Shown here one piece after another: positions 1 to 64,000 of a DNA stretch of 64,000 nt. Position 1 is the stretch's first letter. Each line of letters starts with the position of its first letter. Origin of the DNA: Solilutibacter silvestris (lineage in GTDB: Bacteria; Pseudomonadota; Gammaproteobacteria; Xanthomonadales; Xanthomonadaceae); assembly GCF_002895945.1 (NCBI RefSeq), contig NZ_NPZB01000001.1, positions 1,565,501-1,629,500 of the forward strand, read 5' to 3'. The translations under genes were made by a program, and so were the position numbers. Below the pieces are notes generated by a model. It saw nothing but the letters and a program-made list of their open reading frames with translations. It did no database searches and was not told where the DNA came from.

Positions 1-2
1 CG

Positions 3-680
3 AAAGGCCTGCCCAAGATTGACGACGCTTATCGGGTTCGAATCGATATCCGGGTTGATCGCGATGACGAAGTGCCGGAGGTGTTCGAGCTTGATGGGCG
101 GATATCGAGAGATGTAGATGAGCACGTAAACCCGGATGGTGATTTTTGTTTGGGATCACCTCTGGCTGTTCGCCTGAAGCTGGGCCGGCTGCCTAGCCTG
201 ACCCATTTCGTCGATCAATGTGTTGTTCCGTTCCTCTACGCTGCATCGTGGCGCAGAAAGGGAGGCATTGGATGGCCGTTCAATGAACTGCCGCACTACA
301 GCCCTGGCCTTCTGGATGATTACCAGCGGTTGCTGCGCGTGAGCACTGCCGCGAGCACCAGGTTGGCATTGGCCGCTCTGTGTGTCCGCCCCCGTGTGGC
401 GAACAAGCTGCCTTGTCCCTGTGGCTGTGGACTTCGCCTCGGCAAGTGTTCGTATCGACAACACTTGGCCAGTTTGCGCCCCTTCGCTACGCGCCCATAT
501 TTTCGGCGTATTGCCGAAGACTTCGAGAGGCGGAAATTCTGCAATACCTCGGATGACCAAATCGACCCGCAAGCCGATATTCCGGATCTTTCCCCTCAAG
601 CGCTAGATCGGATCCGTGCGGCAAGCCGCCACCTGGAAGCGGATTTTCATCCCACCAGTTCATTGCTCCCGGGAGTCTGA
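3..680 (+). CDS. E2-like (ubiquitin-conjugating fold) protein with SEC-C-like zinc knuckle, 5'-truncated by the window edge
   Basis: The frame is open to the left edge, so the true start lies upstream; a GTG at 72 is the first start-like codon inside the window but is probably internal. The visible part has a His-x-Asn...Cys segment (HVNPDGDFCLGSP), which resembles the active-site region of bacterial E2-like proteins. It is followed by a helical region and a cysteine cluster PCPCGCGLRLGKC that looks like a SEC-C zinc knuckle. The likely role is transfer or recognition of a ubiquitin-like modifier, or a decayed relative of that fold. The gene lies 111 bp upstream of a large helicase on the same strand, so the two may form one accessory or defence locus. 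I am fairly sure of the E2-like/SEC-C resemblance and unsure of activity. No Ubl or E1 gene is visible next to it, but upstream sequence is missing. Confidence 0.6.
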   Translation, partial: KGLPKIDDAYRVRIDIRVDRDDEVPEVFELDGRISRDVDEHVNPDGDFCLGSPLAVRLKLGRLPSLTHFVDQCVVPFLYAASWRRKGGIGWPFNELPHYSPGLLDDYQRLLRVSTAASTRLALAALCVRPRVANKLPCPCGCGLRLGKCSYRQHLASLRPFATRPYFRRIAEDFERRKFCNTSDDQIDPQADIPDLSPQALDRIRAASRHLEADFHPTSSLLPGV

Positions 681-791
681 CTGCGTGCACCGGGTCGACT
701 GTTCAGGTGACCGAAAATTGATGGTCAGGTCGCTGACTCGCCAGTGGTACCTTGATCGCAGACCTTGTTGTTCCATCTATGAGGCAATGCC

Positions 792-3485
792 ATGGCTTCG
801 GTTGCAGAGCAAATCCAGAGCGCAAACGAGGCCATCTGCCAGAACATCGCGGCCTTAGGCGAGCAGCGCCCACTGTTGTCGCAGAACGTGCTCGCGCAGC
901 TTCGCAATCTGGTCGAGGGAGTCATCGTTCGCCTGCACCTTGGCGCTGATGGCGCAGAGTTTCGCTATGAGGCCGTCGAGCCCGCTTTGGCCTACATTCG
1001 GAGTCAAGGAAAACTCAACTTTCTCGGCCGCTTTCACAAGTTGCTGCAAGCCACTGCCTCGCATTACACCCTGGACGGCGATGCTTCCGAGCGGCTGATG
1101 CTCAAATACTACGAATACCTGCATCGCCTGCGCAGTCTGGTCTGGACTACTTGCGGCAAGAGCGTTTTGGCCAATTTGGAATCGTTTCCGGTCGATTTGG
1201 ATCCGTCCCTGCGCGAGTATCACTTAAAAATATCCGAGCGCATCGAGGCCGTGCGCAATACGAAACTAGATCGGGAGGTCGGCGCGCGCTACTACATCCA
1301 TAAGATCCGGCCGTTCTTCGTCGAAGGACATATCTACTACGAAGTGACCTTCCATCGCGCCGTGAACCGGGTGAGCAAGTTCGATCGCGCCATCGCTTTC
1401 ACCGACATTGACATCACCGACAAGTACTCCGCCTACCTAGTCTTGCAGCGCGAATCTATCCGGGTGCTCGATCAGGCGATGCCCATCACGATCATCCGCG
1501 CATGGGATGTGTCGATCCGCCCATGCGAGCTGACCAACTTCGCACGACTTCTTGGCATCAAGGCGAATGTTCAGAGCACCTCACCGGAGTTCCACTACCT
1601 GATGCACGGGCTTACAGCCACCTCTGGAAGCCTGCTGGATCTGATGGACATGGATGACGCGGAATATCGATCGATTCGTTTCGTTCCCAAGGTGGGAGAC
1701 AAGCCCGTCATCTTCTCGATCTTGGATGAAGCACGTCGGCTCATCCGGGCTCGAGCTCGGGGCTACAACCTCATCCGATACTTGATGCTCCGGATGCATA
1801 ACCAAACTATTAAGTTGCAGTATGCTTCTGAACCATGCCCATGGCTGTCGAATCTTTATCTGCAGATGGGTTGCACCCCGTTTGAGACAATGCCGTTTTG
1901 CACCTCGCCGAGGGGACACAATCCGCGCCTGTCGGATCTTGTCGAAGCCCTGGATGCTGGTGACCGGCGGCACGAGTTGCTCGCACGGCGGCTCCATACC
2001 AACGTCGAACAACACGGCATGCTTTATACGCCGGAAGAGGACTTCAAATCCTTCGGTGATCCTAGCGCGTTGATAGCGACATTCAATGGGAAGATTTACC
2101 ACAAGCACGCGCATCGAAAACTGATGCAGGACAAGCGCCACGTCTTCATAGCTGGCTATGAGGATGAGACGGCCGAGATTGTCTCGACTCTGCAAACGAT
2201 AGCGGCCGAGGGAATCGCTGGCTACACGCAAGCGGTGCAGCGCTGGTTGCAACAAGCATCGCGCGAAATCGACGACCCGGCAAAAAAAGATGCGCTTGAG
2301 CGTTTGTTCAGCGACTCCAGAGTTGCTTTGATCTATGGCGCTGCAGGGACAGGCAAGTCGACCATGGTCAATCACATTGCTAACTACTTCAACGACAAGT
2401 CCAAGCTTTTCCTCGCGCACACTAATCCGGCCGTCGATAACCTGAAACGCAAGGTCGTTGCCCAGAACGTGACGTTTCGGACCATCAGAAGTCACATCCA
2501 TCGGACTAGCGTCGAGCCCGACTACGATCTGCTTGTCATTGACGAGTGCAGCACGGTCAGCAATGCGGACTTGCTCAAGGTGCTCCGGAAAGGCTCGTTC
2601 AAACTACTAGTGCTGGTGGGGGACGTCTTTCAGATCGAGTCGATCCAGTTCGGGAACTGGTTCTCGATCATCCGCTCGTTTCTTGCCCCCAGCGCGATCT
2701 TCGAGTTGACGACGCCCTATCGGACAAAGAATCCGGCGCTGCTGCGATTCTGGAACAAGGTTCGGCATATCGAGGACGACCTCGATGAGGTGATCGCTAA
2801 GAATGGCTATTCCGGAGTTTTGGACCGAACCCTCTTCGAGCGCATCGGAGACGACGAGATAATTCTGTGTCTGAACTACGATGGCCTCTATGGAATCAAC
2901 AACGTTAATCGCTTTCTTCAGAGCAGCAACCCCAGGCCCCCAATCATCTGGCGAGAGGCAACCTATAAAGTGGGCGACCCGATTCTTTTCAACGAGTCCG
3001 AACGATTCCACCCGGTGCTCTACAACAACCTTAAGGGCCGAATCGTGGCGATGACTCAGGGGCTTGACTCATTGAGCTTCGATGTCGAGGTAGATCGCCC
3101 GCTCAGCGAATTCGACGTTATGAGTGCTGACTTGGAGTGGGTGGAAGGATCGATCGTGCGGTTTACCGTTTTCGATCATGATGCCAGCGACGAAGACGAT
3201 GACGCGCTGCACACCTTAGTTCCATTCCAAGTCGCCTACGCGGTCTCGATCCACAAGGCACAAGGCCTGGAATACGATTCGGTCAAGGTCGTTGTGACCA
3301 ACGCGAACGAAGAAGATTTGACACACAGCATTTTCTACACTGCGGTCACCCGAGCGCGAGAGCATCTTCGGATCTTCTGGACGCCAGAGACCCAGCGGAA
3401 GGTGCTGGCAAACCTGCGCCGCACAGTCAATCCGAAAGATGTCCAGCTACTTGCGGTGCGTCGTGGACTTGAACCCGTGCGCTAG
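792..3485 (+). CDS. Large SF1 (RecD/UvrD-like) DNA helicase with an uncharacterised N-terminal half
   Basis: This 897-residue protein has its ATPase core in the second half. A Walker A GAAGTGKST lies near residue 516, a Walker B LLVIDECST near 579, a UvrD_C_2-type motif SIHKAQGLEYDS near 818, and a motif VI YTAVTRARE near 849. These are the marks of a superfamily 1 helicase of the RecD/DUF2075 kind. The first ~500 residues match nothing I recognise and probably carry substrate recognition or a nuclease-like role. The ATG at 792 has a GAGG-like ribosome site about 10 nt upstream. It follows the E2-like gene on the same strand after a short gap and precedes the core gene mfd, which reads the other way. 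Accessory composition and context suggest a defence or mobile-element role. Confidence 0.75.
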   Translation: MASVAEQIQSANEAICQNIAALGEQRPLLSQNVLAQLRNLVEGVIVRLHLGADGAEFRYEAVEPALAYIRSQGKLNFLGRFHKLLQATASHYTLDGDASERLMLKYYEYLHRLRSLVWTTCGKSVLANLESFPVDLDPSLREYHLKISERIEAVRNTKLDREVGARYYIHKIRPFFVEGHIYYEVTFHRAVNRVSKFDRAIAFTDIDITDKYSAYLVLQRESIRVLDQAMPITIIRAWDVSIRPCELTNFARLLGIKANVQSTSPEFHYLMHGLTATSGSLLDLMDMDDAEYRSIRFVPKVGDKPVIFSILDEARRLIRARARGYNLIRYLMLRMHNQTIKLQYASEPCPWLSNLYLQMGCTPFETMPFCTSPRGHNPRLSDLVEALDAGDRRHELLARRLHTNVEQHGMLYTPEEDFKSFGDPSALIATFNGKIYHKHAHRKLMQDKRHVFIAGYEDETAEIVSTLQTIAAEGIAGYTQAVQRWLQQASREIDDPAKKDALERLFSDSRVALIYGAAGTGKSTMVNHIANYFNDKSKLFLAHTNPAVDNLKRKVVAQNVTFRTIRSHIHRTSVEPDYDLLVIDECSTVSNADLLKVLRKGSFKLLVLVGDVFQIESIQFGNWFSIIRSFLAPSAIFELTTPYRTKNPALLRFWNKVRHIEDDLDEVIAKNGYSGVLDRTLFERIGDDEIILCLNYDGLYGINNVNRFLQSSNPRPPIIWREATYKVGDPILFNESERFHPVLYNNLKGRIVAMTQGLDSLSFDVEVDRPLSEFDVMSADLEWVEGSIVRFTVFDHDASDEDDDALHTLVPFQVAYAVSIHKAQGLEYDSVKVVVTNANEEDLTHSIFYTAVTRAREHLRIFWTPETQRKVLANLRRTVNPKDVQLLAVRRGLEPVR

Positions 3486-3944
3486 CCTCTTGGCAGCAAA
3501 GTGCGTCCAAATCCGACCTTCTTGGCATTAGGGCCCGATGTCCGCTACTAGCCGACTTCGGCCCTTGTGCCTACGCCTACCATGTCGGTGTACTAATCAG
3601 AACCGATCGGTTTGGGTGGTCAGATTCATCGGTGTGCGCATCTGGGCTGCCGCCGGCTGCAGAACGAGCCATGTGGAGCCACCGAATGACGCCTCTCTGC
3701 ATCACTCGGCAGCTTGAGCTTGGGTCAGCGGGGAGCTGGGCACAAACATCGGCTATGGACATAGAAACGACGAATCGAGCCCCTAAATGCGGTCTAGCCA
3801 TGGACATCGTCTGTTCACGGCTGAGACCGCTCAAAAAAGGGCTTTCTTGCCTTGTCCATAGGCACATCACCTGCCGGTGTTACACGCACGTGCTCGGTCG
3901 CGGCGCTGGCGGCATCCTTAGTCCGCTCGATCGCGAGTACTGAC
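3486..3944. other. Gap between the helicase and mfd with no supported gene
   Basis: About 460 bp separate the helicase stop from the mfd stop (convergent). Open frames of about 100 codons exist on both strands, but neither has a ribosome site, recognisable motif or normal codon use. It marks the junction of accessory DNA and core chromosome. Confidence 0.5.
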
Positions 3945-6900
3945 TCAGGATGAAATCGCCAGCAACGCGAACAGTCCACGTGCGAGTTTTTGTCGCGTTT
4001 CGAAATCGGGTGCGGAGAGTTCGGTGATCCTCAGTCGATCCGGTCCATCCAGCTGGTAGCGCTTGGGCTGGCTCTGGATCATGCGGATGATCGCCATCGG
4101 ATCGACGTTCGGCTTCGCTTCAAACTGCACGCGCCCGGAAGATTCGCCGATGTCGAGCTTGCGGATGCCCAACCGTGTCGCTTCCAGTCGCAGTTCGGCG
4201 ATGGCGAACAGGTGCTTCACCTGGTCGGGCAGCAGGCCGAAGCGGTCGATCATCTCCACCTGCAATTCCCGCAGCGCATCGATGTCACCGGCGCTGCTGA
4301 TGCGCTTGTACAGCGTCAGGCGCGTGTGGACGTCGGGCAGGTAGTCATCCGGAATCAGCGCGGGGACATGCAGTTCCACTTCGGCGCCACGATGTTCGCG
4401 CGCGTCCGCATCCGGCAAATGGCCTTGCTTGATGCTGCGCACCGCGCGTTCCAGCAGCTCGGTGTAGAGGCTGAAACCGACTTCCGCCATTTGCCCGCTC
4501 TGTTCGTCGCCCAGCAATTCGCCAGCGCCGCGGATTTCCAGATCGTGGGTGGAGAGGGTGAAGCCCGCGCCCAATTCGTCCATCGAAGTGATCGCTTCCA
4601 GACGTTTCTTGGCGTCGGCGGTGATCGATTTGCGATCCGGGATCACCAGATAGGCGTAGGCGCGATGGTGCGAGCGGCCGACGCGTCCGCGCAACTGGTG
4701 CAATTGTGCGAGGCCAAACTTGTCGGCGCGATTGATGATGATGGTGTTGGCGTTGGGAATATCGATGCCGGATTCGATGATGGTCGAACACAGCAGCACG
4801 TTGAAGCGCTGGCGGTGGAAGTCGAGCATCACCTGTTCCAGCTCGCGTTCCGGCATCTGGCCGTGGGCGATGCCGATGCGTGCTTCCGGTACCAGTTCCT
4901 CCAGCTCGCGCTGCATGCGCACGATGCTTTCGAGGTCGTTGTGCAGGAAGTACAACTGGCCACCGCGTGACAGTTCGCGCTGGAAAGCCTCGCGCATCAA
5001 TGCGCTGTCCCATGGCGTGACGAAGGTCTGTACCGCAAGACGATTGGCCGGTGGGGTCGCGATGATGCTGAGGTCGCGCAGTCCGGCCATCGCCATGTTG
5101 AGCGTGCGCGGGATCGGGGTGGCGGTGAGCGTGAGCAGATGCACGTTCGCGCGCAACGACTTCAGCGCTTCTTTCTGGCGTACGCCGAAGCGTTGTTCCT
5201 CGTCGACGATGACGAGGCCGAGGTCCTTGAAATGCACATCGGCCGACAGCAGCTTGTGGGTGCCGACCATCACGTCGATTTCGCCGCGTGCGAGTTTCTC
5301 CAACGCCGCCTTCGATTCCTTGGCCGATTTGAAGCGCGACAGCACTTCGACGCGCAGCGGCCAGTCGGCGAAGCGGTCGCGGAAATTGCGGTAGTGCTGT
5401 TCTGCCAGCAAGGTCGTTGGCACCAGAACCGCGACCTGTTTTCCCGCAGCGGCGGCGACAAAGGCGGCGCGCACCGCGACTTCGGTCTTGCCGAACCCGA
5501 CATCGCCGCAGACCACGCGATCCATAGGCAACGAGGATCCGACATCGCCGATCACCGCTTCGATCGCGGCGTGCTGGTCGGGCGTTTCCTCGAAGGGAAA
5601 ACTCGCGGCGAACGGTTCGTACATCGAGCGATCGACATCGAGCCGCATGCCGGCGCGGGCCTGTCGACGTGCCTGGATGTCGAGCAATTCGGCGGCGACA
5701 TCGCGGACTTTCTCGGCGGCCTTCTTCTTCGCCTTGCTCCACTGCTCGCCGCCCAGTGAATGCAGCGGCGCGGTTTCCGGCGACGCGCCCGAGTAGCGGC
5801 TGACCAGGTGCAGTTGCGCCACCGGCACGTACAGGCGATCGCCCTTGGCGTATTCGATGTCGAGGTATTCGCCGCGTTCGCCGCCGGCTTCCAGCGTGAT
5901 CAGGCCGCGATAACGACCGACGCCATGGTCCTCATGGACGATCGGCGCGCCTTCGCTGAGTTCGCCGAGATCGCGGATGATCGCTTCGGGTTCGCGTCCG
6001 GCACGCTTGCGGCGACGCGTTTGCGTCGCACGTTCCGGGAACAGCTGGCGTTCGGTGAGGACGGCGAGCAGAGGCGCATCCAGCGCGAAACCATCCTCCA
6101 GTGGTGCAACGGTGATCGCGAAGCGCGGCGGTTTCGCCTCAGCCGCCATCTCCGCGATCGATGCCACCACCTGCGGCTGCAATTCCGCGGCACGCAACAC
6201 GTCGAGCAGGGCTTCGCGACGACCGGCCGATTCCGCGGCGATCAATACGCGGCCGGGATAGCTGGCGAGGAAATCGTGCAACGCCGCGGCCGGACGATCC
6301 TGATGGCCAGCGATCGCCACCGCGGGCACCGGTTGCACGCCGAGTGCGAGAGCTTCGCCGCGGCGGGCGTGGCCTTCGTCGCAGACTTCGATGCGTTGGC
6401 CGTCGTTGAGATGTTCGCGCAACGCGATCGGCGTGAGATACAACTCGCCGGGCGGCAGCAGCGGACGTTCGATGTCATGGCGTCGCTGTTCGTAGCGATC
6501 GCCGATCTGCGTCCACGATTTTTCCGCAGCTTCGAACACGTTTTCGCCCAGCAGCGGCAAGGTGTTCGCCGGCAACCAGTCGAACAGCGTCGAGGTGCGT
6601 TGGCCGTCGCGTTCGGGTTCGAAGAACAGGGGCAGCCACGCTTCGGCGCCGGCTGGCATCAATCCGGCCTTGAGGTCCTGATAGAGCGCACTGCGGCGAG
6701 TGTCGATGTCGAAGCGCTCGCGCAATGCGGCCATCGCGCGTTCGAATGCGGCGTCGTCGCTGGGCAGTTCGCGGCCCGGCAGCAGTTGCACGGCATCGAC
6801 GCGATCGAGCGAGCGTTGTGATTCCGGATCGAAGCCGCGGATCGATTCGATTTCGTCGTCGAGCAATTCGATGCGATAGGGCGTGTCCGTGCCCATCGGG

Positions 6901-7436
6901 TAAACGTCGAGCAGGCCACCACGCACGGCGAAGTCGCCCGGATCGAGCACCTGCGGCACGTTGCGGTAGCCGGCGGATTCGAGTCGACGTTTTTCGCCAT
7001 CAAGGTCGAGGCGTTGACCGGTCGCATAATCGAAGCGTCCGCCTTCGAGGTGGCGATGCGGTGCCAGTCGTTGCATCAAGGTCTGCACCGGCACCACGAC
7101 GATGCCGCGTTTCAGCCTCGGTAGTGCGTGCAAGGTCGCCAGTCGCTGCGAGACGATGTCGGGATGCGGACTGAACTGGTCGTAGGGCAGGGTTTCCCAA
7201 TCGGGGAATGGCTGCAGCGGCGTCGAGGCATCGCCGGCGAGCAGGGTGCGCAGGTCGCTTTCGAGTTGATGCGCGTGTTGGGTGTCGGCGGCGATCGCCA
7301 GGATCGGGCCGTCGTGCTCGCGCGCGGCGCGCGCGATCGCCCACGCCAGTCCGGAGCCGGTGCCGGGTGCGCGCCACCAGGCACGCGATTGGCCGGTGCG
7401 TGGCAAGGGAATGGGGGGAGGGGAGGACTTGCTCAT
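3945..7436 (-). CDS. mfd: Transcription-repair coupling factor Mfd
   Basis: This 1163-residue superfamily 2 translocase displaces stalled RNA polymerase and recruits UvrA for strand-specific repair. Visible parts are an N-terminal UvrB-like region, the RNA-polymerase-interacting segment (GAPIVHEDHGVGRYRGL), a Walker A GDVGFGKTE, a DEEQRFGV motif II, and a RecG-like second helicase half (QLHQLRGRVGRS), followed by the TRCF C-terminal domain. Length is normal for the family (about 1150). I chose the ATG at 7436 over the TTG one codon upstream. It is transcribed alone and faces the accessory helicase. Confidence 0.97.
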   Translation of the reverse strand: MSKSSPPPIPLPRTGQSRAWWRAPGTGSGLAWAIARAAREHDGPILAIAADTQHAHQLESDLRTLLAGDASTPLQPFPDWETLPYDQFSPHPDIVSQRLATLHALPRLKRGIVVVPVQTLMQRLAPHRHLEGGRFDYATGQRLDLDGEKRRLESAGYRNVPQVLDPGDFAVRGGLLDVYPMGTDTPYRIELLDDEIESIRGFDPESQRSLDRVDAVQLLPGRELPSDDAAFERAMAALRERFDIDTRRSALYQDLKAGLMPAGAEAWLPLFFEPERDGQRTSTLFDWLPANTLPLLGENVFEAAEKSWTQIGDRYEQRRHDIERPLLPPGELYLTPIALREHLNDGQRIEVCDEGHARRGEALALGVQPVPAVAIAGHQDRPAAALHDFLASYPGRVLIAAESAGRREALLDVLRAAELQPQVVASIAEMAAEAKPPRFAITVAPLEDGFALDAPLLAVLTERQLFPERATQTRRRKRAGREPEAIIRDLGELSEGAPIVHEDHGVGRYRGLITLEAGGERGEYLDIEYAKGDRLYVPVAQLHLVSRYSGASPETAPLHSLGGEQWSKAKKKAAEKVRDVAAELLDIQARRQARAGMRLDVDRSMYEPFAASFPFEETPDQHAAIEAVIGDVGSSLPMDRVVCGDVGFGKTEVAVRAAFVAAAAGKQVAVLVPTTLLAEQHYRNFRDRFADWPLRVEVLSRFKSAKESKAALEKLARGEIDVMVGTHKLLSADVHFKDLGLVIVDEEQRFGVRQKEALKSLRANVHLLTLTATPIPRTLNMAMAGLRDLSIIATPPANRLAVQTFVTPWDSALMREAFQRELSRGGQLYFLHNDLESIVRMQRELEELVPEARIGIAHGQMPERELEQVMLDFHRQRFNVLLCSTIIESGIDIPNANTIIINRADKFGLAQLHQLRGRVGRSHHRAYAYLVIPDRKSITADAKKRLEAITSMDELGAGFTLSTHDLEIRGAGELLGDEQSGQMAEVGFSLYTELLERAVRSIKQGHLPDADAREHRGAEVELHVPALIPDDYLPDVHTRLTLYKRISSAGDIDALRELQVEMIDRFGLLPDQVKHLFAIAELRLEATRLGIRKLDIGESSGRVQFEAKPNVDPMAIIRMIQSQPKRYQLDGPDRLRITELSAPDFETRQKLARGLFALLAISS

Positions 7437-7883
7437 CAAGCTGCGTATTTTAGCTTGGTCGCAATGGCGCGCGCTGGCGGCATGTTGTCACCCCGGGCAC
7501 TGCATGTCGTTACGAACGCAGTGAGGGATCAGCTTTCTCGCGCCCGGCGTGGGCCCGCTTGGGTGTCCCTATTGCCGACACGCCGTGAATCCATCCATGG
7601 AGGCTCAGCCGCGCCATCCGTGGCGCAGAATGGTCGGCCATAGGGACCCACCGCGCAGGCGCTGCCGGGCGGGGAGTGTTTCGTCACTTCGGTGAAGTCA
7701 CAACGTGCGAGCTGTTGCTCTCGCGAGCCGCCACAACACGCGCGCGGCCAGTGGGCGGTCTGCCCGATGCGCGGGCATACGAGGCAGGATGCCGAGTCGA
7801 GCCTCCATGGACGGATTCACGGCGTCCCGCGCATTGGGTCTGCCGGCCACGCCAGCCAGCGCGTGCGAGAAACTCCGCGCGTG
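7437..7883. repeat. Composite intergenic palindromic repeat, copy 1
   Basis: This gap between mfd and the TfoX-like gene carries two related palindromic units. Unit A is 7563-7647: outer arms GTGTCCCTATTGCCGAC and GTCGGCCATAGGGAC, inner stem GCGCCA...TGGCGC. Unit B is 7763-7838, inverted: arms CCGATGCGCGGG and CCCGCGCATTGGG. Both share a core close to CGTGAATCCATCCATGG. A third shared module (GTGAGGGATCAGCTTTCTCG) lies at about 7521-7540. The same modules recur at 20.3 and 24.8 kb in different order and orientation. I see no gene here; long open frames through these palindromes are artefacts. Confidence 0.85.
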
Positions 7884-8309
7884 CTAACGCTTCTTCTTCG
7901 CGGTAGCCTTCTTTGCAGGTGCTACTTTCTTCGCGATGGCCTTCTTCGCAGCTGCCGCTTTCTTCGCAGGTGCGACTTTCTTCGCAACCGCCACCTTCTT
8001 CGGCTTCGGCGCCGGCAACTCGTCCGCCGTCGCCAGCAACACGATGCGCAGGGCATCGCCATCGTCCAGCAACTCGTCGATCACCGGATAATCCTTCGCC
8101 TCCGGATACGGCGGCCGCATCGGCGCGTGCGGCACCAACTTTTTCGCGGCGGCGGTCGGCTTCAGGAACAGACTGTTGTCGCAACCGAACGCGACGACTT
8201 TCTCATCCACATAAAACGCGTATTCCCCGAACATCCGCCGCATGGTCAGGCGACTGCCCAGCCCGGCTTGCTCCATCACGTAATCGACGAAGATCCGGTC
8301 AGTCGCCAT
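7884..8309 (-). CDS. TfoX/Sxy N-terminal-domain protein with a Lys/Ala-rich tail
   Basis: The protein has 141 residues. Residues 1-100 match the TfoX_N fold (MRRMFGEYAFYVDEKVVAF region), found in competence regulators and in many stand-alone small proteins. The last ~40 residues are a histone-H1-like tail of AKK/APAKK repeats, which would bind nucleic acid by charge. The C-terminal TfoX domain is missing, so a competence-activator role as in full-length Sxy is not established. It lies 4 nt downstream of the GNAT gene on the same strand, so the two are probably co-transcribed. Confidence 0.85.
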   Translation of the reverse strand: MATDRIFVDYVMEQAGLGSRLTMRRMFGEYAFYVDEKVVAFGCDNSLFLKPTAAAKKLVPHAPMRPPYPEAKDYPVIDELLDDGDALRIVLLATADELPAPKPKKVAVAKKVAPAKKAAAAKKAIAKKVAPAKKATAKKKR

Positions 8310-8313
8310 TGTT

Positions 8314-8889
8314 TCAAGCGGCCTCGACCTCGGTCGAATCGCCTTCGGTCTCGGACAGATCCAACACCACGCGCACCAGCGTTTCCTTGCTGTTATCGCG
8401 ATCGATCTGGAATCCCAGCGAATCGGCCAAGTGCAGCATCGGTTCGTTTTCCTGCAGCACGTCGCCGGTCAGGCGTTCCAGCCCACGACCCTTGGCCCAG
8501 CGCGCCAGGCGCTGCAGCAGGTGGCGACCCAGACCCATGCCATGCACGTAGCGGCTGACCAGGATCGCGAATTCGGCGTCCTTGGTTCCCGGCACCGTAT
8601 GCGCGCGGGCAACGGCGCCAACCAGCGCCTCGCCGGGGGTGTAGGGCTCGGCCGCGACCAGCACGAAATCGGTGCGCGGATCGGGTTGGGTGAAGGACGC
8701 GGTCTCGGCCTCGGACAACTCCGACATCGCATGGTGATAGCGCAGTCGCACTTCTTCCGGCCCCAGCAGCGGGAAGGAGGCACGCAGCGGCGCGGCGTCC
8801 TCGGGGCGGATCGGTCGGATCAGGATCTCGCGTCCGTTGGCGAGACGCATGCGTTCATGCCACGGGGGCAGTTGGTTGCGGATAGCCAT
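8314..8889 (-). CDS. GNAT family N-acetyltransferase
   Basis: This 191-residue protein has a single Gcn5-related acetyltransferase domain. The acetyl-CoA-binding motif A is visible as VSRYVHGMGLGRHLLQRLA near residues 113-131, followed by the ENEPMLHLADSLGF segment typical of motif B. The N-terminus ILIRPIRPEDAAPL resembles the GNAT domain of acyl-CoA-synthetase-type protein acetyltransferases, but no NDP-forming synthetase part is present. Substrate unknown. It is the first gene of a pair with the TfoX-like gene. Confidence 0.85.
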   Translation of the reverse strand: MAIRNQLPPWHERMRLANGREILIRPIRPEDAAPLRASFPLLGPEEVRLRYHHAMSELSEAETASFTQPDPRTDFVLVAAEPYTPGEALVGAVARAHTVPGTKDAEFAILVSRYVHGMGLGRHLLQRLARWAKGRGLERLTGDVLQENEPMLHLADSLGFQIDRDNSKETLVRVVLDLSETEGDSTEVEAA

Positions 8890-8962
8890 GGGTTCATCCT
8901 GCCACGCATTGCATGAATGGCATGTTGTCCGGGGTCATATTGCGTTCATCTATCTTAACCAA

Positions 8963-9853
8963 TCAGCGCCGACGTCGCAGCGCAGCGATGCCCTGGACGA
9001 TGGCGACAACCATCGCGCCGGCGATCAGGCCGGCCACGGCATTGGCCAGGGGCGTGATCACTCCGCCGAGCGGGCCTTGCGCCAGATCCCCGATGGTGTG
9101 GTGCAGCATGGGCAGGCCATGGGCGAGGATGCCGCCACCGACCATGAACATCGCCAGCGTACCGACCACCGACAGCACCCGCATCAGCAGCGGGGCGAGC
9201 CATAGCAGGCCACGCCCGATCGCGGCGGTCGCGCGTTTGCGCGTCAGGTGCAGGCCGAGGTCGTCGAGTTTGACGATGGCGGCGACGACGCCATAGACGC
9301 CGATGGTCATCACCAGCGCGATGATCGTCAGCACCATGACGCGTTGCGGGAACGTCGCCTGCGCCACGGTTCCGAGCGCGATCACGATGATTTCCGCGGA
9401 GAGGACGAAGTCGGTGCGGATCGCGCCCTTGATCTTCTCGCGCTCGAAGGCGACCAGGTCGAGCGCGGGATCCTCCGTGGCTTCCTCGACCTCGGCTTCG
9501 TGCTGTTCCGCTTCGCGATGGTGCAACAGCGGATGCAGGACTTTCTCCGCACCTTCGAAGCACAGGTAGAGGCCACCGAGCATCAGCAATGGAGTAATCG
9601 CCCACGGCAGCAAGGCGCTGATCGCCAATGCCGCCGGCACAAGGATCGCCTTGTTGACCAGTGATCCCTTGGCGACCGCCCATACCACCGGCAATTCGCG
9701 TTCGGCGCGGACACCGGCGACCTGTTGTGCGTTCAATGCCAGATCGTCGCCGAGCACGCCGGCGGTCTTGGCGCTGGCGGTCTTGGTCATCGCGGCGACA
9801 TCGTCGAGCAGGCTGGCGATGTCGTCGAACAGGGCGAAGAAGCTGGAAGGCAT
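8963..9853 (-). CDS. DUF808 family inner-membrane protein
   Basis: The protein has 296 residues. The N-terminus (FFALFDDIASLLDDVAAMTKTA) and the segment with VLGDDLALNAQQVAG are hallmarks of the DUF808/YedI family. Several hydrophobic segments follow around residues 65-90, 155-195 and 210-290, so it is a multi-pass membrane protein. The family has no established biochemical role. Transcribed alone. Confidence 0.9.
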   Translation of the reverse strand: MPSSFFALFDDIASLLDDVAAMTKTASAKTAGVLGDDLALNAQQVAGVRAERELPVVWAVAKGSLVNKAILVPAALAISALLPWAITPLLMLGGLYLCFEGAEKVLHPLLHHREAEQHEAEVEEATEDPALDLVAFEREKIKGAIRTDFVLSAEIIVIALGTVAQATFPQRVMVLTIIALVMTIGVYGVVAAIVKLDDLGLHLTRKRATAAIGRGLLWLAPLLMRVLSVVGTLAMFMVGGGILAHGLPMLHHTIGDLAQGPLGGVITPLANAVAGLIAGAMVVAIVQGIAALRRRR

Positions 9854-9909
9854 CGGTGGCGATCAAACGGTCGGCGCCGCAGTTTCTCACGGCGCCGCTG
9901 GTGGCCGCT

Positions 9910-10770
9910 TCAGGCTGGCGCGCGCAGCCAGTCGAGGCGGGTCCAGCCGCGCGCGCCGGACGGATCGGCGAGCTGCGATTCCAGGACGCGCAATGTCGGC
10001 GCGATGCGGGCGTCGAACTGCCACGGTGCGTTGAGGATCAACATGCCGCTGCCGTTCAACCGCAACGGCGAATCATCGGCGCGCACGCACAGTTCGATTC
10101 GCAACGCCGATTTCGCCTGCAGCAGTGCGGCGGAACGGTAGAACGGATGCAGCGCACGCGCCTGCTTGATCGGATACCACAGCGCGAACATGCCTTGTGG
10201 CCAGCGTTCCAGTGCCGTGCGCAACGCCGCCAGCGCGTGATCGAACTCGTCGAGTTGCGCTTCAAAGGGTGGATCGATCAGCACCAGTCCGCGGGCGAAA
10301 CGTTGTTCGCCGAGGCGTGGCGGCAGCAGCGCCTTGATCGCCGCGTAGCCGTCGCGGGCGTGCACGGCGACGCGTGGATCGTCGGCGAGATTCGCGGCGA
10401 GCGCGGCGGCATCCTCGGGATGCAGTTCGCAGCAGGCGATGCGGTCCTGTTCGCGCAAGGCATGCGCGAGCAGCCACGGCGATCCGGGATAGGCGTCGGC
10501 ACCATGTTCGGTGCGACAGGCGGCCACCGCGGCGAGGTAGCGCTTGAGCAGCGGGTCGTCGCCGCGTCGCAGGCGCGCGATGCCATCGTCCGATTCGGCG
10601 GTCTTGCGCGCCTTGTCTCCCTGCAATCGATACAGCCCGACGCCGGCGTGGGTGTCCAGGGCGAAGCAGGGCGTCGGCTTCGCGGTCAGCGCATCGCACA
10701 ACGCCAGCAGGGTGACGTGCTTGAGCACATCGGCGTGGTTGCCGGCATGGAAGGCGTGGCGGTAGTTCAA
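9910..10770 (-). CDS. rlmJ: 23S rRNA (adenine(2030)-N(6))-methyltransferase RlmJ
   Basis: This SAM-dependent enzyme methylates A2030 of 23S rRNA. The N-terminus NYRHAFHAGNHADVLKH is the RlmJ signature, an SAM-binding LDTHAGVGLY segment follows, and the catalytic DPPF motif is in LIDPPFEAQLDEF. I place the start at the TTG at 10770 because family members begin with this YRH segment and the resulting 286 residues match the usual ~280. An in-frame ATG at 10851 would add 27 residues without homology and almost touch the divergent creB. Confidence 0.92.
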   Translation of the reverse strand: MNYRHAFHAGNHADVLKHVTLLALCDALTAKPTPCFALDTHAGVGLYRLQGDKARKTAESDDGIARLRRGDDPLLKRYLAAVAACRTEHGADAYPGSPWLLAHALREQDRIACCELHPEDAAALAANLADDPRVAVHARDGYAAIKALLPPRLGEQRFARGLVLIDPPFEAQLDEFDHALAALRTALERWPQGMFALWYPIKQARALHPFYRSAALLQAKSALRIELCVRADDSPLRLNGSGMLILNAPWQFDARIAPTLRVLESQLADPSGARGWTRLDWLRAPA

Positions 10771-10886
10771 GCGCAGCTCTGGCAAGGATGCACGACAGGC
10801 GTGGGCAGGAGAGTATGCGGCAGATCGTGGTGGCGACTTCGCATTCGCCACACAAATCGTGGCCGCGGCTTCGCTAGCATGTCGGG

Positions 10887-11585
10887 ATGTCGAAGATCCT
10901 GCTGGTGGAAGACGAGGCGGCCATCGCCGATACCCTGGTCTATGCGCTGGGGCGCGAAGGGCTGGAGGTGCGCCATGTCGCGCTCGGGCGCGCGGCGCTG
11001 GAGGTGTTGGCGGCTGGCGGCATCGATCTGGTGATCCTCGATGTCGGGCTGCCGGACATGGATGGTTTCAGCGTGTGCCGGGAATTGCGCCGCAGCAGCC
11101 AGGTGCCGGTGATCTTCCTGACCGCGCGCAGCGATGAAGTCGATCGCATCGTCGGGCTGGAAATCGGTGGCGACGACTATGTGTGCAAGCCGTTTTCCCC
11201 GCGCGAGGTGGCGACGCGGGTGAAGGCGGTGTTGCGACGGACGCGCGCAACGGGCGATGGCGCTGATGGCTCGGCAGCGAGCGACGGGCAGGGCGATTTC
11301 GCCCACGATGCTGCTGGATTGCGCATCGCCTATCACGGCGTTTGGCTCGATCTCACCCGTTACGAATATGGCTTGCTGGCGGCGTTGCTGGCGCGCCCGG
11401 GCGCGGTGCTGAGTCGCGCGGCGCTGATGGATCGCGTCTGGAGCGATGCGCTGGAGAGTGGCGATCGCACGGTCGATACCCACGTCAAGACCGTGCGGGC
11501 GAAACTGGCGGCGATCACTCCCGCCAGCGATCCGATCCGCACCCATCGCGGACTCGGCTATTCGCTGGATACTGGCCAGCGATGA
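10887..11585 (+). CDS. creB: CreB-type response regulator
   Basis: This 232-residue OmpR/PhoB-class regulator has a receiver domain (acidic pocket VEDEA; phospho-acceptor in VILDVGLPDMDG; conserved Lys in YVCKPFSP) and a winged-helix domain (TRYEYGLLAALLARPG, RTVDTHVKTVRAKL). It is the cytoplasmic output partner of the kinase encoded next to it, whose ATG overlaps its TGA by 4 nt. The gene order regulator, kinase, CreD matches the E. coli cre locus, so I name it creB. In E. coli CreBC responds to growth in minimal medium and fermentation products; the signal here is inferred only. Confidence 0.9.
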   Translation: MSKILLVEDEAAIADTLVYALGREGLEVRHVALGRAALEVLAAGGIDLVILDVGLPDMDGFSVCRELRRSSQVPVIFLTARSDEVDRIVGLEIGGDDYVCKPFSPREVATRVKAVLRRTRATGDGADGSAASDGQGDFAHDAAGLRIAYHGVWLDLTRYEYGLLAALLARPGAVLSRAALMDRVWSDALESGDRTVDTHVKTVRAKLAAITPASDPIRTHRGLGYSLDTGQR

Positions 11586-13003
11586 AGATCGGTTGGCGCG
11601 TCCTGCTGGGCTATTTCGTGATCGTGGCGATCGCGGCGCTGCTGCTCGGGCGCGTATTCCTGGAACAGGTGAAGCCGGCGGCGCGCCAGACCGCCGAGGA
11701 CACCCTGGCCGATACCGCCAACACCCTGGCCGAATTGGCGAGTGATGATCTCGCGTCCGGACATGTCGGCGATGGCGAATTCGCGCGCAGCTTGCGTGCG
11801 CTGCCGTCGCGGCGGCTCGGCGCGAAGATATGGAATTACAACAAGGAAGGCGTCGCCTATCGCGTCACCATCACCGATGCGCGCGGCATTGTCGTCTTCG
11901 ATTCCGAAGGGCGCGATCTCGGACGCGACAATTCGCGCTGGAACGACGTCGTGAGGACCCTGCGCGGCGAGTACGGCGCGCGTTCGACCCGCGAGGACGC
12001 GACCGACAAGACATCAAGCGTGATGTGGGTGGCGGCACCGATCCGCCATGACGGTCGCCTGATCGGCGTGCTCAGCGTCGGCAAGCCCAATCGCGTGCTG
12101 CAACCGTTCATCACCGGCAGTCGCGATGTCATGCTGCACTGGGGGCTGCTGCTGCTCGGCACTGCCTTGCTCATCGGGATCGCCATGGCGTGGTGGCTGT
12201 CGCACCAACTGGGAATCCTGCGGCGCTACGCACTGGCGGTGAGCGATGGCCAACCGGCGCCGCTGCCACGCGCGGCGGCCGAATTCGGCGAGTTGGGACG
12301 CGCGCTCGACAGCATGCGCCGGCAGCTGGATGGCAAGCAGTACGTGGAGGAATACGTCCACACCCTCACGCACGAACTCAAGAGTCCGCTGGCAGCGATT
12401 CGCGGCGCCGCCGAATTGCTCGACACGCCGATGCCGGAGGAAGACCGAGCACGCTTCATCGGCCATATCCACACCCAGAGCGAACGCATGGCGGAAATGG
12501 TCGATGAATTGCTGGCGCTGGCCGCGGTGGAACATCGTCGCGCGCTGGAGCATCCACATCCGTTGCGCGTGCAGGATGTCCTCGACGAAGCCATCGCTGC
12601 GCTGGAACCGAAGGCACGCCAGGCCGGCGTGACGATCACGCGGCTGGGTGCGAACGATGCACGCGTGAAGGGCGATGCCTTCCTGCTGCGGCAGGCGCTG
12701 GTGAACCTGCTCGACAACGCGGTGGAATTTTCCGCTGCGGGAAGTGGCGTGGATTGCACGATCGATGCCACCCCGGAGCTGGTGACGATCCGCATTCGTG
12801 ACCGTGGCCCCGGCATTCCCGATTACGCATTGCCACGGGTCTTCGAGCGTTTCTACTCGCTGCCGCGCAGCGAAGGTGGCAGTCGCAGCCACGGACTGGG
12901 CTTGCCCTTCGTCGCGGCAGTGGCGGTGCTGCATGGCGGTGGCGCCACGCTCGACAATGCCGATCCCGGCGCACTGGCGACGCTGACACTCAAGCGCGAT
13001 TGA
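11582..13003 (+). CDS. creC: CreC-type sensor histidine kinase
   Basis: This 473-residue membrane kinase has an N-terminal membrane helix (about residues 7-25), a periplasmic Cache-like sensor with the segment RVTITDARGIVVFDSEG, a second helix near residues 180-205, a HAMP linker, a HisKA box with the phospho-acceptor His in THELKSPLAAIRG, and an HATPase domain with N box NLLDNAVEFS and G boxes DRGPGIP and HGLGL. ATGA overlap with creB indicates translational coupling. Confidence 0.92.
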   Translation: MKIGWRVLLGYFVIVAIAALLLGRVFLEQVKPAARQTAEDTLADTANTLAELASDDLASGHVGDGEFARSLRALPSRRLGAKIWNYNKEGVAYRVTITDARGIVVFDSEGRDLGRDNSRWNDVVRTLRGEYGARSTREDATDKTSSVMWVAAPIRHDGRLIGVLSVGKPNRVLQPFITGSRDVMLHWGLLLLGTALLIGIAMAWWLSHQLGILRRYALAVSDGQPAPLPRAAAEFGELGRALDSMRRQLDGKQYVEEYVHTLTHELKSPLAAIRGAAELLDTPMPEEDRARFIGHIHTQSERMAEMVDELLALAAVEHRRALEHPHPLRVQDVLDEAIAALEPKARQAGVTITRLGANDARVKGDAFLLRQALVNLLDNAVEFSAAGSGVDCTIDATPELVTIRIRDRGPGIPDYALPRVFERFYSLPRSEGGSRSHGLGLPFVAAVAVLHGGGATLDNADPGALATLTLKRD

Positions 13004-13092
13004 CCGCGACTTCACCGTCGCCTCACCGCAGCCACATCGGCGCATCATGGTGGCGCGGCACGCTGGGTTCACTTCATCCGGGGAGTGGACCC

Positions 13093-14472
13093 ATGCATCT
13101 GTTCTTCAAGGCGGCCATCGTGTTCGTGCTCACGCTCGCGATCGTCATTCCGCTGACGCTGATCCACGGCATCGTGCGCGATCGCCAAAGCTATCGTGCA
13201 CAGGCCGTTGCAGATGTCGCCCAGAACGTCGGTGGCGTCCAAACCTTCGCCGGCCCGGTGCTGGTGGTGCCCTATGTCGAGACGCGCACGATCGTCAGCG
13301 ACGAGGAAGGCAAGCCGATCGGCAAGGTCGAACGCACACCGGGGCGCTGGGTGTTCTATCCGGAAGACCTGCGCATTTCAGGGAATTTGCCGACCGACGT
13401 GCGCACGCGCGGCATCCATGTCGTGCCGGTGTATCAATGGGATGGCGATGTCGCCGCCAGCTTCGAGGCGACGATTCCCGACAACGACCCCGGCACCCGT
13501 CGCGACATCGGCGAACCGTGGCTGAGCTGGGAATTCAGCGATCCCCGCGGCCTGCAGGGAACACCCGCGCTCACCGTCAATGGCGCGGCGCTGAAATTGC
13601 AGCCGGGCGCGGGATTCCGCGAGGGCAATGGCATGCACGTGCGTCTGCAAACGCCGACGGCCGGTACCGCGATCAAGCTGCAGACACAGCTCGCCATCCA
13701 TCTGGCCGGGACACAGACGTTCTCGTTCCTGCCGATCGGTCGCGACAACCGCATCGATCTGTCCTCGGATTGGGCGGCACCGAAATTCGTCGGGGCGTCG
13801 CCACGGCGCGAAGCGTCGGGCAAGGGCTTCATCGCCCATTGGCGCGTCAGTTCGCTCGCGGCCAACAGCCGCAGCGGTTTTCCCGGCGAACGCGCGATCT
13901 CGCAGCGCGGCGCCTTGCCCGAGGCCGCGACGGTGGAGCAGGAACTGCCCGGCCGCATCAGTATTGGACTGGTCGATCCGGTCAACGCCTATTCCAGCAT
14001 TGACCGCGCGATCAAATACGGCTTGCTGTTCGTCGCCGTCACCTTCGCCGGATTCTTCCTGATCGAATTCCTCAAGCGCGTGCCGATCCACCCGATCCAG
14101 TACGGACTGGTCGGCCTCGCCATCGCGATCTTCTTCCTGCTGCTGCTCAGCCTGAGCGAGCATTTCACCTTCGGCGTGTCCTATCTCGCAGCGGCGGCGG
14201 CCTGCATCGGCTTGATCGGGTTCTATCTGGTCGCGGTCCTGCGCGGCCTGTGGCGCGGACTCGCTTTCACCGGACTGCTGACGACGCTGTACGGTGTTCT
14301 CTACGGTGTCCTGATCTCGGAAGACAACGCGTTGGTGCTTGGTTCGGGCCTGTTGTTCCTGCTGCTGGCCGCGATCATGGTGGCGACGCGCCGGGTCGAC
14401 TGGTACGCGATCTCGGCATCGCGCGGGCGGCGTGCGCCGCAGGCATCCGGCAACGACGGAGCGATGTTGTGA
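13093..14472 (+). CDS. creD: CreD-like inner-membrane protein
   Basis: This 459-residue protein belongs to the CreD family. One N-terminal membrane helix (residues 2-22) is followed by a large periplasmic region (to about 305) and a cluster of four to six hydrophobic segments to residue 445. CreD expression is the classic output of CreBC, and in some bacteria it is linked to envelope stress and beta-lactam response. The start at ATG 13093 has a strong GGGGAGTGG site upstream and places the membrane helix at the N-terminus. It ends 11 nt from the convergent PAP2 gene. Confidence 0.93.
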   Translation: MHLFFKAAIVFVLTLAIVIPLTLIHGIVRDRQSYRAQAVADVAQNVGGVQTFAGPVLVVPYVETRTIVSDEEGKPIGKVERTPGRWVFYPEDLRISGNLPTDVRTRGIHVVPVYQWDGDVAASFEATIPDNDPGTRRDIGEPWLSWEFSDPRGLQGTPALTVNGAALKLQPGAGFREGNGMHVRLQTPTAGTAIKLQTQLAIHLAGTQTFSFLPIGRDNRIDLSSDWAAPKFVGASPRREASGKGFIAHWRVSSLAANSRSGFPGERAISQRGALPEAATVEQELPGRISIGLVDPVNAYSSIDRAIKYGLLFVAVTFAGFFLIEFLKRVPIHPIQYGLVGLAIAIFFLLLLSLSEHFTFGVSYLAAAAACIGLIGFYLVAVLRGLWRGLAFTGLLTTLYGVLYGVLISEDNALVLGSGLLFLLLAAIMVATRRVDWYAISASRGRRAPQASGNDGAML

Positions 14473-14483
14473 GGCGCGAGCGA

Positions 14484-15035
14484 TCAGCGCAACAGCGTCG
14501 CGCCCGGCACCGCCCACAACGACAACGCCGCGAGCAGGGTGCCGATGATGGAAGCGGCGAGCACGTCGCTGGGATAGTGCAGGCCGAGCACCACGCGCGA
14601 CAACGCGACACTGGCGGCGAACGGCAGCAGGAGCCACGCCAGCGCCGGAAAATACGCCAGCGCCACCAGGGTGAATGTCACCGCGTGCAGGGTGTGGCCG
14701 GAGGGAAAACTGAACTCGTCGAGCGGGGCGATCCATGCGCGCACGCGAATGTCGGCAGCGAACGGGCGCGGCCGTCGTGTCCAGCGTTTCAGGCCCTTGT
14801 AGAGCAGCAACGAGACGAGTCCGGTCACCGCCATGTGCGCGGCCGCCTGCGCCCCGCGCGATCCCTCGGTCAAGGCCAGCACCGTCATCAGCACATACCA
14901 GGCGATGCCGTCGCCGAGTCGACTCACCAGCGTGAAATAGCCGCGAATTCCACGCCAGCTGCCCAGTCCGTTGCAGCGACGTGTCCAGCCGCGATCCTGC
15001 TGTCGCCAGTGTTCCAGCGACAGCGGCGTGCTCAT
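14484..15035 (-). CDS. PAP2-family lipid phosphatase
   Basis: This 183-residue membrane protein has all three phosphatase motifs: KGLKRWTRRPRP, SFPSGH and SRVVLGLHYPSD. Such enzymes dephosphorylate phosphatidic acid, phosphatidylglycerol phosphate or undecaprenyl pyrophosphate at the membrane. Its ATG overlaps the stop of the upstream glycosyltransferase gene by 4 nt, so the two are translationally coupled. The pair probably acts in glycolipid or membrane-lipid synthesis. Confidence 0.92.
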   Translation of the reverse strand: MSTPLSLEHWRQQDRGWTRRCNGLGSWRGIRGYFTLVSRLGDGIAWYVLMTVLALTEGSRGAQAAAHMAVTGLVSLLLYKGLKRWTRRPRPFAADIRVRAWIAPLDEFSFPSGHTLHAVTFTLVALAYFPALAWLLLPFAASVALSRVVLGLHYPSDVLAASIIGTLLAALSLWAVPGATLLR

Positions 15036-16234
15036 GGCTCGATCTCCGCCAGCGCGGAGTCGTTCAAGGCCGGATCGCCGTCGAATGGTTGCGAATGCGC
15101 ATACCTGGCGATATTGCGGACGGCGATGATGCGATGGAGGATCTCGTCGAGATCGCGCGCAACGTTCGCCGGCAGCAGTTTCGCCACCGCCTCGCGGCCG
15201 TTGTCGCGCATCGACCAGCGCAGCGCGTCGTCGCAGGCCAGCCGCACCGCCGCGGCGATGAAGGCGTCCTCGTCCTTGTCGGCGATCGAAGCGCCATCGA
15301 CGCCATCGCGCAGGTGCTCTTTCGCCGCGCCGTAGCGGAACGCGACCGGTGGCACGCCGCTGGCCATCGACTCGATGGTGACGTTGCCGAACGTTTCGGA
15401 ATGGCTGGGAAACAGGAACAGGTCGGCGCTGGCGAAATGTCGCGCGACATCGTCGCCGCGCCGCAATCCGCGATAGATGAATTCCGGATGGTCGCGCTGG
15501 ATGCCGGCCAGTTCCGGACCTTCTCCCACCCACACAAAGCGCGCGTCCGGGCGTTGCGCCTGGATCGCCTGGAAGGCGCGGATCGCCAGTGGCAGGTTTT
15601 TCTCCGCGGCGATGCGACCGAGATGGATCACCGCGAGATCGTTCGGCCGCAAGCCCCATTCCGCGCGCAATTCCTCGCTGCGTTGCGCCGGCGAGAAGCG
15701 CATGGTGTCGACCGCGCGCGGCAGGTGCACCACGTCATGGAAACCGTTGGCGTTGAGGAAATCGGCCAGTTCGCAGGTCGGCACCAGCGTCGCCTGCGAG
15801 GTGTTGTGGACGTGACGCATCCAGCGCATCGCGATCGATTGCATGAACGGCACGCCGTAATCGCGCATGTATTCGTCGAAGCGGGTGTGGAATCCGGTGG
15901 TGACCGGAATCCCCAGCCGCGCCGCCGCTCGCAATGCCGAATAGCCAAGCGGACCTTCGGTGGCGATATAGAGCGCATCCGGACGCTGCTGTTTCCAGCG
16001 CTTGAGCAGTCGGAACCACGCCGGATGGCCGAAGCGCATGCCCGGATAGCGCGGAATGGCCGATCCGCGCACCAGTAGTTCGTGCAGTTGCGGCACGTCA
16101 TCCGCGGATTGGCGCGGACGGATCACCTCCACGTCGTGTCCGCGTGCGCGCAGCCCGCGTTCGAGATCCTGCACGGTCAATGCCACGCCGTTGACCTCGG
16201 GCGGATACGTCTCGGTGACGATGGTGTAACGCAT
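15032..16234 (-). CDS. GT4-type glycosyltransferase (MgtA/SqdX-like)
   Basis: This 400-residue GT-B enzyme has an N-terminal acceptor domain starting with the family signature TETYPPEVNGVALT and a C-terminal donor-binding domain with the E-x7-E region around FPSHSETFGNVTIESMASG. Closest relatives I recall are alpha-mannosyl or sulfoquinovosyl transferases acting on diacylglycerol-type acceptors, which fits the coupled PAP2 phosphatase. The sugar and acceptor cannot be read from the sequence. Confidence 0.88.
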   Translation of the reverse strand: MRYTIVTETYPPEVNGVALTVQDLERGLRARGHDVEVIRPRQSADDVPQLHELLVRGSAIPRYPGMRFGHPAWFRLLKRWKQQRPDALYIATEGPLGYSALRAAARLGIPVTTGFHTRFDEYMRDYGVPFMQSIAMRWMRHVHNTSQATLVPTCELADFLNANGFHDVVHLPRAVDTMRFSPAQRSEELRAEWGLRPNDLAVIHLGRIAAEKNLPLAIRAFQAIQAQRPDARFVWVGEGPELAGIQRDHPEFIYRGLRRGDDVARHFASADLFLFPSHSETFGNVTIESMASGVPPVAFRYGAAKEHLRDGVDGASIADKDEDAFIAAAVRLACDDALRWSMRDNGREAVAKLLPANVARDLDEILHRIIAVRNIARYAHSQPFDGDPALNDSALAEIEP

Positions 16235-16384
16235 ATGGTTGTCCCACTGTCCGCTGCGGCAAGACTGGGGGCGGGCGATGAACCGCGCGTTTCACTGCGG
16301 TGACGTGGCGATGACAGCGCAACCGGCTTGCATCTTCGATGTAACTGTTGTTAACTTCAGGATTCCCGACAGTGGAACATCGCC

Positions 16385-16966
16385 ATGCTCTGGTTTCTGA
16401 TCGGTCTCGCTGGATTCCTTGGGTTGCATTCGGTGCGGATCGTCGCGCCGGACTGGCGCGAAGCGCGCATCGCCGCGATCGGCGAAAAAGCCTGGAAGGG
16501 CCTCTACAGCCTGATCTCCATCATTTTCTTCGTGTTGATGATCTGGGGCTATTGCCAGATGCGCCAGCATCCCGTATTGGTGTGGCAACCACCGATGGCG
16601 TTGCGCCACATCGGCATGGTGCTGGTCGTGATCGCCTTCGTGCTGATCTCCGCCGCCTACGTGCCGAACAATGCCATTCGCGCACGGCTGGGCCACCCGA
16701 TGATCCTCGGCATCAAGACCTGGGCGTTCGCGCACCTGCTGATGTCGGGCTGGTTGCACAGCATGCTGCTGTTCGGCGCCTTCCTGCTATGGGCGATCGT
16801 CGATTTTTCCAGCGCACGCAAGCGTCCGAGGGATACGGTCGCGAAACCCAGCGCTGCGATGACGCTCGTGACCGTCATCGGAGGGATCGCCTTTGCCGCG
16901 ATCTTTGCGATGTACCTGCACGGCATGCTGATCGGCGTGCAACCGATCAACATGCCGATGCACTGA
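16385..16966 (+). CDS. NnrU family membrane protein
   Basis: This 193-residue protein has five or six hydrophobic segments and the NnrU pattern (short N-terminal helix, HSVRIVAPDWR, a central SLISIIFFVLMIWGYCQM helix, LGHPMILGIKTWAFAHLL). NnrU proteins were first seen near nitrite/nitric-oxide reduction genes, but most copies, like this one, are not next to denitrification genes and are of unknown role. It is convergent with the peroxiredoxin gene. Confidence 0.88.
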   Translation: MLWFLIGLAGFLGLHSVRIVAPDWREARIAAIGEKAWKGLYSLISIIFFVLMIWGYCQMRQHPVLVWQPPMALRHIGMVLVVIAFVLISAAYVPNNAIRARLGHPMILGIKTWAFAHLLMSGWLHSMLLFGAFLLWAIVDFSSARKRPRDTVAKPSAAMTLVTVIGGIAFAAIFAMYLHGMLIGVQPINMPMH

Positions 16967-16973
16967 CGCGCGA

Positions 16974-17552
16974 TTACTTCGCTGCGGTTTTCTTTGCCGC
17001 CGGTTTCGCGTTCATCGCCTTGAGCGCGTCGAGCATGCTCTGCACGTGCGCCTTCGGGCTCAGGTCGGAATGCACCGCAGCGATGCGGCCATCGGTTCCG
17101 ACCAAATAGGACGTGCGGTCCGACCAGCCCGGCTTCATCTTCAGCAGGGCATCGTATTGTCCGGCGATCTTGGCGCCGGCATCCGCCGCGACCGGAAACT
17201 TGCCGCCGCAATGCTCGGTTTCCTTGGAGAAATCGGCGAGCTGGTCGGTATTGCCGGCGGTCACGCCGATCACGCTGGCATGCTGCGCCTTGAACTGGTC
17301 GATCGCTTCCGAGAACAGATGCGCTTCGACATTGCAACCGGAGGTATGTGCGGCCGGGAAGAAATACACGACCACCGGGCCTTTCTTCAGCGCATCCGCC
17401 AGCGAATAGGTGAACGGTTTGGCGGCGAGGTAGGCCGGCGCGGTGAAATCGGGGGCCTTGTCGCCGGACTTCAGCGCGGCGAGGGCGGGGGTCGTGACGG
17501 TCGCTGCGAGCAGGAGCGTTTCGGCGATCAGAACAGGGAGCAGACGGCGCAT
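16974..17552 (-). CDS. Exported peroxiredoxin (AhpC/TSA, Bcp-like)
   Basis: This 192-residue protein starts with a signal peptide (RRLLPVLIAETLLLAATVTT, cleavage after ALA), followed by a thioredoxin-fold peroxiredoxin domain. The peroxidatic cysteine sits in FFPAAHTSGCNVE. A later Cys in ETEHCGG could be the resolving residue. The C-terminus is Lys/Ala-rich (KPAAKKTAAK). I chose the ATG at 17552, which gives a clean signal peptide, over one 14 codons upstream. Likely a periplasmic peroxide scavenger. Confidence 0.88.
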   Translation of the reverse strand: MRRLLPVLIAETLLLAATVTTPALAALKSGDKAPDFTAPAYLAAKPFTYSLADALKKGPVVVYFFPAAHTSGCNVEAHLFSEAIDQFKAQHASVIGVTAGNTDQLADFSKETEHCGGKFPVAADAGAKIAGQYDALLKMKPGWSDRTSYLVGTDGRIAAVHSDLSPKAHVQSMLDALKAMNAKPAAKKTAAK

Positions 17553-17662
17553 GGTGGCGGTCTCGGAGGGACGTGGGCTATCGTTATAGGCCAAATCGGC
17601 GCGGGCTGCCTGTATCAGGGGTCACGGCGTCGAACGGGGATTTTCGTCAAGGGGAGCGGGGG

Positions 17663-18403
17663 ATGGAGAGGAGACAGGGGCCGCCGCTGCGGTCGCGCAC
17701 GAAGCCGCGTTCGCGGGCGTGGCCGTGGATCGTGGTTGTGGTGATCTGCCTGCTGGGTTTCGTGCTGATCTTCCGCATGTTGCTCGATCGCACGGCGTGG
17801 AGTGCGGGGCCAGCCGTCACTTCCAACGATCCGGTTGGCAGCGCAGGGCGTCCGCTTGCCGAAGTCGGGCACATGATCGCAGCCGAAGCGGCAGCCGCAT
17901 CTGGCGATCAGGCAGCGGCTCGCCAACATGTCGAAGCGGCGCAAAAAGATCTGCTGCGCGAGATGAAGATGCCGGACCCCAACCGCAGGATCGATCCGGA
18001 ATCGGCGCGCGCTGCTGTGCGCGGATTGCCGGGCGTCCGTTCGGCGGCCTGGACCGACCACGAAAACCTGCTGGTGATGGTCGATGGTGCGGTCTATCGC
18101 AGCGACGCGATGATCGATGCCGTCTGCCGGCAGCTCGATCCGCTGGGCGACACGCTTGCGGTGGTCGTGCATGTCGAGAACGTCGCCGCGCGCAATGCCG
18201 ACGAATTGCAAACCGTCAACCGCAATTGCCAGCTCGCGCCGGGCGACCGTGCCTTTCTGCAGTCGCGGCGTTCCCTCGACGTGGTGCCCGAAGCGGTCAG
18301 GCAGCAGCATCAGGCCTTCGAACAGCAAGTCAAGGCGAAATCCACCCCGAAACAGGACCAGGCGGCCATCGACGCCCTGATGAAGCGCACGCCCGCGATG
18401 TAA
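17663..18403 (+). CDS. Hypothetical single-pass membrane protein
   Basis: This 246-residue protein has a basic cytoplasmic N-terminus, one transmembrane helix (WPWIVVVVICLLGFVLIF, about residues 20-37), and a ~200-residue periplasmic domain. I do not recognise the domain. The segment after the helix is Ala-rich; the core from about residue 110 (VRGLPGVRSAAWTDHENLL) looks globular. The ATG at 17663 is preceded by GGGGAGCGGG; upstream in-frame starts have no such site. It is 30 nt ahead of uup and may be co-transcribed with it. Confidence 0.75.
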   Translation: MERRQGPPLRSRTKPRSRAWPWIVVVVICLLGFVLIFRMLLDRTAWSAGPAVTSNDPVGSAGRPLAEVGHMIAAEAAAASGDQAAARQHVEAAQKDLLREMKMPDPNRRIDPESARAAVRGLPGVRSAAWTDHENLLVMVDGAVYRSDAMIDAVCRQLDPLGDTLAVVVHVENVAARNADELQTVNRNCQLAPGDRAFLQSRRSLDVVPEAVRQQHQAFEQQVKAKSTPKQDQAAIDALMKRTPAM

Positions 18404-18433
18404 AATCCCCACTGTTTCGTTTCCGGATCCATC

Positions 18434-20317
<1,884 letters not shown>

Positions 20318-20767
20318 GAAGCTCGCACGCGCTGACGAGGTAGCCGGAGTTCCTCGCACGCGCTGGCTGGCGTGTGTGACCAGCTCCAATGCGCGGGACG
20401 CCGTGAATCCATCCATGTAGGCTCGACTCGGCATCCATGCCTCGTATGCCCGCGCATCGGACTGGTGCACCCACTTGCCGCGCGCGTGTTGTTGCGACTC
20501 GAGAGAGCAACAACACGCGTGTGTTGCGACCCCATCGCAGCGACGAAACACTCCCCGCCCGGCAGCGCCTGCGCGGTGTGTCCCTATTGCCGACACGCCG
20601 TGAATACACCCATGTAGGCTCAGCCGCCGCATCCATGCGGCGGAATGGTCGGCCATAGGGACACCCAAGCGGGCGCACGCCGGGCGCGAGAAAGCTGATC
20701 CCTCACGCTGTTCGGGATCACACGCTTGTGCTCGGGATAACAGCACGCCAACCAGCGCGTGCGACGC
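20318..20767. repeat. Composite intergenic palindromic repeat, copy 2
   Basis: In the convergent gap between uup and the reductase, unit B lies at 20386-20460 (arms CCAATGCGCGGG / CCCGCGCATCGG) and unit A at 20578-20664 (arms GTGTCCCTATTGCCGAC / GTCGGCCATAGGGACAC, 16 of 17 pairs). Inside A there is a perfect stem CCGCCGCAT-CC-ATGCGGCGG at 20624-20643. A spacer with TTGCCGCGCGCGTGTTGTTGC and the third module (CGAGAAAGCTGATCCCTCAC, about 20688) are also present. No gene is supported here; the palindromes may double as terminators for the flanking convergent genes. Confidence 0.88.
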
Positions 20768-21511
20768 TCAAAAACTCATGAACAAGCCGCCGTTCACCGG
20801 CAGCAACGCACCCGTAATGAATCCCGCATCCTCGGCTGCGAGAAACGCCACCGCGCGCGCGATTTCCTCCGGCTCGCCGAGCCGGCCGACTGGCACTTGC
20901 GCCACGATCCCGGCGCGAATCTCCTCCGGCACCGCCATCACCATCTCCGTCGCGCAATACCCCGGCGCCACGCAATTCACCGTGATGCCCTTGCGCGCCA
21001 CCTCGCGTGCGAGGGACATGCTGAAACCGTGCATGCCGGCTTTCGCCGCCGCGTAATTGGTTTGGCCGAACTGGCCGGTCTGGCCGTTCACCGAACTGAT
21101 GTTGACGATGCGGCCATGACCCTGCGCCAGCATCGGCTCGATCGCATGGCGGCAGGTGTTGAACACACCGTCGAGATCGACCGCCATCACCTGCTGCCAC
21201 TGCAACGCATCCATCTTGCGCAACGACGTGTCGCGGGTGATGCCGGCGCAATTGACCAGGATGTCGAGTCGTCCGTGCTTCGCCACGATCTCGCGCACCA
21301 GCGCGCCGCAGCGATCGAAATCGGTGACATCAAGTGCCGCGAATTCCACATCCAGCCCGGCCATCGCGACGGTGAATGCTTCGATGCGTTCGCTGCGGCC
21401 GGCGAGATCGCCGGCGATCACATGGCAATCCTGCGCAGCCAGTGCGCGACACACAGCGCTCCCCAGGCCACCGATGCCGCCGGTGACCAGTGCAACTCTT
21501 CGTGGACTCAC
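20768..21511 (-). CDS. SDR acetoacetyl-CoA reductase, paralogue of PhbB
   Basis: This 247-residue short-chain dehydrogenase has TGGIGGLG (cofactor loop), NCAGITRD, the catalytic Ser in NISSVNGQTGQFGQ, and YAAAKAG with catalytic Tyr and Lys. The SVNGxxGQFGQTNY stretch is typical of PhbB-type reductases that make (R)-3-hydroxybutyryl-CoA for polyhydroxybutyrate. The start is GTG at 21511, overlapping the phaR stop by 4 nt (GTGA), which shows translational coupling with a PHB regulator. Less likely: a FabG-like ACP reductase. Confidence 0.88.
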   Translation of the reverse strand: MSPRRVALVTGGIGGLGSAVCRALAAQDCHVIAGDLAGRSERIEAFTVAMAGLDVEFAALDVTDFDRCGALVREIVAKHGRLDILVNCAGITRDTSLRKMDALQWQQVMAVDLDGVFNTCRHAIEPMLAQGHGRIVNISSVNGQTGQFGQTNYAAAKAGMHGFSMSLAREVARKGITVNCVAPGYCATEMVMAVPEEIRAGIVAQVPVGRLGEPEEIARAVAFLAAEDAGFITGALLPVNGGLFMSF

Positions 21512-22005
21512 TTGCGGTCGGTCCGCTTGCCGGTCGCGGCGGAGTCGGAGGTTCCGGTCGGCATCCCGGAAGTGCGCAGGAACTGTTGCTGCATGTCCTT
21601 CCACACGTCCATGTTGCGTTCGGCCATCTGGTTCATCATCGTCCACGGCGTCGGCCCGAGCATGCCGCCCAGTTGCTGGCGGAACTGCGCCTGTTGTTCG
21701 GTGAACAACTGCATTGCCCGTTCCAGGTAATTGCCCATGAAGCCCTGCATCGAATCGCCGTAGAGGCGGATCATCTGCGCCAGCATCGGCGTGGTCAGCA
21801 CCGGTTCGCCGGATTGTTCGTGCTCGGCGATGATCTGCAACAACACCTGCCGTGTCAGGTCATCACCGCTCTTGGCATCGCGCACCTCGAACTCCTCGTT
21901 GTCGAGGATCAACTGGCGCACGTCCTCGACGGTGATGTAGCTGGAAATCTCGGTGTCGTAGAGGCGGCGGTTCGGGTACTTCTTGATGATGCGCGGTTGA
22001 CTCAT
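21508..22005 (-). CDS. phaR: Polyhydroxyalkanoate synthesis repressor PhaR
   Basis: This 165-residue protein begins with the PHB/PHA accumulation regulator domain (IIKKYPNRRLYDTEISSYIT), which binds DNA, followed by the PHB_acc segment (MIRLYGDSMQGFMGNYLE) and a Gln-rich helical C-terminus. PhaR binds PHB and phasin promoters and leaves DNA when polymer forms. The true start is ATG 22005. It lies between two acetoacetyl-CoA reductase genes on the same strand. Confidence 0.94.
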   Translation of the reverse strand: MSQPRIIKKYPNRRLYDTEISSYITVEDVRQLILDNEEFEVRDAKSGDDLTRQVLLQIIAEHEQSGEPVLTTPMLAQMIRLYGDSMQGFMGNYLERAMQLFTEQQAQFRQQLGGMLGPTPWTMMNQMAERNMDVWKDMQQQFLRTSGMPTGTSDSAATGKRTDRK

Positions 22006-22076
22006 GGCTGGCAGGCCCCCTGATCGATTTCGCCAGCATGGCGCAGCGCAGCACGCTCCGCAAGCGCCGGAATGCA

Positions 22077-22103
22077 AAACAGGCCGGTTTTCCCGGCCTG
22101 TTT
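22077..22103 (-). terminator. Rho-independent terminator after phbB
   Basis: Perfect 11-bp stem AAACAGGCCGG / CCGGCCTGTTT with a 5-nt loop, ending in T-rich sequence on either strand. It lies between phbB and phaR, so it ends the gluQ-phbB transcript and leaves phaR with its own promoter. Confidence 0.8.
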
Positions 22104-22224
22104 GCTTGGATGAATGGGGAGGCTCCTCACTGATGCCATCCCTGGCGTTTCCATCCGGTTCGGCATCCTGCCTCGCATGGTGATTCCGCATGCGCTGCCG
22201 ATAGGACAGCGCATGAGCGCGAAA

Positions 22225-22965
22225 TCACCATCCCATATGGTGCCCACCGTTGATGTCGAGATTGGAGCCGGTGATCCAGCCCGAACGCTCGTCGGCGAGG
22301 AAGGACACGCCGTGGGCGATTTCCTCGGGTGTGCCGAGGCGACCGGTGGGGATGTCGGCGACGATCTTGGCGCGGACTTCCTCCGGAACCGCCATCACCA
22401 TGTCGGTGGCGATGTAGCCGGGCGAAATGGTGTTGACGGTGACGCCATTGCGGGCGTTTTCGCGCGCCAGCGAAATGGTGAAACCGTGCATGCCGGCCTT
22501 GGCGGCGGCGTAGTTGGCCTGGCCGTACTGGCCCTTCAACCCGTTGACCGAGCTGATCTGGATGATGCGGCCCCATTTGCGCTCGCGCATGCCTTCGATC
22601 ACCGGACGCGTCACGTTGAACACCGAATTGAGGTTGGTGTCGATCACGTCGGTCCACTGGTCGGTCTTCATGCGATGGAAGGTGCCGTCGCGGGTGATGC
22701 CGGCGTTGTTCACCAGGATCTCGACCGGGCCGAGCTTGTCCTCGACTTCCTTGATCATGCGCGCGGAATCCTCGGGCGATGTCACGTCGCCCTTGACCAG
22801 GGCCACGTCGATGCCGTCCTTCTTGAGTTCCGCCTGCCACGCCTTCGCTTTTTCTTCGTTGCGGTAATTGGTGGCGACCTTGTGGCCCATGCCGGCCAAT
22901 TCCCGGACGATGGCGGTGCCGATGCCGCCGGTGCCACCGGTAACGAATGCGACGCGTGAAGTCAT
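22225..22965 (-). CDS. phbB: Acetoacetyl-CoA reductase PhbB
   Basis: This 246-residue NADPH-dependent SDR converts acetoacetyl-CoA to (R)-3-hydroxybutyryl-CoA. Motifs are TGGTGGIG, NNAGITRDGTFHRM, catalytic SSVNGLKGQYGQ, and YAAAKAGMHGFT. Length and the NGGHHMGW C-terminus match PhbB proteins. The start overlaps the gluQ stop by 4 nt. The synthase genes phaC/phaE are not in the window. It is closely similar to the reductase at 20.8 kb, probably from gene duplication. Confidence 0.94.
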   Translation of the reverse strand: MTSRVAFVTGGTGGIGTAIVRELAGMGHKVATNYRNEEKAKAWQAELKKDGIDVALVKGDVTSPEDSARMIKEVEDKLGPVEILVNNAGITRDGTFHRMKTDQWTDVIDTNLNSVFNVTRPVIEGMRERKWGRIIQISSVNGLKGQYGQANYAAAKAGMHGFTISLARENARNGVTVNTISPGYIATDMVMAVPEEVRAKIVADIPTGRLGTPEEIAHGVSFLADERSGWITGSNLDINGGHHMGW

Positions 22966-23843
22966 GACTGCTCCAGATTGAGTGAAAGCGGGCCGCGCGG
23001 GACGCGCGACGGAACGAACCGCTCAACCGCATCATGCAACCATTCGTGTGACGTTGCGTGTGGCGTTGCAGCAAATTCCTGTTGACCAAGTTGTCGCCAT
23101 GCATCGCGCAATGCCGGCAGCGGATCGCCGCGGTCGATTGGGTGCGCCGCCGATGACTTCGACAGCTTGTGGCCGAGGCGATCCACCAGCAACGGCAGGT
23201 GTGCGTAATCGGGCGTCGGATAGCCGAGCAATCGTTGCAGCAGGATTTGCCGCGCGCTGGAATCGAGCAGGTCGGCGCCGCGCACCACCGCGGTGATGCC
23301 TTGCGCGGCATCGTCCACCACCACCGCGAGTTGGTAGGCCCAGCAACCGTCGCTGCGTTTCAGCACGAAATCTCCGACGTCGCGATCGACGCGTTGCGAC
23401 TTTGGGCCGTGGATGGCGTCGATGAAATCGATGCTGCAACCATCCGGCACGCGCAGGCGGATCGCCGGATCGGGGCGCTGCAGACCCGGCACGCAGGCGC
23501 GATGGATGCCGCCCTGCGCCTCCAGCACGTTGCGACTGCAATGGCATTCGAAGGCGTGGCCGGCGGCAATCAGGCGATCGAGGGCGGCGGCATACAGAGC
23601 ATCGCGATTGCTCTGTCGTTCCACCGGGCCATCGTGCGCGAATCCGAACGCGGCCAATGTCGCCAGTTGGTCGTCCGCCGCGCCCGCCACTTCGCGGATC
23701 CGGTCGACGTCCTCGATCCGCAGCCACCATTCGCCACCGGCATGGCGCGCGAACAGCCAGCTGCCGAGCGCCGCCAGCAGCGAGCCGGGATGCAGCGGGC
23801 CTGTAGGAGAGGGCGCGAAACGACCGCGAACGTGAACTTGCAT
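22962..23843 (-). CDS. gluQ: Glutamyl-Q tRNA(Asp) synthetase
   Basis: This 293-residue truncated GluRS paralogue attaches glutamate to queuosine of tRNA-Asp. It has the GRFAPSPTGPLHPGSLLAAL N-terminus with an HxGS form of the class I HIGH motif, zinc-binding CHCS with a later Cys in RACVPG, and a KLSKSS form of KMSKS. The anticodon-binding domain of true GluRS is absent, which is the hallmark of GluQ-RS. I chose ATG 23843 over a TTG eight codons upstream. Confidence 0.93.
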   Translation of the reverse strand: MQVHVRGRFAPSPTGPLHPGSLLAALGSWLFARHAGGEWWLRIEDVDRIREVAGAADDQLATLAAFGFAHDGPVERQSNRDALYAAALDRLIAAGHAFECHCSRNVLEAQGGIHRACVPGLQRPDPAIRLRVPDGCSIDFIDAIHGPKSQRVDRDVGDFVLKRSDGCWAYQLAVVVDDAAQGITAVVRGADLLDSSARQILLQRLLGYPTPDYAHLPLLVDRLGHKLSKSSAAHPIDRGDPLPALRDAWRQLGQQEFAATPHATSHEWLHDAVERFVPSRVPRGPLSLNLEQS

Positions 23844-23924
23844 GCGTGGATACGGGTCTGGTTGCACTTGAATTTAACGCGACTGCCCCACACTGTGCAG
23901 GAAACACGAGGAGTTTCCGCTGTC

Positions 23925-24830
23925 ATGCTCAAGCGCATCACATTGTTCCTGATCACCAATCTCGCGGTGATGATCCTGCTCGGGATCGTCATGACCGTGT
24001 TCGGGATCAACCCGGCGCGGACCTCCGGTTTGCTGGTGATGGCGGCGATCTTCGGCTTCGGCGGATCGATCATCTCCCTGCTGATGTCGAAAATGATGGC
24101 GAAGTGGAGCACCGGTGCAAAGATCATCACCCAGCCAAGCAACGAGAGCGAGCGCTGGCTGGTGCAGACCGTGCAGCACCACGCCCGGAAGGCCGGCATC
24201 GGCATGCCCGACGTCGCGATCTACGATTCGCCGGATATCAACGCCTTCGCCACTGGCGCCAACCGCAACCACGCGCTGGTCGCGGTCTCGACCGGCCTGC
24301 TCAATTCGATGAATGCCGACGAGGCCGAAGCGGTGCTTGGTCACGAGATCGGTCACGTCGCCAACGGCGACATGGTGACGATGGCGTTGCTGCAGGGCGT
24401 GCTCAACACCTTCGTGATCGTGTTGGCGCGCGTGGTTGGCCAGGTCGTTGACGGCTATCTCAGCGGCGGTCGCCGCGAGGGTGGCGGCGGGATCGGTTAC
24501 TGGATCACGGTGAACGTGCTGCAGCTGGTATTCGGCCTGTTCGCCAGCGTGATCTCCATGTGGTTCTCGCGCCAGCGCGAATTCCGCGCCGACATCGCCG
24601 GTGCCGAGCTGGCTTCGCGCGAAAAGATGATAGCGGCGCTGGAACGCCTGCAGCTCAACCATGGCGAGTCGGGATTGCCGAAGCAGTTCCAGGCCTTCGG
24701 CATCTCCGGCGACCTGCGCCAGGGCTTCGGTGCGCTGCTGATGAGCCATCCGCCGCTGGAGGTACGCATCGAGGCCTTGCGCAAGGCCCAGCTCAATCCG
24801 TCAGCATTGCGCGAAGGCGTAGTGAGCTGA
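23925..24830 (+). CDS. htpX: Membrane zinc metalloprotease HtpX
   Basis: This 301-residue inner-membrane M48 protease degrades misfolded membrane proteins. It has two N-terminal helices (residues 4-22 and 32-55), the zinc-binding HEIGH motif, further helices near 150-215 and the third ligand in REFRADIAGAEL. The ATG at 23925 follows a GAGGAG ribosome site. Transcribed divergently from gluQ. In E. coli the gene is under CpxR and heat-shock control; no such site was identified here. Confidence 0.95.
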   Translation: MLKRITLFLITNLAVMILLGIVMTVFGINPARTSGLLVMAAIFGFGGSIISLLMSKMMAKWSTGAKIITQPSNESERWLVQTVQHHARKAGIGMPDVAIYDSPDINAFATGANRNHALVAVSTGLLNSMNADEAEAVLGHEIGHVANGDMVTMALLQGVLNTFVIVLARVVGQVVDGYLSGGRREGGGGIGYWITVNVLQLVFGLFASVISMWFSRQREFRADIAGAELASREKMIAALERLQLNHGESGLPKQFQAFGISGDLRQGFGALLMSHPPLEVRIEALRKAQLNPSALREGVVS

Positions 24831-25167
24831 TTCAAGGCACGCGCTGGCTGGCGTGGGTGGCCAGACCCAATGCGCGGGACGCCGTGAATCCGTCCATGGA
24901 GGCTCGACTCGGCATCCATGCCTCGTATGCCCGCGCATTGGGCAGACCACCCACTTGCCGCGCGCGTGTTGTTGCTTCTCAGAGACTTGAAAGCCGCCAC
25001 CGGCGGCGCCAGCGCGGTTCGTCCGTATGGCCGACCATTCCGCCGCATGGATGCGGCGGCTGAGCCTACATGGACGTATTCACGGCGTGTCGGCCATATG
25101 GACAACCGACGCAGGCGCACAGCCGGGCGATGCTTTTCGCCAAGCCAGCGCGTGCCTTGAACCGCGA
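24831..25167. repeat. Composite intergenic palindromic repeat, copy 3
   Basis: In the convergent gap between htpX and the fimX-like gene, unit B is at 24866-24942 (perfect arms CCCAATGCGCGGG / CCCGCGCATTGGG up to one wobble position) and unit A lies inverted at 25021-25103 (arms GTCCGTATGGCCGAC / GTCGGCCATATGGAC) with the perfect inner stem CCGCCGCAT-GG-ATGCGGCGG. The arms differ between copies but keep pairing (TAGGGAC versus TATGGAC with compensating changes), which suggests the structure is under selection. Confidence 0.88.
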
Positions 25168-27243
25168 TCAGAAGTCGAAGCTGAGGTCGGGGCTGGGCGG
25201 GGCGAGGAAGTTGCCCTGCACGTATTCGACGTTGGCGAGGAACAGCGTGGTCATGCTGCCGGAATCGTTGACGTCGCAGGCGATCGTCGATGCGCCCGAT
25301 GCAGTGGCGGCGGCACCGAGGTCGCGGACGCGCGCCTGCTGTTCCGGCGAGCGCGCGTAATCGGTCATGAAGCTGCCGTCGAGCTTGACGAAACGCGGGC
25401 GCAGATGCGCGATCAACTGCGCCGAGCTGAGGCCGACGCCGAACTGATCGATGCAGAAGCCGGCACCGAACGCGGCCAGCTGACGATTGAACTCGGCGGC
25501 TTCGTTGACCTGGGTCGAGACCTTGGACTCGTTGATCTGGACGACCAGGCGATTGGCCGGGATGGCGTGTTCCTGCAACACCTGCTGGATGAAGGCCGGC
25601 AGCGTGGTGTCCTCGATCGAGGCGCGTGAAATGCGCACGATGAAGCGCATCTCGCGCTTGGCGTTCGCGGCCAGCGTACGGACCGCCTTGGCGATCACGC
25701 CACGGTCGAGGTCGCGGATCAGCCCGTGTTCCTCGGCGATCGGCAGGAAGGCGTTCGGCATCACCAGTTCGCCGGTGCCGTTGTCCATCCGCATCAACAC
25801 ATCGAAGAACGGCGCGTTGTTGCCGTGCAGGCTGATGATCGGCTGGTAGTGGAGGACCAGTTGGTCGTTCGTCAGCGCGCCGCGGATGCGCTCGATCCAG
25901 GCATTGATGCGGTCCTGCTCGGCGCGATCAATGGCGCCGGGATCGTACAGCTCCATGCGGTTGCCGCCGACGCCCTGCGCGGTTTCCAGCAATTGCTGCG
26001 CACGCGCCAGCACCCGTGGCACCTGGGCGTTGCGTTCGCTCACCTGCACGGCGCCGACGCTGGCCGTCACCGTCAGCGAATGGTCGCCGGTTTCGAGGAT
26101 GCGTCCGCCGATCACGGAGACGATGTCGCGGGCCAGTACCTCGGTTTCGGCATGACTGGACCCGCGTGCCAGCACCGCGATGACCTGTTCGCCGAAGCGC
26201 GCGGCTTCGACCTGTTCGTCCAGCAGCGGGCGCAGGCGTTCGGCCAGCGCCGCCATCAGGGCATCGACATTGTTGATGCCGACGCTCTGCACCAGCGAGC
26301 CGAAATGATCGGGCTGGATCAGCAGCAGGCCATGGTGTTCGTGTGCGCTGGCAGAACGGGCGACGGCGTCTTCCAGCGATTGCAGGAAGGTTGGCCGGTT
26401 GAGCAGGCCGGTGGCGACATCCTGGCGACGCAGGGTTTCCATCTGCTCCATCATCGCCGGGTCGAAGGCGGTTTCCTTGCGCCGGAAGATGATCTGCAGG
26501 CAGGGTTCGCCGTCGTAGGTGGCCGGCGAGAATTCCATCGTCGCCGGGAATTCCTGGCCGTCGGCATCGTGCGCGGTGAGATGGTGCGGTGGCGGCGTCT
26601 CGCCGCCCTTGGACAACTGTTTCAGCAGCGTCTTGAAGTCGTTGGCATCGGCCGGCGCGACCATGTCGAGGATCGACATGCCCTCGACTTCATCGAAGTC
26701 GGCGTAGCCGAACATTTCCAGGTAGGCCTGGTTGGCGCGGATATGCATGCCTTCGTGGATGTAAGCGATGGGATCGCGCGAGGAATCGATCAGCGCGTCG
26801 CAGCGGCGTTCGGTTTCGTGCAGGCGCGCGTCGAGGTGGCGCAGGTCACGGCGGGCGTTGAGATCGCGGTACTCGCGTTCGACGGCGCGGCGGAGATGGC
26901 CATCGCGGTTGCGCAGGGCGATGTTGTCGGCGCCGAGGCCGATCATCGCAGCCAGCCCGGCATCGTCGTGGCCATCGGCGATCAGGATCACCGGCAGGTC
27001 GTTGCCGGTGGCGCGTGCGAGCGTGAGCGCCTGGGTCGGTTCCACCGTCTTGCTGGTGGCCGCGGCGAGGACCAGATCGACCGGCTGGCCAGCGAGCATC
27101 GCGCGGTATTCATCGAGACTGGTGGGGCGATTGGCGCGCACGGCCAAGCCGTCGTTGCGCAAGCCGGTGACGATGGATTCGGCATCTTCCATGCGGTCAT
27201 CGATGACCAGGACCCGGATCGTGTGGTCTTTCTTCCGTTGCAT
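25168..27243 (-). CDS. fimX: FimX-like c-di-GMP effector (REC-like, PAS, degenerate GGDEF and EAL)
   Basis: This 691-residue protein has an N-terminal receiver-like domain (VLVIDDRMEDAES), a PAS domain (about 145-260), a GGDEF-type domain with a destroyed active site (ARFGEQVIAVL instead of GGDEF) and an EAL-type domain with lost catalytic residues (FFDVLMR in place of an EALLR-type motif; IDQFG instead of DDFG). The degenerate pattern is that of FimX, which binds c-di-GMP in the EAL domain and controls type IV pilus assembly and twitching through PilZ in Xanthomonas and Pseudomonas. The start ATG 27243 is well placed. Catalysis is unlikely. Confidence 0.85.
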   Translation of the reverse strand: MQRKKDHTIRVLVIDDRMEDAESIVTGLRNDGLAVRANRPTSLDEYRAMLAGQPVDLVLAAATSKTVEPTQALTLARATGNDLPVILIADGHDDAGLAAMIGLGADNIALRNRDGHLRRAVEREYRDLNARRDLRHLDARLHETERRCDALIDSSRDPIAYIHEGMHIRANQAYLEMFGYADFDEVEGMSILDMVAPADANDFKTLLKQLSKGGETPPPHHLTAHDADGQEFPATMEFSPATYDGEPCLQIIFRRKETAFDPAMMEQMETLRRQDVATGLLNRPTFLQSLEDAVARSASAHEHHGLLLIQPDHFGSLVQSVGINNVDALMAALAERLRPLLDEQVEAARFGEQVIAVLARGSSHAETEVLARDIVSVIGGRILETGDHSLTVTASVGAVQVSERNAQVPRVLARAQQLLETAQGVGGNRMELYDPGAIDRAEQDRINAWIERIRGALTNDQLVLHYQPIISLHGNNAPFFDVLMRMDNGTGELVMPNAFLPIAEEHGLIRDLDRGVIAKAVRTLAANAKREMRFIVRISRASIEDTTLPAFIQQVLQEHAIPANRLVVQINESKVSTQVNEAAEFNRQLAAFGAGFCIDQFGVGLSSAQLIAHLRPRFVKLDGSFMTDYARSPEQQARVRDLGAAATASGASTIACDVNDSGSMTTLFLANVEYVQGNFLAPPSPDLSFDF

Positions 27244-27345
27244 CCCACCCTCTGCGCCGCGCCTGGGGGAGTGGCGCAGTCGATGGCAACTATACCGGAC
27301 GGAACTGAATGGTCATCCGTGGGGACGGACGAGGCTTGATGCCGG

Positions 27346-28356
27346 TCACACCAGCGGGCGCTTGCCGGGATCGCCGGCGACCTCGCGAACCAGTTTCGGC
27401 ACCAGATAACCGGACAGCCGCGCGGCGAGATCGCGATGCAGGGCCAATGCTTCGGCATCGGTGACTTCGAAATGCGCGGCGCCGCTGACGCGATCGAGCT
27501 GGTGCAGGTAATAGGGCAACACGCCGGCGCGATGGCCGCGTTCGCACAACTCGGCGAGGGCAGCGACCGAATCGTTGACACCTTTCAGCAGCACCGCCTG
27601 GTTCAGCAGCAGGACGCCGGCGTCGCGCAGGCGGGCGAGGGCGGCATCGACACTGTCATCGAATTCATTGGCGTGGTTGGCGTGGAGTACCACCGTGACC
27701 GGCCACGGCAGGTCGCGCAACCACGCGATGAAACCGTCATCGACACGTTCCGGCAGCACCACCGGCAATCGCGTATGGATGCGCAGGCGACGCAGGTGAG
27801 GAACGCGCTTCAGGGCATCGCTGAGTTCGGCCAGCTTGCCGTCGGCCAGCGATAGCGGATCGCCACCGGAGAGGATCACTTCGTCGATGGACGCATCGGC
27901 CGCGATGATCTCCACCGCCTCGGCCCATTGCCCGCGCGCGGCGGTGTCCTCGGCATAGGGGAAGTGGCGACGGAAGCAATAGCGGCAATTGATGGCGCAG
28001 CTGCCGGTGGCGATCAGCAGGGCGCGGCCTCGGTATTTGCGGATCACGCCGGAACCCGCGCGTGCGGCGCCATCACCGACGGCATCCAGCGTGAAACCGG
28101 GAACGACTTGGTCCTCGTCGTCCAGTGGCAGGACTTGCCGCAGCAACGGATCGCCGGGATCGCCATGGCGCATGCGCGCGACGAAGCCGCGTGGCACCCG
28201 CAGCGGGAATTGCGCCATCGCCGCCGGCGAGATGCGCGTGGCCAGCGTCTGCAGCCCGAGCAGGCCCAGCAGCTCCGCCGGATCGCGCACGGCCTCGCGC
28301 CACAGCGCTTGCCAGCGCGCTGCGGCCTGTCGTGGCAATGGTCGAGCAGGTATCAT
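27346..28356 (-). CDS. epmB: EF-P (R)-beta-lysine pathway aminomutase EpmB
   Basis: This 336-residue radical-SAM enzyme of the lysine 2,3-aminomutase family has the cluster motif [13 protein letters not shown] (CxxxCxxC). PLP and substrate residues lie in the C-terminal part. It makes (R)-beta-lysine, which EpmA attaches to EF-P. It is divergent from efp with a 54-bp gap, the classic arrangement. EpmA is not in the window. Confidence 0.94.
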
Positions 28357-28410
28357 GTCGGGTTTATTCTATCGGGCCCGGCACCATCGGGCCGCACTGA
28401 GGAGCACGAC

Positions 28411-28977
28411 ATGGCCAGCCTGGGCATGAATGACGTCAAGAACGGCCAGAAGATCCTGGTCAACAACGATCCCTGCGTCATCACCGACACCGAATACGTG
28501 AAGCCGGGCAAGGGCCAGGCCTTCACCCGCATGAAGTACCGCAGCATCAAGTCGGGCCGCGTGGTGGAAATGACCATGAAGGCGACCGATTCGGTGGAGC
28601 AGGCCGACGTCGTCGACACCGACATGAACTACATGTATTCGGACGGCGAATACTGGCACTTCATGGATCCGCAATCCTTCGAGCAGGTCCAGGCCAACAT
28701 CAACGGCATGGGCGGTGCCGAGAAGTGGCTGAAGGGCGAGGAACAGTGCATCGTGACCCTGTGGAACGGCAACCCGATCATGGTGCAGCCACCGAATTTC
28801 GTCGAACTCAAGATCACCGAGACCGATCCTGGCGTGAAGGGCGATACGGCTGGTACCGGCGGCAAGCCGGCCACGCTGGAAACCGGCGCGGTGGTGCGCG
28901 TGCCGCTGTTCGTCGGCCAGGAAGAAATCATCAAGGTCGACACCCGCAGCGGCGAGTACGTCAGCCGCGTGAAGTAA
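28411..28977 (+). CDS. efp: Elongation factor P
   Basis: This 188-residue protein relieves ribosome stalling at polyproline. The modified lysine is Lys34 in VKPGKGQAF, the site beta-lysylated in E. coli, which agrees with epmB being next door. Three beta-barrel domains are present at normal length. ATG 28411 follows TGAGGAG. This matters locally because proline-rich proteins such as the DksA here would depend on it. Confidence 0.97.
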
Positions 28978-29003
28978 CGTCGGTCAACGCGGAGAGGGAA
29001 CGC

Positions 29004-29663
29004 ATGTCGTCGAGCGCAACGCCTGCAACACCCGGCACCGATCTCTTTCCGCACGAGCGCGTCGTGTTCTTCAGCGACGCGGTCTTCGCGATCGCCATCA
29101 CCTTGCTGGCGATCGAGCTGAAGTTGCCGGGTCACGACACGACCGATGCCGCTGCGGCCGTTGAAATCACCGCCACCTTCATTGCCTATTTCGTCAGTTT
29201 CATGGTCACTGGCGTGTTCTGGACCAGCCACATGCTGACGTGGAAACACGTCACCCGGGTCAACGGCGGGATGGTGTGGCTCACCCTGATGCAATTGATG
29301 TTCGTGGCGTTGATGCCGTTTGCCACGCGCGAGTATTCACTCGCGATCGTTGCCAATGATCCGTGGCGCTCGGCGATGTATGCCGCCGTGCTGATGATGA
29401 TTTCGTTTTTCTCGCTGCGCACGCGCCTGAAGGTAGTCAGGCAGGAGGACTTGCGCGACAAGATCGGCTTCATCGAGACGCGCTGGTTCATCGCACGGGG
29501 AGTGATCCCGTTGTGCATATTCGCGGTGATGGTGCCGCTGGCCTTCGTGGTGCCGCCGAAATGGATCGCATTGGTGTTCTTCCTGATCTTCCCGCTGCTG
29601 AAGATCGTCCGTCGCCGCATCTTCCAATCATCGACTCCCGCACTGGAATCGCCGCATGACTGA
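29004..29663 (+). CDS. TMEM175/DUF1211 family membrane protein (potassium-channel-like)
   Basis: This 219-residue protein carries the FSDAVFAIAITLLAIELK motif of the first helix, which lines the pore in bacterial TMEM175 channels, and about six hydrophobic segments. Bacterial members are weakly selective K+ channels. The ATG at 29004 has GGAGAGGG upstream. Its 3' end overlaps the start of the next gene by 8 nt, so co-translation with the deaminase gene is likely. Confidence 0.85.
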   Translation: MSSSATPATPGTDLFPHERVVFFSDAVFAIAITLLAIELKLPGHDTTDAAAAVEITATFIAYFVSFMVTGVFWTSHMLTWKHVTRVNGGMVWLTLMQLMFVALMPFATREYSLAIVANDPWRSAMYAAVLMMISFFSLRTRLKVVRQEDLRDKIGFIETRWFIARGVIPLCIFAVMVPLAFVVPPKWIALVFFLIFPLLKIVRRRIFQSSTPALESPHD

Positions 29664-30984
29664 CACTCCGACGCCCTGCGACCTGTTGATCGAAGCCGGC
29701 TTTGTCGTACCGATCGAGCCGCATGGCGTGGTGCTGGACGATCACGCGGTGGCGGTCCGCGCTGGCGTGATCGTCGATGTGTTGCCGATCACCGCGGCGC
29801 GGGCGAAATACGCGGCGAAGGAAACGGTGTCGCGCCCGGATGCGGTGTTGATGCCGGGTTTCGTCAACGCCCATACCCACAACCCGATGACGTTGTTGCG
29901 CGGAATCGCCGACGACCTGCCGTTGATGACGTGGCTGCAGCAGCACATCTGGCCGGCGGAAGCGCGGGTGATGTCGCCGGAATATGTTCGCGATGGCGCG
30001 ACGCTGGCGGTGGCCGAGATGCTGCGGGGCGGCACCACCTGCTGCAACGAAAATTATTTCTTCCCCGACGTGCAGGCGCAGACTTACCACAAGCTCGGTT
30101 TCCGGGCGATGGTCGGCCTGCCGGTGATCGATTTCCCGACCGCTTGGGCCAAGAGCGACGACGAGTATTTCGAACGCGCCGGTGAAGTGCACGACCAGTG
30201 GCGCGACGATGCCTTCATCGGCACCGCGTTCGCGCCGCACGCGCCGTACACGGTCAGCGATGCCAGCTTCGAACGCCTGCGCATGCTGTCCGACCAGCTC
30301 GACATCCCGGTGCATTGCCACGTCCATGAAACCGTGCAGGAAGTCGAGGATTCGCTGAAGCTGCACGGCCAGCGCCCGCTGGCGCGGCTCGATCGCCTCG
30401 GCGTGGTCAATGATCGCCTGATCGCGGTCCACATGACACAACTGACCGATGCCGAAATCCGCCTGTGTGCCGAGCGCGGCACCAGCGTCGTGCACTGCCC
30501 GGAATCCAACATGAAGCTGGCGTCGGGGTTCTGCCCGGTGGAGAAACTGGTGCGTTCCGGCGTCAACGTCGCCATCGGCACCGATGGCGCCGCCAGCAAC
30601 AACGATCTCGACATGTTCGGCGAAACGCGCACCGCCGCGCTGCTGGCCAAGGCGGTGGCGAACGACGCCGCGGCCTTCGGCGCGGCAGACGCATTGCGTG
30701 CGGCGACACTCGGCAGTGCGCACGCGCTCGGCTGGGGCGATCGCATCGGCTCGATCGAAGTCGGCAAGCAGGCCGACCTCGCGCTGGTCGATCTCTCCGC
30801 CATCGAAACCCAGCCGCTGTTCCACGTGTTGTCGCAACTGGTCTATGCCTGCGGCCGCCAGCAGGTGAGCGATGTCTGGATCGCCGGACGCCGCAAGCTC
30901 GCCGATCGCGTGCTGGTCGAGATGGACATCGACGCCATTCGCGCCAATGCCCGCCAGTGGCGCGACCACATCGGCGTGCAATGA
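29656..30984 (+). CDS. mtaD: TRZ/ATZ amidohydrolase, MTA/SAH deaminase-like
   Basis: This 442-residue metal-dependent amidohydrolase has NAHTHNPM (first metal-binding His pair), HVHET, and [14 protein letters not shown] with [13 protein letters not shown] near the C-terminus. Family members deaminate 5'-methylthioadenosine and S-adenosylhomocysteine; others are chlorohydrolases. Placement directly upstream of ubiG, whose SAM-dependent reactions yield S-adenosylhomocysteine, supports the MTA/SAH deaminase reading. The same gene order occurs in Pseudomonas. Confidence 0.88.
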
Positions 30985-30994
30985 GGATCTCGCC

Positions 30995-31723
30995 ATGACA
31001 AACCACGGCAGCAATGTCCGCCAGTCCGAACTCGACAAGTTCGGCGCCCTCGCCAGTCGCTGGTGGGATGCCAACGGCCCGCAACGCGCGCTGCATGCGC
31101 TGAACCCGGTACGCCTCGCCTATGTCGCCGAACGCGCGACATTGGCGGGTGCGCGCGTGCTCGACGTCGGTTGTGGCGGCGGCTTGCTCAGCGAAGCGCT
31201 GGCGCAGGCGGGGGCGAATGTCACCGCACTCGATCTCGCGCCGGAACTGATCCAGGTGGCGAAATTGCACGGCCTCGAAGCCGGCATCAAGGTCGACTAC
31301 CGCGAGCAGTCGGTGGAAGCGCTGGCGGCAGAGCAGCCGGGGACGTTCGACGTCATCACCTGCATGGAAATGCTGGAACACGTGCCCGATCCGCAATCGA
31401 TCCTCGATGCCTGCGCCACGCTGTTGCGTCCGGGCGGCCAGTTGTTCGCATCGACCCTCAATCGCACGCCGGCGGCATTCGGCTTGGCGATCGTAGGTGC
31501 CGAATACATCGCCGGTTTGCTGCCCAAAGGCACGCACCAGTACCGCGATTTCATCCGCCCGTCGGAACTCGCGCGCGGCATGCGCAGCGCCGGCCTCGAC
31601 GTGCGCGATATCCGCGGCATCTTCTACGAACCATGGCGCCACGCCGCGCGCCTGACCTCGCGCACCGACGTCAACTACCTGATGCAGGCCGGCAAGCCCC
31701 TTGCTTCAACAGAAGCGCGATGA
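30995..31723 (+). CDS. ubiG: Ubiquinone biosynthesis O-methyltransferase UbiG
   Basis: This 242-residue SAM methyltransferase does both O-methylation steps of ubiquinone synthesis. It has the N-terminal [12 protein letters not shown] signature, the SAM motif [12 protein letters not shown], and [12 protein letters not shown] 30995 has GAGG nearby. It overlaps the following phosphatase gene by 4 nt (ATGA). Confidence 0.96.
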
Positions 31724-32385
31724 CACCGACGTTCCCGAAGGCGGTACTGTTCGATCTCGACGGCACCTTGCTCGATAGCGCGCCCGACATGCTGGCGACG
31801 GTCAACGCCATGCGCGCCACGCGTGGCGTCGCGGCGATGATGCTCGACGAACTGCGCCCGCATGTCTCGAAGGGATCGCGCGCAATGATCGCTGCGGCAT
31901 TCCCGCGATTCGACGAAACGCAGCGCGATGCGCACGTGCCGGAATTCCTCGACATCTACGCCCGCGAACTCGGCAAGCACGCGGTCGCATTTCCCGGCGT
32001 CGACGCGCTGCTGGATGTGCTCGATCGCGCCGACGTGCGCTGGGGCATCGTCACCAACAAGCCGGAAGGATTGGCGGAGTCGGCCTTGCTGGCGTCGGGC
32101 TGGACGCATCGCAGCGGCGTACTGGTCGGCGGCGACAGCCTGCCGGAACGCAAGCCGCATCCATTGCCGCTGCTGCATGCGGCGCAGATGATCGGCGTCG
32201 ATCCGCGCGATTGCGTCTATGTCGGCGACGATTTCCGCGACATCGAGGCGGCGCGCGCGGCGGGCATGCGCTCGGTGATCGCGCTGTGGGGTTATCGCCT
32301 GCCGGGCGACGAACCGATGGAGTGGGGCGGCGACGTGCTGGTGGATCAGGCAGCGGACCTGCTCGACCCGGCGCGCTGGCCATGA
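31720..32385 (+). CDS. mupP: HAD phosphatase, MupP/Gph type
   Basis: This 221-residue HAD hydrolase has the nucleophile motif [10 protein letters not shown], the KPHPLPLL segment and [12 protein letters not shown]. By sequence alone it could be called phosphoglycolate phosphatase. The gene position right after ubiG is that of Pseudomonas mupP (MurNAc-6-phosphate phosphatase of cell-wall recycling), so I favour MupP. The assignment rests on synteny and is moderate. It is coupled by 4-nt overlaps on both sides. Confidence 0.8.
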
Positions 32386-33014
32386 GCGATCGTGACGCCC
32401 TCGACGCCACGTTGGCCGATTGGCGCGCACGCTGGCCGGAATGGCAGATCGCCGAACTGTTCGTCGCGGTGGAATCGCGCGTAACCGCCATGGCCTGGTT
32501 CGACCTGCTCGCGCAGCTCGCGCACGCCGCCTGGGGCGGCAGCGATCCGACGCCTGGGCTGGCCAAGCTCGGCTGGTGGCAGGAGGAGTTGCGCGGCTGG
32601 GCCAAGGGCCTGCGTCGCCATCCATTGGGTCTGGCGCTGCAGAAGCAGGCGGTTGATTGGTCAGCGTTCGCAGACACCCTGAGCGTATTGCGCGAGCGCG
32701 AGCTCGCCACCGCCGATGAACAGGTGGCGGTCGCCACGCTGCAACCGTTCCTGTCGGCGATTCGCCTGGTCGAACGCCAGCTCTTTGGCGAATCCGCGCT
32801 CGACAGCGATCCGACCCAGTTGTGGCGCAGCCTGCGGGTGATGGGCGGATTGCCGGTCGTCGCGGCGACCCTGCAACGCGGTGGCCCACGCGCGCGCCGG
32901 ATCTTGGATGCACTAGCGGTCGCGCGTGCAAATGCGGCCCGCGAGGGCGATGCCATCACCATTTCGCGCTGGCGCACCCTGGTGTTGGCGTGGCGTGCCG
33001 CCCGAGGCCGCTAA
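32382..33014 (+). CDS. Squalene/phytoene synthase-like protein
   Basis: This 210-residue helical protein overlaps the phosphatase stop by 4 nt. The segment LAKLGWWQEELRGWAKG followed by RRHPLG resembles the first-half signature of squalene/phytoene synthases, but the two Asp-rich metal-binding motifs of catalytic members are not visible and the protein is shorter than typical enzymes (about 280-340). It may be a non-catalytic member or have an assembly role like NDUFAF6-type proteins. Confidence 0.6.
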   Translation: MSDRDALDATLADWRARWPEWQIAELFVAVESRVTAMAWFDLLAQLAHAAWGGSDPTPGLAKLGWWQEELRGWAKGLRRHPLGLALQKQAVDWSAFADTLSVLRERELATADEQVAVATLQPFLSAIRLVERQLFGESALDSDPTQLWRSLRVMGGLPVVAATLQRGGPRARRILDALAVARANAAREGDAITISRWRTLVLAWRAARGR

Positions 33015-33023
33015 AATGGGCCA

Positions 33024-33923
33024 ATGAACCTGGAATCGCGCAAGACCCTGATGCCCGACGTCGCCCACGAGACGGCCACGCACGCGCGTGGACTGGACTG
33101 GGTGGGGATGGAAGGCATCGCCCTGCCGCTGCGGCTGGACGGCGACATCATCGCGCCCGCCATCGCCGACGTCTTTGTCAATCTGGCCGATGCCAACGCG
33201 CGCGGCATCCATATGTCGCGCCTGTACCTGCAGCTGCAGGAATCGCTGGCGAATGGCGATGTCAGCATCGCGCGCATCGGCGATTTCCTGCAGGCGTGCA
33301 TCGTGTCGCAGAACGGATTGAGCACGGCGGCGCGCGTGCGTTTGCGCTACGACGTGCTGCTGGAACGCCCGGCGCTGGCCAGCGCCAATGCCGGCTGGCG
33401 CGATTACCCGATCGAACTTGAAGTGGAACTCGATGGCGATGGCCTGCGTGCCGCGTTCACCATCGAACTGCAGTATTCCAGCACCTGTCCGGCGTCGGCA
33501 GCGTTGTCGCGGCAGGTGATCTCCGAACATTTCCTGCGGGCGTTCCCCAATGGCGGTGACGCCGGGGAGATCGCCGCGTGGCTGGCCTCTCCCGCGGGGA
33601 TGGCGGCGACGCCGCATGCGCAACGCAGCGTGGCGCGGATTCGCGTTGAGCTGGCGAATGGCGTGGACGTGTTGCCGATTGCAGTATTGGTCGATGCGGT
33701 GGAGCGCGCGCTCGGCACGCCGGTGCAGACCGCGGTGAAGCGCGAGGACGAACGCGCCTTCGCCGAGGCCAACGCCGCCAACCTGATGTTCTGCGAAGAC
33801 GCCGCGCGCCGCGTCGCGTCAGTGGTCTCGAAGATGGCCGGCTGCCTGCGCTATCGCGTGCAGGTCAGCCATCTCGAAAGCCTGCACGCGCACGACGCCG
33901 TGGCGGTGGTGTGCAGCAAATAA
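33024..33923 (+). CDS. folE2: GTP cyclohydrolase FolE2 (type IB)
   Basis: This 299-residue enzyme converts GTP to 7,8-dihydroneopterin triphosphate, the first step of folate and queuosine synthesis. Family marks are the N-terminal ARGLDWVGMEG, ANARGIHMSRLY, the conserved Cys in STCPASAALSRQ, and the C-terminal HLESLHAHDA. FolE2 works with Mn or Fe and often serves under zinc shortage when folE is also present. No Zur box was identified. It lies 9 nt after the preceding gene. Confidence 0.93.
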   Translation: MNLESRKTLMPDVAHETATHARGLDWVGMEGIALPLRLDGDIIAPAIADVFVNLADANARGIHMSRLYLQLQESLANGDVSIARIGDFLQACIVSQNGLSTAARVRLRYDVLLERPALASANAGWRDYPIELEVELDGDGLRAAFTIELQYSSTCPASAALSRQVISEHFLRAFPNGGDAGEIAAWLASPAGMAATPHAQRSVARIRVELANGVDVLPIAVLVDAVERALGTPVQTAVKREDERAFAEANAANLMFCEDAARRVASVVSKMAGCLRYRVQVSHLESLHAHDAVAVVCSK

Positions 33924-34077
33924 TTGACAGCTGCTTCACCTCGCGCCGATCAATCTTTCCGCAACATTGCGCGATGCCCGCTTTCGGATGAACGAGAGTC
34001 GATTCTGCATTGACAGTTCGCCGGGATTGCCGCTGTATGGAGGCTTCCAGTCACGGCAAATCGCAGAGGAAACATCC

Positions 34078-34287
34078 ATGGGCGTCATCAATTTTCTTGA
34101 AGAAGCAGCAGGCGCGGTTGCAGCGGTGGAAGGTGCCAAGAAACTCGATCCTGACGCTTCGATCCTGACCGAGGGCGCAGCTGCCGTTGCCGGTTTCGTC
34201 GGCGTCGAAAAGGTGAAGGAACACTTCGAAAACAACGACGCGGAAAAACCGCAGTCGCAGGACGCCGGCGATTCCTCCGAGTCCTGA
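34078..34287 (+). CDS. Small acidic hypothetical protein
   Basis: This 69-residue protein is preceded by a good AGAGGA site. It has an Ala-rich helical centre (FLEEAAGAVAAVEGAKKL and ILTEGAAAVAGFVGVEKV) and a polar, Ser/Asp/Glu-rich tail. I do not recognise the family. The 150 bp upstream is a little less GC-rich and may hold its own promoter. Confidence 0.6.
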   Translation: MGVINFLEEAAGAVAAVEGAKKLDPDASILTEGAAAVAGFVGVEKVKEHFENNDAEKPQSQDAGDSSES

Positions 34288-34328
34288 TCGCAGTGCTTCG
34301 CGGCGCCGATGAACGGCGCCGCGTTGTT

Positions 34329-35678
34329 TCAGCGATGGAACTGCAGGCGCTGGCCGTCGGCCGGGCCGATCACGCTGGTACCGTCCCACACTTGGCGGCC
34401 ATTGACCCAGGTCGAAGCGATGCGCGAGCGGAAGGTGGTGCCTTCGAACGGCGACCAACCGCATTTCGACAGTACCGCCTCGCGACGCACGGTATAGGGC
34501 GCGTCCTCGATCAGCACCAGGTCGGCGAACTGGCCCTCGCGGACGAAGCCGCGATCGACCACGTCGAACAACTGCGCCGTGGCATGCGCGGTCTTCTGCA
34601 CCACCTGCGCGCGGGTCAGCAAACCGTCATGGACGCGTTCCAGCGCGCATTGCAGCGCGAACTGCGTCAGTGGCAGGCCACCCGGCGCCTTCAGGTAGTC
34701 CTGCTGCTGTTTTTCTTCCCAGGTATGCGGCGCGTGATCGGTGGCGAGCACGTCGATCACGTCGTCGGCCAGCGCACGGATCAGGGCATCGCGATCGCTG
34801 GCGTCCTTGATCGCCGGATTGCACTTGATCAGGTTGCCTAGGCGATCGTAATCGGCGCGGGTGAAATGCAGGAAGTGCACGCAGGTTTCGGCGGTGATGC
34901 GCTTGCGGCTGCCATTGGCGCGGATCAGCGGCCCGCGTTCGAACAGGTCGAGCTCGTCGGCGGTGGAGATGTGCAGCACGTGCAGGCGGGAATCGTGGCG
35001 GCGCGCCAGTTCCACGGCCAGCCGCGACGACTTCAGGCAAGCCTCGCGGCTGCGGATATCGGGATGGAACCGCACCGGGATGTCGTTGCCGTATTGCGCC
35101 ACGTAACCGGCGAGATTGGCGTCGATGGTCGGGGTGTCTTCGCAGTGGGTGATGATCGTCACCGGCGAGTCGCGGAAGATGCCGTCGAGCACGTCGGGAT
35201 CGTCCACCAGCATGTTGCCGGTCGATGCGCCCATGAACACCTTGACCCCCGGCGTGGCACGCGGATCGAGGCCGCGGATCGCCTCGAGGTTGTCGTTGCT
35301 CGCCCCGAAGTAGAAGCCGTAGTTGGCATGGGCGCGTCCGGCGGCGTTGGCGTACTTCGCTTCCAGCGCGGCATGATCGAGCGTTGGTGGACGGGTGTTG
35401 GGCATGTCCATGAAACTGGTGGTACCACCGGCCACCGCCGCCGCCGATTCCGTCGCCGTGTCGCCCTTGTGGGTCAGGCCGGGGTCGCGGAAGTGGACCT
35501 GGTCATCGATCATGCCCGGCATCAACCACGCACCCCTGGCGTCGATCACCCGTTCGCCCGGTTTCGCCGCCAGGCTGTCGCCGATCAGCCCGATGCGCTC
35601 GCCCTCGATGCGGACGTCGGCGTCGAATTCGCGGCCGTCGCTGACGACGCGGGCATTGGTGATGAGGATCGAGGGCAT
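34329..35678 (-). CDS. pyrC: Dihydroorotase (class I type)
   Basis: This 449-residue amidohydrolase of pyrimidine synthesis has metal-binding DQVHFRDPG, the catalytic TDHAPHTWEEK region, HCEDTP, and HVLHIST. Length and motifs fit the long dihydroorotase class rather than the short E. coli PyrC. I put the start at ATG 35678, 20 nt after the yidD stop, since the in-frame extension upstream lies inside yidD and lacks homology. Confidence 0.9.
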   Translation of the reverse strand: MPSILITNARVVSDGREFDADVRIEGERIGLIGDSLAAKPGERVIDARGAWLMPGMIDDQVHFRDPGLTHKGDTATESAAAVAGGTTSFMDMPNTRPPTLDHAALEAKYANAAGRAHANYGFYFGASNDNLEAIRGLDPRATPGVKVFMGASTGNMLVDDPDVLDGIFRDSPVTIITHCEDTPTIDANLAGYVAQYGNDIPVRFHPDIRSREACLKSSRLAVELARRHDSRLHVLHISTADELDLFERGPLIRANGSRKRITAETCVHFLHFTRADYDRLGNLIKCNPAIKDASDRDALIRALADDVIDVLATDHAPHTWEEKQQQDYLKAPGGLPLTQFALQCALERVHDGLLTRAQVVQKTAHATAQLFDVVDRGFVREGQFADLVLIEDAPYTVRREAVLSKCGWSPFEGTTFRSRIASTWVNGRQVWDGTSVIGPADGQRLQFHR

Positions 35679-35698
35679 GTGGCGAGGTCCGGTTGGGG

Positions 35699-35929
35699 TC
35701 AGGCGGGCGGCACGGGGTCGTGGCCACCGGGATGGAGGGGATGGCAGCGGCCGACGCGGCGCACGGCCAGCCAGCTGCCCTTGATCGGGCCGAAGCGCAC
35801 AATCGCCTCCATGGCATAGCTCGAGCAGCTGGGATGGAAGCGGCAACGCTGCCCGAGCAGGGGGCTGATCAGCAACTTGTAGGTGCGCAACAGCCCGATC
35901 AGCAGGCCGGATGCGAGGTCACGGAGCAT
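35699..35929 (-). CDS. yidD: Membrane protein insertion efficiency factor YidD
   Basis: This 76-residue protein has the full signature [22 protein letters not shown] (amphipathic helix), [11 protein letters not shown], and a His-rich end [13 protein letters not shown]. It aids membrane protein insertion through YidC. In most bacteria yidD sits between rnpA and yidC near oriC; here it is detached and paired with pyrC. Confidence 0.94.
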
Positions 35930-36051
35930 GTTCAGGGGAAATCACCATCTGTCCACGCGATCTGTTGCAGCATCCTGCGCTTGCCGAGGGGGAGTAGGCA
36001 GGTTATAACAGCCGGCTTCCCGCGCTCAAGGGATCATGTAAGGACGTTGAA

Positions 36052-37089
36052 GTGGCTGTCAAGAAAACCGTAAAAGCCCCCGCCAAGCCCGCCAGCAAGG
36101 CCGCCGCCAAGAAACCGGCCGCTGCCGCGCCCAAAAAAGCACCAGTGAGCAGCAAACCGGCCGCCAAGGCGCCGGCGAAACCCGCCACCAAGGCCGCCGC
36201 CGTGCCTGCCAAGAAGCCGGTTGCCGTCGCCAAGGCTGCCCCGGTGAAGGCCGCGGCCAAGCCGGCACCCCTGCCCGCGAAGAAACCCGCGGCGCCTGTC
36301 GCCAAGGCCGCTCCCGCGAAAGCCGCGGCCAAGCCGGCCCCGGCACCGGTGAAGGCTGCTGCGAAGTCGGCTCCGGCGCCCGTGAAGGCTGCCGCGAAGC
36401 CGGCCCCGGTTGCTGCCAAGCCAGCACCTGCGCCTGCCGCAAGCAAGCCCGCGCCGGCGAAGGTTGCGCCCGCCGCACCAAAAGCCGTGGCCAAGCCCGC
36501 TGCGAGCAAGGGCAGCAAGACGCCCGCACCCGCTCCGGCCCCGGTGCCCCCGGCACCGCGCGCCCCGGTGCCGCGCCCGATCGGCAAGGTCGCGGTGGCG
36601 GTCACGCCGGTCACCAAGGCGCCAGCGGTGCGCGGCAAGCCGCGCGTGGTCGAGTACAAGGTCGATGAGACCAGCGGCCGCCCGATCCTGCCCGCCGGCT
36701 ACAAGCCGAAGGCGGACGAGGAATACATGAGCGCGTTGCAGCTCGAGTATTTCCGCCAGAAATTGCTGGAACGCCGCGCCGAACTGGTCGAGGAGTCCAA
36801 GCAGACCATCGAGAACCTCAGGGACGAAGTGCGCGATGTCGGCGACGATGCCGAGCGCGCCAGCCGCGAGACCGAGAACGCGCTGGAACTGCGCACCCGC
36901 GACCGCTACCGCAAGCTGCTCAGCAAGCTCGACAGCACGCTCAAGCGCGTCGACAGCGGCGAGTACGGCTACTGCGTCGATACCGGCGAGGACATCGGCC
37001 TGGAGCGCCTGGAGGCGCGTCCGCAAGCCGAGCGCACCATCGATGCACAGGAACGCTGGGAGCATCTGCAGAAGCAGCAGGGCGACTGA
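36052..37089 (+). CDS. dksA: DksA with a long Lys/Ala/Pro-rich N-terminal extension
   Basis: This 345-residue protein has a ~200-residue N-terminal extension made of PAKKP/KAAAKPA-like repeats and a C-terminal DksA domain from about residue 225 (YMSALQLEYFRQKLLERR). The coiled-coil tip acidic residues are seen in DVGDDAER. The zinc-finger positions read YGYCVDTGEDIG and TIDAQER, so only one of four cysteines remains, as in zinc-independent DksA variants. The start is GTG at 36052. DksA binds the RNA polymerase secondary channel and mediates the ppGpp response. The basic extension likely adds nucleic-acid binding. Confidence 0.93.
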   Translation: MAVKKTVKAPAKPASKAAAKKPAAAAPKKAPVSSKPAAKAPAKPATKAAAVPAKKPVAVAKAAPVKAAAKPAPLPAKKPAAPVAKAAPAKAAAKPAPAPVKAAAKSAPAPVKAAAKPAPVAAKPAPAPAASKPAPAKVAPAAPKAVAKPAASKGSKTPAPAPAPVPPAPRAPVPRPIGKVAVAVTPVTKAPAVRGKPRVVEYKVDETSGRPILPAGYKPKADEEYMSALQLEYFRQKLLERRAELVEESKQTIENLRDEVRDVGDDAERASRETENALELRTRDRYRKLLSKLDSTLKRVDSGEYGYCVDTGEDIGLERLEARPQAERTIDAQERWEHLQKQQGD

Positions 37090-37223
37090 AGCTACTGCGC
37101 TCGCCCATGCGAGCGCGTGCGCTGCTCGGAATGCTCATGTGCACCTGAGCACACTCCGCTTCCTGCGCTCCGCGCGCACACGCCTGGGCTTCGCCCGTTA
37201 CGCTTCAATTGATTGCAATATGC

Positions 37224-37249
37224 AAACCCCCGCCTTGCGCGGGGTTTTT
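37224..37249. terminator. Bidirectional terminator between dksA and the CDGSH gene
   Basis: Hairpin with arms CCCCGC and GCGGGG flanked by AAA on the left and TTTTT on the right, so it can end transcription from both convergent genes. Confidence 0.85.
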
Positions 37250-37260
37250 GTTGCCGGGAA

Positions 37261-37902
37261 TCAGGTGCCGTCAGCCTCGAATCCGGACTTCAGGTGCGAG
37301 CCATCGCAGTAAGGCTTGTTCTGCGAATGCCCGCAGCGGCATAGCCACGTCTCGGTGACGCGATCGATGGTGCGGCCGGTGCCGCTGACGATTTCCAGAT
37401 TGCCGCTCACCTTCAGCGGACCGTTGCGCTGCGGTTCGACCGCAAGAACGCCATCGCGCGCTGCCAGTGGTCCCGATTTTTTCGTGGCCGGTTCCCCGGT
37501 GGCGTGGAAGCCGCCTTCGACATGACTGTTGTCGCAATACGGCTTGTGCTTCGACAGGCCGCAACGACACAGCGTGCGACGCAGGCCGGCTGCTTCACCG
37601 GCGATCTCCAATGGCGCATTGAAGGCCAGCGGACCGTTCTCGCGCAGGCGCGCGGTGTTGACCTCAGGCGCGGGTTCTTCCTCGCCGCCATCAAGGCGCT
37701 GATAACGGATGGCGCCGGACGGGCACATCCGCGCGGTCATCACCACGTCTTCGGTGGAGGCGTCATCGGGGTGGATCCATTCGCCTTCGACATTGGGGAC
37801 GAAGACCTCTGGCTGGTTCAGGATGCAATTGCGCGAATGGATGCAGAGTTTTCCGTCGTATAGGATGACGAGGTGCTTGCCGCGGATGGTTTCGGTCGCC
37901 AT
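37261..37902 (-). CDS. Iron-sulfur protein with Fer4_19-like and two CDGSH domains
   Basis: This 213-residue protein has an N-terminal ferredoxin-like part (KLCIHSRNC and ARMCPSGAIRY) and two CDGSH zinc-finger-type 2Fe-2S sites: CRCGLSKHKPYCDNSH and CRCGHSQNKPYCDGSH. Each has the three-Cys one-His ligand set. The likely role is electron transfer or Fe-S/redox sensing. I chose ATG 37902 (GGAG 8 nt upstream) since the in-frame extension to 38001 runs into the next gene. Confidence 0.9.
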   Translation of the reverse strand: MATETIRGKHLVILYDGKLCIHSRNCILNQPEVFVPNVEGEWIHPDDASTEDVVMTARMCPSGAIRYQRLDGGEEEPAPEVNTARLRENGPLAFNAPLEIAGEAAGLRRTLCRCGLSKHKPYCDNSHVEGGFHATGEPATKKSGPLAARDGVLAVEPQRNGPLKVSGNLEIVSGTGRTIDRVTETWLCRCGHSQNKPYCDGSHLKSGFEADGT

Positions 37903-37933
37903 GGCACTGCTCCGCAGGAGTTGGGGATCGAGT

Positions 37934-38203
37934 CTACGCCCGCAGCGGGCGTTGCAGGCGTCGCTGCAACCACCATGCGAACAGCACGGGAACGCCGGCA
38001 TTCGCCAGGAAAAACGGCAGTTCTTCCATCACCGCGTAACCGGCGCGGGTTACGCCCAGCCACAGGTTGTAGCCGCAGACCGCGACCCAGGCGACGGCGA
38101 AGGTGGCGAACACCGCGCGCAGCGTTGGTGCATTGCGCCGGAACAACATCAGCAGCAGCGCGGACAGCGCGATGCCGATGGCGACGATGATCAATGTGCG
38201 CAT
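37934..38203 (-). CDS. Small membrane protein of unknown function
   Basis: This 89-residue protein has three hydrophobic segments (about 4-21, 33-49, 62-78) and a basic C-terminus RRLQRPLRA. I do not recognise the family. It lies between the MFS transporter gene and the CDGSH gene on the same strand with short gaps, so it may be in one transcript with them. Confidence 0.65.
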   Translation of the reverse strand: MRTLIIVAIGIALSALLLMLFRRNAPTLRAVFATFAVAWVAVCGYNLWLGVTRAGYAVMEELPFFLANAGVPVLFAWWLQRRLQRPLRA

Positions 38204-38249
38204 TCGCTGCTTCCCGCAACCGGTACGATGCCGATGATCCGAGTATGCC

Positions 38250-39494
38250 TCAGTGCAGGTCGCGCAGATCGAGCCGTCGCAGTTTCGGCGCACGCCAGGC
38301 AGTGGTGGCGACCACCGCGAGGGTGACGCAACCACCGGTGACGATCGCCGGCACCAGTCCGAGCAGGCGCGCCATCGTGCCGTCGTAGAAGGCGCCGAGT
38401 TCATTCGACGAGCTGATGAAGATGCTGTTGATCGACGACACCCGACCGCGCATTTCGTCCGGCGTCACCAGCTGCAGGATGGTCGAGCGCAGCACCACCG
38501 AGACGCCATCGCACATGCCGTAGAGCACCAGCAGCGCGCCCGACAGCCACAGGTTGCGCGACAGCGCGAAGGCGATTGTCGCCAGCCCGAATCCGGCGAC
38601 GGCGAACATCAGCACGCGACCGGCGTGGCGTTCCAGCGGACGACGCGCAAGCCACAGCGCCACCGCGATCGATCCCACCGCCGGCAGCCCGCGCATCACC
38701 CCGAATGCTTCCGGGCCGGCATGCAGGATGTCCTTGATGAAGGCCGGCAGCATCGAGATCGCGCCACCCAACAGCACCGAGAACATGTCGAGCGCCATCG
38801 CGCCGAGCATCACCTGTTGCGAGAACACGAAGCGCAGGCCTTCGCGGATGCTGGCGAACACCGGCTCGCGTTGCGGCGGTGGTGGCGGCTCGCTCACCGC
38901 CAGCGTGAACAGCGAGATCGCGGCGATCACGCCAAGCACGAATGAAACGAGATAGGCGACCTGCACGCCGCCCCAACCGGTGAGCGCGCCGCCCAATGCC
39001 GGACCGAGCACCAATCCGGCCTGGAACACCACGCTGCCAAGACTCGCCCCACGGACGAACTGTTCGCGCGGCAGCACGCGCGCGAACAAGGCGTTGTAGA
39101 CCGGGCCGAGGAAGGAACGCACCACGCCGTTCAAGCCGACCGCGACGTACATCAACGCGAGGTTGGAATGCAGCGACGGCGTGCGCGCCACCAGCCACAA
39201 CAACAAGGGCGTCGCCGCGAGACCGAGGCAGGCGATCGCCCCGAGCTTGCGCCGCGGCAGGTGATCGACCAGGTAGCCGGCGAACGGCGCGACAACGAAA
39301 AACGGCAGCACCTCGGCGAGGCCGATCATGCCGAGCGCGAATGGGCTGCGGGTGAGTTCGTAGATGTGCCAGCCGACGGTCACCGCTGCGATCTGGTAGC
39401 ACAGCAGTGTGGTGACGCGATACGCCATCAACTGCAGGAAGCCGCGATTGCGCCAGGGCGGCAGCGGCGTGGTGTCGGTGGTGGTAGCGATCAT
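38250..39494 (-). CDS. MFS transporter (EntS-like)
   Basis: This 414-residue protein has about 12 hydrophobic helices and MFS_3/EntS-type features: an AVTVGWHIYELT start and the loop GYLVDHLPRRKLG between helices 2 and 3. Members export siderophores or drugs. Its ATG overlaps the sufE stop by 4 nt, so it is translated with the sufE-cysS run. Substrate unknown. Confidence 0.88.
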   Translation of the reverse strand: MIATTTDTTPLPPWRNRGFLQLMAYRVTTLLCYQIAAVTVGWHIYELTRSPFALGMIGLAEVLPFFVVAPFAGYLVDHLPRRKLGAIACLGLAATPLLLWLVARTPSLHSNLALMYVAVGLNGVVRSFLGPVYNALFARVLPREQFVRGASLGSVVFQAGLVLGPALGGALTGWGGVQVAYLVSFVLGVIAAISLFTLAVSEPPPPPQREPVFASIREGLRFVFSQQVMLGAMALDMFSVLLGGAISMLPAFIKDILHAGPEAFGVMRGLPAVGSIAVALWLARRPLERHAGRVLMFAVAGFGLATIAFALSRNLWLSGALLVLYGMCDGVSVVLRSTILQLVTPDEMRGRVSSINSIFISSSNELGAFYDGTMARLLGLVPAIVTGGCVTLAVVATTAWRAPKLRRLDLRDLH

Positions 39495-39928
39495 TGGGCC
39501 TGTGCGGCGGTGGTCTTGATGAAGTCAAGCAGCGCCGCGAGTCCGTTGCTGCGGGTCGGTGAAAGATGTTTGGCCAGTCCGATGTCGGAGATGTAGTCCG
39601 GCGCGGTGGCGAGGATCTCGCTGGCCGGGCGTCCCGAATACACGCGCAACGCGAGATAGATCAATCCGGAGACGATGGCGGAATCGCTGATGGCGCGGAA
39701 ATCGAGGCGGCTGGCGTCGCCGCTGGCGGCGATCCACACTTTCGACTGGCAGCCGAGCAGGCGGTGCTCCTCGGTCTTCAATGATTCGGGGAGATCGGGC
39801 AGCTTGCGGCCAAGATCGATCAGGTACTGGTAACGCTCCGACCAGTCGCCGAACAGCGCGAATTCGTCGGCGATCTCGGCCTGTGCGGCAGCCGCAGTGG
39901 ATTCGAGGGGAAATTGCGCTGCGCTCAT
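39491..39928 (-). CDS. sufE: SufE-type sulfur acceptor protein
   Basis: This 145-residue protein has the SufE core with the sulfur-accepting cysteine Cys60 in [11 protein letters not shown]. It takes persulfide from a SufS/CsdA desulfurase for Fe-S assembly. ATG 39928 overlaps the cysS stop. It is not near other suf genes, so a CsdE-like role is possible. Confidence 0.92.
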
Positions 39929-41298
39929 GCCCGTTTCCAACGAACACCGGCAGGCGTGTCTTCCAGCAGGATGCCTTCGTCGGCGAGTTGCTGGCGGATG
40001 GCATCGGCGCGGGCGAAGTCGCGCGATTGCTTGGCGGTATTGCGTTCATCCACCAGTGACTGGATGCGGGCATCGTCGTCATTGCTGGCACCGCGGTTGA
40101 ACCATGCGGCTGGATCCTGTTGAAGCAATCCCAGCACCAGTCCTGCGCCGAGCAATTCCGATTTCAGTTGCTTGCGGTCATCGCCCGCGGCCTTGCGTGC
40201 CTCACCGGCGATGCGGGCGATTTCTGCCAACGCGATCGGTGTGTTGAGATCGTCGTCGAGTGCGGCTTCGATGCTGGCGGGAATCACCGCTGGTGCATCG
40301 ACATCGGCGAGATCACGCAACGTCCCGTACAGGCGATCGAGCGTGCGCACGCCCTGATCGACCAAGGCATCGCTCCACTCCAGCGGTTGGCGGTAATGCG
40401 CGGAGAGCAGGGCGTAACGCAGCGCTTCCGGCGGGTGCGCGCGCACCAGGTCGTGGACTTTTTCGATATTGCCCAGCGACTTGCTCATCTTGGCACCGCC
40501 GAAGTTGAGCATGCCGTTGTGAAGCCACCAGCGCGCGAACGGCTGGCCGCCATGCGCGCACTCGCTTTGCGCGATTTCGTTTTCGTGGTGCGGGAATTGC
40601 AGGTCGATGCCGCCGGCGTGGATGTCGATGGTGTCGCCGAGATGCGCTTCCGCCATCGCCGAGCATTCGATGTGCCAGCCCGGACGGCCGCGTCCCCACG
40701 GCGAATCCCAGCCGGGAAGATCGTCGGTCGATGGCTTCCACAACACGAAATCGCCGGGATCACGCTTGTACGGCGCGACGTCCACGCGCGCGCCGGCCAG
40801 CATGTCCTCGGGATCGCGACGCGACAACTTGCCGTAATCCCCATAGCTCGCGACCGAGAACAGCACGTGGCCTTCGGCGGCGTAGGCGTGGCCGTCCGCG
40901 ATCAGGCGCTCGCACATCGCGACGATTTGCGGGATGTGGTCGGTCGCAGCCGGTTCCATGTCGGGCGCGAAGGCACCATCGACGCCCAGTGCCGCCATGT
41001 CTTCGCGATAGGCGGCGGTGTACTTGTCGGTGATGGTGGAAATCGGCGTGCCCAATTCCTTCGCCGCCGCGTTGATCTTGTCGTCGACGTCGGTGATGTT
41101 GCGGGCGTAGCGCAGGCTGCCGAAACGCCGGCGCAGAAGCGCTGCCAGCACCCCGAACACCACCGGGCCACGCGCGTTGCCGATGTGCACGTAGTTGTAG
41201 ACCGTCGGGCCACAGACATACATGGTCGGGCCGGAGGGCGAGGCGGGCGCGAAGGGTTCGACCGAACGGGTCAGGGTGTTGTAGAGGCGGAGGCTCAT
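39925..41298 (-). CDS. cysS: Cysteinyl-tRNA synthetase
   Basis: This 457-residue class I synthetase has the HIGH-type motif YVHIGNARG, zinc ligands starting in [10 protein letters not shown] with [15 protein letters not shown], and KMSKSLGN. Normal length is about 460. First gene of a coupled cysS-sufE-MFS run. Confidence 0.97.
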
Positions 41299-41673
41299 CG
41301 GACGCGGTGACGTGGCAATCCCGTGATTTTATGCGATTGGCGGTCAGGCCCACCGGATTGGCACCAATCGGCTGATTTCCCATCGATGGCAGTGGCGTGC
41401 CTAGCGAATTTCAATGGATGTTGCGGTGCCCGGGATTCCTGTTCCGGTCTTTTTGCAGGTTTTACGTAGATAAGTGCGTTGCCCTGTTCTATTACGTTGA
41501 ATCAAGTGCCACCACCAGTCTGTTTCGCCTTCCAGGCATCAAGCCATTTTTTGCAGTGACCTGTGGGAAGTTTCATTTCCAACACGGGGGGTTGGTTGGG
41601 TCGTGATGCGCAAGACATTGCATGTGTTGCGTGATCTCGAATCGAAGTTGGATATCCAGAGGGAGGAAATACC
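41299..41673. promoter_or_regulatory. Divergent intergenic region between cysS and the repeat lipoprotein
   Basis: About 375 bp with no supported gene. It must hold the promoters for cysS (leftward) and for the repeat lipoprotein (rightward). The right part is AT-richer, and a strong ribosome site (GGGAGGAAATACC) precedes the lipoprotein ATG. I could not fix -35/-10 boxes with confidence. Confidence 0.5.
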
Positions 41674-43230
41674 ATGACAATGGTTGACAAGCGCATTTCA
41701 GCAAGAAAGACCGTGCTCGCGAGCTTGATCATCGCGTCCGTCGCGGCGATGACCGCATGCAGCGGATCAGGTTCGGTGCATGCGTCGCCGGGAGGCTTGG
41801 CGGTGAAGCCCTCGGGCAGCGGATCGAGTGGCGACGGATCATCCGGTGGCACCGGCACCGGCACCGGCACCGGATCGGGTACCGGTAGCGGGACTGGTAC
41901 CGGATCGGGTAGTGGTTCAGGCGCTGGTGGCGGAAGTGGAACCGGCGGCACTGCGGGTGGTGGAGCCGGCATCGGTGGAAGCGCTGGTGGTGGAACCGGA
42001 ACTGGCAGTGGAACCGGAACTGGCAGCGGAACCGGAACTGGCAGTGGCACCGGTAGTGGCACTGGCAGCGGTAGTGGTGGTGGCACCGGTACTGGTACCG
42101 GCTTGCCAGCGCCCAGCAACGCGATTGGCGGCATCGCCACGGGTGCTGGCGGCGTGGTATCGAGCGTGGGCGGCGCAGTGGGCGCGGTCGGCTCGCACCT
42201 TCCGGGCGGCAGCAACCCGACCACGCAGGGATTGGGTGGCGTCATCACCAATGTTGGTGCAGCCGTGGGCGCGCTCGGCAGCGGGGTGACGAATGGCGTG
42301 GGCCAGATTGGCAATACCGGCAACCCGGTGGGCACCACTGTCCAGAGTGCGAGCGGTGTAGTGAACAGCACGGGGCAAGCAGTAAGCAGCCTTGGCCAGA
42401 CCGTCTCGAGTGTCGGCTCCTTCCAGGGTTCTCCGATCCAACCGATCACGTCGGCGGTCGGCAATGTGGTGTCGACGGTCGGCAACACCGTATCGGCAGC
42501 AAGCCCGCCACTGGATCATGCCTTGAGCACGGGCGTGGTCAATACGGTCACGCAGACCGCCAGCAATGTACTGACGCCGGTTGCAGCGGCAGGCAACGGC
42601 GGCAATCTGGTCGCGACCACGGGACAAGTGGCCGGCGCTGCAACCAGCGGCACCGGCAACATCGTCTCGTCCGTGGGTGCGCAATTGGCGAGTAGCGGGT
42701 CGTCGGTTCCTGGTGCAGCACCTGTCACGCAGTTGGTCGGCAATGCCGTGCAAGGGACGGGCAATGCCGTCACGACGCTTGGCAACGGCGTGACTGCTGG
42801 CATTGGTCAATCCGGCAGCATCAGCAATCCGGTGGGCGTGACGGCGGCTGGTGCCACCAATGCAGTGACTGGTATTGGCCAGACGGTGGCAGGTGCGGGG
42901 CAGGCGCTTTCCGGTGCCACGGCCTCGGGACCGACGGCAGGCCTTGCCTCGGTGACGGGTGTGGTGGGTGGTGTCGTGACAGCTGCGGGCAACACGGTCG
43001 CCGCAGTCGGCGGCACCAGCACCTCCAATGTCAACGGGCCGCTGCAACCGATCACGCAGGCAGCCAGCAACGTGGTGAACGGTGTTGCGACAGGCCTGAC
43101 CGGCACGAATGCTGCAGGTGGTCTCCTCGGGACGCCAGCGAGCGGCACTTCGAACTCGGGCAGCAACAGCAATGCGAATCCGGTTGGCGGCATCCTCAAT
43201 GGCCTGCTTGGCGGTGGCAAGGGTCACTGA
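41674..43230 (+). CDS. Exported Gly/Ser/Thr-repeat (collagen-like) lipoprotein
   Basis: This 518-residue protein has a signal sequence with a lipobox-like end (SVAAMTAC, Cys29). Residues ~45-145 are a low-complexity run of GTGTGSG-type repeats. The remaining ~370 residues are imperfect repeats rich in Val, Gly, Ser, Asn and Thr (for example GAAVGALGSGVTNGVGQIG). Such proteins are often annotated as collagen-like repeat proteins, though strict Gly-x-y collagen periodicity is not present. It is immediately followed by a TpsB-type transporter gene, which suggests it is the secreted or surface partner. No TpsA-type haemagglutinin activity domain is visible. Confidence 0.8.
   Translation: MTMVDKRISARKTVLASLIIASVAAMTACSGSGSVHASPGGLAVKPSGSGSSGDGSSGGTGTGTGTGSGTGSGTGTGSGSGSGAGGGSGTGGTAGGGAGIGGSAGGGTGTGSGTGTGSGTGTGSGTGSGTGSGSGGGTGTGTGLPAPSNAIGGIATGAGGVVSSVGGAVGAVGSHLPGGSNPTTQGLGGVITNVGAAVGALGSGVTNGVGQIGNTGNPVGTTVQSASGVVNSTGQAVSSLGQTVSSVGSFQGSPIQPITSAVGNVVSTVGNTVSAASPPLDHALSTGVVNTVTQTASNVLTPVAAAGNGGNLVATTGQVAGAATSGTGNIVSSVGAQLASSGSSVPGAAPVTQLVGNAVQGTGNAVTTLGNGVTAGIGQSGSISNPVGVTAAGATNAVTGIGQTVAGAGQALSGATASGPTAGLASVTGVVGGVVTAAGNTVAAVGGTSTSNVNGPLQPITQAASNVVNGVATGLTGTNAAGGLLGTPASGTSNSGSNSNANPVGGILNGLLGGGKGH
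41845..42108 (+). repeat. In-gene short tandem repeats (Gly-Ser/Gly-Thr coding)
   Basis: Six- to eighteen-base units such as GGAACCGGAACTGGCAGT are repeated in frame. The unit length is a multiple of three, so gains and losses change the length of the protein stalk without a frameshift. Confidence 0.85.
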
Positions 43231-43263
43231 GGCTGTTGATCGATCGAAGTGACAGTGTTGAAT

Positions 43264-43286
43264 GGAGGCGGCCAGTGGCCGCCTCC
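43264..43286 (+). terminator. Strong hairpin between the repeat lipoprotein and the TpsB gene
   Basis: Perfect 10-bp stem GGAGGCGGCC / GGCCGCCTCC with a 3-nt loop, 34 bp after the lipoprotein stop. No clear T-tract follows, so it may stabilise or partly terminate the upstream message, giving more substrate than transporter. Confidence 0.65.
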
Positions 43287-43321
43287 GCTTTATCGGTGTT
43301 GAAAGCAAACGGGGGCATTGC

Positions 43322-45010
43322 ATGAAGTCATGGGTCGGCTCGGTTCTTGGTGTTTCGATGGCAGTGTCAATGCAAGCGGAAGCACAGGTGCGCCCGCCTT
43401 CGACAGCCAACCCGCTGCAGAACCTGCCGCGCGTCGATGCGCCGACAACGCCCAAGGTCAATACGGAAGTGCAGGCCAGCGCACCGAATCCCGGGCTGGC
43501 CACGCTGCTGGAAACAGCGATCGCGCCACGCAGGTTCAATGTCGTCGGGGTACATGCGGTGCCCTTCGAGGAAGTCGCAGCCTTGTTCAGCCCGATGACG
43601 GGCAAGACCGTGCGCGTTGCCGATGTGCTTGATGCGGCCGGGAAAATCAGCGCCATTTACAAGGCGCATGGGTACGCGCTGTCGTTCGGATTCGTGCCGA
43701 CGCAGGATTTCGCCAATGGCGAGGTCAACATTGTCGTGGTCGAAGGTTACGTGGCAGATGTCGTCATCCAGGGTGATGCCGGCAACATGACGGCGAAAAT
43801 TCGCGCCATCGCCGCGCACATCACCAAGGATCGGCCGCTGCGGCAGAAGACCTTCGAACGTTACCTGCAGGTACTTGGCATGTTGCCAGGTGCGCATATC
43901 GATGCCAGCGTGCCTGCACCCACGACCACCGACGGCGCGACGCGGATGGTGCTGACGGTCACGCGCACGCGCTTCAACGCCAGCACCGGCATTGATTTCA
44001 ACCATCCCGGCGTGCAGGGGTTGACGAGCCTGACCGAAAACGGATTGCTGCCTTTGGCGGAGCAGCTGAATTTCTCGACGCTGCTTCCTCCCGGCCGGGG
44101 AAATCCGCGACTGTATACGTTGAATTACGTGCAGCTGGCGGGATCGAATGGCCTGCAATTGCGTTTCAACGGATCGCATTACGAGGGCAACCCGGATATC
44201 AACCATCAATTGCCTGATTATCTGCAACAGAACCTGCGCCAGAACCAGCTCTCGCTTTCCGCCAGTTACCCGCTGCGACTCGACAACCACACCAACCTGT
44301 CGGTCACTGCCGGCGCATATTCCACTGGGTTGAAGCAGAGCTACACCAACACCATGACCGGTGCCAGCCTCGTGCAGCAATATGATTTGCGCGTGCTCGA
44401 TGGCAAATTGGATTACGTCAAGGTCGGCGATGCGTGGATGCGAAAACTCAATCTCGAGATCGCACATGGCGTGAACGGCTTGGGGGCGAGTGCCAGCATC
44501 GTGGCGCGCGCGGGAGGTGCAGCTGTCGTCATGCCCCTTGCTCCGTCATTCACGCGCTACAACGCGAGTTTCTTGCAGAGCAATGCGTGGCCGCACCGCT
44601 TTGCCACGGTGTTCAGTGTCACCGGGCAATACAGCAAGGACACGCTGCCGACCACCGAGCAGCTGAGCTTTGGCGGCCCTCGTTATGGTCTTGCGTACGA
44701 TCCCGGCGCAGTCGCGGGCGATAGCGGCTGGGGCGCGTCGTTCGAAGTGAGCAAGCGTTACGACGTGACGGCGCGTTGGGTCAAACAGGTCAGCCCCTAT
44801 CTGGTCGGGCAGTACGCGCGTGCATACCTCCATGCCGCAGGTTCGCCCGCCCTCGCCACGTTGGGCACGGCCGGCGTCGGCGTGCGCTGGAGTGACAACC
44901 ATCACTACTCGTTCGATCTCTCTCTCGCCCAACCTGTCGCCGACAAGCCACCCGGTGCCACGCATCGCTCCACGCGCGTGAATTTCGGCTTCAGTTACCA
45001 GCTTCGCTAA
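43322..45010 (+). CDS. TpsB-type outer-membrane transporter (ShlB/FhaC/HecB family)
   Basis: This 562-residue protein has a signal peptide (WVGSVLGVSMAVSMQAEA), a POTRA_2 domain at about 70-145 with FNVVGVHAVPFEEVAALF, and a C-terminal beta-barrel ending FGFSYQLR. The family exports large repeat proteins across the outer membrane. I chose ATG 43322 since it gives a clean signal peptide. It sits 91 bp downstream of the repeat lipoprotein, its probable substrate, with a hairpin between them. Confidence 0.88.
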   Translation: MKSWVGSVLGVSMAVSMQAEAQVRPPSTANPLQNLPRVDAPTTPKVNTEVQASAPNPGLATLLETAIAPRRFNVVGVHAVPFEEVAALFSPMTGKTVRVADVLDAAGKISAIYKAHGYALSFGFVPTQDFANGEVNIVVVEGYVADVVIQGDAGNMTAKIRAIAAHITKDRPLRQKTFERYLQVLGMLPGAHIDASVPAPTTTDGATRMVLTVTRTRFNASTGIDFNHPGVQGLTSLTENGLLPLAEQLNFSTLLPPGRGNPRLYTLNYVQLAGSNGLQLRFNGSHYEGNPDINHQLPDYLQQNLRQNQLSLSASYPLRLDNHTNLSVTAGAYSTGLKQSYTNTMTGASLVQQYDLRVLDGKLDYVKVGDAWMRKLNLEIAHGVNGLGASASIVARAGGAAVVMPLAPSFTRYNASFLQSNAWPHRFATVFSVTGQYSKDTLPTTEQLSFGGPRYGLAYDPGAVAGDSGWGASFEVSKRYDVTARWVKQVSPYLVGQYARAYLHAAGSPALATLGTAGVGVRWSDNHHYSFDLSLAQPVADKPPGATHRSTRVNFGFSYQLR

Positions 45011-45036
45011 GGCGCAAGCGCGAGCGATCAGGTTGG

Positions 45037-45975
45037 CTATGCGCGCGCCTTGGCCAGGGTCATCGAGGGCAGGGTGCCGAACACGCGGCGGTACTGTGCG
45101 GAGAATCGACCGAAGTCCCAGACGCCATACTTCGCGCAAATGCTGGCGACGGTATCTGCTGGCCTCGCCCGCCGAATGGCCGAATGAACGGCACGCAGTC
45201 GATGCAGCATCAGGTATCGATGCGGGCTGACGCCAAGACATTGGGAATAGGCCGCGTGCAGCGTGCGTTCGGAGACTTGGGCGGCCTCGCAGAGATCGCC
45301 GACGTGAATCGGCTCGTCGATGCGCTGGTCAATGATATTCATGGTGCGACGGATGATTTCCTCCCGGTCGGCGCGCGGGCGTCCCAGATCAGCCGGAGCT
45401 GCTGGTTGCGCGGCTTCCAGGAGAACGCGGATGGACTCCAGGAGTTGCTGGCAAAGGCTCTCGCGGATCAGTGGATCCTGCAACGCCTGTGGTTCGACCG
45501 TGTCGACATGCAGGATCGAACGGAGCAGGACCAGCAATCGCGGGATGGCATCCGGGCTGGCATTGATGATCGCATTCGATGGCGTGTCGAACAACTGCGG
45601 ATACACCGCCCGCAAATACGGGACACGTTGCGCATCGATGGAAATGGCCAAGGTCCGCACGCCGCCATAGCGGATGCCATGGTATTCCTGTTCGGGAGCC
45701 AGCCAGGCAAACGTTTCGTTGCTCAATGAGGTGCCGTTGAGTGCAAAGCACCCGCCCTTCGACAGCGGCAGCGCCAGGCCGAACCTCCCCGGGGAAAACG
45801 CGCCACGGAAGACGCAATCGGAGCCGAACTGCACGAGCATGATCTGGATCGCATCGAGGTCGACGACGCGAAGGCGCCACTCATGATCCGTGCAATTGGT
45901 GACGACGTAATGGCCATCCACGCCACACAGGGCGGATTCGAATTCATCGAGCTGGGTCGTGGTCAGCCTGATCAT
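45037..45975 (-). CDS. AraC-family transcriptional regulator
   Basis: This 312-residue protein has an N-terminal sensor part (cupin-like, about 1-170) and a C-terminal double HTH: VGDLCEAAQVSERTLHAAYS and the segment VASICAKYGVWDFGRFSAQYR. The first start with good sense is ATG 45975; a GTG 31 codons further upstream is possible. It is convergent with the TpsB gene, so it could control this surface system, but that is only inferred from position. Confidence 0.85.
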   Translation of the reverse strand: MIRLTTTQLDEFESALCGVDGHYVVTNCTDHEWRLRVVDLDAIQIMLVQFGSDCVFRGAFSPGRFGLALPLSKGGCFALNGTSLSNETFAWLAPEQEYHGIRYGGVRTLAISIDAQRVPYLRAVYPQLFDTPSNAIINASPDAIPRLLVLLRSILHVDTVEPQALQDPLIRESLCQQLLESIRVLLEAAQPAAPADLGRPRADREEIIRRTMNIIDQRIDEPIHVGDLCEAAQVSERTLHAAYSQCLGVSPHRYLMLHRLRAVHSAIRRARPADTVASICAKYGVWDFGRFSAQYRRVFGTLPSMTLAKARA

Positions 45976-46412
45976 GCCATCCGTCCGGGAAACTGGATGT
46001 GGCTTTTCATGCGACGGGAGGCCGAATGGAGGTCCCGCCAGGGACGTTGTTCCAGGATCACGTGCCACCCCCTGAGAACTGTGAACGCAAGCACCAAATG
46101 ACCTGCATGAACAATTAATACTTAACGATTAAGCTGTCAAGGGGATGTGAGGCTGGGTGCGGAGTCGCAGGGATGCATGGTCGGGCCGGCCGGCACATTG
46201 CGCCCCAGTTAACCCAGCAGTCGTCGATGTCGATATGGCGGTAGCCGGCGTCCTTCAGGCCGAGCTCGACGAATTTGTCGGCGATGCCGCGGATCATCGC
46301 CTCATTGAATTCGGCGCGACAATGAGCAGTCGATGCATTGCGGTTTCCTCCGGAAAGGATGGCGCGCCGCCGAACGGGTTGATCACAGCCATGATTTAAT
46401 CATCATATAAAT
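45976..46412. other. Gap with a decayed gene between the AraC regulator and the lipoprotein
   Basis: This 440-bp gap contains an alpha-galactosidase relic (listed separately) and AT-rich sequence near 46395-46412 that probably holds the lipoprotein promoter. Confidence 0.55.
46196..46324 (-). pseudogene. Fragment of a GH27 alpha-galactosidase
   Basis: The minus-strand reading HCRAEFNEAMIRG, then GLKDAGYRHIDIDDCWVNWG, matches the N-terminal core of GH27 alpha-galactosidases (FNE..I...AD....GLKDAGY.Y.NIDDCW). Only about 43 codons remain. The upstream WNSWN part is not in frame and the downstream catalytic domain is gone, so it is a relic. Confidence 0.65.
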
Positions 46413-47225
46413 ATGATGGATTCGCCCGTAATGACTCGAAACTCGGTATCGATGAGGGCTTTTTTCACCATGGCAGCGCTGCTGGGCGTGGCCGGCTGCG
46501 CCATGAGCGGGACTGGTGGGCCTCGCGGGCGGGACATTGTCCTTCCCGAAACCTTCGTGATCGGCCCCGCCTCGGGTGATCCCCATTCGCACGCCGCCTT
46601 TCCGGGAGTCCCGAATGACGTGGTGAAGGTGTCGTCGCGCTTGCGCATCACCAGGGCGATCGATCACGGACTCAATTTCTTCGCCATCCAGGTCAATTTC
46701 CCGAACCGGACCTGGGCACACGGCGGACTGCAGCTGGTGGATGGCGGCAGATACCAGATGAACTGGGGTGGGCTCGTGAATCGTGGCGGGGGTTCCGCCG
46801 ACTACCAGAAGGAAGATCCGGCGTCGGATCTCACACAGATGCAGAACGGACCGGATCGCGAGCGCAGTGCTCGGTACGACTGGGCCGTCGGCAAGGAATA
46901 CATCCTCACGATCGAACGGGGAAAGCAGATTGATTTCCCGCCCGGGAATTACGTCTTCATCGGTTCCGGGCCATCTGTTCCAGTACCCAATCAGCGGGTC
47001 TTGTGGGAGTGGAAATTCACTCTGGCACCGGCTGATGGCACGGGCCCGATCCAGATTTCCACGCTTTACGATGCTGCGGATCGCATCGCCAGCTTCTATC
47101 TCTGGAACGAATGTGGATATGGCTCGTGCGGCCAGGGGCAGAGTGCGACGTGGTCGATGCCGGTCTATGCGCGACTGGGTGCAGCGAATGAGGAGATCCA
47201 GACCCGGACACTGAAACGGTTCTGA
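46413..47225 (+). CDS. Hypothetical secreted lipoprotein
   Basis: This 270-residue protein has a signal peptide with lipobox LGVAGC (Cys29). The mature part has a beta-rich look with segments NRTWAHGGLQLVDGG, YQMNWGGLVNRGGG and ASFYLWNECGYGSCG. I do not recognise the domain. Internal starts at codons 7 and 13 are possible and do not alter the lipobox. A terminator follows at 47253. Confidence 0.7.
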   Translation: MMDSPVMTRNSVSMRAFFTMAALLGVAGCAMSGTGGPRGRDIVLPETFVIGPASGDPHSHAAFPGVPNDVVKVSSRLRITRAIDHGLNFFAIQVNFPNRTWAHGGLQLVDGGRYQMNWGGLVNRGGGSADYQKEDPASDLTQMQNGPDRERSARYDWAVGKEYILTIERGKQIDFPPGNYVFIGSGPSVPVPNQRVLWEWKFTLAPADGTGPIQISTLYDAADRIASFYLWNECGYGSCGQGQSATWSMPVYARLGAANEEIQTRTLKRF

Positions 47226-47252
47226 CGGTTCGGCTTCGCTGCCGGTGCAACG

Positions 47253-47277
47253 AAAAAACCGCCTCTCGGCGGCTTTT
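47253..47277. terminator. Terminator left of the tRNA-Pro fragment
   Basis: AAAAAACCGCC-TCTC-GGCGGCTTTT forms a GC-rich stem with A and T tracts, able to work in both directions. It would end the lipoprotein transcript and, from the other side, the original tRNA-Pro transcript. Confidence 0.8.
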
Positions 47278-47297
47278 CGGCAAACAGCTTGTTTTGT

Positions 47298-47344
47298 TGG
47301 TCGGGGAGACAGGATTCGAACATGCGACCTCTACGTCCCGAACG
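47298..47344 (-). other. Attachment-site half: 3' end of tRNA-Pro(CGG)
   Basis: On the minus strand this reads as anticodon loop TTCGGGA, 3' anticodon stem CGTAG, AGGTCG, T-loop TTCGAAT, acceptor strand and CCA. The matching 5' half of the tRNA is absent: sequence past 47344 no longer fits the anticodon stem. This is the usual footprint of a tyrosine-integrase element using a tRNA 3' end, and the integrase starts 139 bp to the right. The T-stem holds one mismatch, in line with a non-functional copy. Confidence 0.8.
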
Positions 47345-47482
47345 GGATTTTTAGAGGTTACAGATCAAGCAATTAGACGTTAAGTAATTGATTTATAAGA
47401 AGGCGATATGCCGCGGAATTTCGCGGTATGATGCTTTTTGCAGGACATTTGCAGGACGTGCTGCATAACCGGAGAAGCAGGT

Positions 47483-48718
47483 ATGCCGCGAATTATCCGC
47501 GAGCCGTTGACGCTGAAAGTCATCAATCAGGCCAAGCCGACCGGCAAGCTGTACCGGCTGCGCGATGCCACTGTTCCTGGACTTCTGCTGCGCGTTACAC
47601 CGGCAGGAACGAAGGTTTGGGCTATCACGTGGGGAAGGGGGCAGGAGCGTGTCATCGGGACGTACCCTGTCATGACGCTGGAGGGAGCGCGGGAGGCCGC
47701 ACGTCGGGAGTTGGGGGAAGCCGCAGAGCATGGCGCTCCGGTGGCTGTGGTGGAGGCTCGCAAGCCGGCCAGCGAGAAGCCAATCACTCTCGGTGACTTC
47801 ATCCGTGATCATTTCGCCCCATGGGCGCTGGCCAACCAAAAGCAGGGGCAGGCGACCGTGGATGCGTTGGAAGCGTGCTTTGGCGGTCTCTACGAACGTG
47901 AACTGCGAAGTATCGCCGCGTTCGATATTGAGCGATTCAAGACTGCACGCAAGAAGCACGGGATCAAGCCGGCGACGATCAATCGCGACCTTGACCGTAT
48001 TCGCAAGGTGTATTCCTGTGCTTTCGAGTGGGATTTTCTGACCGAGCATCCACTGAGGAAGGTCAAGCGGATCAAAGTGGACAATGTCCGCGTGCGCTAC
48101 TTGAGCGACAGCGAAGATAAAGAGCTACGAAAGGCTCTGGCTGCGCGCGAAGTTGAGCGTAGGGCGAGCCGGGTTCGGCACAACGCATGGCATGAGGAAA
48201 GAGGTAGCGTTGGGCATCCTCAATGGCCGAAGGATGGCTACACCGACCATATCGTGCCCATGGTGTTGCTGGCGCTGAATACGGGTCTTCGCCGTGGCGA
48301 ACTGTTCGGGTTGGAATGGGGCAACTTGAACCTGCAGGCGCGTCTACTTACTGTTGAGGCGGGTAACGCGAAGTCCGGAAAAACCCGCCATTTGCCACTA
48401 AATGATGACGCCATGAGGATGTTGAAGCAGTGGAAAAAGCAGGGGGACGGCAAAGGGTTGGTCTTCCCGTCGTCAAGCGGAGCGAGGTTCAACAATATCA
48501 ACAAGGCATGGAGCGGCATCGTTGCAGCAGCAAAGCTGCCGGATTTCAATTTCCACGATCTGCGGCACGATTTCGCCAGCAAGCTGGTTATGGCCGGCGT
48601 GGATTTGAATACCGTTCGTGAGCTACTTGGGCATGCGGACATCAAGATGACATTGCGTTACGCGCATTTGGCCCCAGGCAAGCTGGCCGATGCAGTTTCA
48701 AGGATCAATCGGACCTAG
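47483..48718 (+). CDS. Tyrosine recombinase / site-specific integrase
   Basis: This 411-residue protein has an N-terminal arm-type DNA-binding domain (GLLLRVTPAGTKVWAITW), a core-binding SAM-like domain (about 105-190) and a catalytic domain with all key residues: Arg in TGLRRGELFGLEW, Lys in KSGKTRHLPL, HDLRHDFAS, LLGHADIKMT and nucleophile Tyr in LRYAHL. ATG 47483 follows GGAGAAGCAG. It is adjacent to the tRNA-Pro half-site and will drive integration and excision there. Confidence 0.94.
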   Translation: MPRIIREPLTLKVINQAKPTGKLYRLRDATVPGLLLRVTPAGTKVWAITWGRGQERVIGTYPVMTLEGAREAARRELGEAAEHGAPVAVVEARKPASEKPITLGDFIRDHFAPWALANQKQGQATVDALEACFGGLYERELRSIAAFDIERFKTARKKHGIKPATINRDLDRIRKVYSCAFEWDFLTEHPLRKVKRIKVDNVRVRYLSDSEDKELRKALAAREVERRASRVRHNAWHEERGSVGHPQWPKDGYTDHIVPMVLLALNTGLRRGELFGLEWGNLNLQARLLTVEAGNAKSGKTRHLPLNDDAMRMLKQWKKQGDGKGLVFPSSSGARFNNINKAWSGIVAAAKLPDFNFHDLRHDFASKLVMAGVDLNTVRELLGHADIKMTLRYAHLAPGKLADAVSRINRT

Positions 48719-49435
48719 TTTCGAATCTGCTTGATTGGATAGCTTCTTCTTTCGTCTCGCCCTGTAATTCTGATCTGCTGATATCGCCATGAAGTTCTTG
48801 ACGCTAGATGTACGAATTTTCGGGGCTGGCTTGAGACGATCATAAATATGCAAAGTGCCATACTCGGTATCCAGAGTTTCGAGGGCATAGCCGATCAAGC
48901 CAGTGATCACCTGGTTCAAGCTGCCCTCCGATTGCTTTTTCAGTCTGTCGTGTAACGCCGCTGGCAACCTGAGCTGCAACTTCACAATTTTCTCGCTTGG
49001 GAACCTCTTGCCGTGCACCTTGGCTGATAGTGTTTGATCCCAACGTGCAGCTGGCATCCATCCGATGCGAGGAACGCTCACTTTCAAGCGATAGCGTGTG
49101 TCTGCATCTATTTGTTCCAGCCGTCGTTCCTCCCATTCCCAGAACTCATTCGGATAATCAGGAGTTTCGCCGTAATCGACACCACCCTTGAGCTTGAATT
49201 CTTCTTGTCCATGCTTGGCATCGGAGTTTTTGAATAAGAAACTCAGATATTCGGACCTTCCTTTCTCTTGGAGAACTGCGTAAGCATCCGCTGCGTATGG
49301 GAACTCATTCATCCAATCATAGAGCGTCGATTCGTGAATGCTGTGTCGTCTGGCCACAGCTACCTTGTCCCAGTTTCCAGACATGGCTTCAGCCAGGATT
49401 CGAATTTTCTCATCGGTGCTGCGGTGTTTGCCCAT
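48698..49435 (-). CDS. DNA-binding protein with transposase-type HTH and ribbon-helix-helix-like segment
   Basis: This 245-residue protein has an N-terminal HTH of the transposase/homeodomain-like sort (STDEKIRILAEAMSGNWDKV) and a C-terminal RHH-like segment (VKLQLRLPAALHDRLKKQS). A central region (about 65-130) is unrecognised. ATG 49435 is favoured over a start 25 codons upstream. Its 3' end overlaps the integrase gene's 3' end by 21 bp, so the two transcripts are mutually antisense there. Composition is AT-richer than the host core. Possibly a regulator of the element. Confidence 0.65.
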   Translation of the reverse strand: MGKHRSTDEKIRILAEAMSGNWDKVAVARRHSIHESTLYDWMNEFPYAADAYAVLQEKGRSEYLSFLFKNSDAKHGQEEFKLKGGVDYGETPDYPNEFWEWEERRLEQIDADTRYRLKVSVPRIGWMPAARWDQTLSAKVHGKRFPSEKIVKLQLRLPAALHDRLKKQSEGSLNQVITGLIGYALETLDTEYGTLHIYDRLKPAPKIRTSSVKNFMAISADQNYRARRKKKLSNQADSKLGPIDP

Positions 49436-49633
49436 GGTGTCCTCACGGCGAGTGACGGCTCGGTTTTTGTATCTGGATTTTACGTCTGTAGTCACCTGTA
49501 ATGTTAGCAAATATATGAAAATATAGCCTTTTTAATCGAATTATTAACAGATTCATCGGCTTGGAAATTATAGGTTGATTTCGCGGATCTCCGCGGGCTA
49601 CGGTCGGTGCACGTCAATCGCAGATGTGCAGCC

Positions 49634-49894
49634 ATGGCAAAAGACTTCGATCCATCTCACAGGATTCCGCCGCTCAAATGGAGTCTCGCCCAGATTCGGG
49701 AGGCTACTGGCGAGTCGATGCAGGTGATCTTCGACGCCATTCGCCTCGGACACCTCGATACCTTTCTATGCGGCCGAAGACGTTTCGCTCGCCCAGAAGC
49801 CGTTGCCCGTTGGATCGATTTCCTGGAAGCCCGCAGCAAGGCAGGTCACCCAGTTGTCTACCGTGCCCGCCAGTACGATCACGAGAGGGGCTGA
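49634..49894 (+). CDS. Small hypothetical DNA-binding-like protein
   Basis: This 86-residue protein with segment KWSLAQIREATGESMQVIFD then FARPEAVARWIDFLEARS resembles winged-helix excisionase/AlpA-like folds, where a short helix-turn-helix is followed by a basic wing. This is low certainty. Two nucleotides separate its stop from the next gene. Confidence 0.55.
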   Translation: MAKDFDPSHRIPPLKWSLAQIREATGESMQVIFDAIRLGHLDTFLCGRRRFARPEAVARWIDFLEARSKAGHPVVYRARQYDHERG

Positions 49895-49896
49895 CC

Positions 49897-50232
49897 GTGG
49901 CAAAGAAACTGCCTGCTGTTGACTGGTCGTTACTTCCTCTGCTTTTGACCAATGAACTTGTTGCTCAAGTGCTCTCCAAGGCGGTGCGCACAGTACAGGA
50001 TGATGCCACCCGAGCGCCGTGGCGGTTGCCACCGCGCGTAGCAATAGAAGGCTCCAACAGTGTGCGATACGACCGAGATGCCTTTCGCCGCTGGCTCGAA
50101 GAACGGATAGTGGGGGACATTCCGAATCCGGTTTTCTCGCCTCGTCCAGGTCGCTCGAAGGGAACAACGGTGGAGGCAATGCGTGCGCGCAGAGAATGCC
50201 AGCGTAAGGCTGCGAGTGAAGGCGTTGTATGA
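49897..50232 (+). CDS. Small HTH protein (excisionase/AlpA-like)
   Basis: This 111-residue protein starts at GTG 49897 (GAGAGGGG upstream). The segment LLTNELVAQVLSKAVRTVQD followed by RYDRDAFRRWLEERI is like a MerR/excisionase HTH. The tail is basic. It overlaps the following gene by 4 nt (ATGA). Confidence 0.6.
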   Translation: MAKKLPAVDWSLLPLLLTNELVAQVLSKAVRTVQDDATRAPWRLPPRVAIEGSNSVRYDRDAFRRWLEERIVGDIPNPVFSPRPGRSKGTTVEAMRARRECQRKAASEGVV

Positions 50233-51056
50233 GCAACTTGCTCATGGGGCAGGTGTTCCAACTTGATCTGGAACCATCGATCAAGCTGGTCCTCATGGGG
50301 CTGGCAGATGCAGCTGATGACCGCGGTGGCAGCTGTTTCCCCGCTGTCGCGACCATTGCCAGAAAGGCGTCAATCAGTGAGCGTCAAGCGCAGAGAAACT
50401 TGAAGTTGTTGAGAGAGGCAGGCTGGTGCTACATCGAGAGCCATAAAAATGGCGGACGCTGCACCCGTCGCTATCGACTTAATGTCGGGAAACTTAGGGA
50501 AAAATCTGACGATGCGATGAGGGGTGACAAATTGTCATCCCTGAAGGCATCGAACGAGCGCCGTCACGAGCGTCACCCCAGCGGCGACGTCTCTGGCACT
50601 GCTGCGGTGACATGTGCGCCACCCGAACTACCAGCCGAACTATCAGTAAAAATTACTACCAGAGACTTGGTCTGGCCACAGGCATTGGAAGAGGGGCAGG
50701 TAGTAGTAGTGGAAAGACTCATCTCAGAGCAGGAGCTGGATGACCAGCAGCAACTTCTGGATGAGCTGGCCGGAGCGCTTGCAAGCACAAACCAACCGCG
50801 GAGGTTGGCTAGCTGGATGCGTGCGCTGGTCGGTCGTGTTCAAGGAGGAACCTTCGTTCCTGACCTTGGTTTAGCGGTGGCCACAGCCCGGGCTCGTCGG
50901 GCCCAAGAGAAAGCCGAGCAGCAGCAGCGGATGGAAGAACGGCGGCGCGAAGAGGAGAGAAGGAATGCTCCTGAAGTGCGCGCTCGCAGCGAGGAAAGCC
51001 GCAAGAACGCAATGAACGAAATTTCAAAACAACTAAGGAGGAACAATGACAATTGA
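50229..51056 (+). CDS. Winged-helix replication/initiation-like protein
   Basis: This 275-residue protein has an N-terminal winged-helix domain of the HTH_36 type found in phage and plasmid replication proteins (KLVLMGLADAADDRGGSCFP then ISERQAQRNLKLLREAGW). The C-terminal half is Glu/Arg-rich coiled coil. It overlaps the next gene by 11 nt. The likely role is replication or maintenance of the excised element. Confidence 0.65.
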   Translation: MSNLLMGQVFQLDLEPSIKLVLMGLADAADDRGGSCFPAVATIARKASISERQAQRNLKLLREAGWCYIESHKNGGRCTRRYRLNVGKLREKSDDAMRGDKLSSLKASNERRHERHPSGDVSGTAAVTCAPPELPAELSVKITTRDLVWPQALEEGQVVVVERLISEQELDDQQQLLDELAGALASTNQPRRLASWMRALVGRVQGGTFVPDLGLAVATARARRAQEKAEQQQRMEERRREEERRNAPEVRARSEESRKNAMNEISKQLRRNNDN

Positions 51057-51468
51057 ACAGAAGGTGATGGAAAAGCTGGCATCGATGCCTAGCGAGGTGT
51101 CAAAGGAAGAACAGGAGCGGGATGAAAGGGCTGCAATCGGAACTGCAAGCTGGGCCAAGGACTACCAGGATTGGATCGACCGAGGAGCCGACTTGGACGA
51201 TGCTCTGGAGCCTGAGGTGCTGGCAATCGCCGATTTGCCAGATTCACAGTTCCAACTCGTGGCCGGCATTGCAGGTTGTGTCGACCAAAAGACGCAGGAA
51301 GATTTCGTCAAGTCAGTCGAACCACTGGCGCTCCGCGAGCTTGAAGTTTGGTACGAAACGCTCAAGGATCAAATTATCGAGGAAGGAGAAGATGAGGCTG
51401 ATCCCCGGGATCCGGCACTGCGGCCCCGACCTCGAAAAAAGGGGCGAGGGTTTGTGAATGACTGGTGA
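51046..51468 (+). CDS. Small acidic hypothetical protein
   Basis: This 140-residue protein is rich in Asp and Glu, with no recognised domain. The body (about 20-115) looks helical and the end is basic (RPRPRKKGRGF). It overlaps the upstream gene and is ended by the terminator at 51474. Confidence 0.6.
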   Translation: MTIEQKVMEKLASMPSEVSKEEQERDERAAIGTASWAKDYQDWIDRGADLDDALEPEVLAIADLPDSQFQLVAGIAGCVDQKTQEDFVKSVEPLALRELEVWYETLKDQIIEEGEDEADPRDPALRPRPRKKGRGFVNDW

Positions 51469-51473
51469 GTTAA

Positions 51474-51501
51474 TGACGGCCCCTACGGGGGCCGTTGTTT
51501 T
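51474..51501 (+). terminator. Rho-independent terminator
   Basis: Stem ACGGCCCC / GGGGCCGT with a short loop, then TGTTTTA. It closes the rightward operon 49634-51468 and touches the end of the convergent relaxase gene. Confidence 0.85.
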
Positions 51502-52543
51502 AACCCGGCCTTGGACCACGACGGCGCATCCTGGGACGCGGCCTTGGCGATGCCGGCGCAGGGGCGTCGTGACTGTCGAGCGGGTCCGGGTGCTCAGAGA
51601 TTTGTTCTTGGTCATCAGGCCTGTCAATGCGCCAAGGCGCATTGACTAGTGCTTCGTGCATTTCCATTAACTCATGGGTAGTGGGGAGCTGCTGGATGCT
51701 TCGAAAATGTGACAGAAATCGTTTTCGAAGTTGCTCAATATCTGCGCCCACGGACAAGAGCGTCATCGACCGTTCGGTCATTATTCGTAGCATTCTCCGG
51801 ACTCCTTCCAGCCACAAATTCACTATTTTTGTCTCTCGGTTCAGATCACCCGGTGTTGTACGAACACCGCGTCTCTCGAGCGTTGAAGCACGTGGGCCGA
51901 GATGAACCGTCGGCAGATCGGCGAGCGCGACGTCTCCGCCTTCCTCCATCGATTGACGTGCGTAGCTCCTGTGATCAATGCGAGATGAGGCTGTGCTGAT
52001 CTCTAGAACTTTGTTGACGCGCAAAGCCCAGCGCTCGCGCCACTGTTCCACCAGTTCCTTGTCGTTCCATTCTCGAGCTTTGTTGCCGAAGCCTTCATCA
52101 TTGATATGGCGTAGCGTGAGCAGGATATGAGCATGCTCATTACGCCGGTCACCCCGATTGCCAGGAGCGTGCATGGCGATATCGGCCACCATTCCCTGGT
52201 CAACGAACTCATCAGTTGCGAATCCGATGAGCAACATACGGTGTTGCTCATGTGATAGCTCATGGGGTAATGCAACTTCAATCTCTCGACAGAGCTGGGC
52301 GTCTTTGCGCTTTTCTCTGGCTTCGACACCGTTCCATAAATTAGAACGGTCAAGCATCCATGAAGGGGCATATTCCGGGGTCAGGATAAAGGTCTCCCGG
52401 ATGCCGATCTTACGCGTGAAGTCGTGTATTTCTCCAGTTCTCGCATCAGCAAGTCGCGTGCCTGAACGGTACGCAGCGGCAGCGGTAGCCGAGCGGCCAC
52501 TGCTGCGCCCGATGACTTTGGCTGCTAGATGAAAGATTGCCAT
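51500..52543 (-). CDS. mobL: MobQ-family relaxase (MobA/MobL)
   Basis: This 347-residue relaxase has the MobA/MobL signature: MAIFHLAAKVIGRSSGRS start, motif I Tyr in AAAAYRSG, and the metal-binding motif NEHAHILLTLR. It would nick the oriT-like site located 31 bp upstream of its start and pilot the strand into a helper conjugation system. Unlike RSF1010 MobA it has no primase domain fused; the C-terminus is basic and Pro/Arg-rich. Confidence 0.92.
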   Translation of the reverse strand: MAIFHLAAKVIGRSSGRSATAAAAYRSGTRLADARTGEIHDFTRKIGIRETFILTPEYAPSWMLDRSNLWNGVEAREKRKDAQLCREIEVALPHELSHEQHRMLLIGFATDEFVDQGMVADIAMHAPGNRGDRRNEHAHILLTLRHINDEGFGNKAREWNDKELVEQWRERWALRVNKVLEISTASSRIDHRSYARQSMEEGGDVALADLPTVHLGPRASTLERRGVRTTPGDLNRETKIVNLWLEGVRRMLRIMTERSMTLLSVGADIEQLRKRFLSHFRSIQQLPTTHELMEMHEALVNAPWRIDRPDDQEQISEHPDPLDSHDAPAPASPRPRPRMRRRGPRPG

Positions 52544-52573
52544 GTTCTACGTTGCTCTGCCGCTAGCGGCCGC

Positions 52574-52606
52574 ACACATCGCGTAGCGATGTATAAGTGC
52601 GCCCTT
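52574..52606. other. Origin of transfer, RSF1010/MobQ type
   Basis: An inverted repeat ACATCGC-GTA-GCGATGT at 52576-52592 is followed directly by TAAGTGCGCCCT at 52594-52605. That is the nic-region sequence of RSF1010/R1162, where the cut falls between the G and CCCT (here between 52601 and 52602). The position upstream of the relaxase gene is as expected. Confidence 0.85.
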
Positions 52607-52800
52607 TGCTAGCGCTTTGGTCATTGCCGATCTATCAGCTGAAATAAATTCTGGCAGCCTCGGCGTACAAATGATTCCGCATCATTCCGCGCTGAATTAT
52701 TTTTCTTGTGGAATTGGGTGTTCGGTTGTTTCATTGAACCCAAGTTGGAACAAACGCCTCGTCCTTGTTCGGGGCGCATGCGACAAACGGAGACAACCTA

Positions 52801-53097
52801 ATGCCGATTTCCGAAAACGAAAGAATAGCCGCGCTCATTTCCAGAAAGGAAGCGCTTGAGGCTCGTATTCAGCGATTGAAGGCTCGCGATGCAAACGTGG
52901 ATCGCAAAGCGCGTAGCCGTGCATTGCTTCTGCTCGGCGTGGCGGTGGAAAAACATTTGCAAGCGCAGCCCGCAGCAATGGGTCTAATTCGCCAAATGCT
53001 GTTGCAGCATTTGAAGGGTCGCGAACAGGCTGCGGTTGCGAGTTACCTGTTCGAAACGCGGACTGAGCACCAACAAGCAGGTGGCGGCGCCTCCTGA
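52801..53097 (+). CDS. Small mobilization accessory protein (TraD/MobC-like)
   Basis: This 98-residue protein opens with a coiled-coil (ISRKEALEARIQRLKARD), then a basic KARSRALLLLGVAVEKHL segment like the TraD/MobC proteins encoded divergently from MobQ relaxases. ATG 52801 follows GGAGACAA. It probably helps form the relaxosome at the nearby oriT. Confidence 0.65.
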   Translation: MPISENERIAALISRKEALEARIQRLKARDANVDRKARSRALLLLGVAVEKHLQAQPAAMGLIRQMLLQHLKGREQAAVASYLFETRTEHQQAGGGAS

Positions 53098-53776
53098 TCG
53101 AGCCTGTTTGCATCATTATGAAGGGGTCGAATATGGTGCGTGTGCCAGGATATCTGCATCAGTAGGCCGGGCATTCATAATTAGGCCGCTTACGACCCCA
53201 GCGGACGCTGGTGACTCCCGGTCAAAATGGAAAATCGGCCAAAATGCCTGAGCTGGCTCTCAATAGCGAGTCTAGTTCGGCCACCGATTCAAAGACGTGG
53301 TGCGCGCCAGTCGTGCGGGGGGCGCTGTTTCGCGAAGGAATGGATAGGCTCCTAAAGCATGAAGTTGGGGGGGTCTCGACCGCACTACATGGCCGGGACC
53401 GGCCCGACCGACGCCTAGTCGAGCCAGCTGCTACCGCTAGATCGCCAGTATTCGGGGGGGTGCCCGCCAAGGCTCGCGCTGGGGACGCTTTACTGTGGGA
53501 AGCCGCCCGTTGCGGTGTCAATACCCGCTATCCCCGGGGCAGGCTAAACGAGCTGCGCATCGGCGACCGCCACGTGGTTCCATCGCCTTATTTGATGCCG
53601 CATGCCGGGCCGGGACAGAACGTGGGCTCGGGAGCCCGAGGCAGAAAACCGGCGACGATCCATCAGCCTGTCGCTGGGTTACCGGTCGGGCCAACTGATA
53701 TCGATGTATAGGGTAAGGCCATTTGTAACGACTGGTCGGACGGCCCATATCGGGTTGGTCCCGACCGAGGTTTAGG
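53098..53776. other. 680-bp gap before the cargo operon, no supported gene
   Basis: No frame with convincing coding character was found. The right part (53700-53776) must hold the promoter and leader of the cargo operon and includes short GGTCGG/CCGACC inverted repeats (around 53729-53768) that could be operators. The stretch near 53210-53245 (GGTCAAAATGGAAAATCGGCC) resembles IS-end-like sequence and may be a relic. Confidence 0.45.
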
Positions 53777-54610
53777 GTGCCTACGAATATCAATCAGACC
53801 ATTGAAATGCCTGCGGCACCACTTACGGGAGCGCTACCTTTGATCGAGCCACTGCGAAAACAAGATAAGAACGGCGCCCCATACAGTAGATTTTCCGACA
53901 TCCAGAGCATGCTAATGACGCTGGATACTCTGCCGGACGCCGACATCGTGGCCCGGTGCAGGTTGGGCCGCGGAAACAGCGCCTTCGTGCCCATCGAGTG
54001 TGTGGTTCATATGTTGCGGCGCGGACTGCGTGCCAACAACGACGCGCTCACCAGTCCGCTGTTCACGGAGTTCCTTCAGCGCCTGCGCCGCCACATCCCC
54101 TTGCGTGAGGACAAAGAAAGCCACTTTCGCGTCCAGGTCTTCGAGCAGGTCCAGGATCGGCTGACCTCGCTTCTGGCCAAGGAATCCATCGAATACCAGG
54201 ACAAACTCGACTTCTGCGAGATCCAGTTCGCCGGGGCGCTGGTACGACTCCTGCAAGATGCCCGAAAAAAGGCCACGAAGGATAAAAACCGCAAGGCTCC
54301 CTTGATGAACGAGGAAACCGGGGAGGTCGACGCGCAGGTCGATCAGGCTGCAGGTTCGTTCAACCCGTTCGACCCGGAAAATATATCCGAGGAAAAGTAC
54401 CGGACGGTTCTCGATGAAGCGATGGAAGAGTTACCCGCCACGCAGAAAAGGATTCTCGAGATGCTGCGCAATAATATCCTCATTGACTCACAGGATCCGA
54501 CCGTCCCGACTATTTCGAAGACCCTGGGGAAGTCGGAGAAGACCATTCGCAACCAGCGCGACAAGGCTATCGCAGCCATCAAGGCGTTCGTGAACAAGGG
54601 AGAGCGATAA
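53777..54610 (+). CDS. Sigma-factor-like protein (region-4-type HTH at C-terminus)
   Basis: This 277-residue protein has a C-terminus of sigma-70 region 4 style: ELPATQKRILEMLRNNIL, then ISKTLGKSEKTIRNQRDKAI. The middle (about 95-175) is helical and would match region 2. The start is GTG 53777, with an internal ATG ten codons later as an alternative. It is coupled to the next gene by a TAATG overlap. It probably drives or represses transcription of the cargo. Other options are a terminase-small-like or plain HTH regulator. Confidence 0.6.
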   Translation: MPTNINQTIEMPAAPLTGALPLIEPLRKQDKNGAPYSRFSDIQSMLMTLDTLPDADIVARCRLGRGNSAFVPIECVVHMLRRGLRANNDALTSPLFTEFLQRLRRHIPLREDKESHFRVQVFEQVQDRLTSLLAKESIEYQDKLDFCEIQFAGALVRLLQDARKKATKDKNRKAPLMNEETGEVDAQVDQAAGSFNPFDPENISEEKYRTVLDEAMEELPATQKRILEMLRNNILIDSQDPTVPTISKTLGKSEKTIRNQRDKAIAAIKAFVNKGER

Positions 54611-55191
54611 TGTTGGCCCGTAAAAACAACCTATCCCTAGAAGAGATCCTGGACTCCTTTGCAATGGAGCCAAATCCCAGTGGCGAAGTGTTGGGTCGCT
54701 ATTTGGCCGACTTTCCTCAGTTTGCGGAGGACCTTGTCGATTTGTCCCAAGAGATGTTCCAGGTTGGCTTGGTGCAGGACCGGGAGCTTACGAGCCTGGA
54801 CAGCAATCGGATCAGTTCGGCTTGGAGTGTGCTTCAAGCCAGTATCGGTCAACCTTTGGCCGACCCGCTTGCGAGCCTATCGCAGCAGGTCATGGGCGAT
54901 CTTTCGGAGGTGCTGCAGGTCCCACGGCAAGTGATCCTGGCCTTTTGGGAAAGGCGAGTGCTGCCTGCGTCAGTGCCCCGTCAATTTCTCAACAGAATGG
55001 CGAGCGCTCTCGATGCGAGCGCACAATCGCTGATCGAGTCGCTCGCTCTTCCAAAGCAGGCACTCGCACGCAGCCACAAGGCCGACGAAAAGCCGACATC
55101 TGACGCCGACAAGCAGGCATTTGAGCGGGTGCTTCGAGACGCAAAAGTGCCTGAGGATCAGATTGCTGCCCTTCTGACAGAAGGCGCTTGA
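54610..55191 (+). CDS. Partner protein of the sigma-like factor, unknown family
   Basis: This 193-residue helical protein starts with SLEEILDSFAMEPNPSGEVLGRYLADFPQF. It has no Cys, no membrane helix and no known domain that I recognise. Being translationally coupled between a sigma-like gene and an ImmA/IrrE-type peptidase gene, it might be an anti-sigma or repressor whose cleavage by the peptidase releases the sigma-like factor; this is inference from gene order. Confidence 0.55.
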   Translation: MLARKNNLSLEEILDSFAMEPNPSGEVLGRYLADFPQFAEDLVDLSQEMFQVGLVQDRELTSLDSNRISSAWSVLQASIGQPLADPLASLSQQVMGDLSEVLQVPRQVILAFWERRVLPASVPRQFLNRMASALDASAQSLIESLALPKQALARSHKADEKPTSDADKQAFERVLRDAKVPEDQIAALLTEGA

Positions 55192-55192
55192 T

Positions 55193-58100
55193 GTGGATGG
55201 GGTGGAGATAGGCCGACAAACTGCTCAAGCCCTCCATCTAGCGGCAGTTGCAGCCGGAGGCGATCCGTGGTCGCCTTTGGCCTTCGCGTTAGCCCAAGTA
55301 GAACGCGAGGGCCTGTCGGTTAATCCCGCCATGCCTGGCGCCGATATTTTGGACGGCGGTCTGGCCTGCTATATCCCCAAAGCCGGTCTAATCGTTTACG
55401 AAGATAGCGACACGGATTTTGATCGGGCGTTCCGGATCGCCCACGAGCTCGGGCATCTGCACCTTGGCGACAGTGAGGAGGAAGACTTCACCGGTCCGCC
55501 TTACGCGATCAACCCAGACAGGCCAGCCGAGGCCGCGCCGATAGGTGTCGAGCGCGTGATCGACTATGGGCGACGCCAGCGACGAGAGGTCCAAATGGAC
55601 CTGTTTGCTCGTGAGTTTCTCTTGCCCCGGTCAGTTGCCAAGAAGCTCCATCTTGAAGACGGCATGACCGCCGCTCAGATTGCCAGCAAGCTCGGTGCCC
55701 CAGTCGCCGTGGTTGCGCAGCAGCTCTTCGATGCTCTGTTGTTGCCACCGGTCGAGCTTCCCAGCGACGGCAGTATCCCCGAGAAGCCGCTAAATGATCT
55801 CCAAGCGGCCGCCGCCAAGCACCAAGGCAGCGCCTTTCTGCTAGAAGCCGGGCCTGGCACTGGCAAGACCAAGACCTTGGTAGGGCGGATCAAGCACCTG
55901 CTGAGTCAAGGCATAGACCCACGGCACATTCTGGTGCTGACCTTTTCCAACAAAGCTGCCGCTGAGATTGTTGAACGCATTGCAGCGGTGGACGCAAAGG
56001 CGTCCGCGGCCATGTGGATAGGCACCTTTCACGCCTTTGGGTTGGATCTGCTCCGTAGGTTCTACGGCGAGCTCGATCTCCCAGCCGATGCCCGAATGCT
56101 TGATCGAACCGAAGCGGTCGAGCTCATCGAGAATGAGTTTCCTCGCCTGGGCCTGGTCCATTACCGCGACATATACGATCCAACCAAGATTATCTCTGAC
56201 CTTCTCGCCGCGATCTCGCGGGCGAAAGATGAAGTTGTATTTGCCGATGACTACGAGCGCTTGGCGAAGGAGATGCAGTCCTCTGCCAGCGAGGAAGAGC
56301 GCATCGCTGGTGACAAGGCCGCCGAGGTCGCACGCGTCTATCACACCTACGAGAAGCTCAAACGCAGCGTGCAGGCTGTGGATTTCGGCGACCTGGTGTC
56401 TTTGCCGGTCCGCCTATTGGAGGATAGCCAGGAGATTGCGCATGCGCTCAGGCAAGCCCACCAACATGTTCTTGTGGACGAATACCAAGATGTGAACCGA
56501 AGCAGCGTTAGATTGCTCAAAGCGCTATGCGGCGAAGGGCAGAACCTCTGGGTTGTCGGCGATGCGAAGCAATCCATTTACCGGTTTCGCGGCGCGTCCT
56601 CGGTCAGCATGGACCAATTCAATACTCATGACTTTCCGAATGGCGCGAGGGCACAGCTGAAGGAAAACTACCGTTCGGTCCCGGAAATCGCAAGGACCTT
56701 CTCCCACTTCGCCTCAGCCATGAAAGCGGCGAGCGCCAAAAGCGAGGTCGAGTCCAACCAAGCGGAAAGCGGCCTCGTTCCTTCCATGCGGCGCGTCGAT
56801 CGGAAGGTCGACCAGGTGGTGGCGCTTGCGGAGACCATCTTGGAGATGCGTTCTGCCGGCCACTCGTTCCGCGACCAGGCTGTGTTGTGCACGGGAAACG
56901 ACAAGCTTTCTGACTTTGGTGAACAGCTGGAGCGGATGGGTATTCCCGTCCTATTTCTGGGCAGTCTCTTCGAGCGCCCTGAGGTTAAGGATCTGCTGGC
57001 CGTGCTTACCTTGTTGGTCGATCGGCGGGCGACGGGCTTGCTGCGAACTGCCTGCATACCCGATTTCGCAATGTCCTTGGAAGATGTAGTCGTAGTTTTG
57101 AACTACCTGCGCACCGCAGAGCATGCCCCAGGTGCCTGGCGAGAACTGCCCCCAGCCGTGGAAGGGCTTTCTGCGGCAGGTAGGGCCGCATTGGTGAGCT
57201 TGGACGCAGCATTGGCCGGCCTGGAGCGCGAAAGCGATCCGTGGGAAGCCATGTGCCAGTTCCTGCTTGGGCCTTCCAAGCTGGTGGCGCAGTTGGTTGC
57301 ATCGGGCACGCCTGGCGATCGGGCCAAGGGTATAGCCGTCTGGCAACTGCTGAACTTCATGCGCGTGCAGCCGAAAGGGCAGGGCTTGCCCATCCAGCGA
57401 CTGACCGACCGCATCCGCAGGTTGGTGCGCTTGGCCGATGAGCGTGACCTACGGCAATTGCCCGCTGCCGCTCGCAGCATCGACGCCGTGCGGCTCATGA
57501 CCATTCATGGGGCCAAAGGACTTGAATTTGAAGTCGTCCATTTGCCAGGAATGAATCAGGGAGCCCTTCCGCGAACGGTGCCGCAAGGCCCATGTCCACC
57601 TCCGACGAACATGGTAGAGGGTGCTCATGGAGCAGCTGCGCAGTATCACAACGACGAGACGTTCAAGGAGCACGAGTGTCTTTTTTATGTCGGCCTATCC
57701 CGGGCGCGTGCACGGCTGTTCTTCTATGCGGTGAATTTCACAGACAGTAGCGGCGACCGAAAACCATCCAAGCGCGCGCAATCGCCCTTTATCGACCGCA
57801 TTGCTGGCTTCATCAGCAACGAAGTTGTAACGCCTAAGACAGAAGCGCCTGCGGTCCCGGAAAGCATTCCTGTAGAACTGGTAACGGAGGGCGGGGTCGT
57901 TCTCGAAGGCTATCAGGTGGGCCGCTACGACCATGGGTGTGAACGCAATTATCTGTATGTTCATTTGTTGCAAGTGGGCGGAAAGTCCAAGGCAACCGCG
58001 TTCTTGCAGATGCATAACGCGGTGCGGAAAGGCTATCAATCGGTGGTGCAAGGGGGTGATGCGGACCTGGCGGCCATAACAGCCGCATTGAGAGAGTCGT

Positions 58101-58612
58101 TTGCCGCAAGCGGATTGGACCAGCACGGGTATGTCGAGGACTATCTGGCGTTGGCCAATGGCATGCTCGCTTCTTTCCTGGCCAGCCGCGCGGGTCGCTC
58201 GGCCGAAAAGCCGGTCGCCCTGACGCTTTCCTTTGGTGATGACAAGATTTTGGTAACGCCCGACGACGTCCTGTTGGAGTCAGACGGCCGCAAAACCTAT
58301 CGCAAAGTGAGCACCGGAAAGACGCGCTCTGACGACGAAACCGACATCGGGGTCGCCTCGTTGCTGCTCGCTGCGCGAGCCATCGATCCATCAGCTCAGG
58401 TTGAGCTGGTTTACCTTTCGGATGGCAACAAACTGTTTTTGGATCGGTCGGCAAAGCAGTTGGATAACAGTAAGCACAAGGTGCAAGGTGCGATTGGCCG
58501 CGTTCGCGCCGGTCGCTTTATGGCAAAGCCATCCAACTTTACCTGCCCCACCTGCCCAGCGTTTTTTCTGTGCGGCCCGCTACCGTTTGGGGCATTGCAC
58601 AAATCGTTCTAG
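55193..58612 (+). CDS. Fusion of ImmA/IrrE-type metallopeptidase, UvrD-like helicase and RecB/Cas4-like nuclease
   Basis: This 1139-residue protein has three parts. Residues 1-180 are ImmA/IrrE-like with zinc motif HELGH (84-88) and AREFLLP (139-145). Residues ~200-850 are an SF1A helicase with GPGTGKT (220-226), DEYQD (429-433), GNDKLSDFG, IHGAKGLEFE and YVGLSRARARLFFY. Residues ~880-1139 look like a PD-(D/E)xK nuclease of the AddB/Cas4 kind, with YDHGCERNYLYVHLL upstream and a terminal CPTCPAFFLC cluster that could bind Fe-S. The start is GTG 55193, one nucleotide after the upstream stop. ImmA/IrrE proteins cut repressors upon DNA damage, while AddAB-type helicase-nucleases act on DNA ends, so the fusion could couple DNA sensing with proteolysis. 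Confidence 0.85.
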   Translation: MDGVEIGRQTAQALHLAAVAAGGDPWSPLAFALAQVEREGLSVNPAMPGADILDGGLACYIPKAGLIVYEDSDTDFDRAFRIAHELGHLHLGDSEEEDFTGPPYAINPDRPAEAAPIGVERVIDYGRRQRREVQMDLFAREFLLPRSVAKKLHLEDGMTAAQIASKLGAPVAVVAQQLFDALLLPPVELPSDGSIPEKPLNDLQAAAAKHQGSAFLLEAGPGTGKTKTLVGRIKHLLSQGIDPRHILVLTFSNKAAAEIVERIAAVDAKASAAMWIGTFHAFGLDLLRRFYGELDLPADARMLDRTEAVELIENEFPRLGLVHYRDIYDPTKIISDLLAAISRAKDEVVFADDYERLAKEMQSSASEEERIAGDKAAEVARVYHTYEKLKRSVQAVDFGDLVSLPVRLLEDSQEIAHALRQAHQHVLVDEYQDVNRSSVRLLKALCGEGQNLWVVGDAKQSIYRFRGASSVSMDQFNTHDFPNGARAQLKENYRSVPEIARTFSHFASAMKAASAKSEVESNQAESGLVPSMRRVDRKVDQVVALAETILEMRSAGHSFRDQAVLCTGNDKLSDFGEQLERMGIPVLFLGSLFERPEVKDLLAVLTLLVDRRATGLLRTACIPDFAMSLEDVVVVLNYLRTAEHAPGAWRELPPAVEGLSAAGRAALVSLDAALAGLERESDPWEAMCQFLLGPSKLVAQLVASGTPGDRAKGIAVWQLLNFMRVQPKGQGLPIQRLTDRIRRLVRLADERDLRQLPAAARSIDAVRLMTIHGAKGLEFEVVHLPGMNQGALPRTVPQGPCPPPTNMVEGAHGAAAQYHNDETFKEHECLFYVGLSRARARLFFYAVNFTDSSGDRKPSKRAQSPFIDRIAGFISNEVVTPKTEAPAVPESIPVELVTEGGVVLEGYQVGRYDHGCERNYLYVHLLQVGGKSKATAFLQMHNAVRKGYQSVVQGGDADLAAITAALRESFAASGLDQHGYVEDYLALANGMLASFLASRAGRSAEKPVALTLSFGDDKILVTPDDVLLESDGRKTYRKVSTGKTRSDDETDIGVASLLLAARAIDPSAQVELVYLSDGNKLFLDRSAKQLDNSKHKVQGAIGRVRAGRFMAKPSNFTCPTCPAFFLCGPLPFGALHKSF

Positions 58613-58657
58613 GCTGTGTTACCGGTCGAGCAATGTCGCTTCGATTAATAGGTGAGA

Positions 58658-58674
58658 CCGAACAATTCGTTCGG
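58658..58674. promoter_or_regulatory. Candidate operator before the ubiquitin-like operon
   Basis: CCGAAC-AATTC-GTTCGG is a perfect 6-bp inverted repeat with a 5-nt spacer, 26 bp before the multi-ubiquitin ATG in the 87-bp gap. It has the look of a repressor site. Arms GAAC/GTTC resemble some LexA boxes, though the spacer is one base longer than the Gram-positive form and this is not the known Xanthomonas LexA box. Confidence 0.5.
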
Positions 58675-58699
58675 CTAAATCTAAGAGGCGATACAAGAC

Positions 58700-59455
58700 A
58701 TGACTCCGAACGACCCGATTGATTTTGAAGACGTAGGCCAGGCCATCCGCGAGGACCGCGCTCTGCGCCCAGCCCCCCGTTACCGCATCCAGTTCGCTCA
58801 AGACGGGCTTGATTTCCGAGCCGTGGATGTCGAAAGCGCCATCCCTCTGGGCCAGCAGATCCTGGCCGCCGCAGGCCTGAGCATCGCCGGCGAGTTCAGC
58901 CTCTTTGCCATCCTGTCCACCGGAGACTTCGAGGACGTTCTCCTCAATGAACCGTTCGACTTGCGGGGAGCCGGTGCCGAGAAGTTCGTCGCTTTCCAAT
59001 CTGATCGTGATTACAGGCTGATGGTCAACCAGGCTCAGATGAGCTGGGGCAAGCCCGCTATTTCCGGGCGCACGCTCTATCAGTTGAGTGAGGCCAAAGA
59101 AAACGAGGTGGTTCTTCTGGAAGTACCTGGCGGCGATGATCGGCTGATCGAAGATTCCGACCTCATCGATTTGACCGCCGCTGGCGTGGAGCGCTTCTTC
59201 ACGGCCCACAAGCCCCAGCACGCCATCCAGATTGTGGTCAACGGGCGCGAAGTTGAAGTTCCCCAAAGCCACCAGACCTTCGAGGACCTGGTCGCAATCG
59301 CCTACCCGGGCGAGCCCCCGATGCCCAATGTCACCTACAGCATGACCTATCGAAAGGTCGCTTCCGTCCCCCACAGCGGCGAACTCGCTGCGGGCGGCTT
59401 CATCGAGGTCAAGAACGGGAGCATCGTCAATGTCGGACGCACTGTTCAGTCGTAA
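58700..59455 (+). CDS. Multi-ubiquitin-like (beta-grasp repeat) protein
   Basis: This 251-residue protein contains about three beta-grasp units (roughly 27-95, 96-167 and 168-248), each with an I/L-x-V-N strand start such as IQIVVNGREVEV. It ends FIEVKNGSIVNVGRTVQS. The last part matches the Multiubiquitin domain C-terminus, which has no di-glycine tail. It is the modifier of the operon, to be activated by the E1-like product next to it. The start has AGAGGCG upstream. The 3' end overlaps the E2/E1 gene by 26 nt. Confidence 0.8.
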   Translation: MTPNDPIDFEDVGQAIREDRALRPAPRYRIQFAQDGLDFRAVDVESAIPLGQQILAAAGLSIAGEFSLFAILSTGDFEDVLLNEPFDLRGAGAEKFVAFQSDRDYRLMVNQAQMSWGKPAISGRTLYQLSEAKENEVVLLEVPGGDDRLIEDSDLIDLTAAGVERFFTAHKPQHAIQIVVNGREVEVPQSHQTFEDLVAIAYPGEPPMPNVTYSMTYRKVASVPHSGELAAGGFIEVKNGSIVNVGRTVQS

Positions 59456-60605
59456 TGATGACCTAAAGCGCCTGCGGGACGCCGGCTACCTGATACAGGT
59501 AGTCGGCGGTCTCCTGGTGATGCGAGAGGTCCCGTATGTAAATGCGCAGAAGGAGGTCAAGCGCAGTGTATTGATCTCCACTCTGTGCCTCTCAGGCGAT
59601 CTGACCCAAAAGCCTGAGCCGCACACGGTCCAGTTCTGTGGCGATTTCCCATGCCAGGCCGATGGCGTGCCGCTGCAGGCGATTGCCGCGGGAACGGGAC
59701 AGTGGGACCTGGGTCATGGGCTGGCAGCCCAGCACATGTTTTCCAGCAAACCCGACAACCGCGGCTATCAAAACTACTTCGACAAGATGACCACCTACGC
59801 CAACATCCTCGCCGGCCCTGCCGCAGTGCTGTCGCCGGGAGTCTCGGCTAAGGTGTTCAGGGAGCCAGACGAGGACGAGGAGAGCGTTTTCAACTACCTG
59901 GAAACAGCTTCTGATCGCGTCGGCATCGGAGCGCTGACGGCTCGCCTCAAAGGGGAGCGGGTCGCCATAGTCGGGGTTGGAGGGACGGGGTCTTACATTC
60001 TGGATCAGGTTGCGAAGACGCCAGTAGCTGAAATCCGCCTCATCGACAAGGACGAGTTCCTGCAGCACAACGCGTTTCGGGCGCCGGGCGCTCCCAGCTT
60101 GGATAGCCTGCGGCAGGTCTGGAAGAAGGTGGAGTATTTCAAGGAAATCTACTCGCGCATACACCGGCATATCGTGGCGCATGCCGTCCAGCTCGATGCC
60201 AGCAACGTCCATGTGCTGGATGGCGTGACCTTCGCCTTCCTGAGCATGGACGCAGGGGAGCCCAAACGCGCGGTCATCGAACGGTTGGAGTCGATGGGGG
60301 TGTCCTTCATCGATGTGGGGATGGGTCTGGAACTCAAAGGCGATTCATTGGGTGGGATCTTGCGCGTAACTACGAGCACTCCTGGCGCCCGCGAGCACTT
60401 GCGCCAACGCGTCTCCTTCGATGGCGGCGGCGACGATGTTTATGTCTCGAATATCCAGGTTGCCGAGCTCAATATGCTCAACGCGGCACTGGCAGTGATC
60501 AAGTGGAAGAAGATCCGCGGCTTTTACAGGGACCTGGAACAGGAGCATCACTGCTCTTACACCATCGACGGAAACATGCTGCTCAATGGGGACCAGACAT
60601 CATGA
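59430..60605 (+). CDS. E2-like/E1-like fusion (ThiF adenylyltransferase with DUF6791-type N-terminus)
   Basis: This 391-residue protein has an N-terminal ~150 residues of the DUF6791/E2-like type (GYLIQVVGGLLVMREVPYVN, then HTVQFCGDFPCQADGVPLQA) and a C-terminal ThiF/E1 domain with the ATP-binding VAIVGVGGTGS (about 185), IRLIDKDEFLQHN and SIDVGMGLEL-like strand (FIDVGMGLEL). It would adenylate the C-terminus of the multi-ubiquitin-like protein. Whether a Cys or another residue carries the activated modifier is not clear. Its ATG lies within the end of the previous gene and its stop overlaps the next start (ATGA). Confidence 0.85.
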   Translation: MSDALFSRNDDLKRLRDAGYLIQVVGGLLVMREVPYVNAQKEVKRSVLISTLCLSGDLTQKPEPHTVQFCGDFPCQADGVPLQAIAAGTGQWDLGHGLAAQHMFSSKPDNRGYQNYFDKMTTYANILAGPAAVLSPGVSAKVFREPDEDEESVFNYLETASDRVGIGALTARLKGERVAIVGVGGTGSYILDQVAKTPVAEIRLIDKDEFLQHNAFRAPGAPSLDSLRQVWKKVEYFKEIYSRIHRHIVAHAVQLDASNVHVLDGVTFAFLSMDAGEPKRAVIERLESMGVSFIDVGMGLELKGDSLGGILRVTTSTPGAREHLRQRVSFDGGGDDVYVSNIQVAELNMLNAALAVIKWKKIRGFYRDLEQEHHCSYTIDGNMLLNGDQTS

Positions 60606-61051
60606 AGCACGACGTCCTCGAACCTCGTTTCGTCAAGGTGGTTCCACGCGACTTGGAGCCCGGTGTTCTCTATGTCTCGATGGAATATGGCACCGTCGTG
60701 CATAGTTGCTGCTGCGGGTGCGGCTTTGAAGTGGTAACACCCCTTACCCCCACCGATTGGCGCCTCACCTTCGATGGTGAAAGCGTGTCCCTATGGCCGT
60801 CGGTGGGAAGTTGGAATCTGCCTTGCCAGTCTCACTACGTAATCGAAAACAATCGTGTCAGGGAAGCACTGCAGTGGAGCACTGCCCGTATCGAAGCGGA
60901 GCGGACTAGGGATGGACAGGTCAAGGCGAAGTTCTACGCGCGACAGGCTGCCATCGAAGCGATCGATGCGCCCGTCATCGCTCCTGTGCCGCCTTGTCCA
61001 GAAGTCCGCCCGACTGGATTGCTTGCTAAGGTTCGCAGGTGGATCTTCTAG
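60602..61051 (+). CDS. DUF6527-type protein of ubiquitin-like operons
   Basis: This 149-residue protein has a zinc-like cysteine/histidine cluster VVHSCCCGCGFEVV and a later SVGSWNLPCQSHYVI segment; both are hallmarks of DUF6527. Members are nearly always found next to ThiF and multi-ubiquitin genes. A role as modifier processing or release enzyme, or target adaptor, has been suggested by context only, as far as I know. The C-terminus is basic with an amphipathic helix (LLAKVRRWIF). Translationally coupled to the E1-like gene. Confidence 0.8.
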   Translation: MKHDVLEPRFVKVVPRDLEPGVLYVSMEYGTVVHSCCCGCGFEVVTPLTPTDWRLTFDGESVSLWPSVGSWNLPCQSHYVIENNRVREALQWSTARIEAERTRDGQVKAKFYARQAAIEAIDAPVIAPVPPCPEVRPTGLLAKVRRWIF

Positions 61052-61755
61052 TGAAGCCCCAATGTGGCGCGTGAGGCCACCAAGCAAACTCGATGGCGCA
61101 GGTGCGAATTGAGATCGAAGTCGTATCCAGGGCGCGACATTGGTGAACAGCACCATCGCGCAATTCTTCGAGTGGCTGCTTCTGGCTGGAAGCCGCCACT
61201 TGCACTTGCCACATGGGCGGAGCCGTCGCCTCTGGATTGCCATTTGAGTCGCTGATAAGTTCATCTCAAACAGCCACCGATCGGCGACAGAGAGAAATCC
61301 TCCCAGCCGCAACTCAGCCAATTTCCCTGGGAGTCGGCTAATTCGAGCTGCGCCGCGGTTTTCTGCTGATATATGACCAGATACTCAGCGCGGTTCCTGA
61401 GTGTTATAGCCACTAGGCGGTCCAAATTGAGTCGGATAGGGAGGTGGGACTACCACCCCCCTATTTCGGACATCAGCAATTTCGATCGCAAATCGACCAG
61501 CAAAAAGAATTTGGTTGATTTGGATCACAATTGCTGCAGCACGGCCTCGCAAATGCAGACCAACTGACCCCCATCCCTACAGCAAAAGTGCAGATGCATA
61601 GAATGATGCGTCGGCGGTTGAACTTCGATTTCATCTGATTGTCCCTCACTAGATTAAGGATCTGAATTCCGCATTCCTAGCGAAACCTGTCCCGATGACT
61701 CTTCAGCGGCCAATCCGCACAGAGCCGTTAAGCTGCGAATCCATCCGAAGCTAAG
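61052..61755. other. 700-bp gap after the ubiquitin-like operon, no supported gene
   Basis: No convincing gene is found on either strand; short frames lack start signals. GC content is lower than the core. It may hold the true right end of the element or decayed sequence. No copy of the tRNA-Pro half-site is visible. Confidence 0.5.
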
Positions 61756-62169
61756 CTACTGCTTTACCGCATCAGCATTGATGTGAGCGTTCTTCAAGGC
61801 ATCCCGGATAACTCCCTCACGAAATCCAAGAATGCGGCGATCTCCAATGAACAATAGAGGCACCCCGTCGCCATTCAACACCTTGAAACGGCCTTTCGCA
61901 TCAGAGTCTTGATCGATGACAAAATCTCGGTAGGTCACCCCAAGCGCACCTAGCAATCGCTTTGCATCGCGGCAATGCGGACAAGTTGATGTTGAGAAGA
62001 TCACTACCTGCGCATTGCTTTTGCTGTAAACATCGGAATAATCCCCCGTAATGTAGAGCGGCAGCGGGAAAGCTCGTTCGTACGCAACTCGCGCCAGCGG
62101 CCCAAGCCAAAGTCCTGCGGCCAAGCAAGCAGCCATTACGAGCCCATTCAACAACATCTTTTTGATCAT
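61756..62169 (-). CDS. Membrane-anchored/exported glutaredoxin-like protein
   Basis: This 137-residue protein has an N-terminal signal or anchor helix (LLNGLVMAACLAAGLWLGPL, residues 7-26) and a thioredoxin-fold domain with the redox motif STCPHCRDAKRLL, followed by VPLLFIGDRRILGF with the cis-Pro (GVP). It is a likely periplasmic thiol-disulfide oxidoreductase. It stands alone between decayed sequences. Confidence 0.8.
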   Translation of the reverse strand: MIKKMLLNGLVMAACLAAGLWLGPLARVAYERAFPLPLYITGDYSDVYSKSNAQVVIFSTSTCPHCRDAKRLLGALGVTYRDFVIDQDSDAKGRFKVLNGDGVPLLFIGDRRILGFREGVIRDALKNAHINADAVKQ

Positions 62170-62473
62170 AGTCCTCCCTCCCGTGCAGAAGCTCTGGTCC
62201 CCTGTGCGACCATATGCACGGATTCAGAATGGCTATAACTTTTACAAAATGCATATTGCAGCGCACCATACAAGCCGTTGCTATTGGCATGAAGGCATGA
62301 ACGACGAGCAAAACAATCTGGAAGACCCACGTCTAACCGACAGCGAACGGTAGCGACCTGATAAACGGGCTGGCCACTCGGTCAATAACTAGCGTTCCGA
62401 ATGATGAGAATGCCTCGTACGCACACGTTACGGGCCAGCGTTTTACACCGAAGTCGATTTCGATACCCGGGCG

Positions 62474-62661
62474 CGCATCGGCCAACAACGGCTTCAGCTG
62501 AGTGTTCTTTTGTTCAACTTCCTTCAAGCGCCCGGCGTCTTCGACATTCATGTCGCTGCGCTTACGAAGTCAGTTGGCCGCACTAAAGCCATGTTGGCGG
62601 GCCAGCTCGGCATGGTCAGCTCGCTTGATGAAGCTAATGAGCTGCTACGGCTCTTCTTCAT
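62474..62661 (-). pseudogene. Relic of an IS3-family orfA
   Basis: The minus strand carries fragments of IS3-type OrfA in two frames with a stop: KKSR start, FIKRADHAELARQHGFSAAN, then an in-frame stop, then DAGRLKEVEQKNTQLKPLLA (the coiled-coil end of OrfA). Frameshift and stop show decay. No orfB was recognised. Confidence 0.7.
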
Positions 62662-62819
62662 GTCCGTCTTCTTGCGTTGACGGACTTTACGCCTTCACGT
62701 GATATGGCTGAGTGGGACAGGTCAGGCCGTAATGGCGCTCAAGCTTCTGTTCGTCTTATCAATTTCTTGTAGCAGTAAAATACGCTAGCATCTAAGAACT
62801 AAAGTTGATGGAGAGGGGC

Positions 62820-63035
62820 ATGGCAACCAATAGAATCCTAGCGAGCATCTGTATTGTCATCCTGCTGACGGCTTGCTCAAGCCGGCAGAACGCTCCTAAC
62901 GACACTGCCGCTGCCGAACAAGCAGCCGCAAAGGCTCAAGAAGCGGCAAATCGCGCGGCCGTTGCCAATAGGCCAGGAGCCGCGGCCGGGACAACCGCTT
63001 CGGAACCCGCCAAAGCAAGCGAAAGCAAAAAATAA
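62820..63035 (+). CDS. Small lipoprotein
   Basis: This 71-residue protein has a signal peptide ending in the lipobox ILLTAC (Cys18) and an Ala-rich, partly coiled tail (AAAEQAAAKAQEAANRAA) ending in KASESKK. I chose ATG 62820, with a GGAGAGG site, over upstream TTG/ATG codons. It lies 46 bp ahead of gspE. Function unknown. Confidence 0.65.
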   Translation: MATNRILASICIVILLTACSSRQNAPNDTAAAEQAAAKAQEAANRAAVANRPGAAAGTTASEPAKASESKK

Positions 63036-63081
63036 GTAGTACTCCTCTGTGGGCCGTCCTCATGCCCGGCCAACGGTTTTC

Positions 63082-64000
63082 ATGAACGCAGAAGCGGCCA
63101 TCGTTTCCGAATTGCTGGCGAACGGCGACATCCGTCCGGATGAACTGCGCCGCGCCGAAGCCGTGCTGGAACCGGGAACGGGCGTGTTGGCGATGCTGGA
63201 GAAACTCGGGCTGTTGTCCGAGCAGCGTCAGGCCCTCGCGACCGCGCATGTGCTGCATCTTCCGCTGGCCGATCCCGCCAATGCGCCGGAACTCGCGCCG
63301 GATATCCAGCCGGTATCGATGCGCTTCCTGCGCCAGTTCCAACTGATCCCGGTGCGGCTGGAGGCGGATGGACTGGAGGTGTGGTCGGCGCAGGCGCATG
63401 TGCATGCAGCGCTGGATGCCATGCGGATCGCCACCGAACAACCATTGAAGGTGAAGGTCGCATCTCGCTCGGTGGTGACCGCGTTGCTCGATCGCTGGTA
63501 TCCGGAAGTGGCACCCGATACTGCGGATGGCGATGGCGAAAGCAGCGATCTCGAGGATGTCGAGCATTTGCGTGACATGGCGTCGGAAGCGCCGGTCATC
63601 CGTATTGTCAACCAGATCCTGCAGCGCGCCGCCGAGCTGGGTGCCTCCGACATCCATCTCGAACCGTTCGAACGCCAACTCAAGTTGCGTTACCGCATCG
63701 ATGGCGTACTGGAAGACATGGAATCGCCACCGGTGGCGATGGCTGCGGCGATCCTCAGCCGCTTCAAGATCCTCGCCAAGCTCGATATCGCCGAACGTCG
63801 CTTGCCGCAGGACGGCCGCATCCAGTTGCGCGTGCAGGGCCGCGAGCTTGACCTGCGTGCGAGCACGGTGCCGACCACGCACGGCGAATCGCTGGTGTTG
63901 CGCTTGCTTGATCGCGAAGCTGTGCAGTTCGATCTTGCGCAGATGGGCTTCTCCGATCATTTGCGTGCGCAGTTCGAGGAGGTGTTGCAGCAACCGCACG
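63082..64000 (+). CDS. gspE: Type II secretion ATPase GspE (XpsE-like), cut by the window end
   Basis: The first 306 residues are visible. An N1E domain (about 1-140) is followed by DVEHLRDMASEAPVIRIVNQ, ASDIHLEPFE, YRIDGVLEDM, RRLPQDGRIQLR and VPTTHGESLVLRLLD; these are the GspE/PilB series, and the DVEHLRDMASEAPVI stretch favours GspE over PilB. Walker A is beyond the window. It powers pseudopilus assembly at the inner membrane. ATG 63082 is the first good start. Confidence 0.9.
   Translation, partial: MNAEAAIVSELLANGDIRPDELRRAEAVLEPGTGVLAMLEKLGLLSEQRQALATAHVLHLPLADPANAPELAPDIQPVSMRFLRQFQLIPVRLEADGLEVWSAQAHVHAALDAMRIATEQPLKVKVASRSVVTALLDRWYPEVAPDTADGDGESSDLEDVEHLRDMASEAPVIRIVNQILQRAAELGASDIHLEPFERQLKLRYRIDGVLEDMESPPVAMAAAILSRFKILAKLDIAERRLPQDGRIQLRVQGRELDLRASTVPTTHGESLVLRLLDREAVQFDLAQMGFSDHLRAQFEEVLQQPH

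Follow-up and report, generated by a model that had tools for sequence, protein, structure and literature searches.

A three-gene unit encoding sigma-like, helical and peptidase-helicase proteins is linked to ubiquitin-like operons in Solilutibacter silvestris and other bacteria

Gene layout, mobile setting and encoded proteins

The window, the whole stretch of 64,000 nucleotides of Solilutibacter silvestris DNA analyzed here, contains six open reading frames, A to F, all directed rightward. An earlier note had described them as two tight units, and the coordinates bear this layout out: A and B overlap by 1 nt, D and E by 26 nt, and E and F by 4 nt, with gaps of 1 nt between B and C and 87 nt between C and D. 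The six genes appear to comprise two linked parts, a three-gene switch (ABC) and an operon for tagging with a ubiquitin-like (Ubl) protein (DEF). The features are listed below.

47438..48718, + strand: tyrosine integrase (context; Phage_integrase 3.9e-33)
51500..52543, - strand: MobA/MobL relaxase (context; Pfam 1.3e-66)
53184..61186, no strand: cassette common to the window and Lysobacter tolerans UM1 (L018; blastn, 92-98% identity)
53679..53705, + strand: two-box promoter-like site before A, TTACCGGTC-N14-CGAT (exact pattern; matrix score 15.4)
53777..54610, + strand: A, sigma-factor-like, 277 aa, GTG start, with ATG 53807 possible (Sigma70_r4_2 in homologues; predicted fold)
54610..55191, + strand: B, helical partner, 193 aa, possible XRE-like helix-turn-helix (HTH) at about residues 92-145 (co-occurrence with C; predicted fold)
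55193..58612, + strand: C, ImmA/M78 peptidase, UvrD helicase and Fe-S PD-(D/E)XK-fold domain, 1139 aa (Pfam; motif conservation, 65 rows)
55376..55726, + strand: Peptidase_M78 domain of C, residues 62-178, HExxH at 84-88 (Pfam 2.5e-12)
55790..57727, + strand: UvrD-type SF1 helicase core of C, residues 200-845 (Pfam 7.9e-65 and 2.6e-32)
57938..58573, + strand: Fe-S PD-(D/E)XK-fold domain of C, catalytic motif apparently missing (PDDEXK_1 1.1e-6)
58619..58647, + strand: two-box promoter-like site before the Ubl operon (before D), TTACCGGTC-N14-CGATTA (pattern, matrix, genome scan)
58700..59455, + strand: D, three-domain multi-ubiquitin-like protein, 251 aa (Multi_ubiq 2.7e-44, three stretches; PDB 9cd2 4e-26)
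59430..60605, + strand: E, DUF6791 and ThiF (E1-like adenylation), 391 aa (Pfam 5.2e-55 and 1.5e-9; NCBIfam NF004802 above cut-off)
60602..61051, + strand: F, DUF6527 protein, 149 aa (Pfam 6.4e-23)

Gene order and protein domains are established here from the sequence. The start of F was taken as ATG 60602; the longest open reading frame begins at 60503.

The mobile setting is real, since an integrase and a MobA/MobL relaxase lie nearby. The earlier description of the genes as cargo of an integrative and mobilizable element is not established, because L. tolerans UM1 shares the cassette without integrase or relaxase; with blastn of the window from 44 to 64 kb (E ≤ 1e-20), that genome had no similarity outside 53184-61186. 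No empty site was visible, the two flank genes tested being absent from the 16 other genomes of the genus, and megablast gave no match to the cassette in E. coli genomes.

The peptidase and helicase motifs of C are well conserved across an alignment of 65 rows, which takes in three extra UvrD rows (L018, L037, L054). In the HExxH motif, H84 is present in 62 rows, E85 in 60 and H88 in 61, and the Walker A GKT and DExQ residues of the helicase are present in all 65. PDDEXK_1 was matched in window C when the C-terminal 260 aa were scanned alone, and in 18/18 C homologues at E ≤ 1. The four Fe-S-type cysteines of the window protein are present in 61 of the 65 rows. Arginine is the commonest residue at both columns read as (D/E)xK (40/65 and 39/65 rows), the choice of catalytic columns being our own reading of the alignment. 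C retains its peptidase and helicase motifs together with a nuclease-fold domain that apparently lacks the catalytic motif and looks like a pseudo-nuclease, and its earlier designation as a nuclease is corrected to that extent: the cysteines are kept and the (D/E)xK motif is seemingly lost.

Because of this apparent loss, a helicase-nuclease effector was set aside as the main reading. In a broader version, ABC would be an effector or sensor arm of immunity, in which C would bind or unwind the DNA of an invader and label this DNA or its proteins as targets of the Ubl machinery, with A secondary. The conserved helicase motifs and Fe-S cysteines favor such an arm, as does the near-constant linkage of ABC to Ubl modules described below; the apparent loss of its catalytic motif by the nuclease-fold domain argues against it, as does the placement of ABC where controller-like genes sit, with a promoter motif of its own. 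We consider it quite unlikely, and a controller role fits C and ABC better than that of a DNA-cutting effector. Gabija was also rejected for the window locus, as no model for GajA, an OLD-type nuclease, was among the PADLOC matches listed for the six proteins (for C, 25 of 57). C resembles Gabija GajB and AddAB/Cas4-type helicase-nucleases in its UvrD helicase and PD-(D/E)XK fold with Fe-S-type cysteines, but differs in its M78 fusion, the apparent loss of the catalytic motif and the lack of a GajA partner.

In the window A, the match to sigma region 4 fell below the Pfam cut-off; Sigma70_r4_2 was found in 36 of 47 A homologues at E ≤ 0.01, and Pfam detected no sigma region 2 in A. The first-ranked PDB neighbors of the predicted fold were sigma factors (sigmaE-RseA, prob 0.97; SigH; SigK; AlgU), with weak Foldseek scores (best E 0.013; for sigmaE, E 0.065, TM-score 0.24 and rmsd about 20 Å, with 206 columns aligned). 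Among the matches listed, A homologues in many plasmid rows carry a response-regulator annotation. We infer that A is a diverged sigma factor, with region 4 the only part recognized by Pfam. B matched structures more weakly than A did, its predicted fold having the 434 repressor and DdrO as weak neighbors (the best Foldseek E, 0.45, was to an unrelated chain; DdrO, E 1.2), and its HTH was seen by Pfam in only 4/57 members.

The window operon has features of the Bub type, namely a multi-ubiquitin-like modifier, a ThiF E1 and a DUF6527 neighbor, as in locus L015. It was nonetheless rejected as a Bub operon: E matched Citrobacter BubCD (PDB 9ea4) over ThiF alone (residues 176-254, E 3e-4), and the JAB-like half that is fused to the ThiF E1 in BubCD is absent, DUF6791 taking its place at the N-terminus. 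Bil, a bacterial ISG15-like antiphage system, is the only one among these relatives for which defense is known. Membership of Bil was rejected as well, since D, E and F had no PADLOC match to Bil models and the window has DUF6791-ThiF and DUF6527 genes instead of those for a BilB E2 and a BilC JAB protein.

Association of ABC with ubiquitin-like modules

Among the matches listed (80 of 582 relatives), 68 loci carry C; twelve of the 80 (L086-L097), matching the helicase part only, were excluded. Eight of the 68 had less than 3 kb downstream. A Ubl module (DUF6791, Bub, Bub-like or Bil) was present in 56 of the 60 listed ABC-type loci with at least 3 kb downstream, and none was found in four (L050, L064, L082, L085). 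One further locus (L209) has A and B without C, and in 80 viral-contig loci the match was confined to the helicase part, as judged by the matched ranges. Two groups were chosen by hand rather than drawn: five diverged DUF6791 loci on plasmids (L009-L013) and, out of 35 plasmid records with BilD, nine (L207-L215).

The same six-gene order recurs on plasmids of Klebsiella, Rhizobium, Acinetobacter and cyanobacteria, in five plasmid records from unlike hosts, in one of which (L008) C is split into two frames. Together with the 56 of 60 loci, this upholds the earlier suggestion that the two units belong to a larger system. The exact pairing of ABC with DEF is not obligatory. In a draw of 398 genomes spread evenly over the phylum, that of S. 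silvestris among them, B and C were found in exactly the same six, and in all six a multi-ubiquitin gene adjoined C. DUF6791 was found in eight of the 398 (S. silvestris included), only three of which had ABC, and a Bub or Bub-like module replaced DEF in three of the six ABC genomes. The two units are therefore found apart to this extent, a finding that the earlier note had named as counting against a single system, yet ABC keeps some Ubl module; the rule that holds is ABC with some Ubl module.

These modules are varied and span several phyla. ABC adjoins BubCD-type operons in Robbsia and others, the E protein of L015 matching PDB Citrobacter BubCD at 2e-140, and a Bub-like module beside ABC matched BubCD at 2e-28. 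In other genomes ABC precedes BilABCD-type operons; that of L068, the sole Bil-type ABC locus scanned whole, matched PADLOC BilA-D at 1e-53 to 2e-168. On starred branches of the C tree, label changes numbered at least three for DUF6791, at least five for Bil, at least four for Bub-like and at least three for Bub, with six labels in use, including 'none', which truncated loci carry. Linkage and modular swapping are thereby established on the same footing as the gene order.

It might be supposed that the two units are mere defense-island neighbors with no functional link, and the plasmid loci do hold further defense-like or mobile genes. Chance neighborhood was rejected on the linkage in 56 of 60 listed loci, which extends over several phyla with fixed order and spacing and a common promoter motif, and the sharing with L018 is cassette-exact. 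Linkage and motif largely refute this supposition, which we regard as highly improbable.

A two-box promoter-like motif

Most DUF6791 and Bub-like loci, and 10 of the 23 Bil loci, have the motif TTWCCGGTC-N14-CGATTR in the stretch from C to the Ubl operon; the motif is likewise established from these comparisons. The exact motif occurs twice in the 2.85-Mb genome, before A and before D, and not at all in the reversed control; the two sites form the first-listed direct repeat of the 46.2-62.5 kb region. With a matrix trained on 23 DUF6791-type sites, the motif exceeded 99% of the null in 13/16 Bub-like, 4/7 Bub and 10/23 Bil loci, and was below threshold in 13/23 Bil loci and in 3/3 divergent Bub loci. 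Among Ubl operons without ABC it was found in 0/16. The null in this scoring used windows of 110 bp, against 140 bp for the stretches tested, and repetition with 140 bp gave the same counts at 99%. Most of the top null windows (up to 26.0) look like genuine sites, lying within A or ahead of a second Ubl operon (L016), and the null is therefore too strict, if anything. The high box values over 16 rows, which hold one near-identical pair (the window and L018), arise partly by construction, the picking pattern having fixed most box positions. Shared-word scoring of the DNA before A against the C-D gap in 55 loci was merely suggestive until the two-box form was recognized, and the conservation of DNA adjoining C could be due in part to common descent.

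A site before A was found in 17 of the 68 loci by pattern and 15 by matrix, so self-regulation from that position is not the rule; 45 of the 68 instead have a site inside A, over conserved codons. No sigma-70-like promoter was found in 52.7-61.4 kb, and no consensus hairpin in 18 leaders. By eye, many of the 18 have a GAGCCG...CGGC pair.

The motif bears on the nature of A. ABC could be a controller whose A protein is no sigma factor but a conventional repressor or activator that binds two half-sites and is cut directly by the ImmA peptidase, as in CapP-CapH. The Pfam result for region 2 and the response-regulator annotations point that way, as do HTH and ImmA pairs that occupy the same place in sister Ubl operons. 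The two boxes, however, are unlike in sequence, their spacer is 14 nt in 23/23 training sites where 13-16 was permitted, and the first-ranked fold neighbors of A are sigma factors; such a role for A would also leave B needing another. We judge this account of A unlikely.

A candidate switch and its relation to known controllers

Of the 16 Ubl operons that lack ABC, twelve lie close to a controller-like gene, in ten of the twelve one for an ImmA/M78 peptidase; L208 and L220 were excluded from the 16 because their operons are incomplete. WYL and HTH-GHKL plus wHTH genes, as in CapW and CapK+CapS, lie near sister Ubl operons (L012, L195; the STAS part of L195 is a reading by eye), and their families and mechanisms are unrelated to ABC. 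Controllers and ABC are not strictly exclusive, an M78 gene adjoining A in L028 and L068 and a WYL gene being present in L212. The M78, HTH, WYL, CapK and CapS profiles were seeded from L010, L012, L013, L192, L194, L195, L207 and L212-L214, and matches there are the seeds themselves; controller calls at seed loci rest on Pfam or record annotation, and those at L215, L218 and L219 are profile matches.

We think it probable that ABC controls the adjacent Ubl operon as a sigma-factor switch that senses DNA and is triggered by its protease, and that it belongs to the 'controller of adjacent pathways' kind. A would read the two-box promoter before the Ubl operon and, in the window, before itself, and B would restrain A. 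The helicase and Fe-S domain of C would engage damaged or incoming DNA, or single-stranded DNA made by them, whereupon the ImmA/M78 protease would become active and cut B, freeing A and turning the operons on. D would be activated by E and then attached to targets, conferring a putative immunity, and F may process or remove D.

DdrO/IrrE and ImmR/ImmA switches likewise pair an M78 peptidase with an XRE-type regulator, and the predicted HTH of B is weakly like DdrO; their peptidase, in contrast to C, is stand-alone, without a helicase or a sigma-like partner. The CapH+CapP pairs that control CBASS, Bub and further immune operons resemble ABC in that an ImmA/M78 peptidase adjoins DNA-binding partners and both lie upstream of the immune or Ubl operon. 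The window has this feature, with an intact HExxH in the peptidase adjoining the operon. CapP is described as activated by single-stranded DNA and as cleaving the repressor CapH (PMC13373217). In ABC, by contrast, the peptidase does not stand alone but shares one protein with a UvrD helicase and an Fe-S domain that looks like a pseudo-nuclease, and there are two partner genes rather than one HTH repressor: a sigma-like DNA-reading partner and a third protein, B, along with the two-box motif.

To our knowledge, how bacterial Ubl systems are switched on is mostly an open question. We lean slightly towards regarding ABC as an undescribed class of immune control, with a dedicated sigma factor, an XRE-like restraint and release by a helicase-fused protease, in which foreign or broken DNA would gate Ubl systems and one switch with one promoter code would serve Bil, Bub and DUF6791 operons across several phyla. 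By the account in PMC13373217, protection against phage is yet to be demonstrated for Bub operons, and a missing inducer could be one reason. The locus offers a concrete and cheap test set: a promoter-like site of 29 bp, together with candidates for the sigma factor, its inhibitor and the protease. ABC and its motif are a marker for locating more Ubl operons, and ABC would connect bacterial ubiquitin-like tagging with machinery that processes DNA ends.

The cassette and the proteins of its first unit

The six open reading frames of the earlier note, with their overlaps and gaps, were borne out by their coordinates in the window. They form two units, A to C and D to F, the latter a ubiquitin-like (Ubl) operon, with the following Pfam assignments.

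A, 53777-54610, plus strand: sigma-like gene; sigma region 4, below the cut-off in the window member
B, 54610-55191, plus strand: partner gene
C, 55193-58612, plus strand: Peptidase_M78 and UvrD helicase, followed by a nuclease fold
D, 58700-59455, plus strand: three multi-ubiquitin stretches
E, 59430-60605, plus strand: DUF6791 and ThiF
F, 60602-61051, plus strand: DUF6527

D is probably adenylated by E. The D C-terminus (window 59421-59455) has a conserved ...NVxxTxxS ending in serine, shared with other DUF6791-type loci except the broken locus L061; since the 26-nt overlap with E encodes its last residues, either frame may be the one conserved.

The earlier note had proposed checking for co-occurrence of the six genes in unrelated genomes, and plasmids of Klebsiella, Rhizobium (two), Acinetobacter and the cyanobacterium Leptolyngbya do carry the genes in the same order; their flanks differ, and one Rhizobium record (L008) has C split into two frames. 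Lysobacter tolerans UM1 has only 53184-61186 in common with the window (92-98%). This stretch comprises the cassette and some 0.6 kb ahead of A; the integrase and relaxase of 47-52 kb lie outside it.

Among 47 A homologues scanned, sigma region 4 was found in 36 and region 2 of sigma factors in none. The structure model of A was confident (pLDDT 88). Its first-ranked PDB neighbours are sigma factors, among them SigH, SigK, AlgU and the E. coli sigmaE-RseA pair (probability 0.97, E 0.065), but TM-scores were near 0.2 and none of the matches reached E<=0.001. In the model of B (pLDDT 89), the N-terminal half is helical and a possible HTH lies at about 92-145, resembling the 434 repressor (probability 0.90, E 0.9) and DdrO (probability 0.84, E 1.2) in a PDB comparison whose best E-value fell to an unrelated chain. 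DdrO is a substrate of the IrrE peptidase.

The last 260 residues of the window C, scanned alone, matched PDDEXK_1 at 1.1e-6, and this region scanned alone matched at E<=1 in 18/18 homologues. Across 65 aligned C-like proteins, the M78 HExxH was kept (H84 in 62, E85 in 60 and H88 in 61 rows), as were the Walker A and DExQ residues (65/65) and Fe-S-type cysteines (61/65), but R predominates at both columns that we read as (D/E)xK (40 and 39 rows). On this pattern, C appears to be a peptidase-helicase carrying a pseudo-nuclease domain of DNA-binding type.

Ubl operons with and without ABC

Genome contigs were scanned with the C alignment, and the best 80 of 582 relatives were kept; twelve of these, in which only the helicase part matched, were excluded, leaving 68 loci of the C type, 60 of them with at least 3 kb downstream. 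Within this set a Ubl module was near C in 56 of the 60 loci and not found in four (L050, L064, L082 and L085). Of the 68 loci, our own profiles matched B in 64 and A in 51. The phyla of the C loci listed are Pseudomonadota, Myxococcota, Planctomycetota, Verrucomicrobiota, Nitrospirota, Chloroflexota and Acidobacteriota. When 398 genomes were drawn evenly from the phylum, with the window's own among them, C was present in six and B in exactly those six, with a multi-Ub gene adjoining C in every one; DUF6791 occurred in eight drawn genomes, three of them with ABC.

The modules beside ABC are DUF6791 as in the window, BubCD (Robbsia E against Citrobacter BubCD in the PDB, 2e-140), Bub-like JAB-ThiF (match 2e-28), multi-Ub with JAB and ThiF, and Bil. 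All four L068 genes match PADLOC BilA-D (1e-53 to 2e-168), the other Bil labels resting on profiles that we built from such loci. At L074 (Methylobacterium brachiatum), D is identical to the solved 'Ubl-BilA' 8u38 and stands behind a B-C pair, A not being found by profile. Six labels, one of them 'none', were placed on a quick tree of 62 C proteins; 12 label changes are needed, and the starred branches force at least three changes for DUF6791, five for Bil, four for Bub-like and three for Bub. One Rhizobium beringeri plasmid (L016) has a single ABC between two unlike Ubl modules, one behind it and the other, a divergent DUF6791 module, ahead of it.

Some loci depart from this arrangement. At L085 (Armatimonadaceae, 13245 onward), no Ubl module accompanies the homologues of A, B and C; the gene that follows resembles, by eye, a WGR-domain protein and is a possible other target of the proposed switch. 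In L017 (Pseudomonas koreensis plasmid, 9025-14665), IS66 genes follow ABC in place of the Ubl operon, and L209 (Cupriavidus sp. EM10 plasmid, 4623-10347) lacks C but has A and B ahead of a Bil-type operon, with an unrelated gene on the minus strand, unmatched in Pfam, in between.

Sixteen Ubl operons without ABC were also compared, namely 10 DUF6791 (five plasmid loci of our choice, five from the draw) and six Bil-type (four of nine chosen plasmid records, two from a draw). A controller-like gene lay nearby in 12: HTH and M78 (L013, L194, L207, L213, L214, L219), an HTH-M78 fusion (L010), M78 (L215, L218 and, at Pfam 0.0017, below cut-off, L192), WYL beyond a 3.3-kb gene (L012), and HTH/GHKL and wHTH genes (L195). 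None was recognised at L009, L011, L193 or L196. These genes resemble the CapH+CapP, CapW and CapK+CapS described in PMC13373217, where 219/544 Bub operons stand beside CapW or CapH+CapP and 59 beside CapK+CapS, and where CapP is an ssDNA-activated protease that cleaves the repressor CapH; the passages covered mention no UvrD fusion. The 385 alphaproteobacterial genomes scanned yielded five BilD-like matches. Two follow B and C, with no A matched by profile; the other three, one of which is incomplete, have M78 genes close by. A strict exclusion between ABC and other controllers is, however, contradicted by M78 genes next to A in L028 and L068 and about 8.6 kb away in L083, and by a WYL gene in L212.

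Upstream of its DUF6791 operon, L009 (Runella plasmid, 2830-8015) carries an HTH gene, a PD-(D/E)XK nuclease and a weakly Piwi-like 801-aa protein; L012 (Rhizobium etli 8C-3, 4318-8707) carries the WYL regulator and a TM0106-type nuclease-helicase.

A two-box motif before A and the Ubl operon

Comparing, locus by locus, the DNA before A with the gap between C and D yielded the motif TTWCCGGTC-N14-CGATTR. A simple pattern occurred in 40/88 gaps and 17/68 stretches before A, versus 217/22,880 windows of 160 bp. The training set of a weight matrix was 23 DUF6791-type gaps; spacers of 13-16 nt were permitted, yet each of the 23 had 14 nt.

Gaps scoring above the 99% and 99.9% levels of random windows
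DUF6791-type (training included): 27/28; 25
Bub-like: 13/16; 11-12
Bub: 4/7 (0/3 divergent ones); 3
Bil: 10/23; 5
multi-Ub/JAB: 1/3; 0
No module: 2/11; 1

None of the 16 ABC-less operons carried the motif by this matrix (best 7.8 against 11.6). In 16 diverged loci, the spacer held 0.27 bits per position and the boxes 1.45 and 1.56, partly by construction. The window's own genome has two copies of the exact pattern TTACCGGTC-N14-CGAT, one ahead of A at window 53679 and one ahead of D at 58619, a pair listed first by a repeat finder in 46.2-62.5 kb; the reversed pattern had no match in that genome. A search of 52.7-61.4 kb for sigma-70-type promoters gave none, with 2.9 expected from shuffles. 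With its two dissimilar boxes a set distance upstream of the start codon, the motif resembles a promoter recognised by an alternative sigma factor.

L016 has a site on the minus strand as well, facing the divergent module (score 24.3), and at L017 one is still present after C (21.4). Many gap leaders have a GAGCCG...CGGC inverted pair about 10 nt after CGATTR and before the ribosome site; no consensus fold of these leaders was obtained.

By the matrix, a further site lies inside A, 193-226 nt before its stop, in 45 of the 68 loci from the best 80 of 582 (controls inside C, 7 and 1 of 88 stretches); a site before or inside A is present in 55 of the 68. The inside copy always has a 14-nt spacer, keeps a single frame and overlies the conserved A residues YR...AI, so protein constraint may explain it. 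A role as DNA is favoured by the likeness of its first box to the gap box of its own locus, with 8.07 of 9 matches versus 7.03 shuffled (n=40) and, after thinning to <70% identity in C, which does not fully remove relatedness, 7.89 versus 7.10 (n=19), values reached in 0/5000 shuffles each. The site is possibly an internal promoter for B-C; the window copy scores 8.7, below threshold.

A proposed switch for Ubl operons

Among the open-access papers searched, we recognised no account of this module; the gene-neighbourhood tables of Ye et al. 2026, Gong et al. 2025, Chambers et al. 2024 and Burroughs et al. 2011 may already include it.

A controller role agrees with the position of ABC, its peptidase, the motif and the module swapping. 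C would sense DNA, upon which B would be cut by proteolysis; A, released once B is cut, would then bring about expression of the Ubl operon. We are nearly certain that ABC and the Ubl operons work together, and consider it likely that ABC controls the operon. Action through a sigma factor is somewhat favoured, and cleavage of B as the means has about an even chance. Defence by Bil has been published. In PMC12687455, operons of this kind are described as apparently directed mainly at phages.
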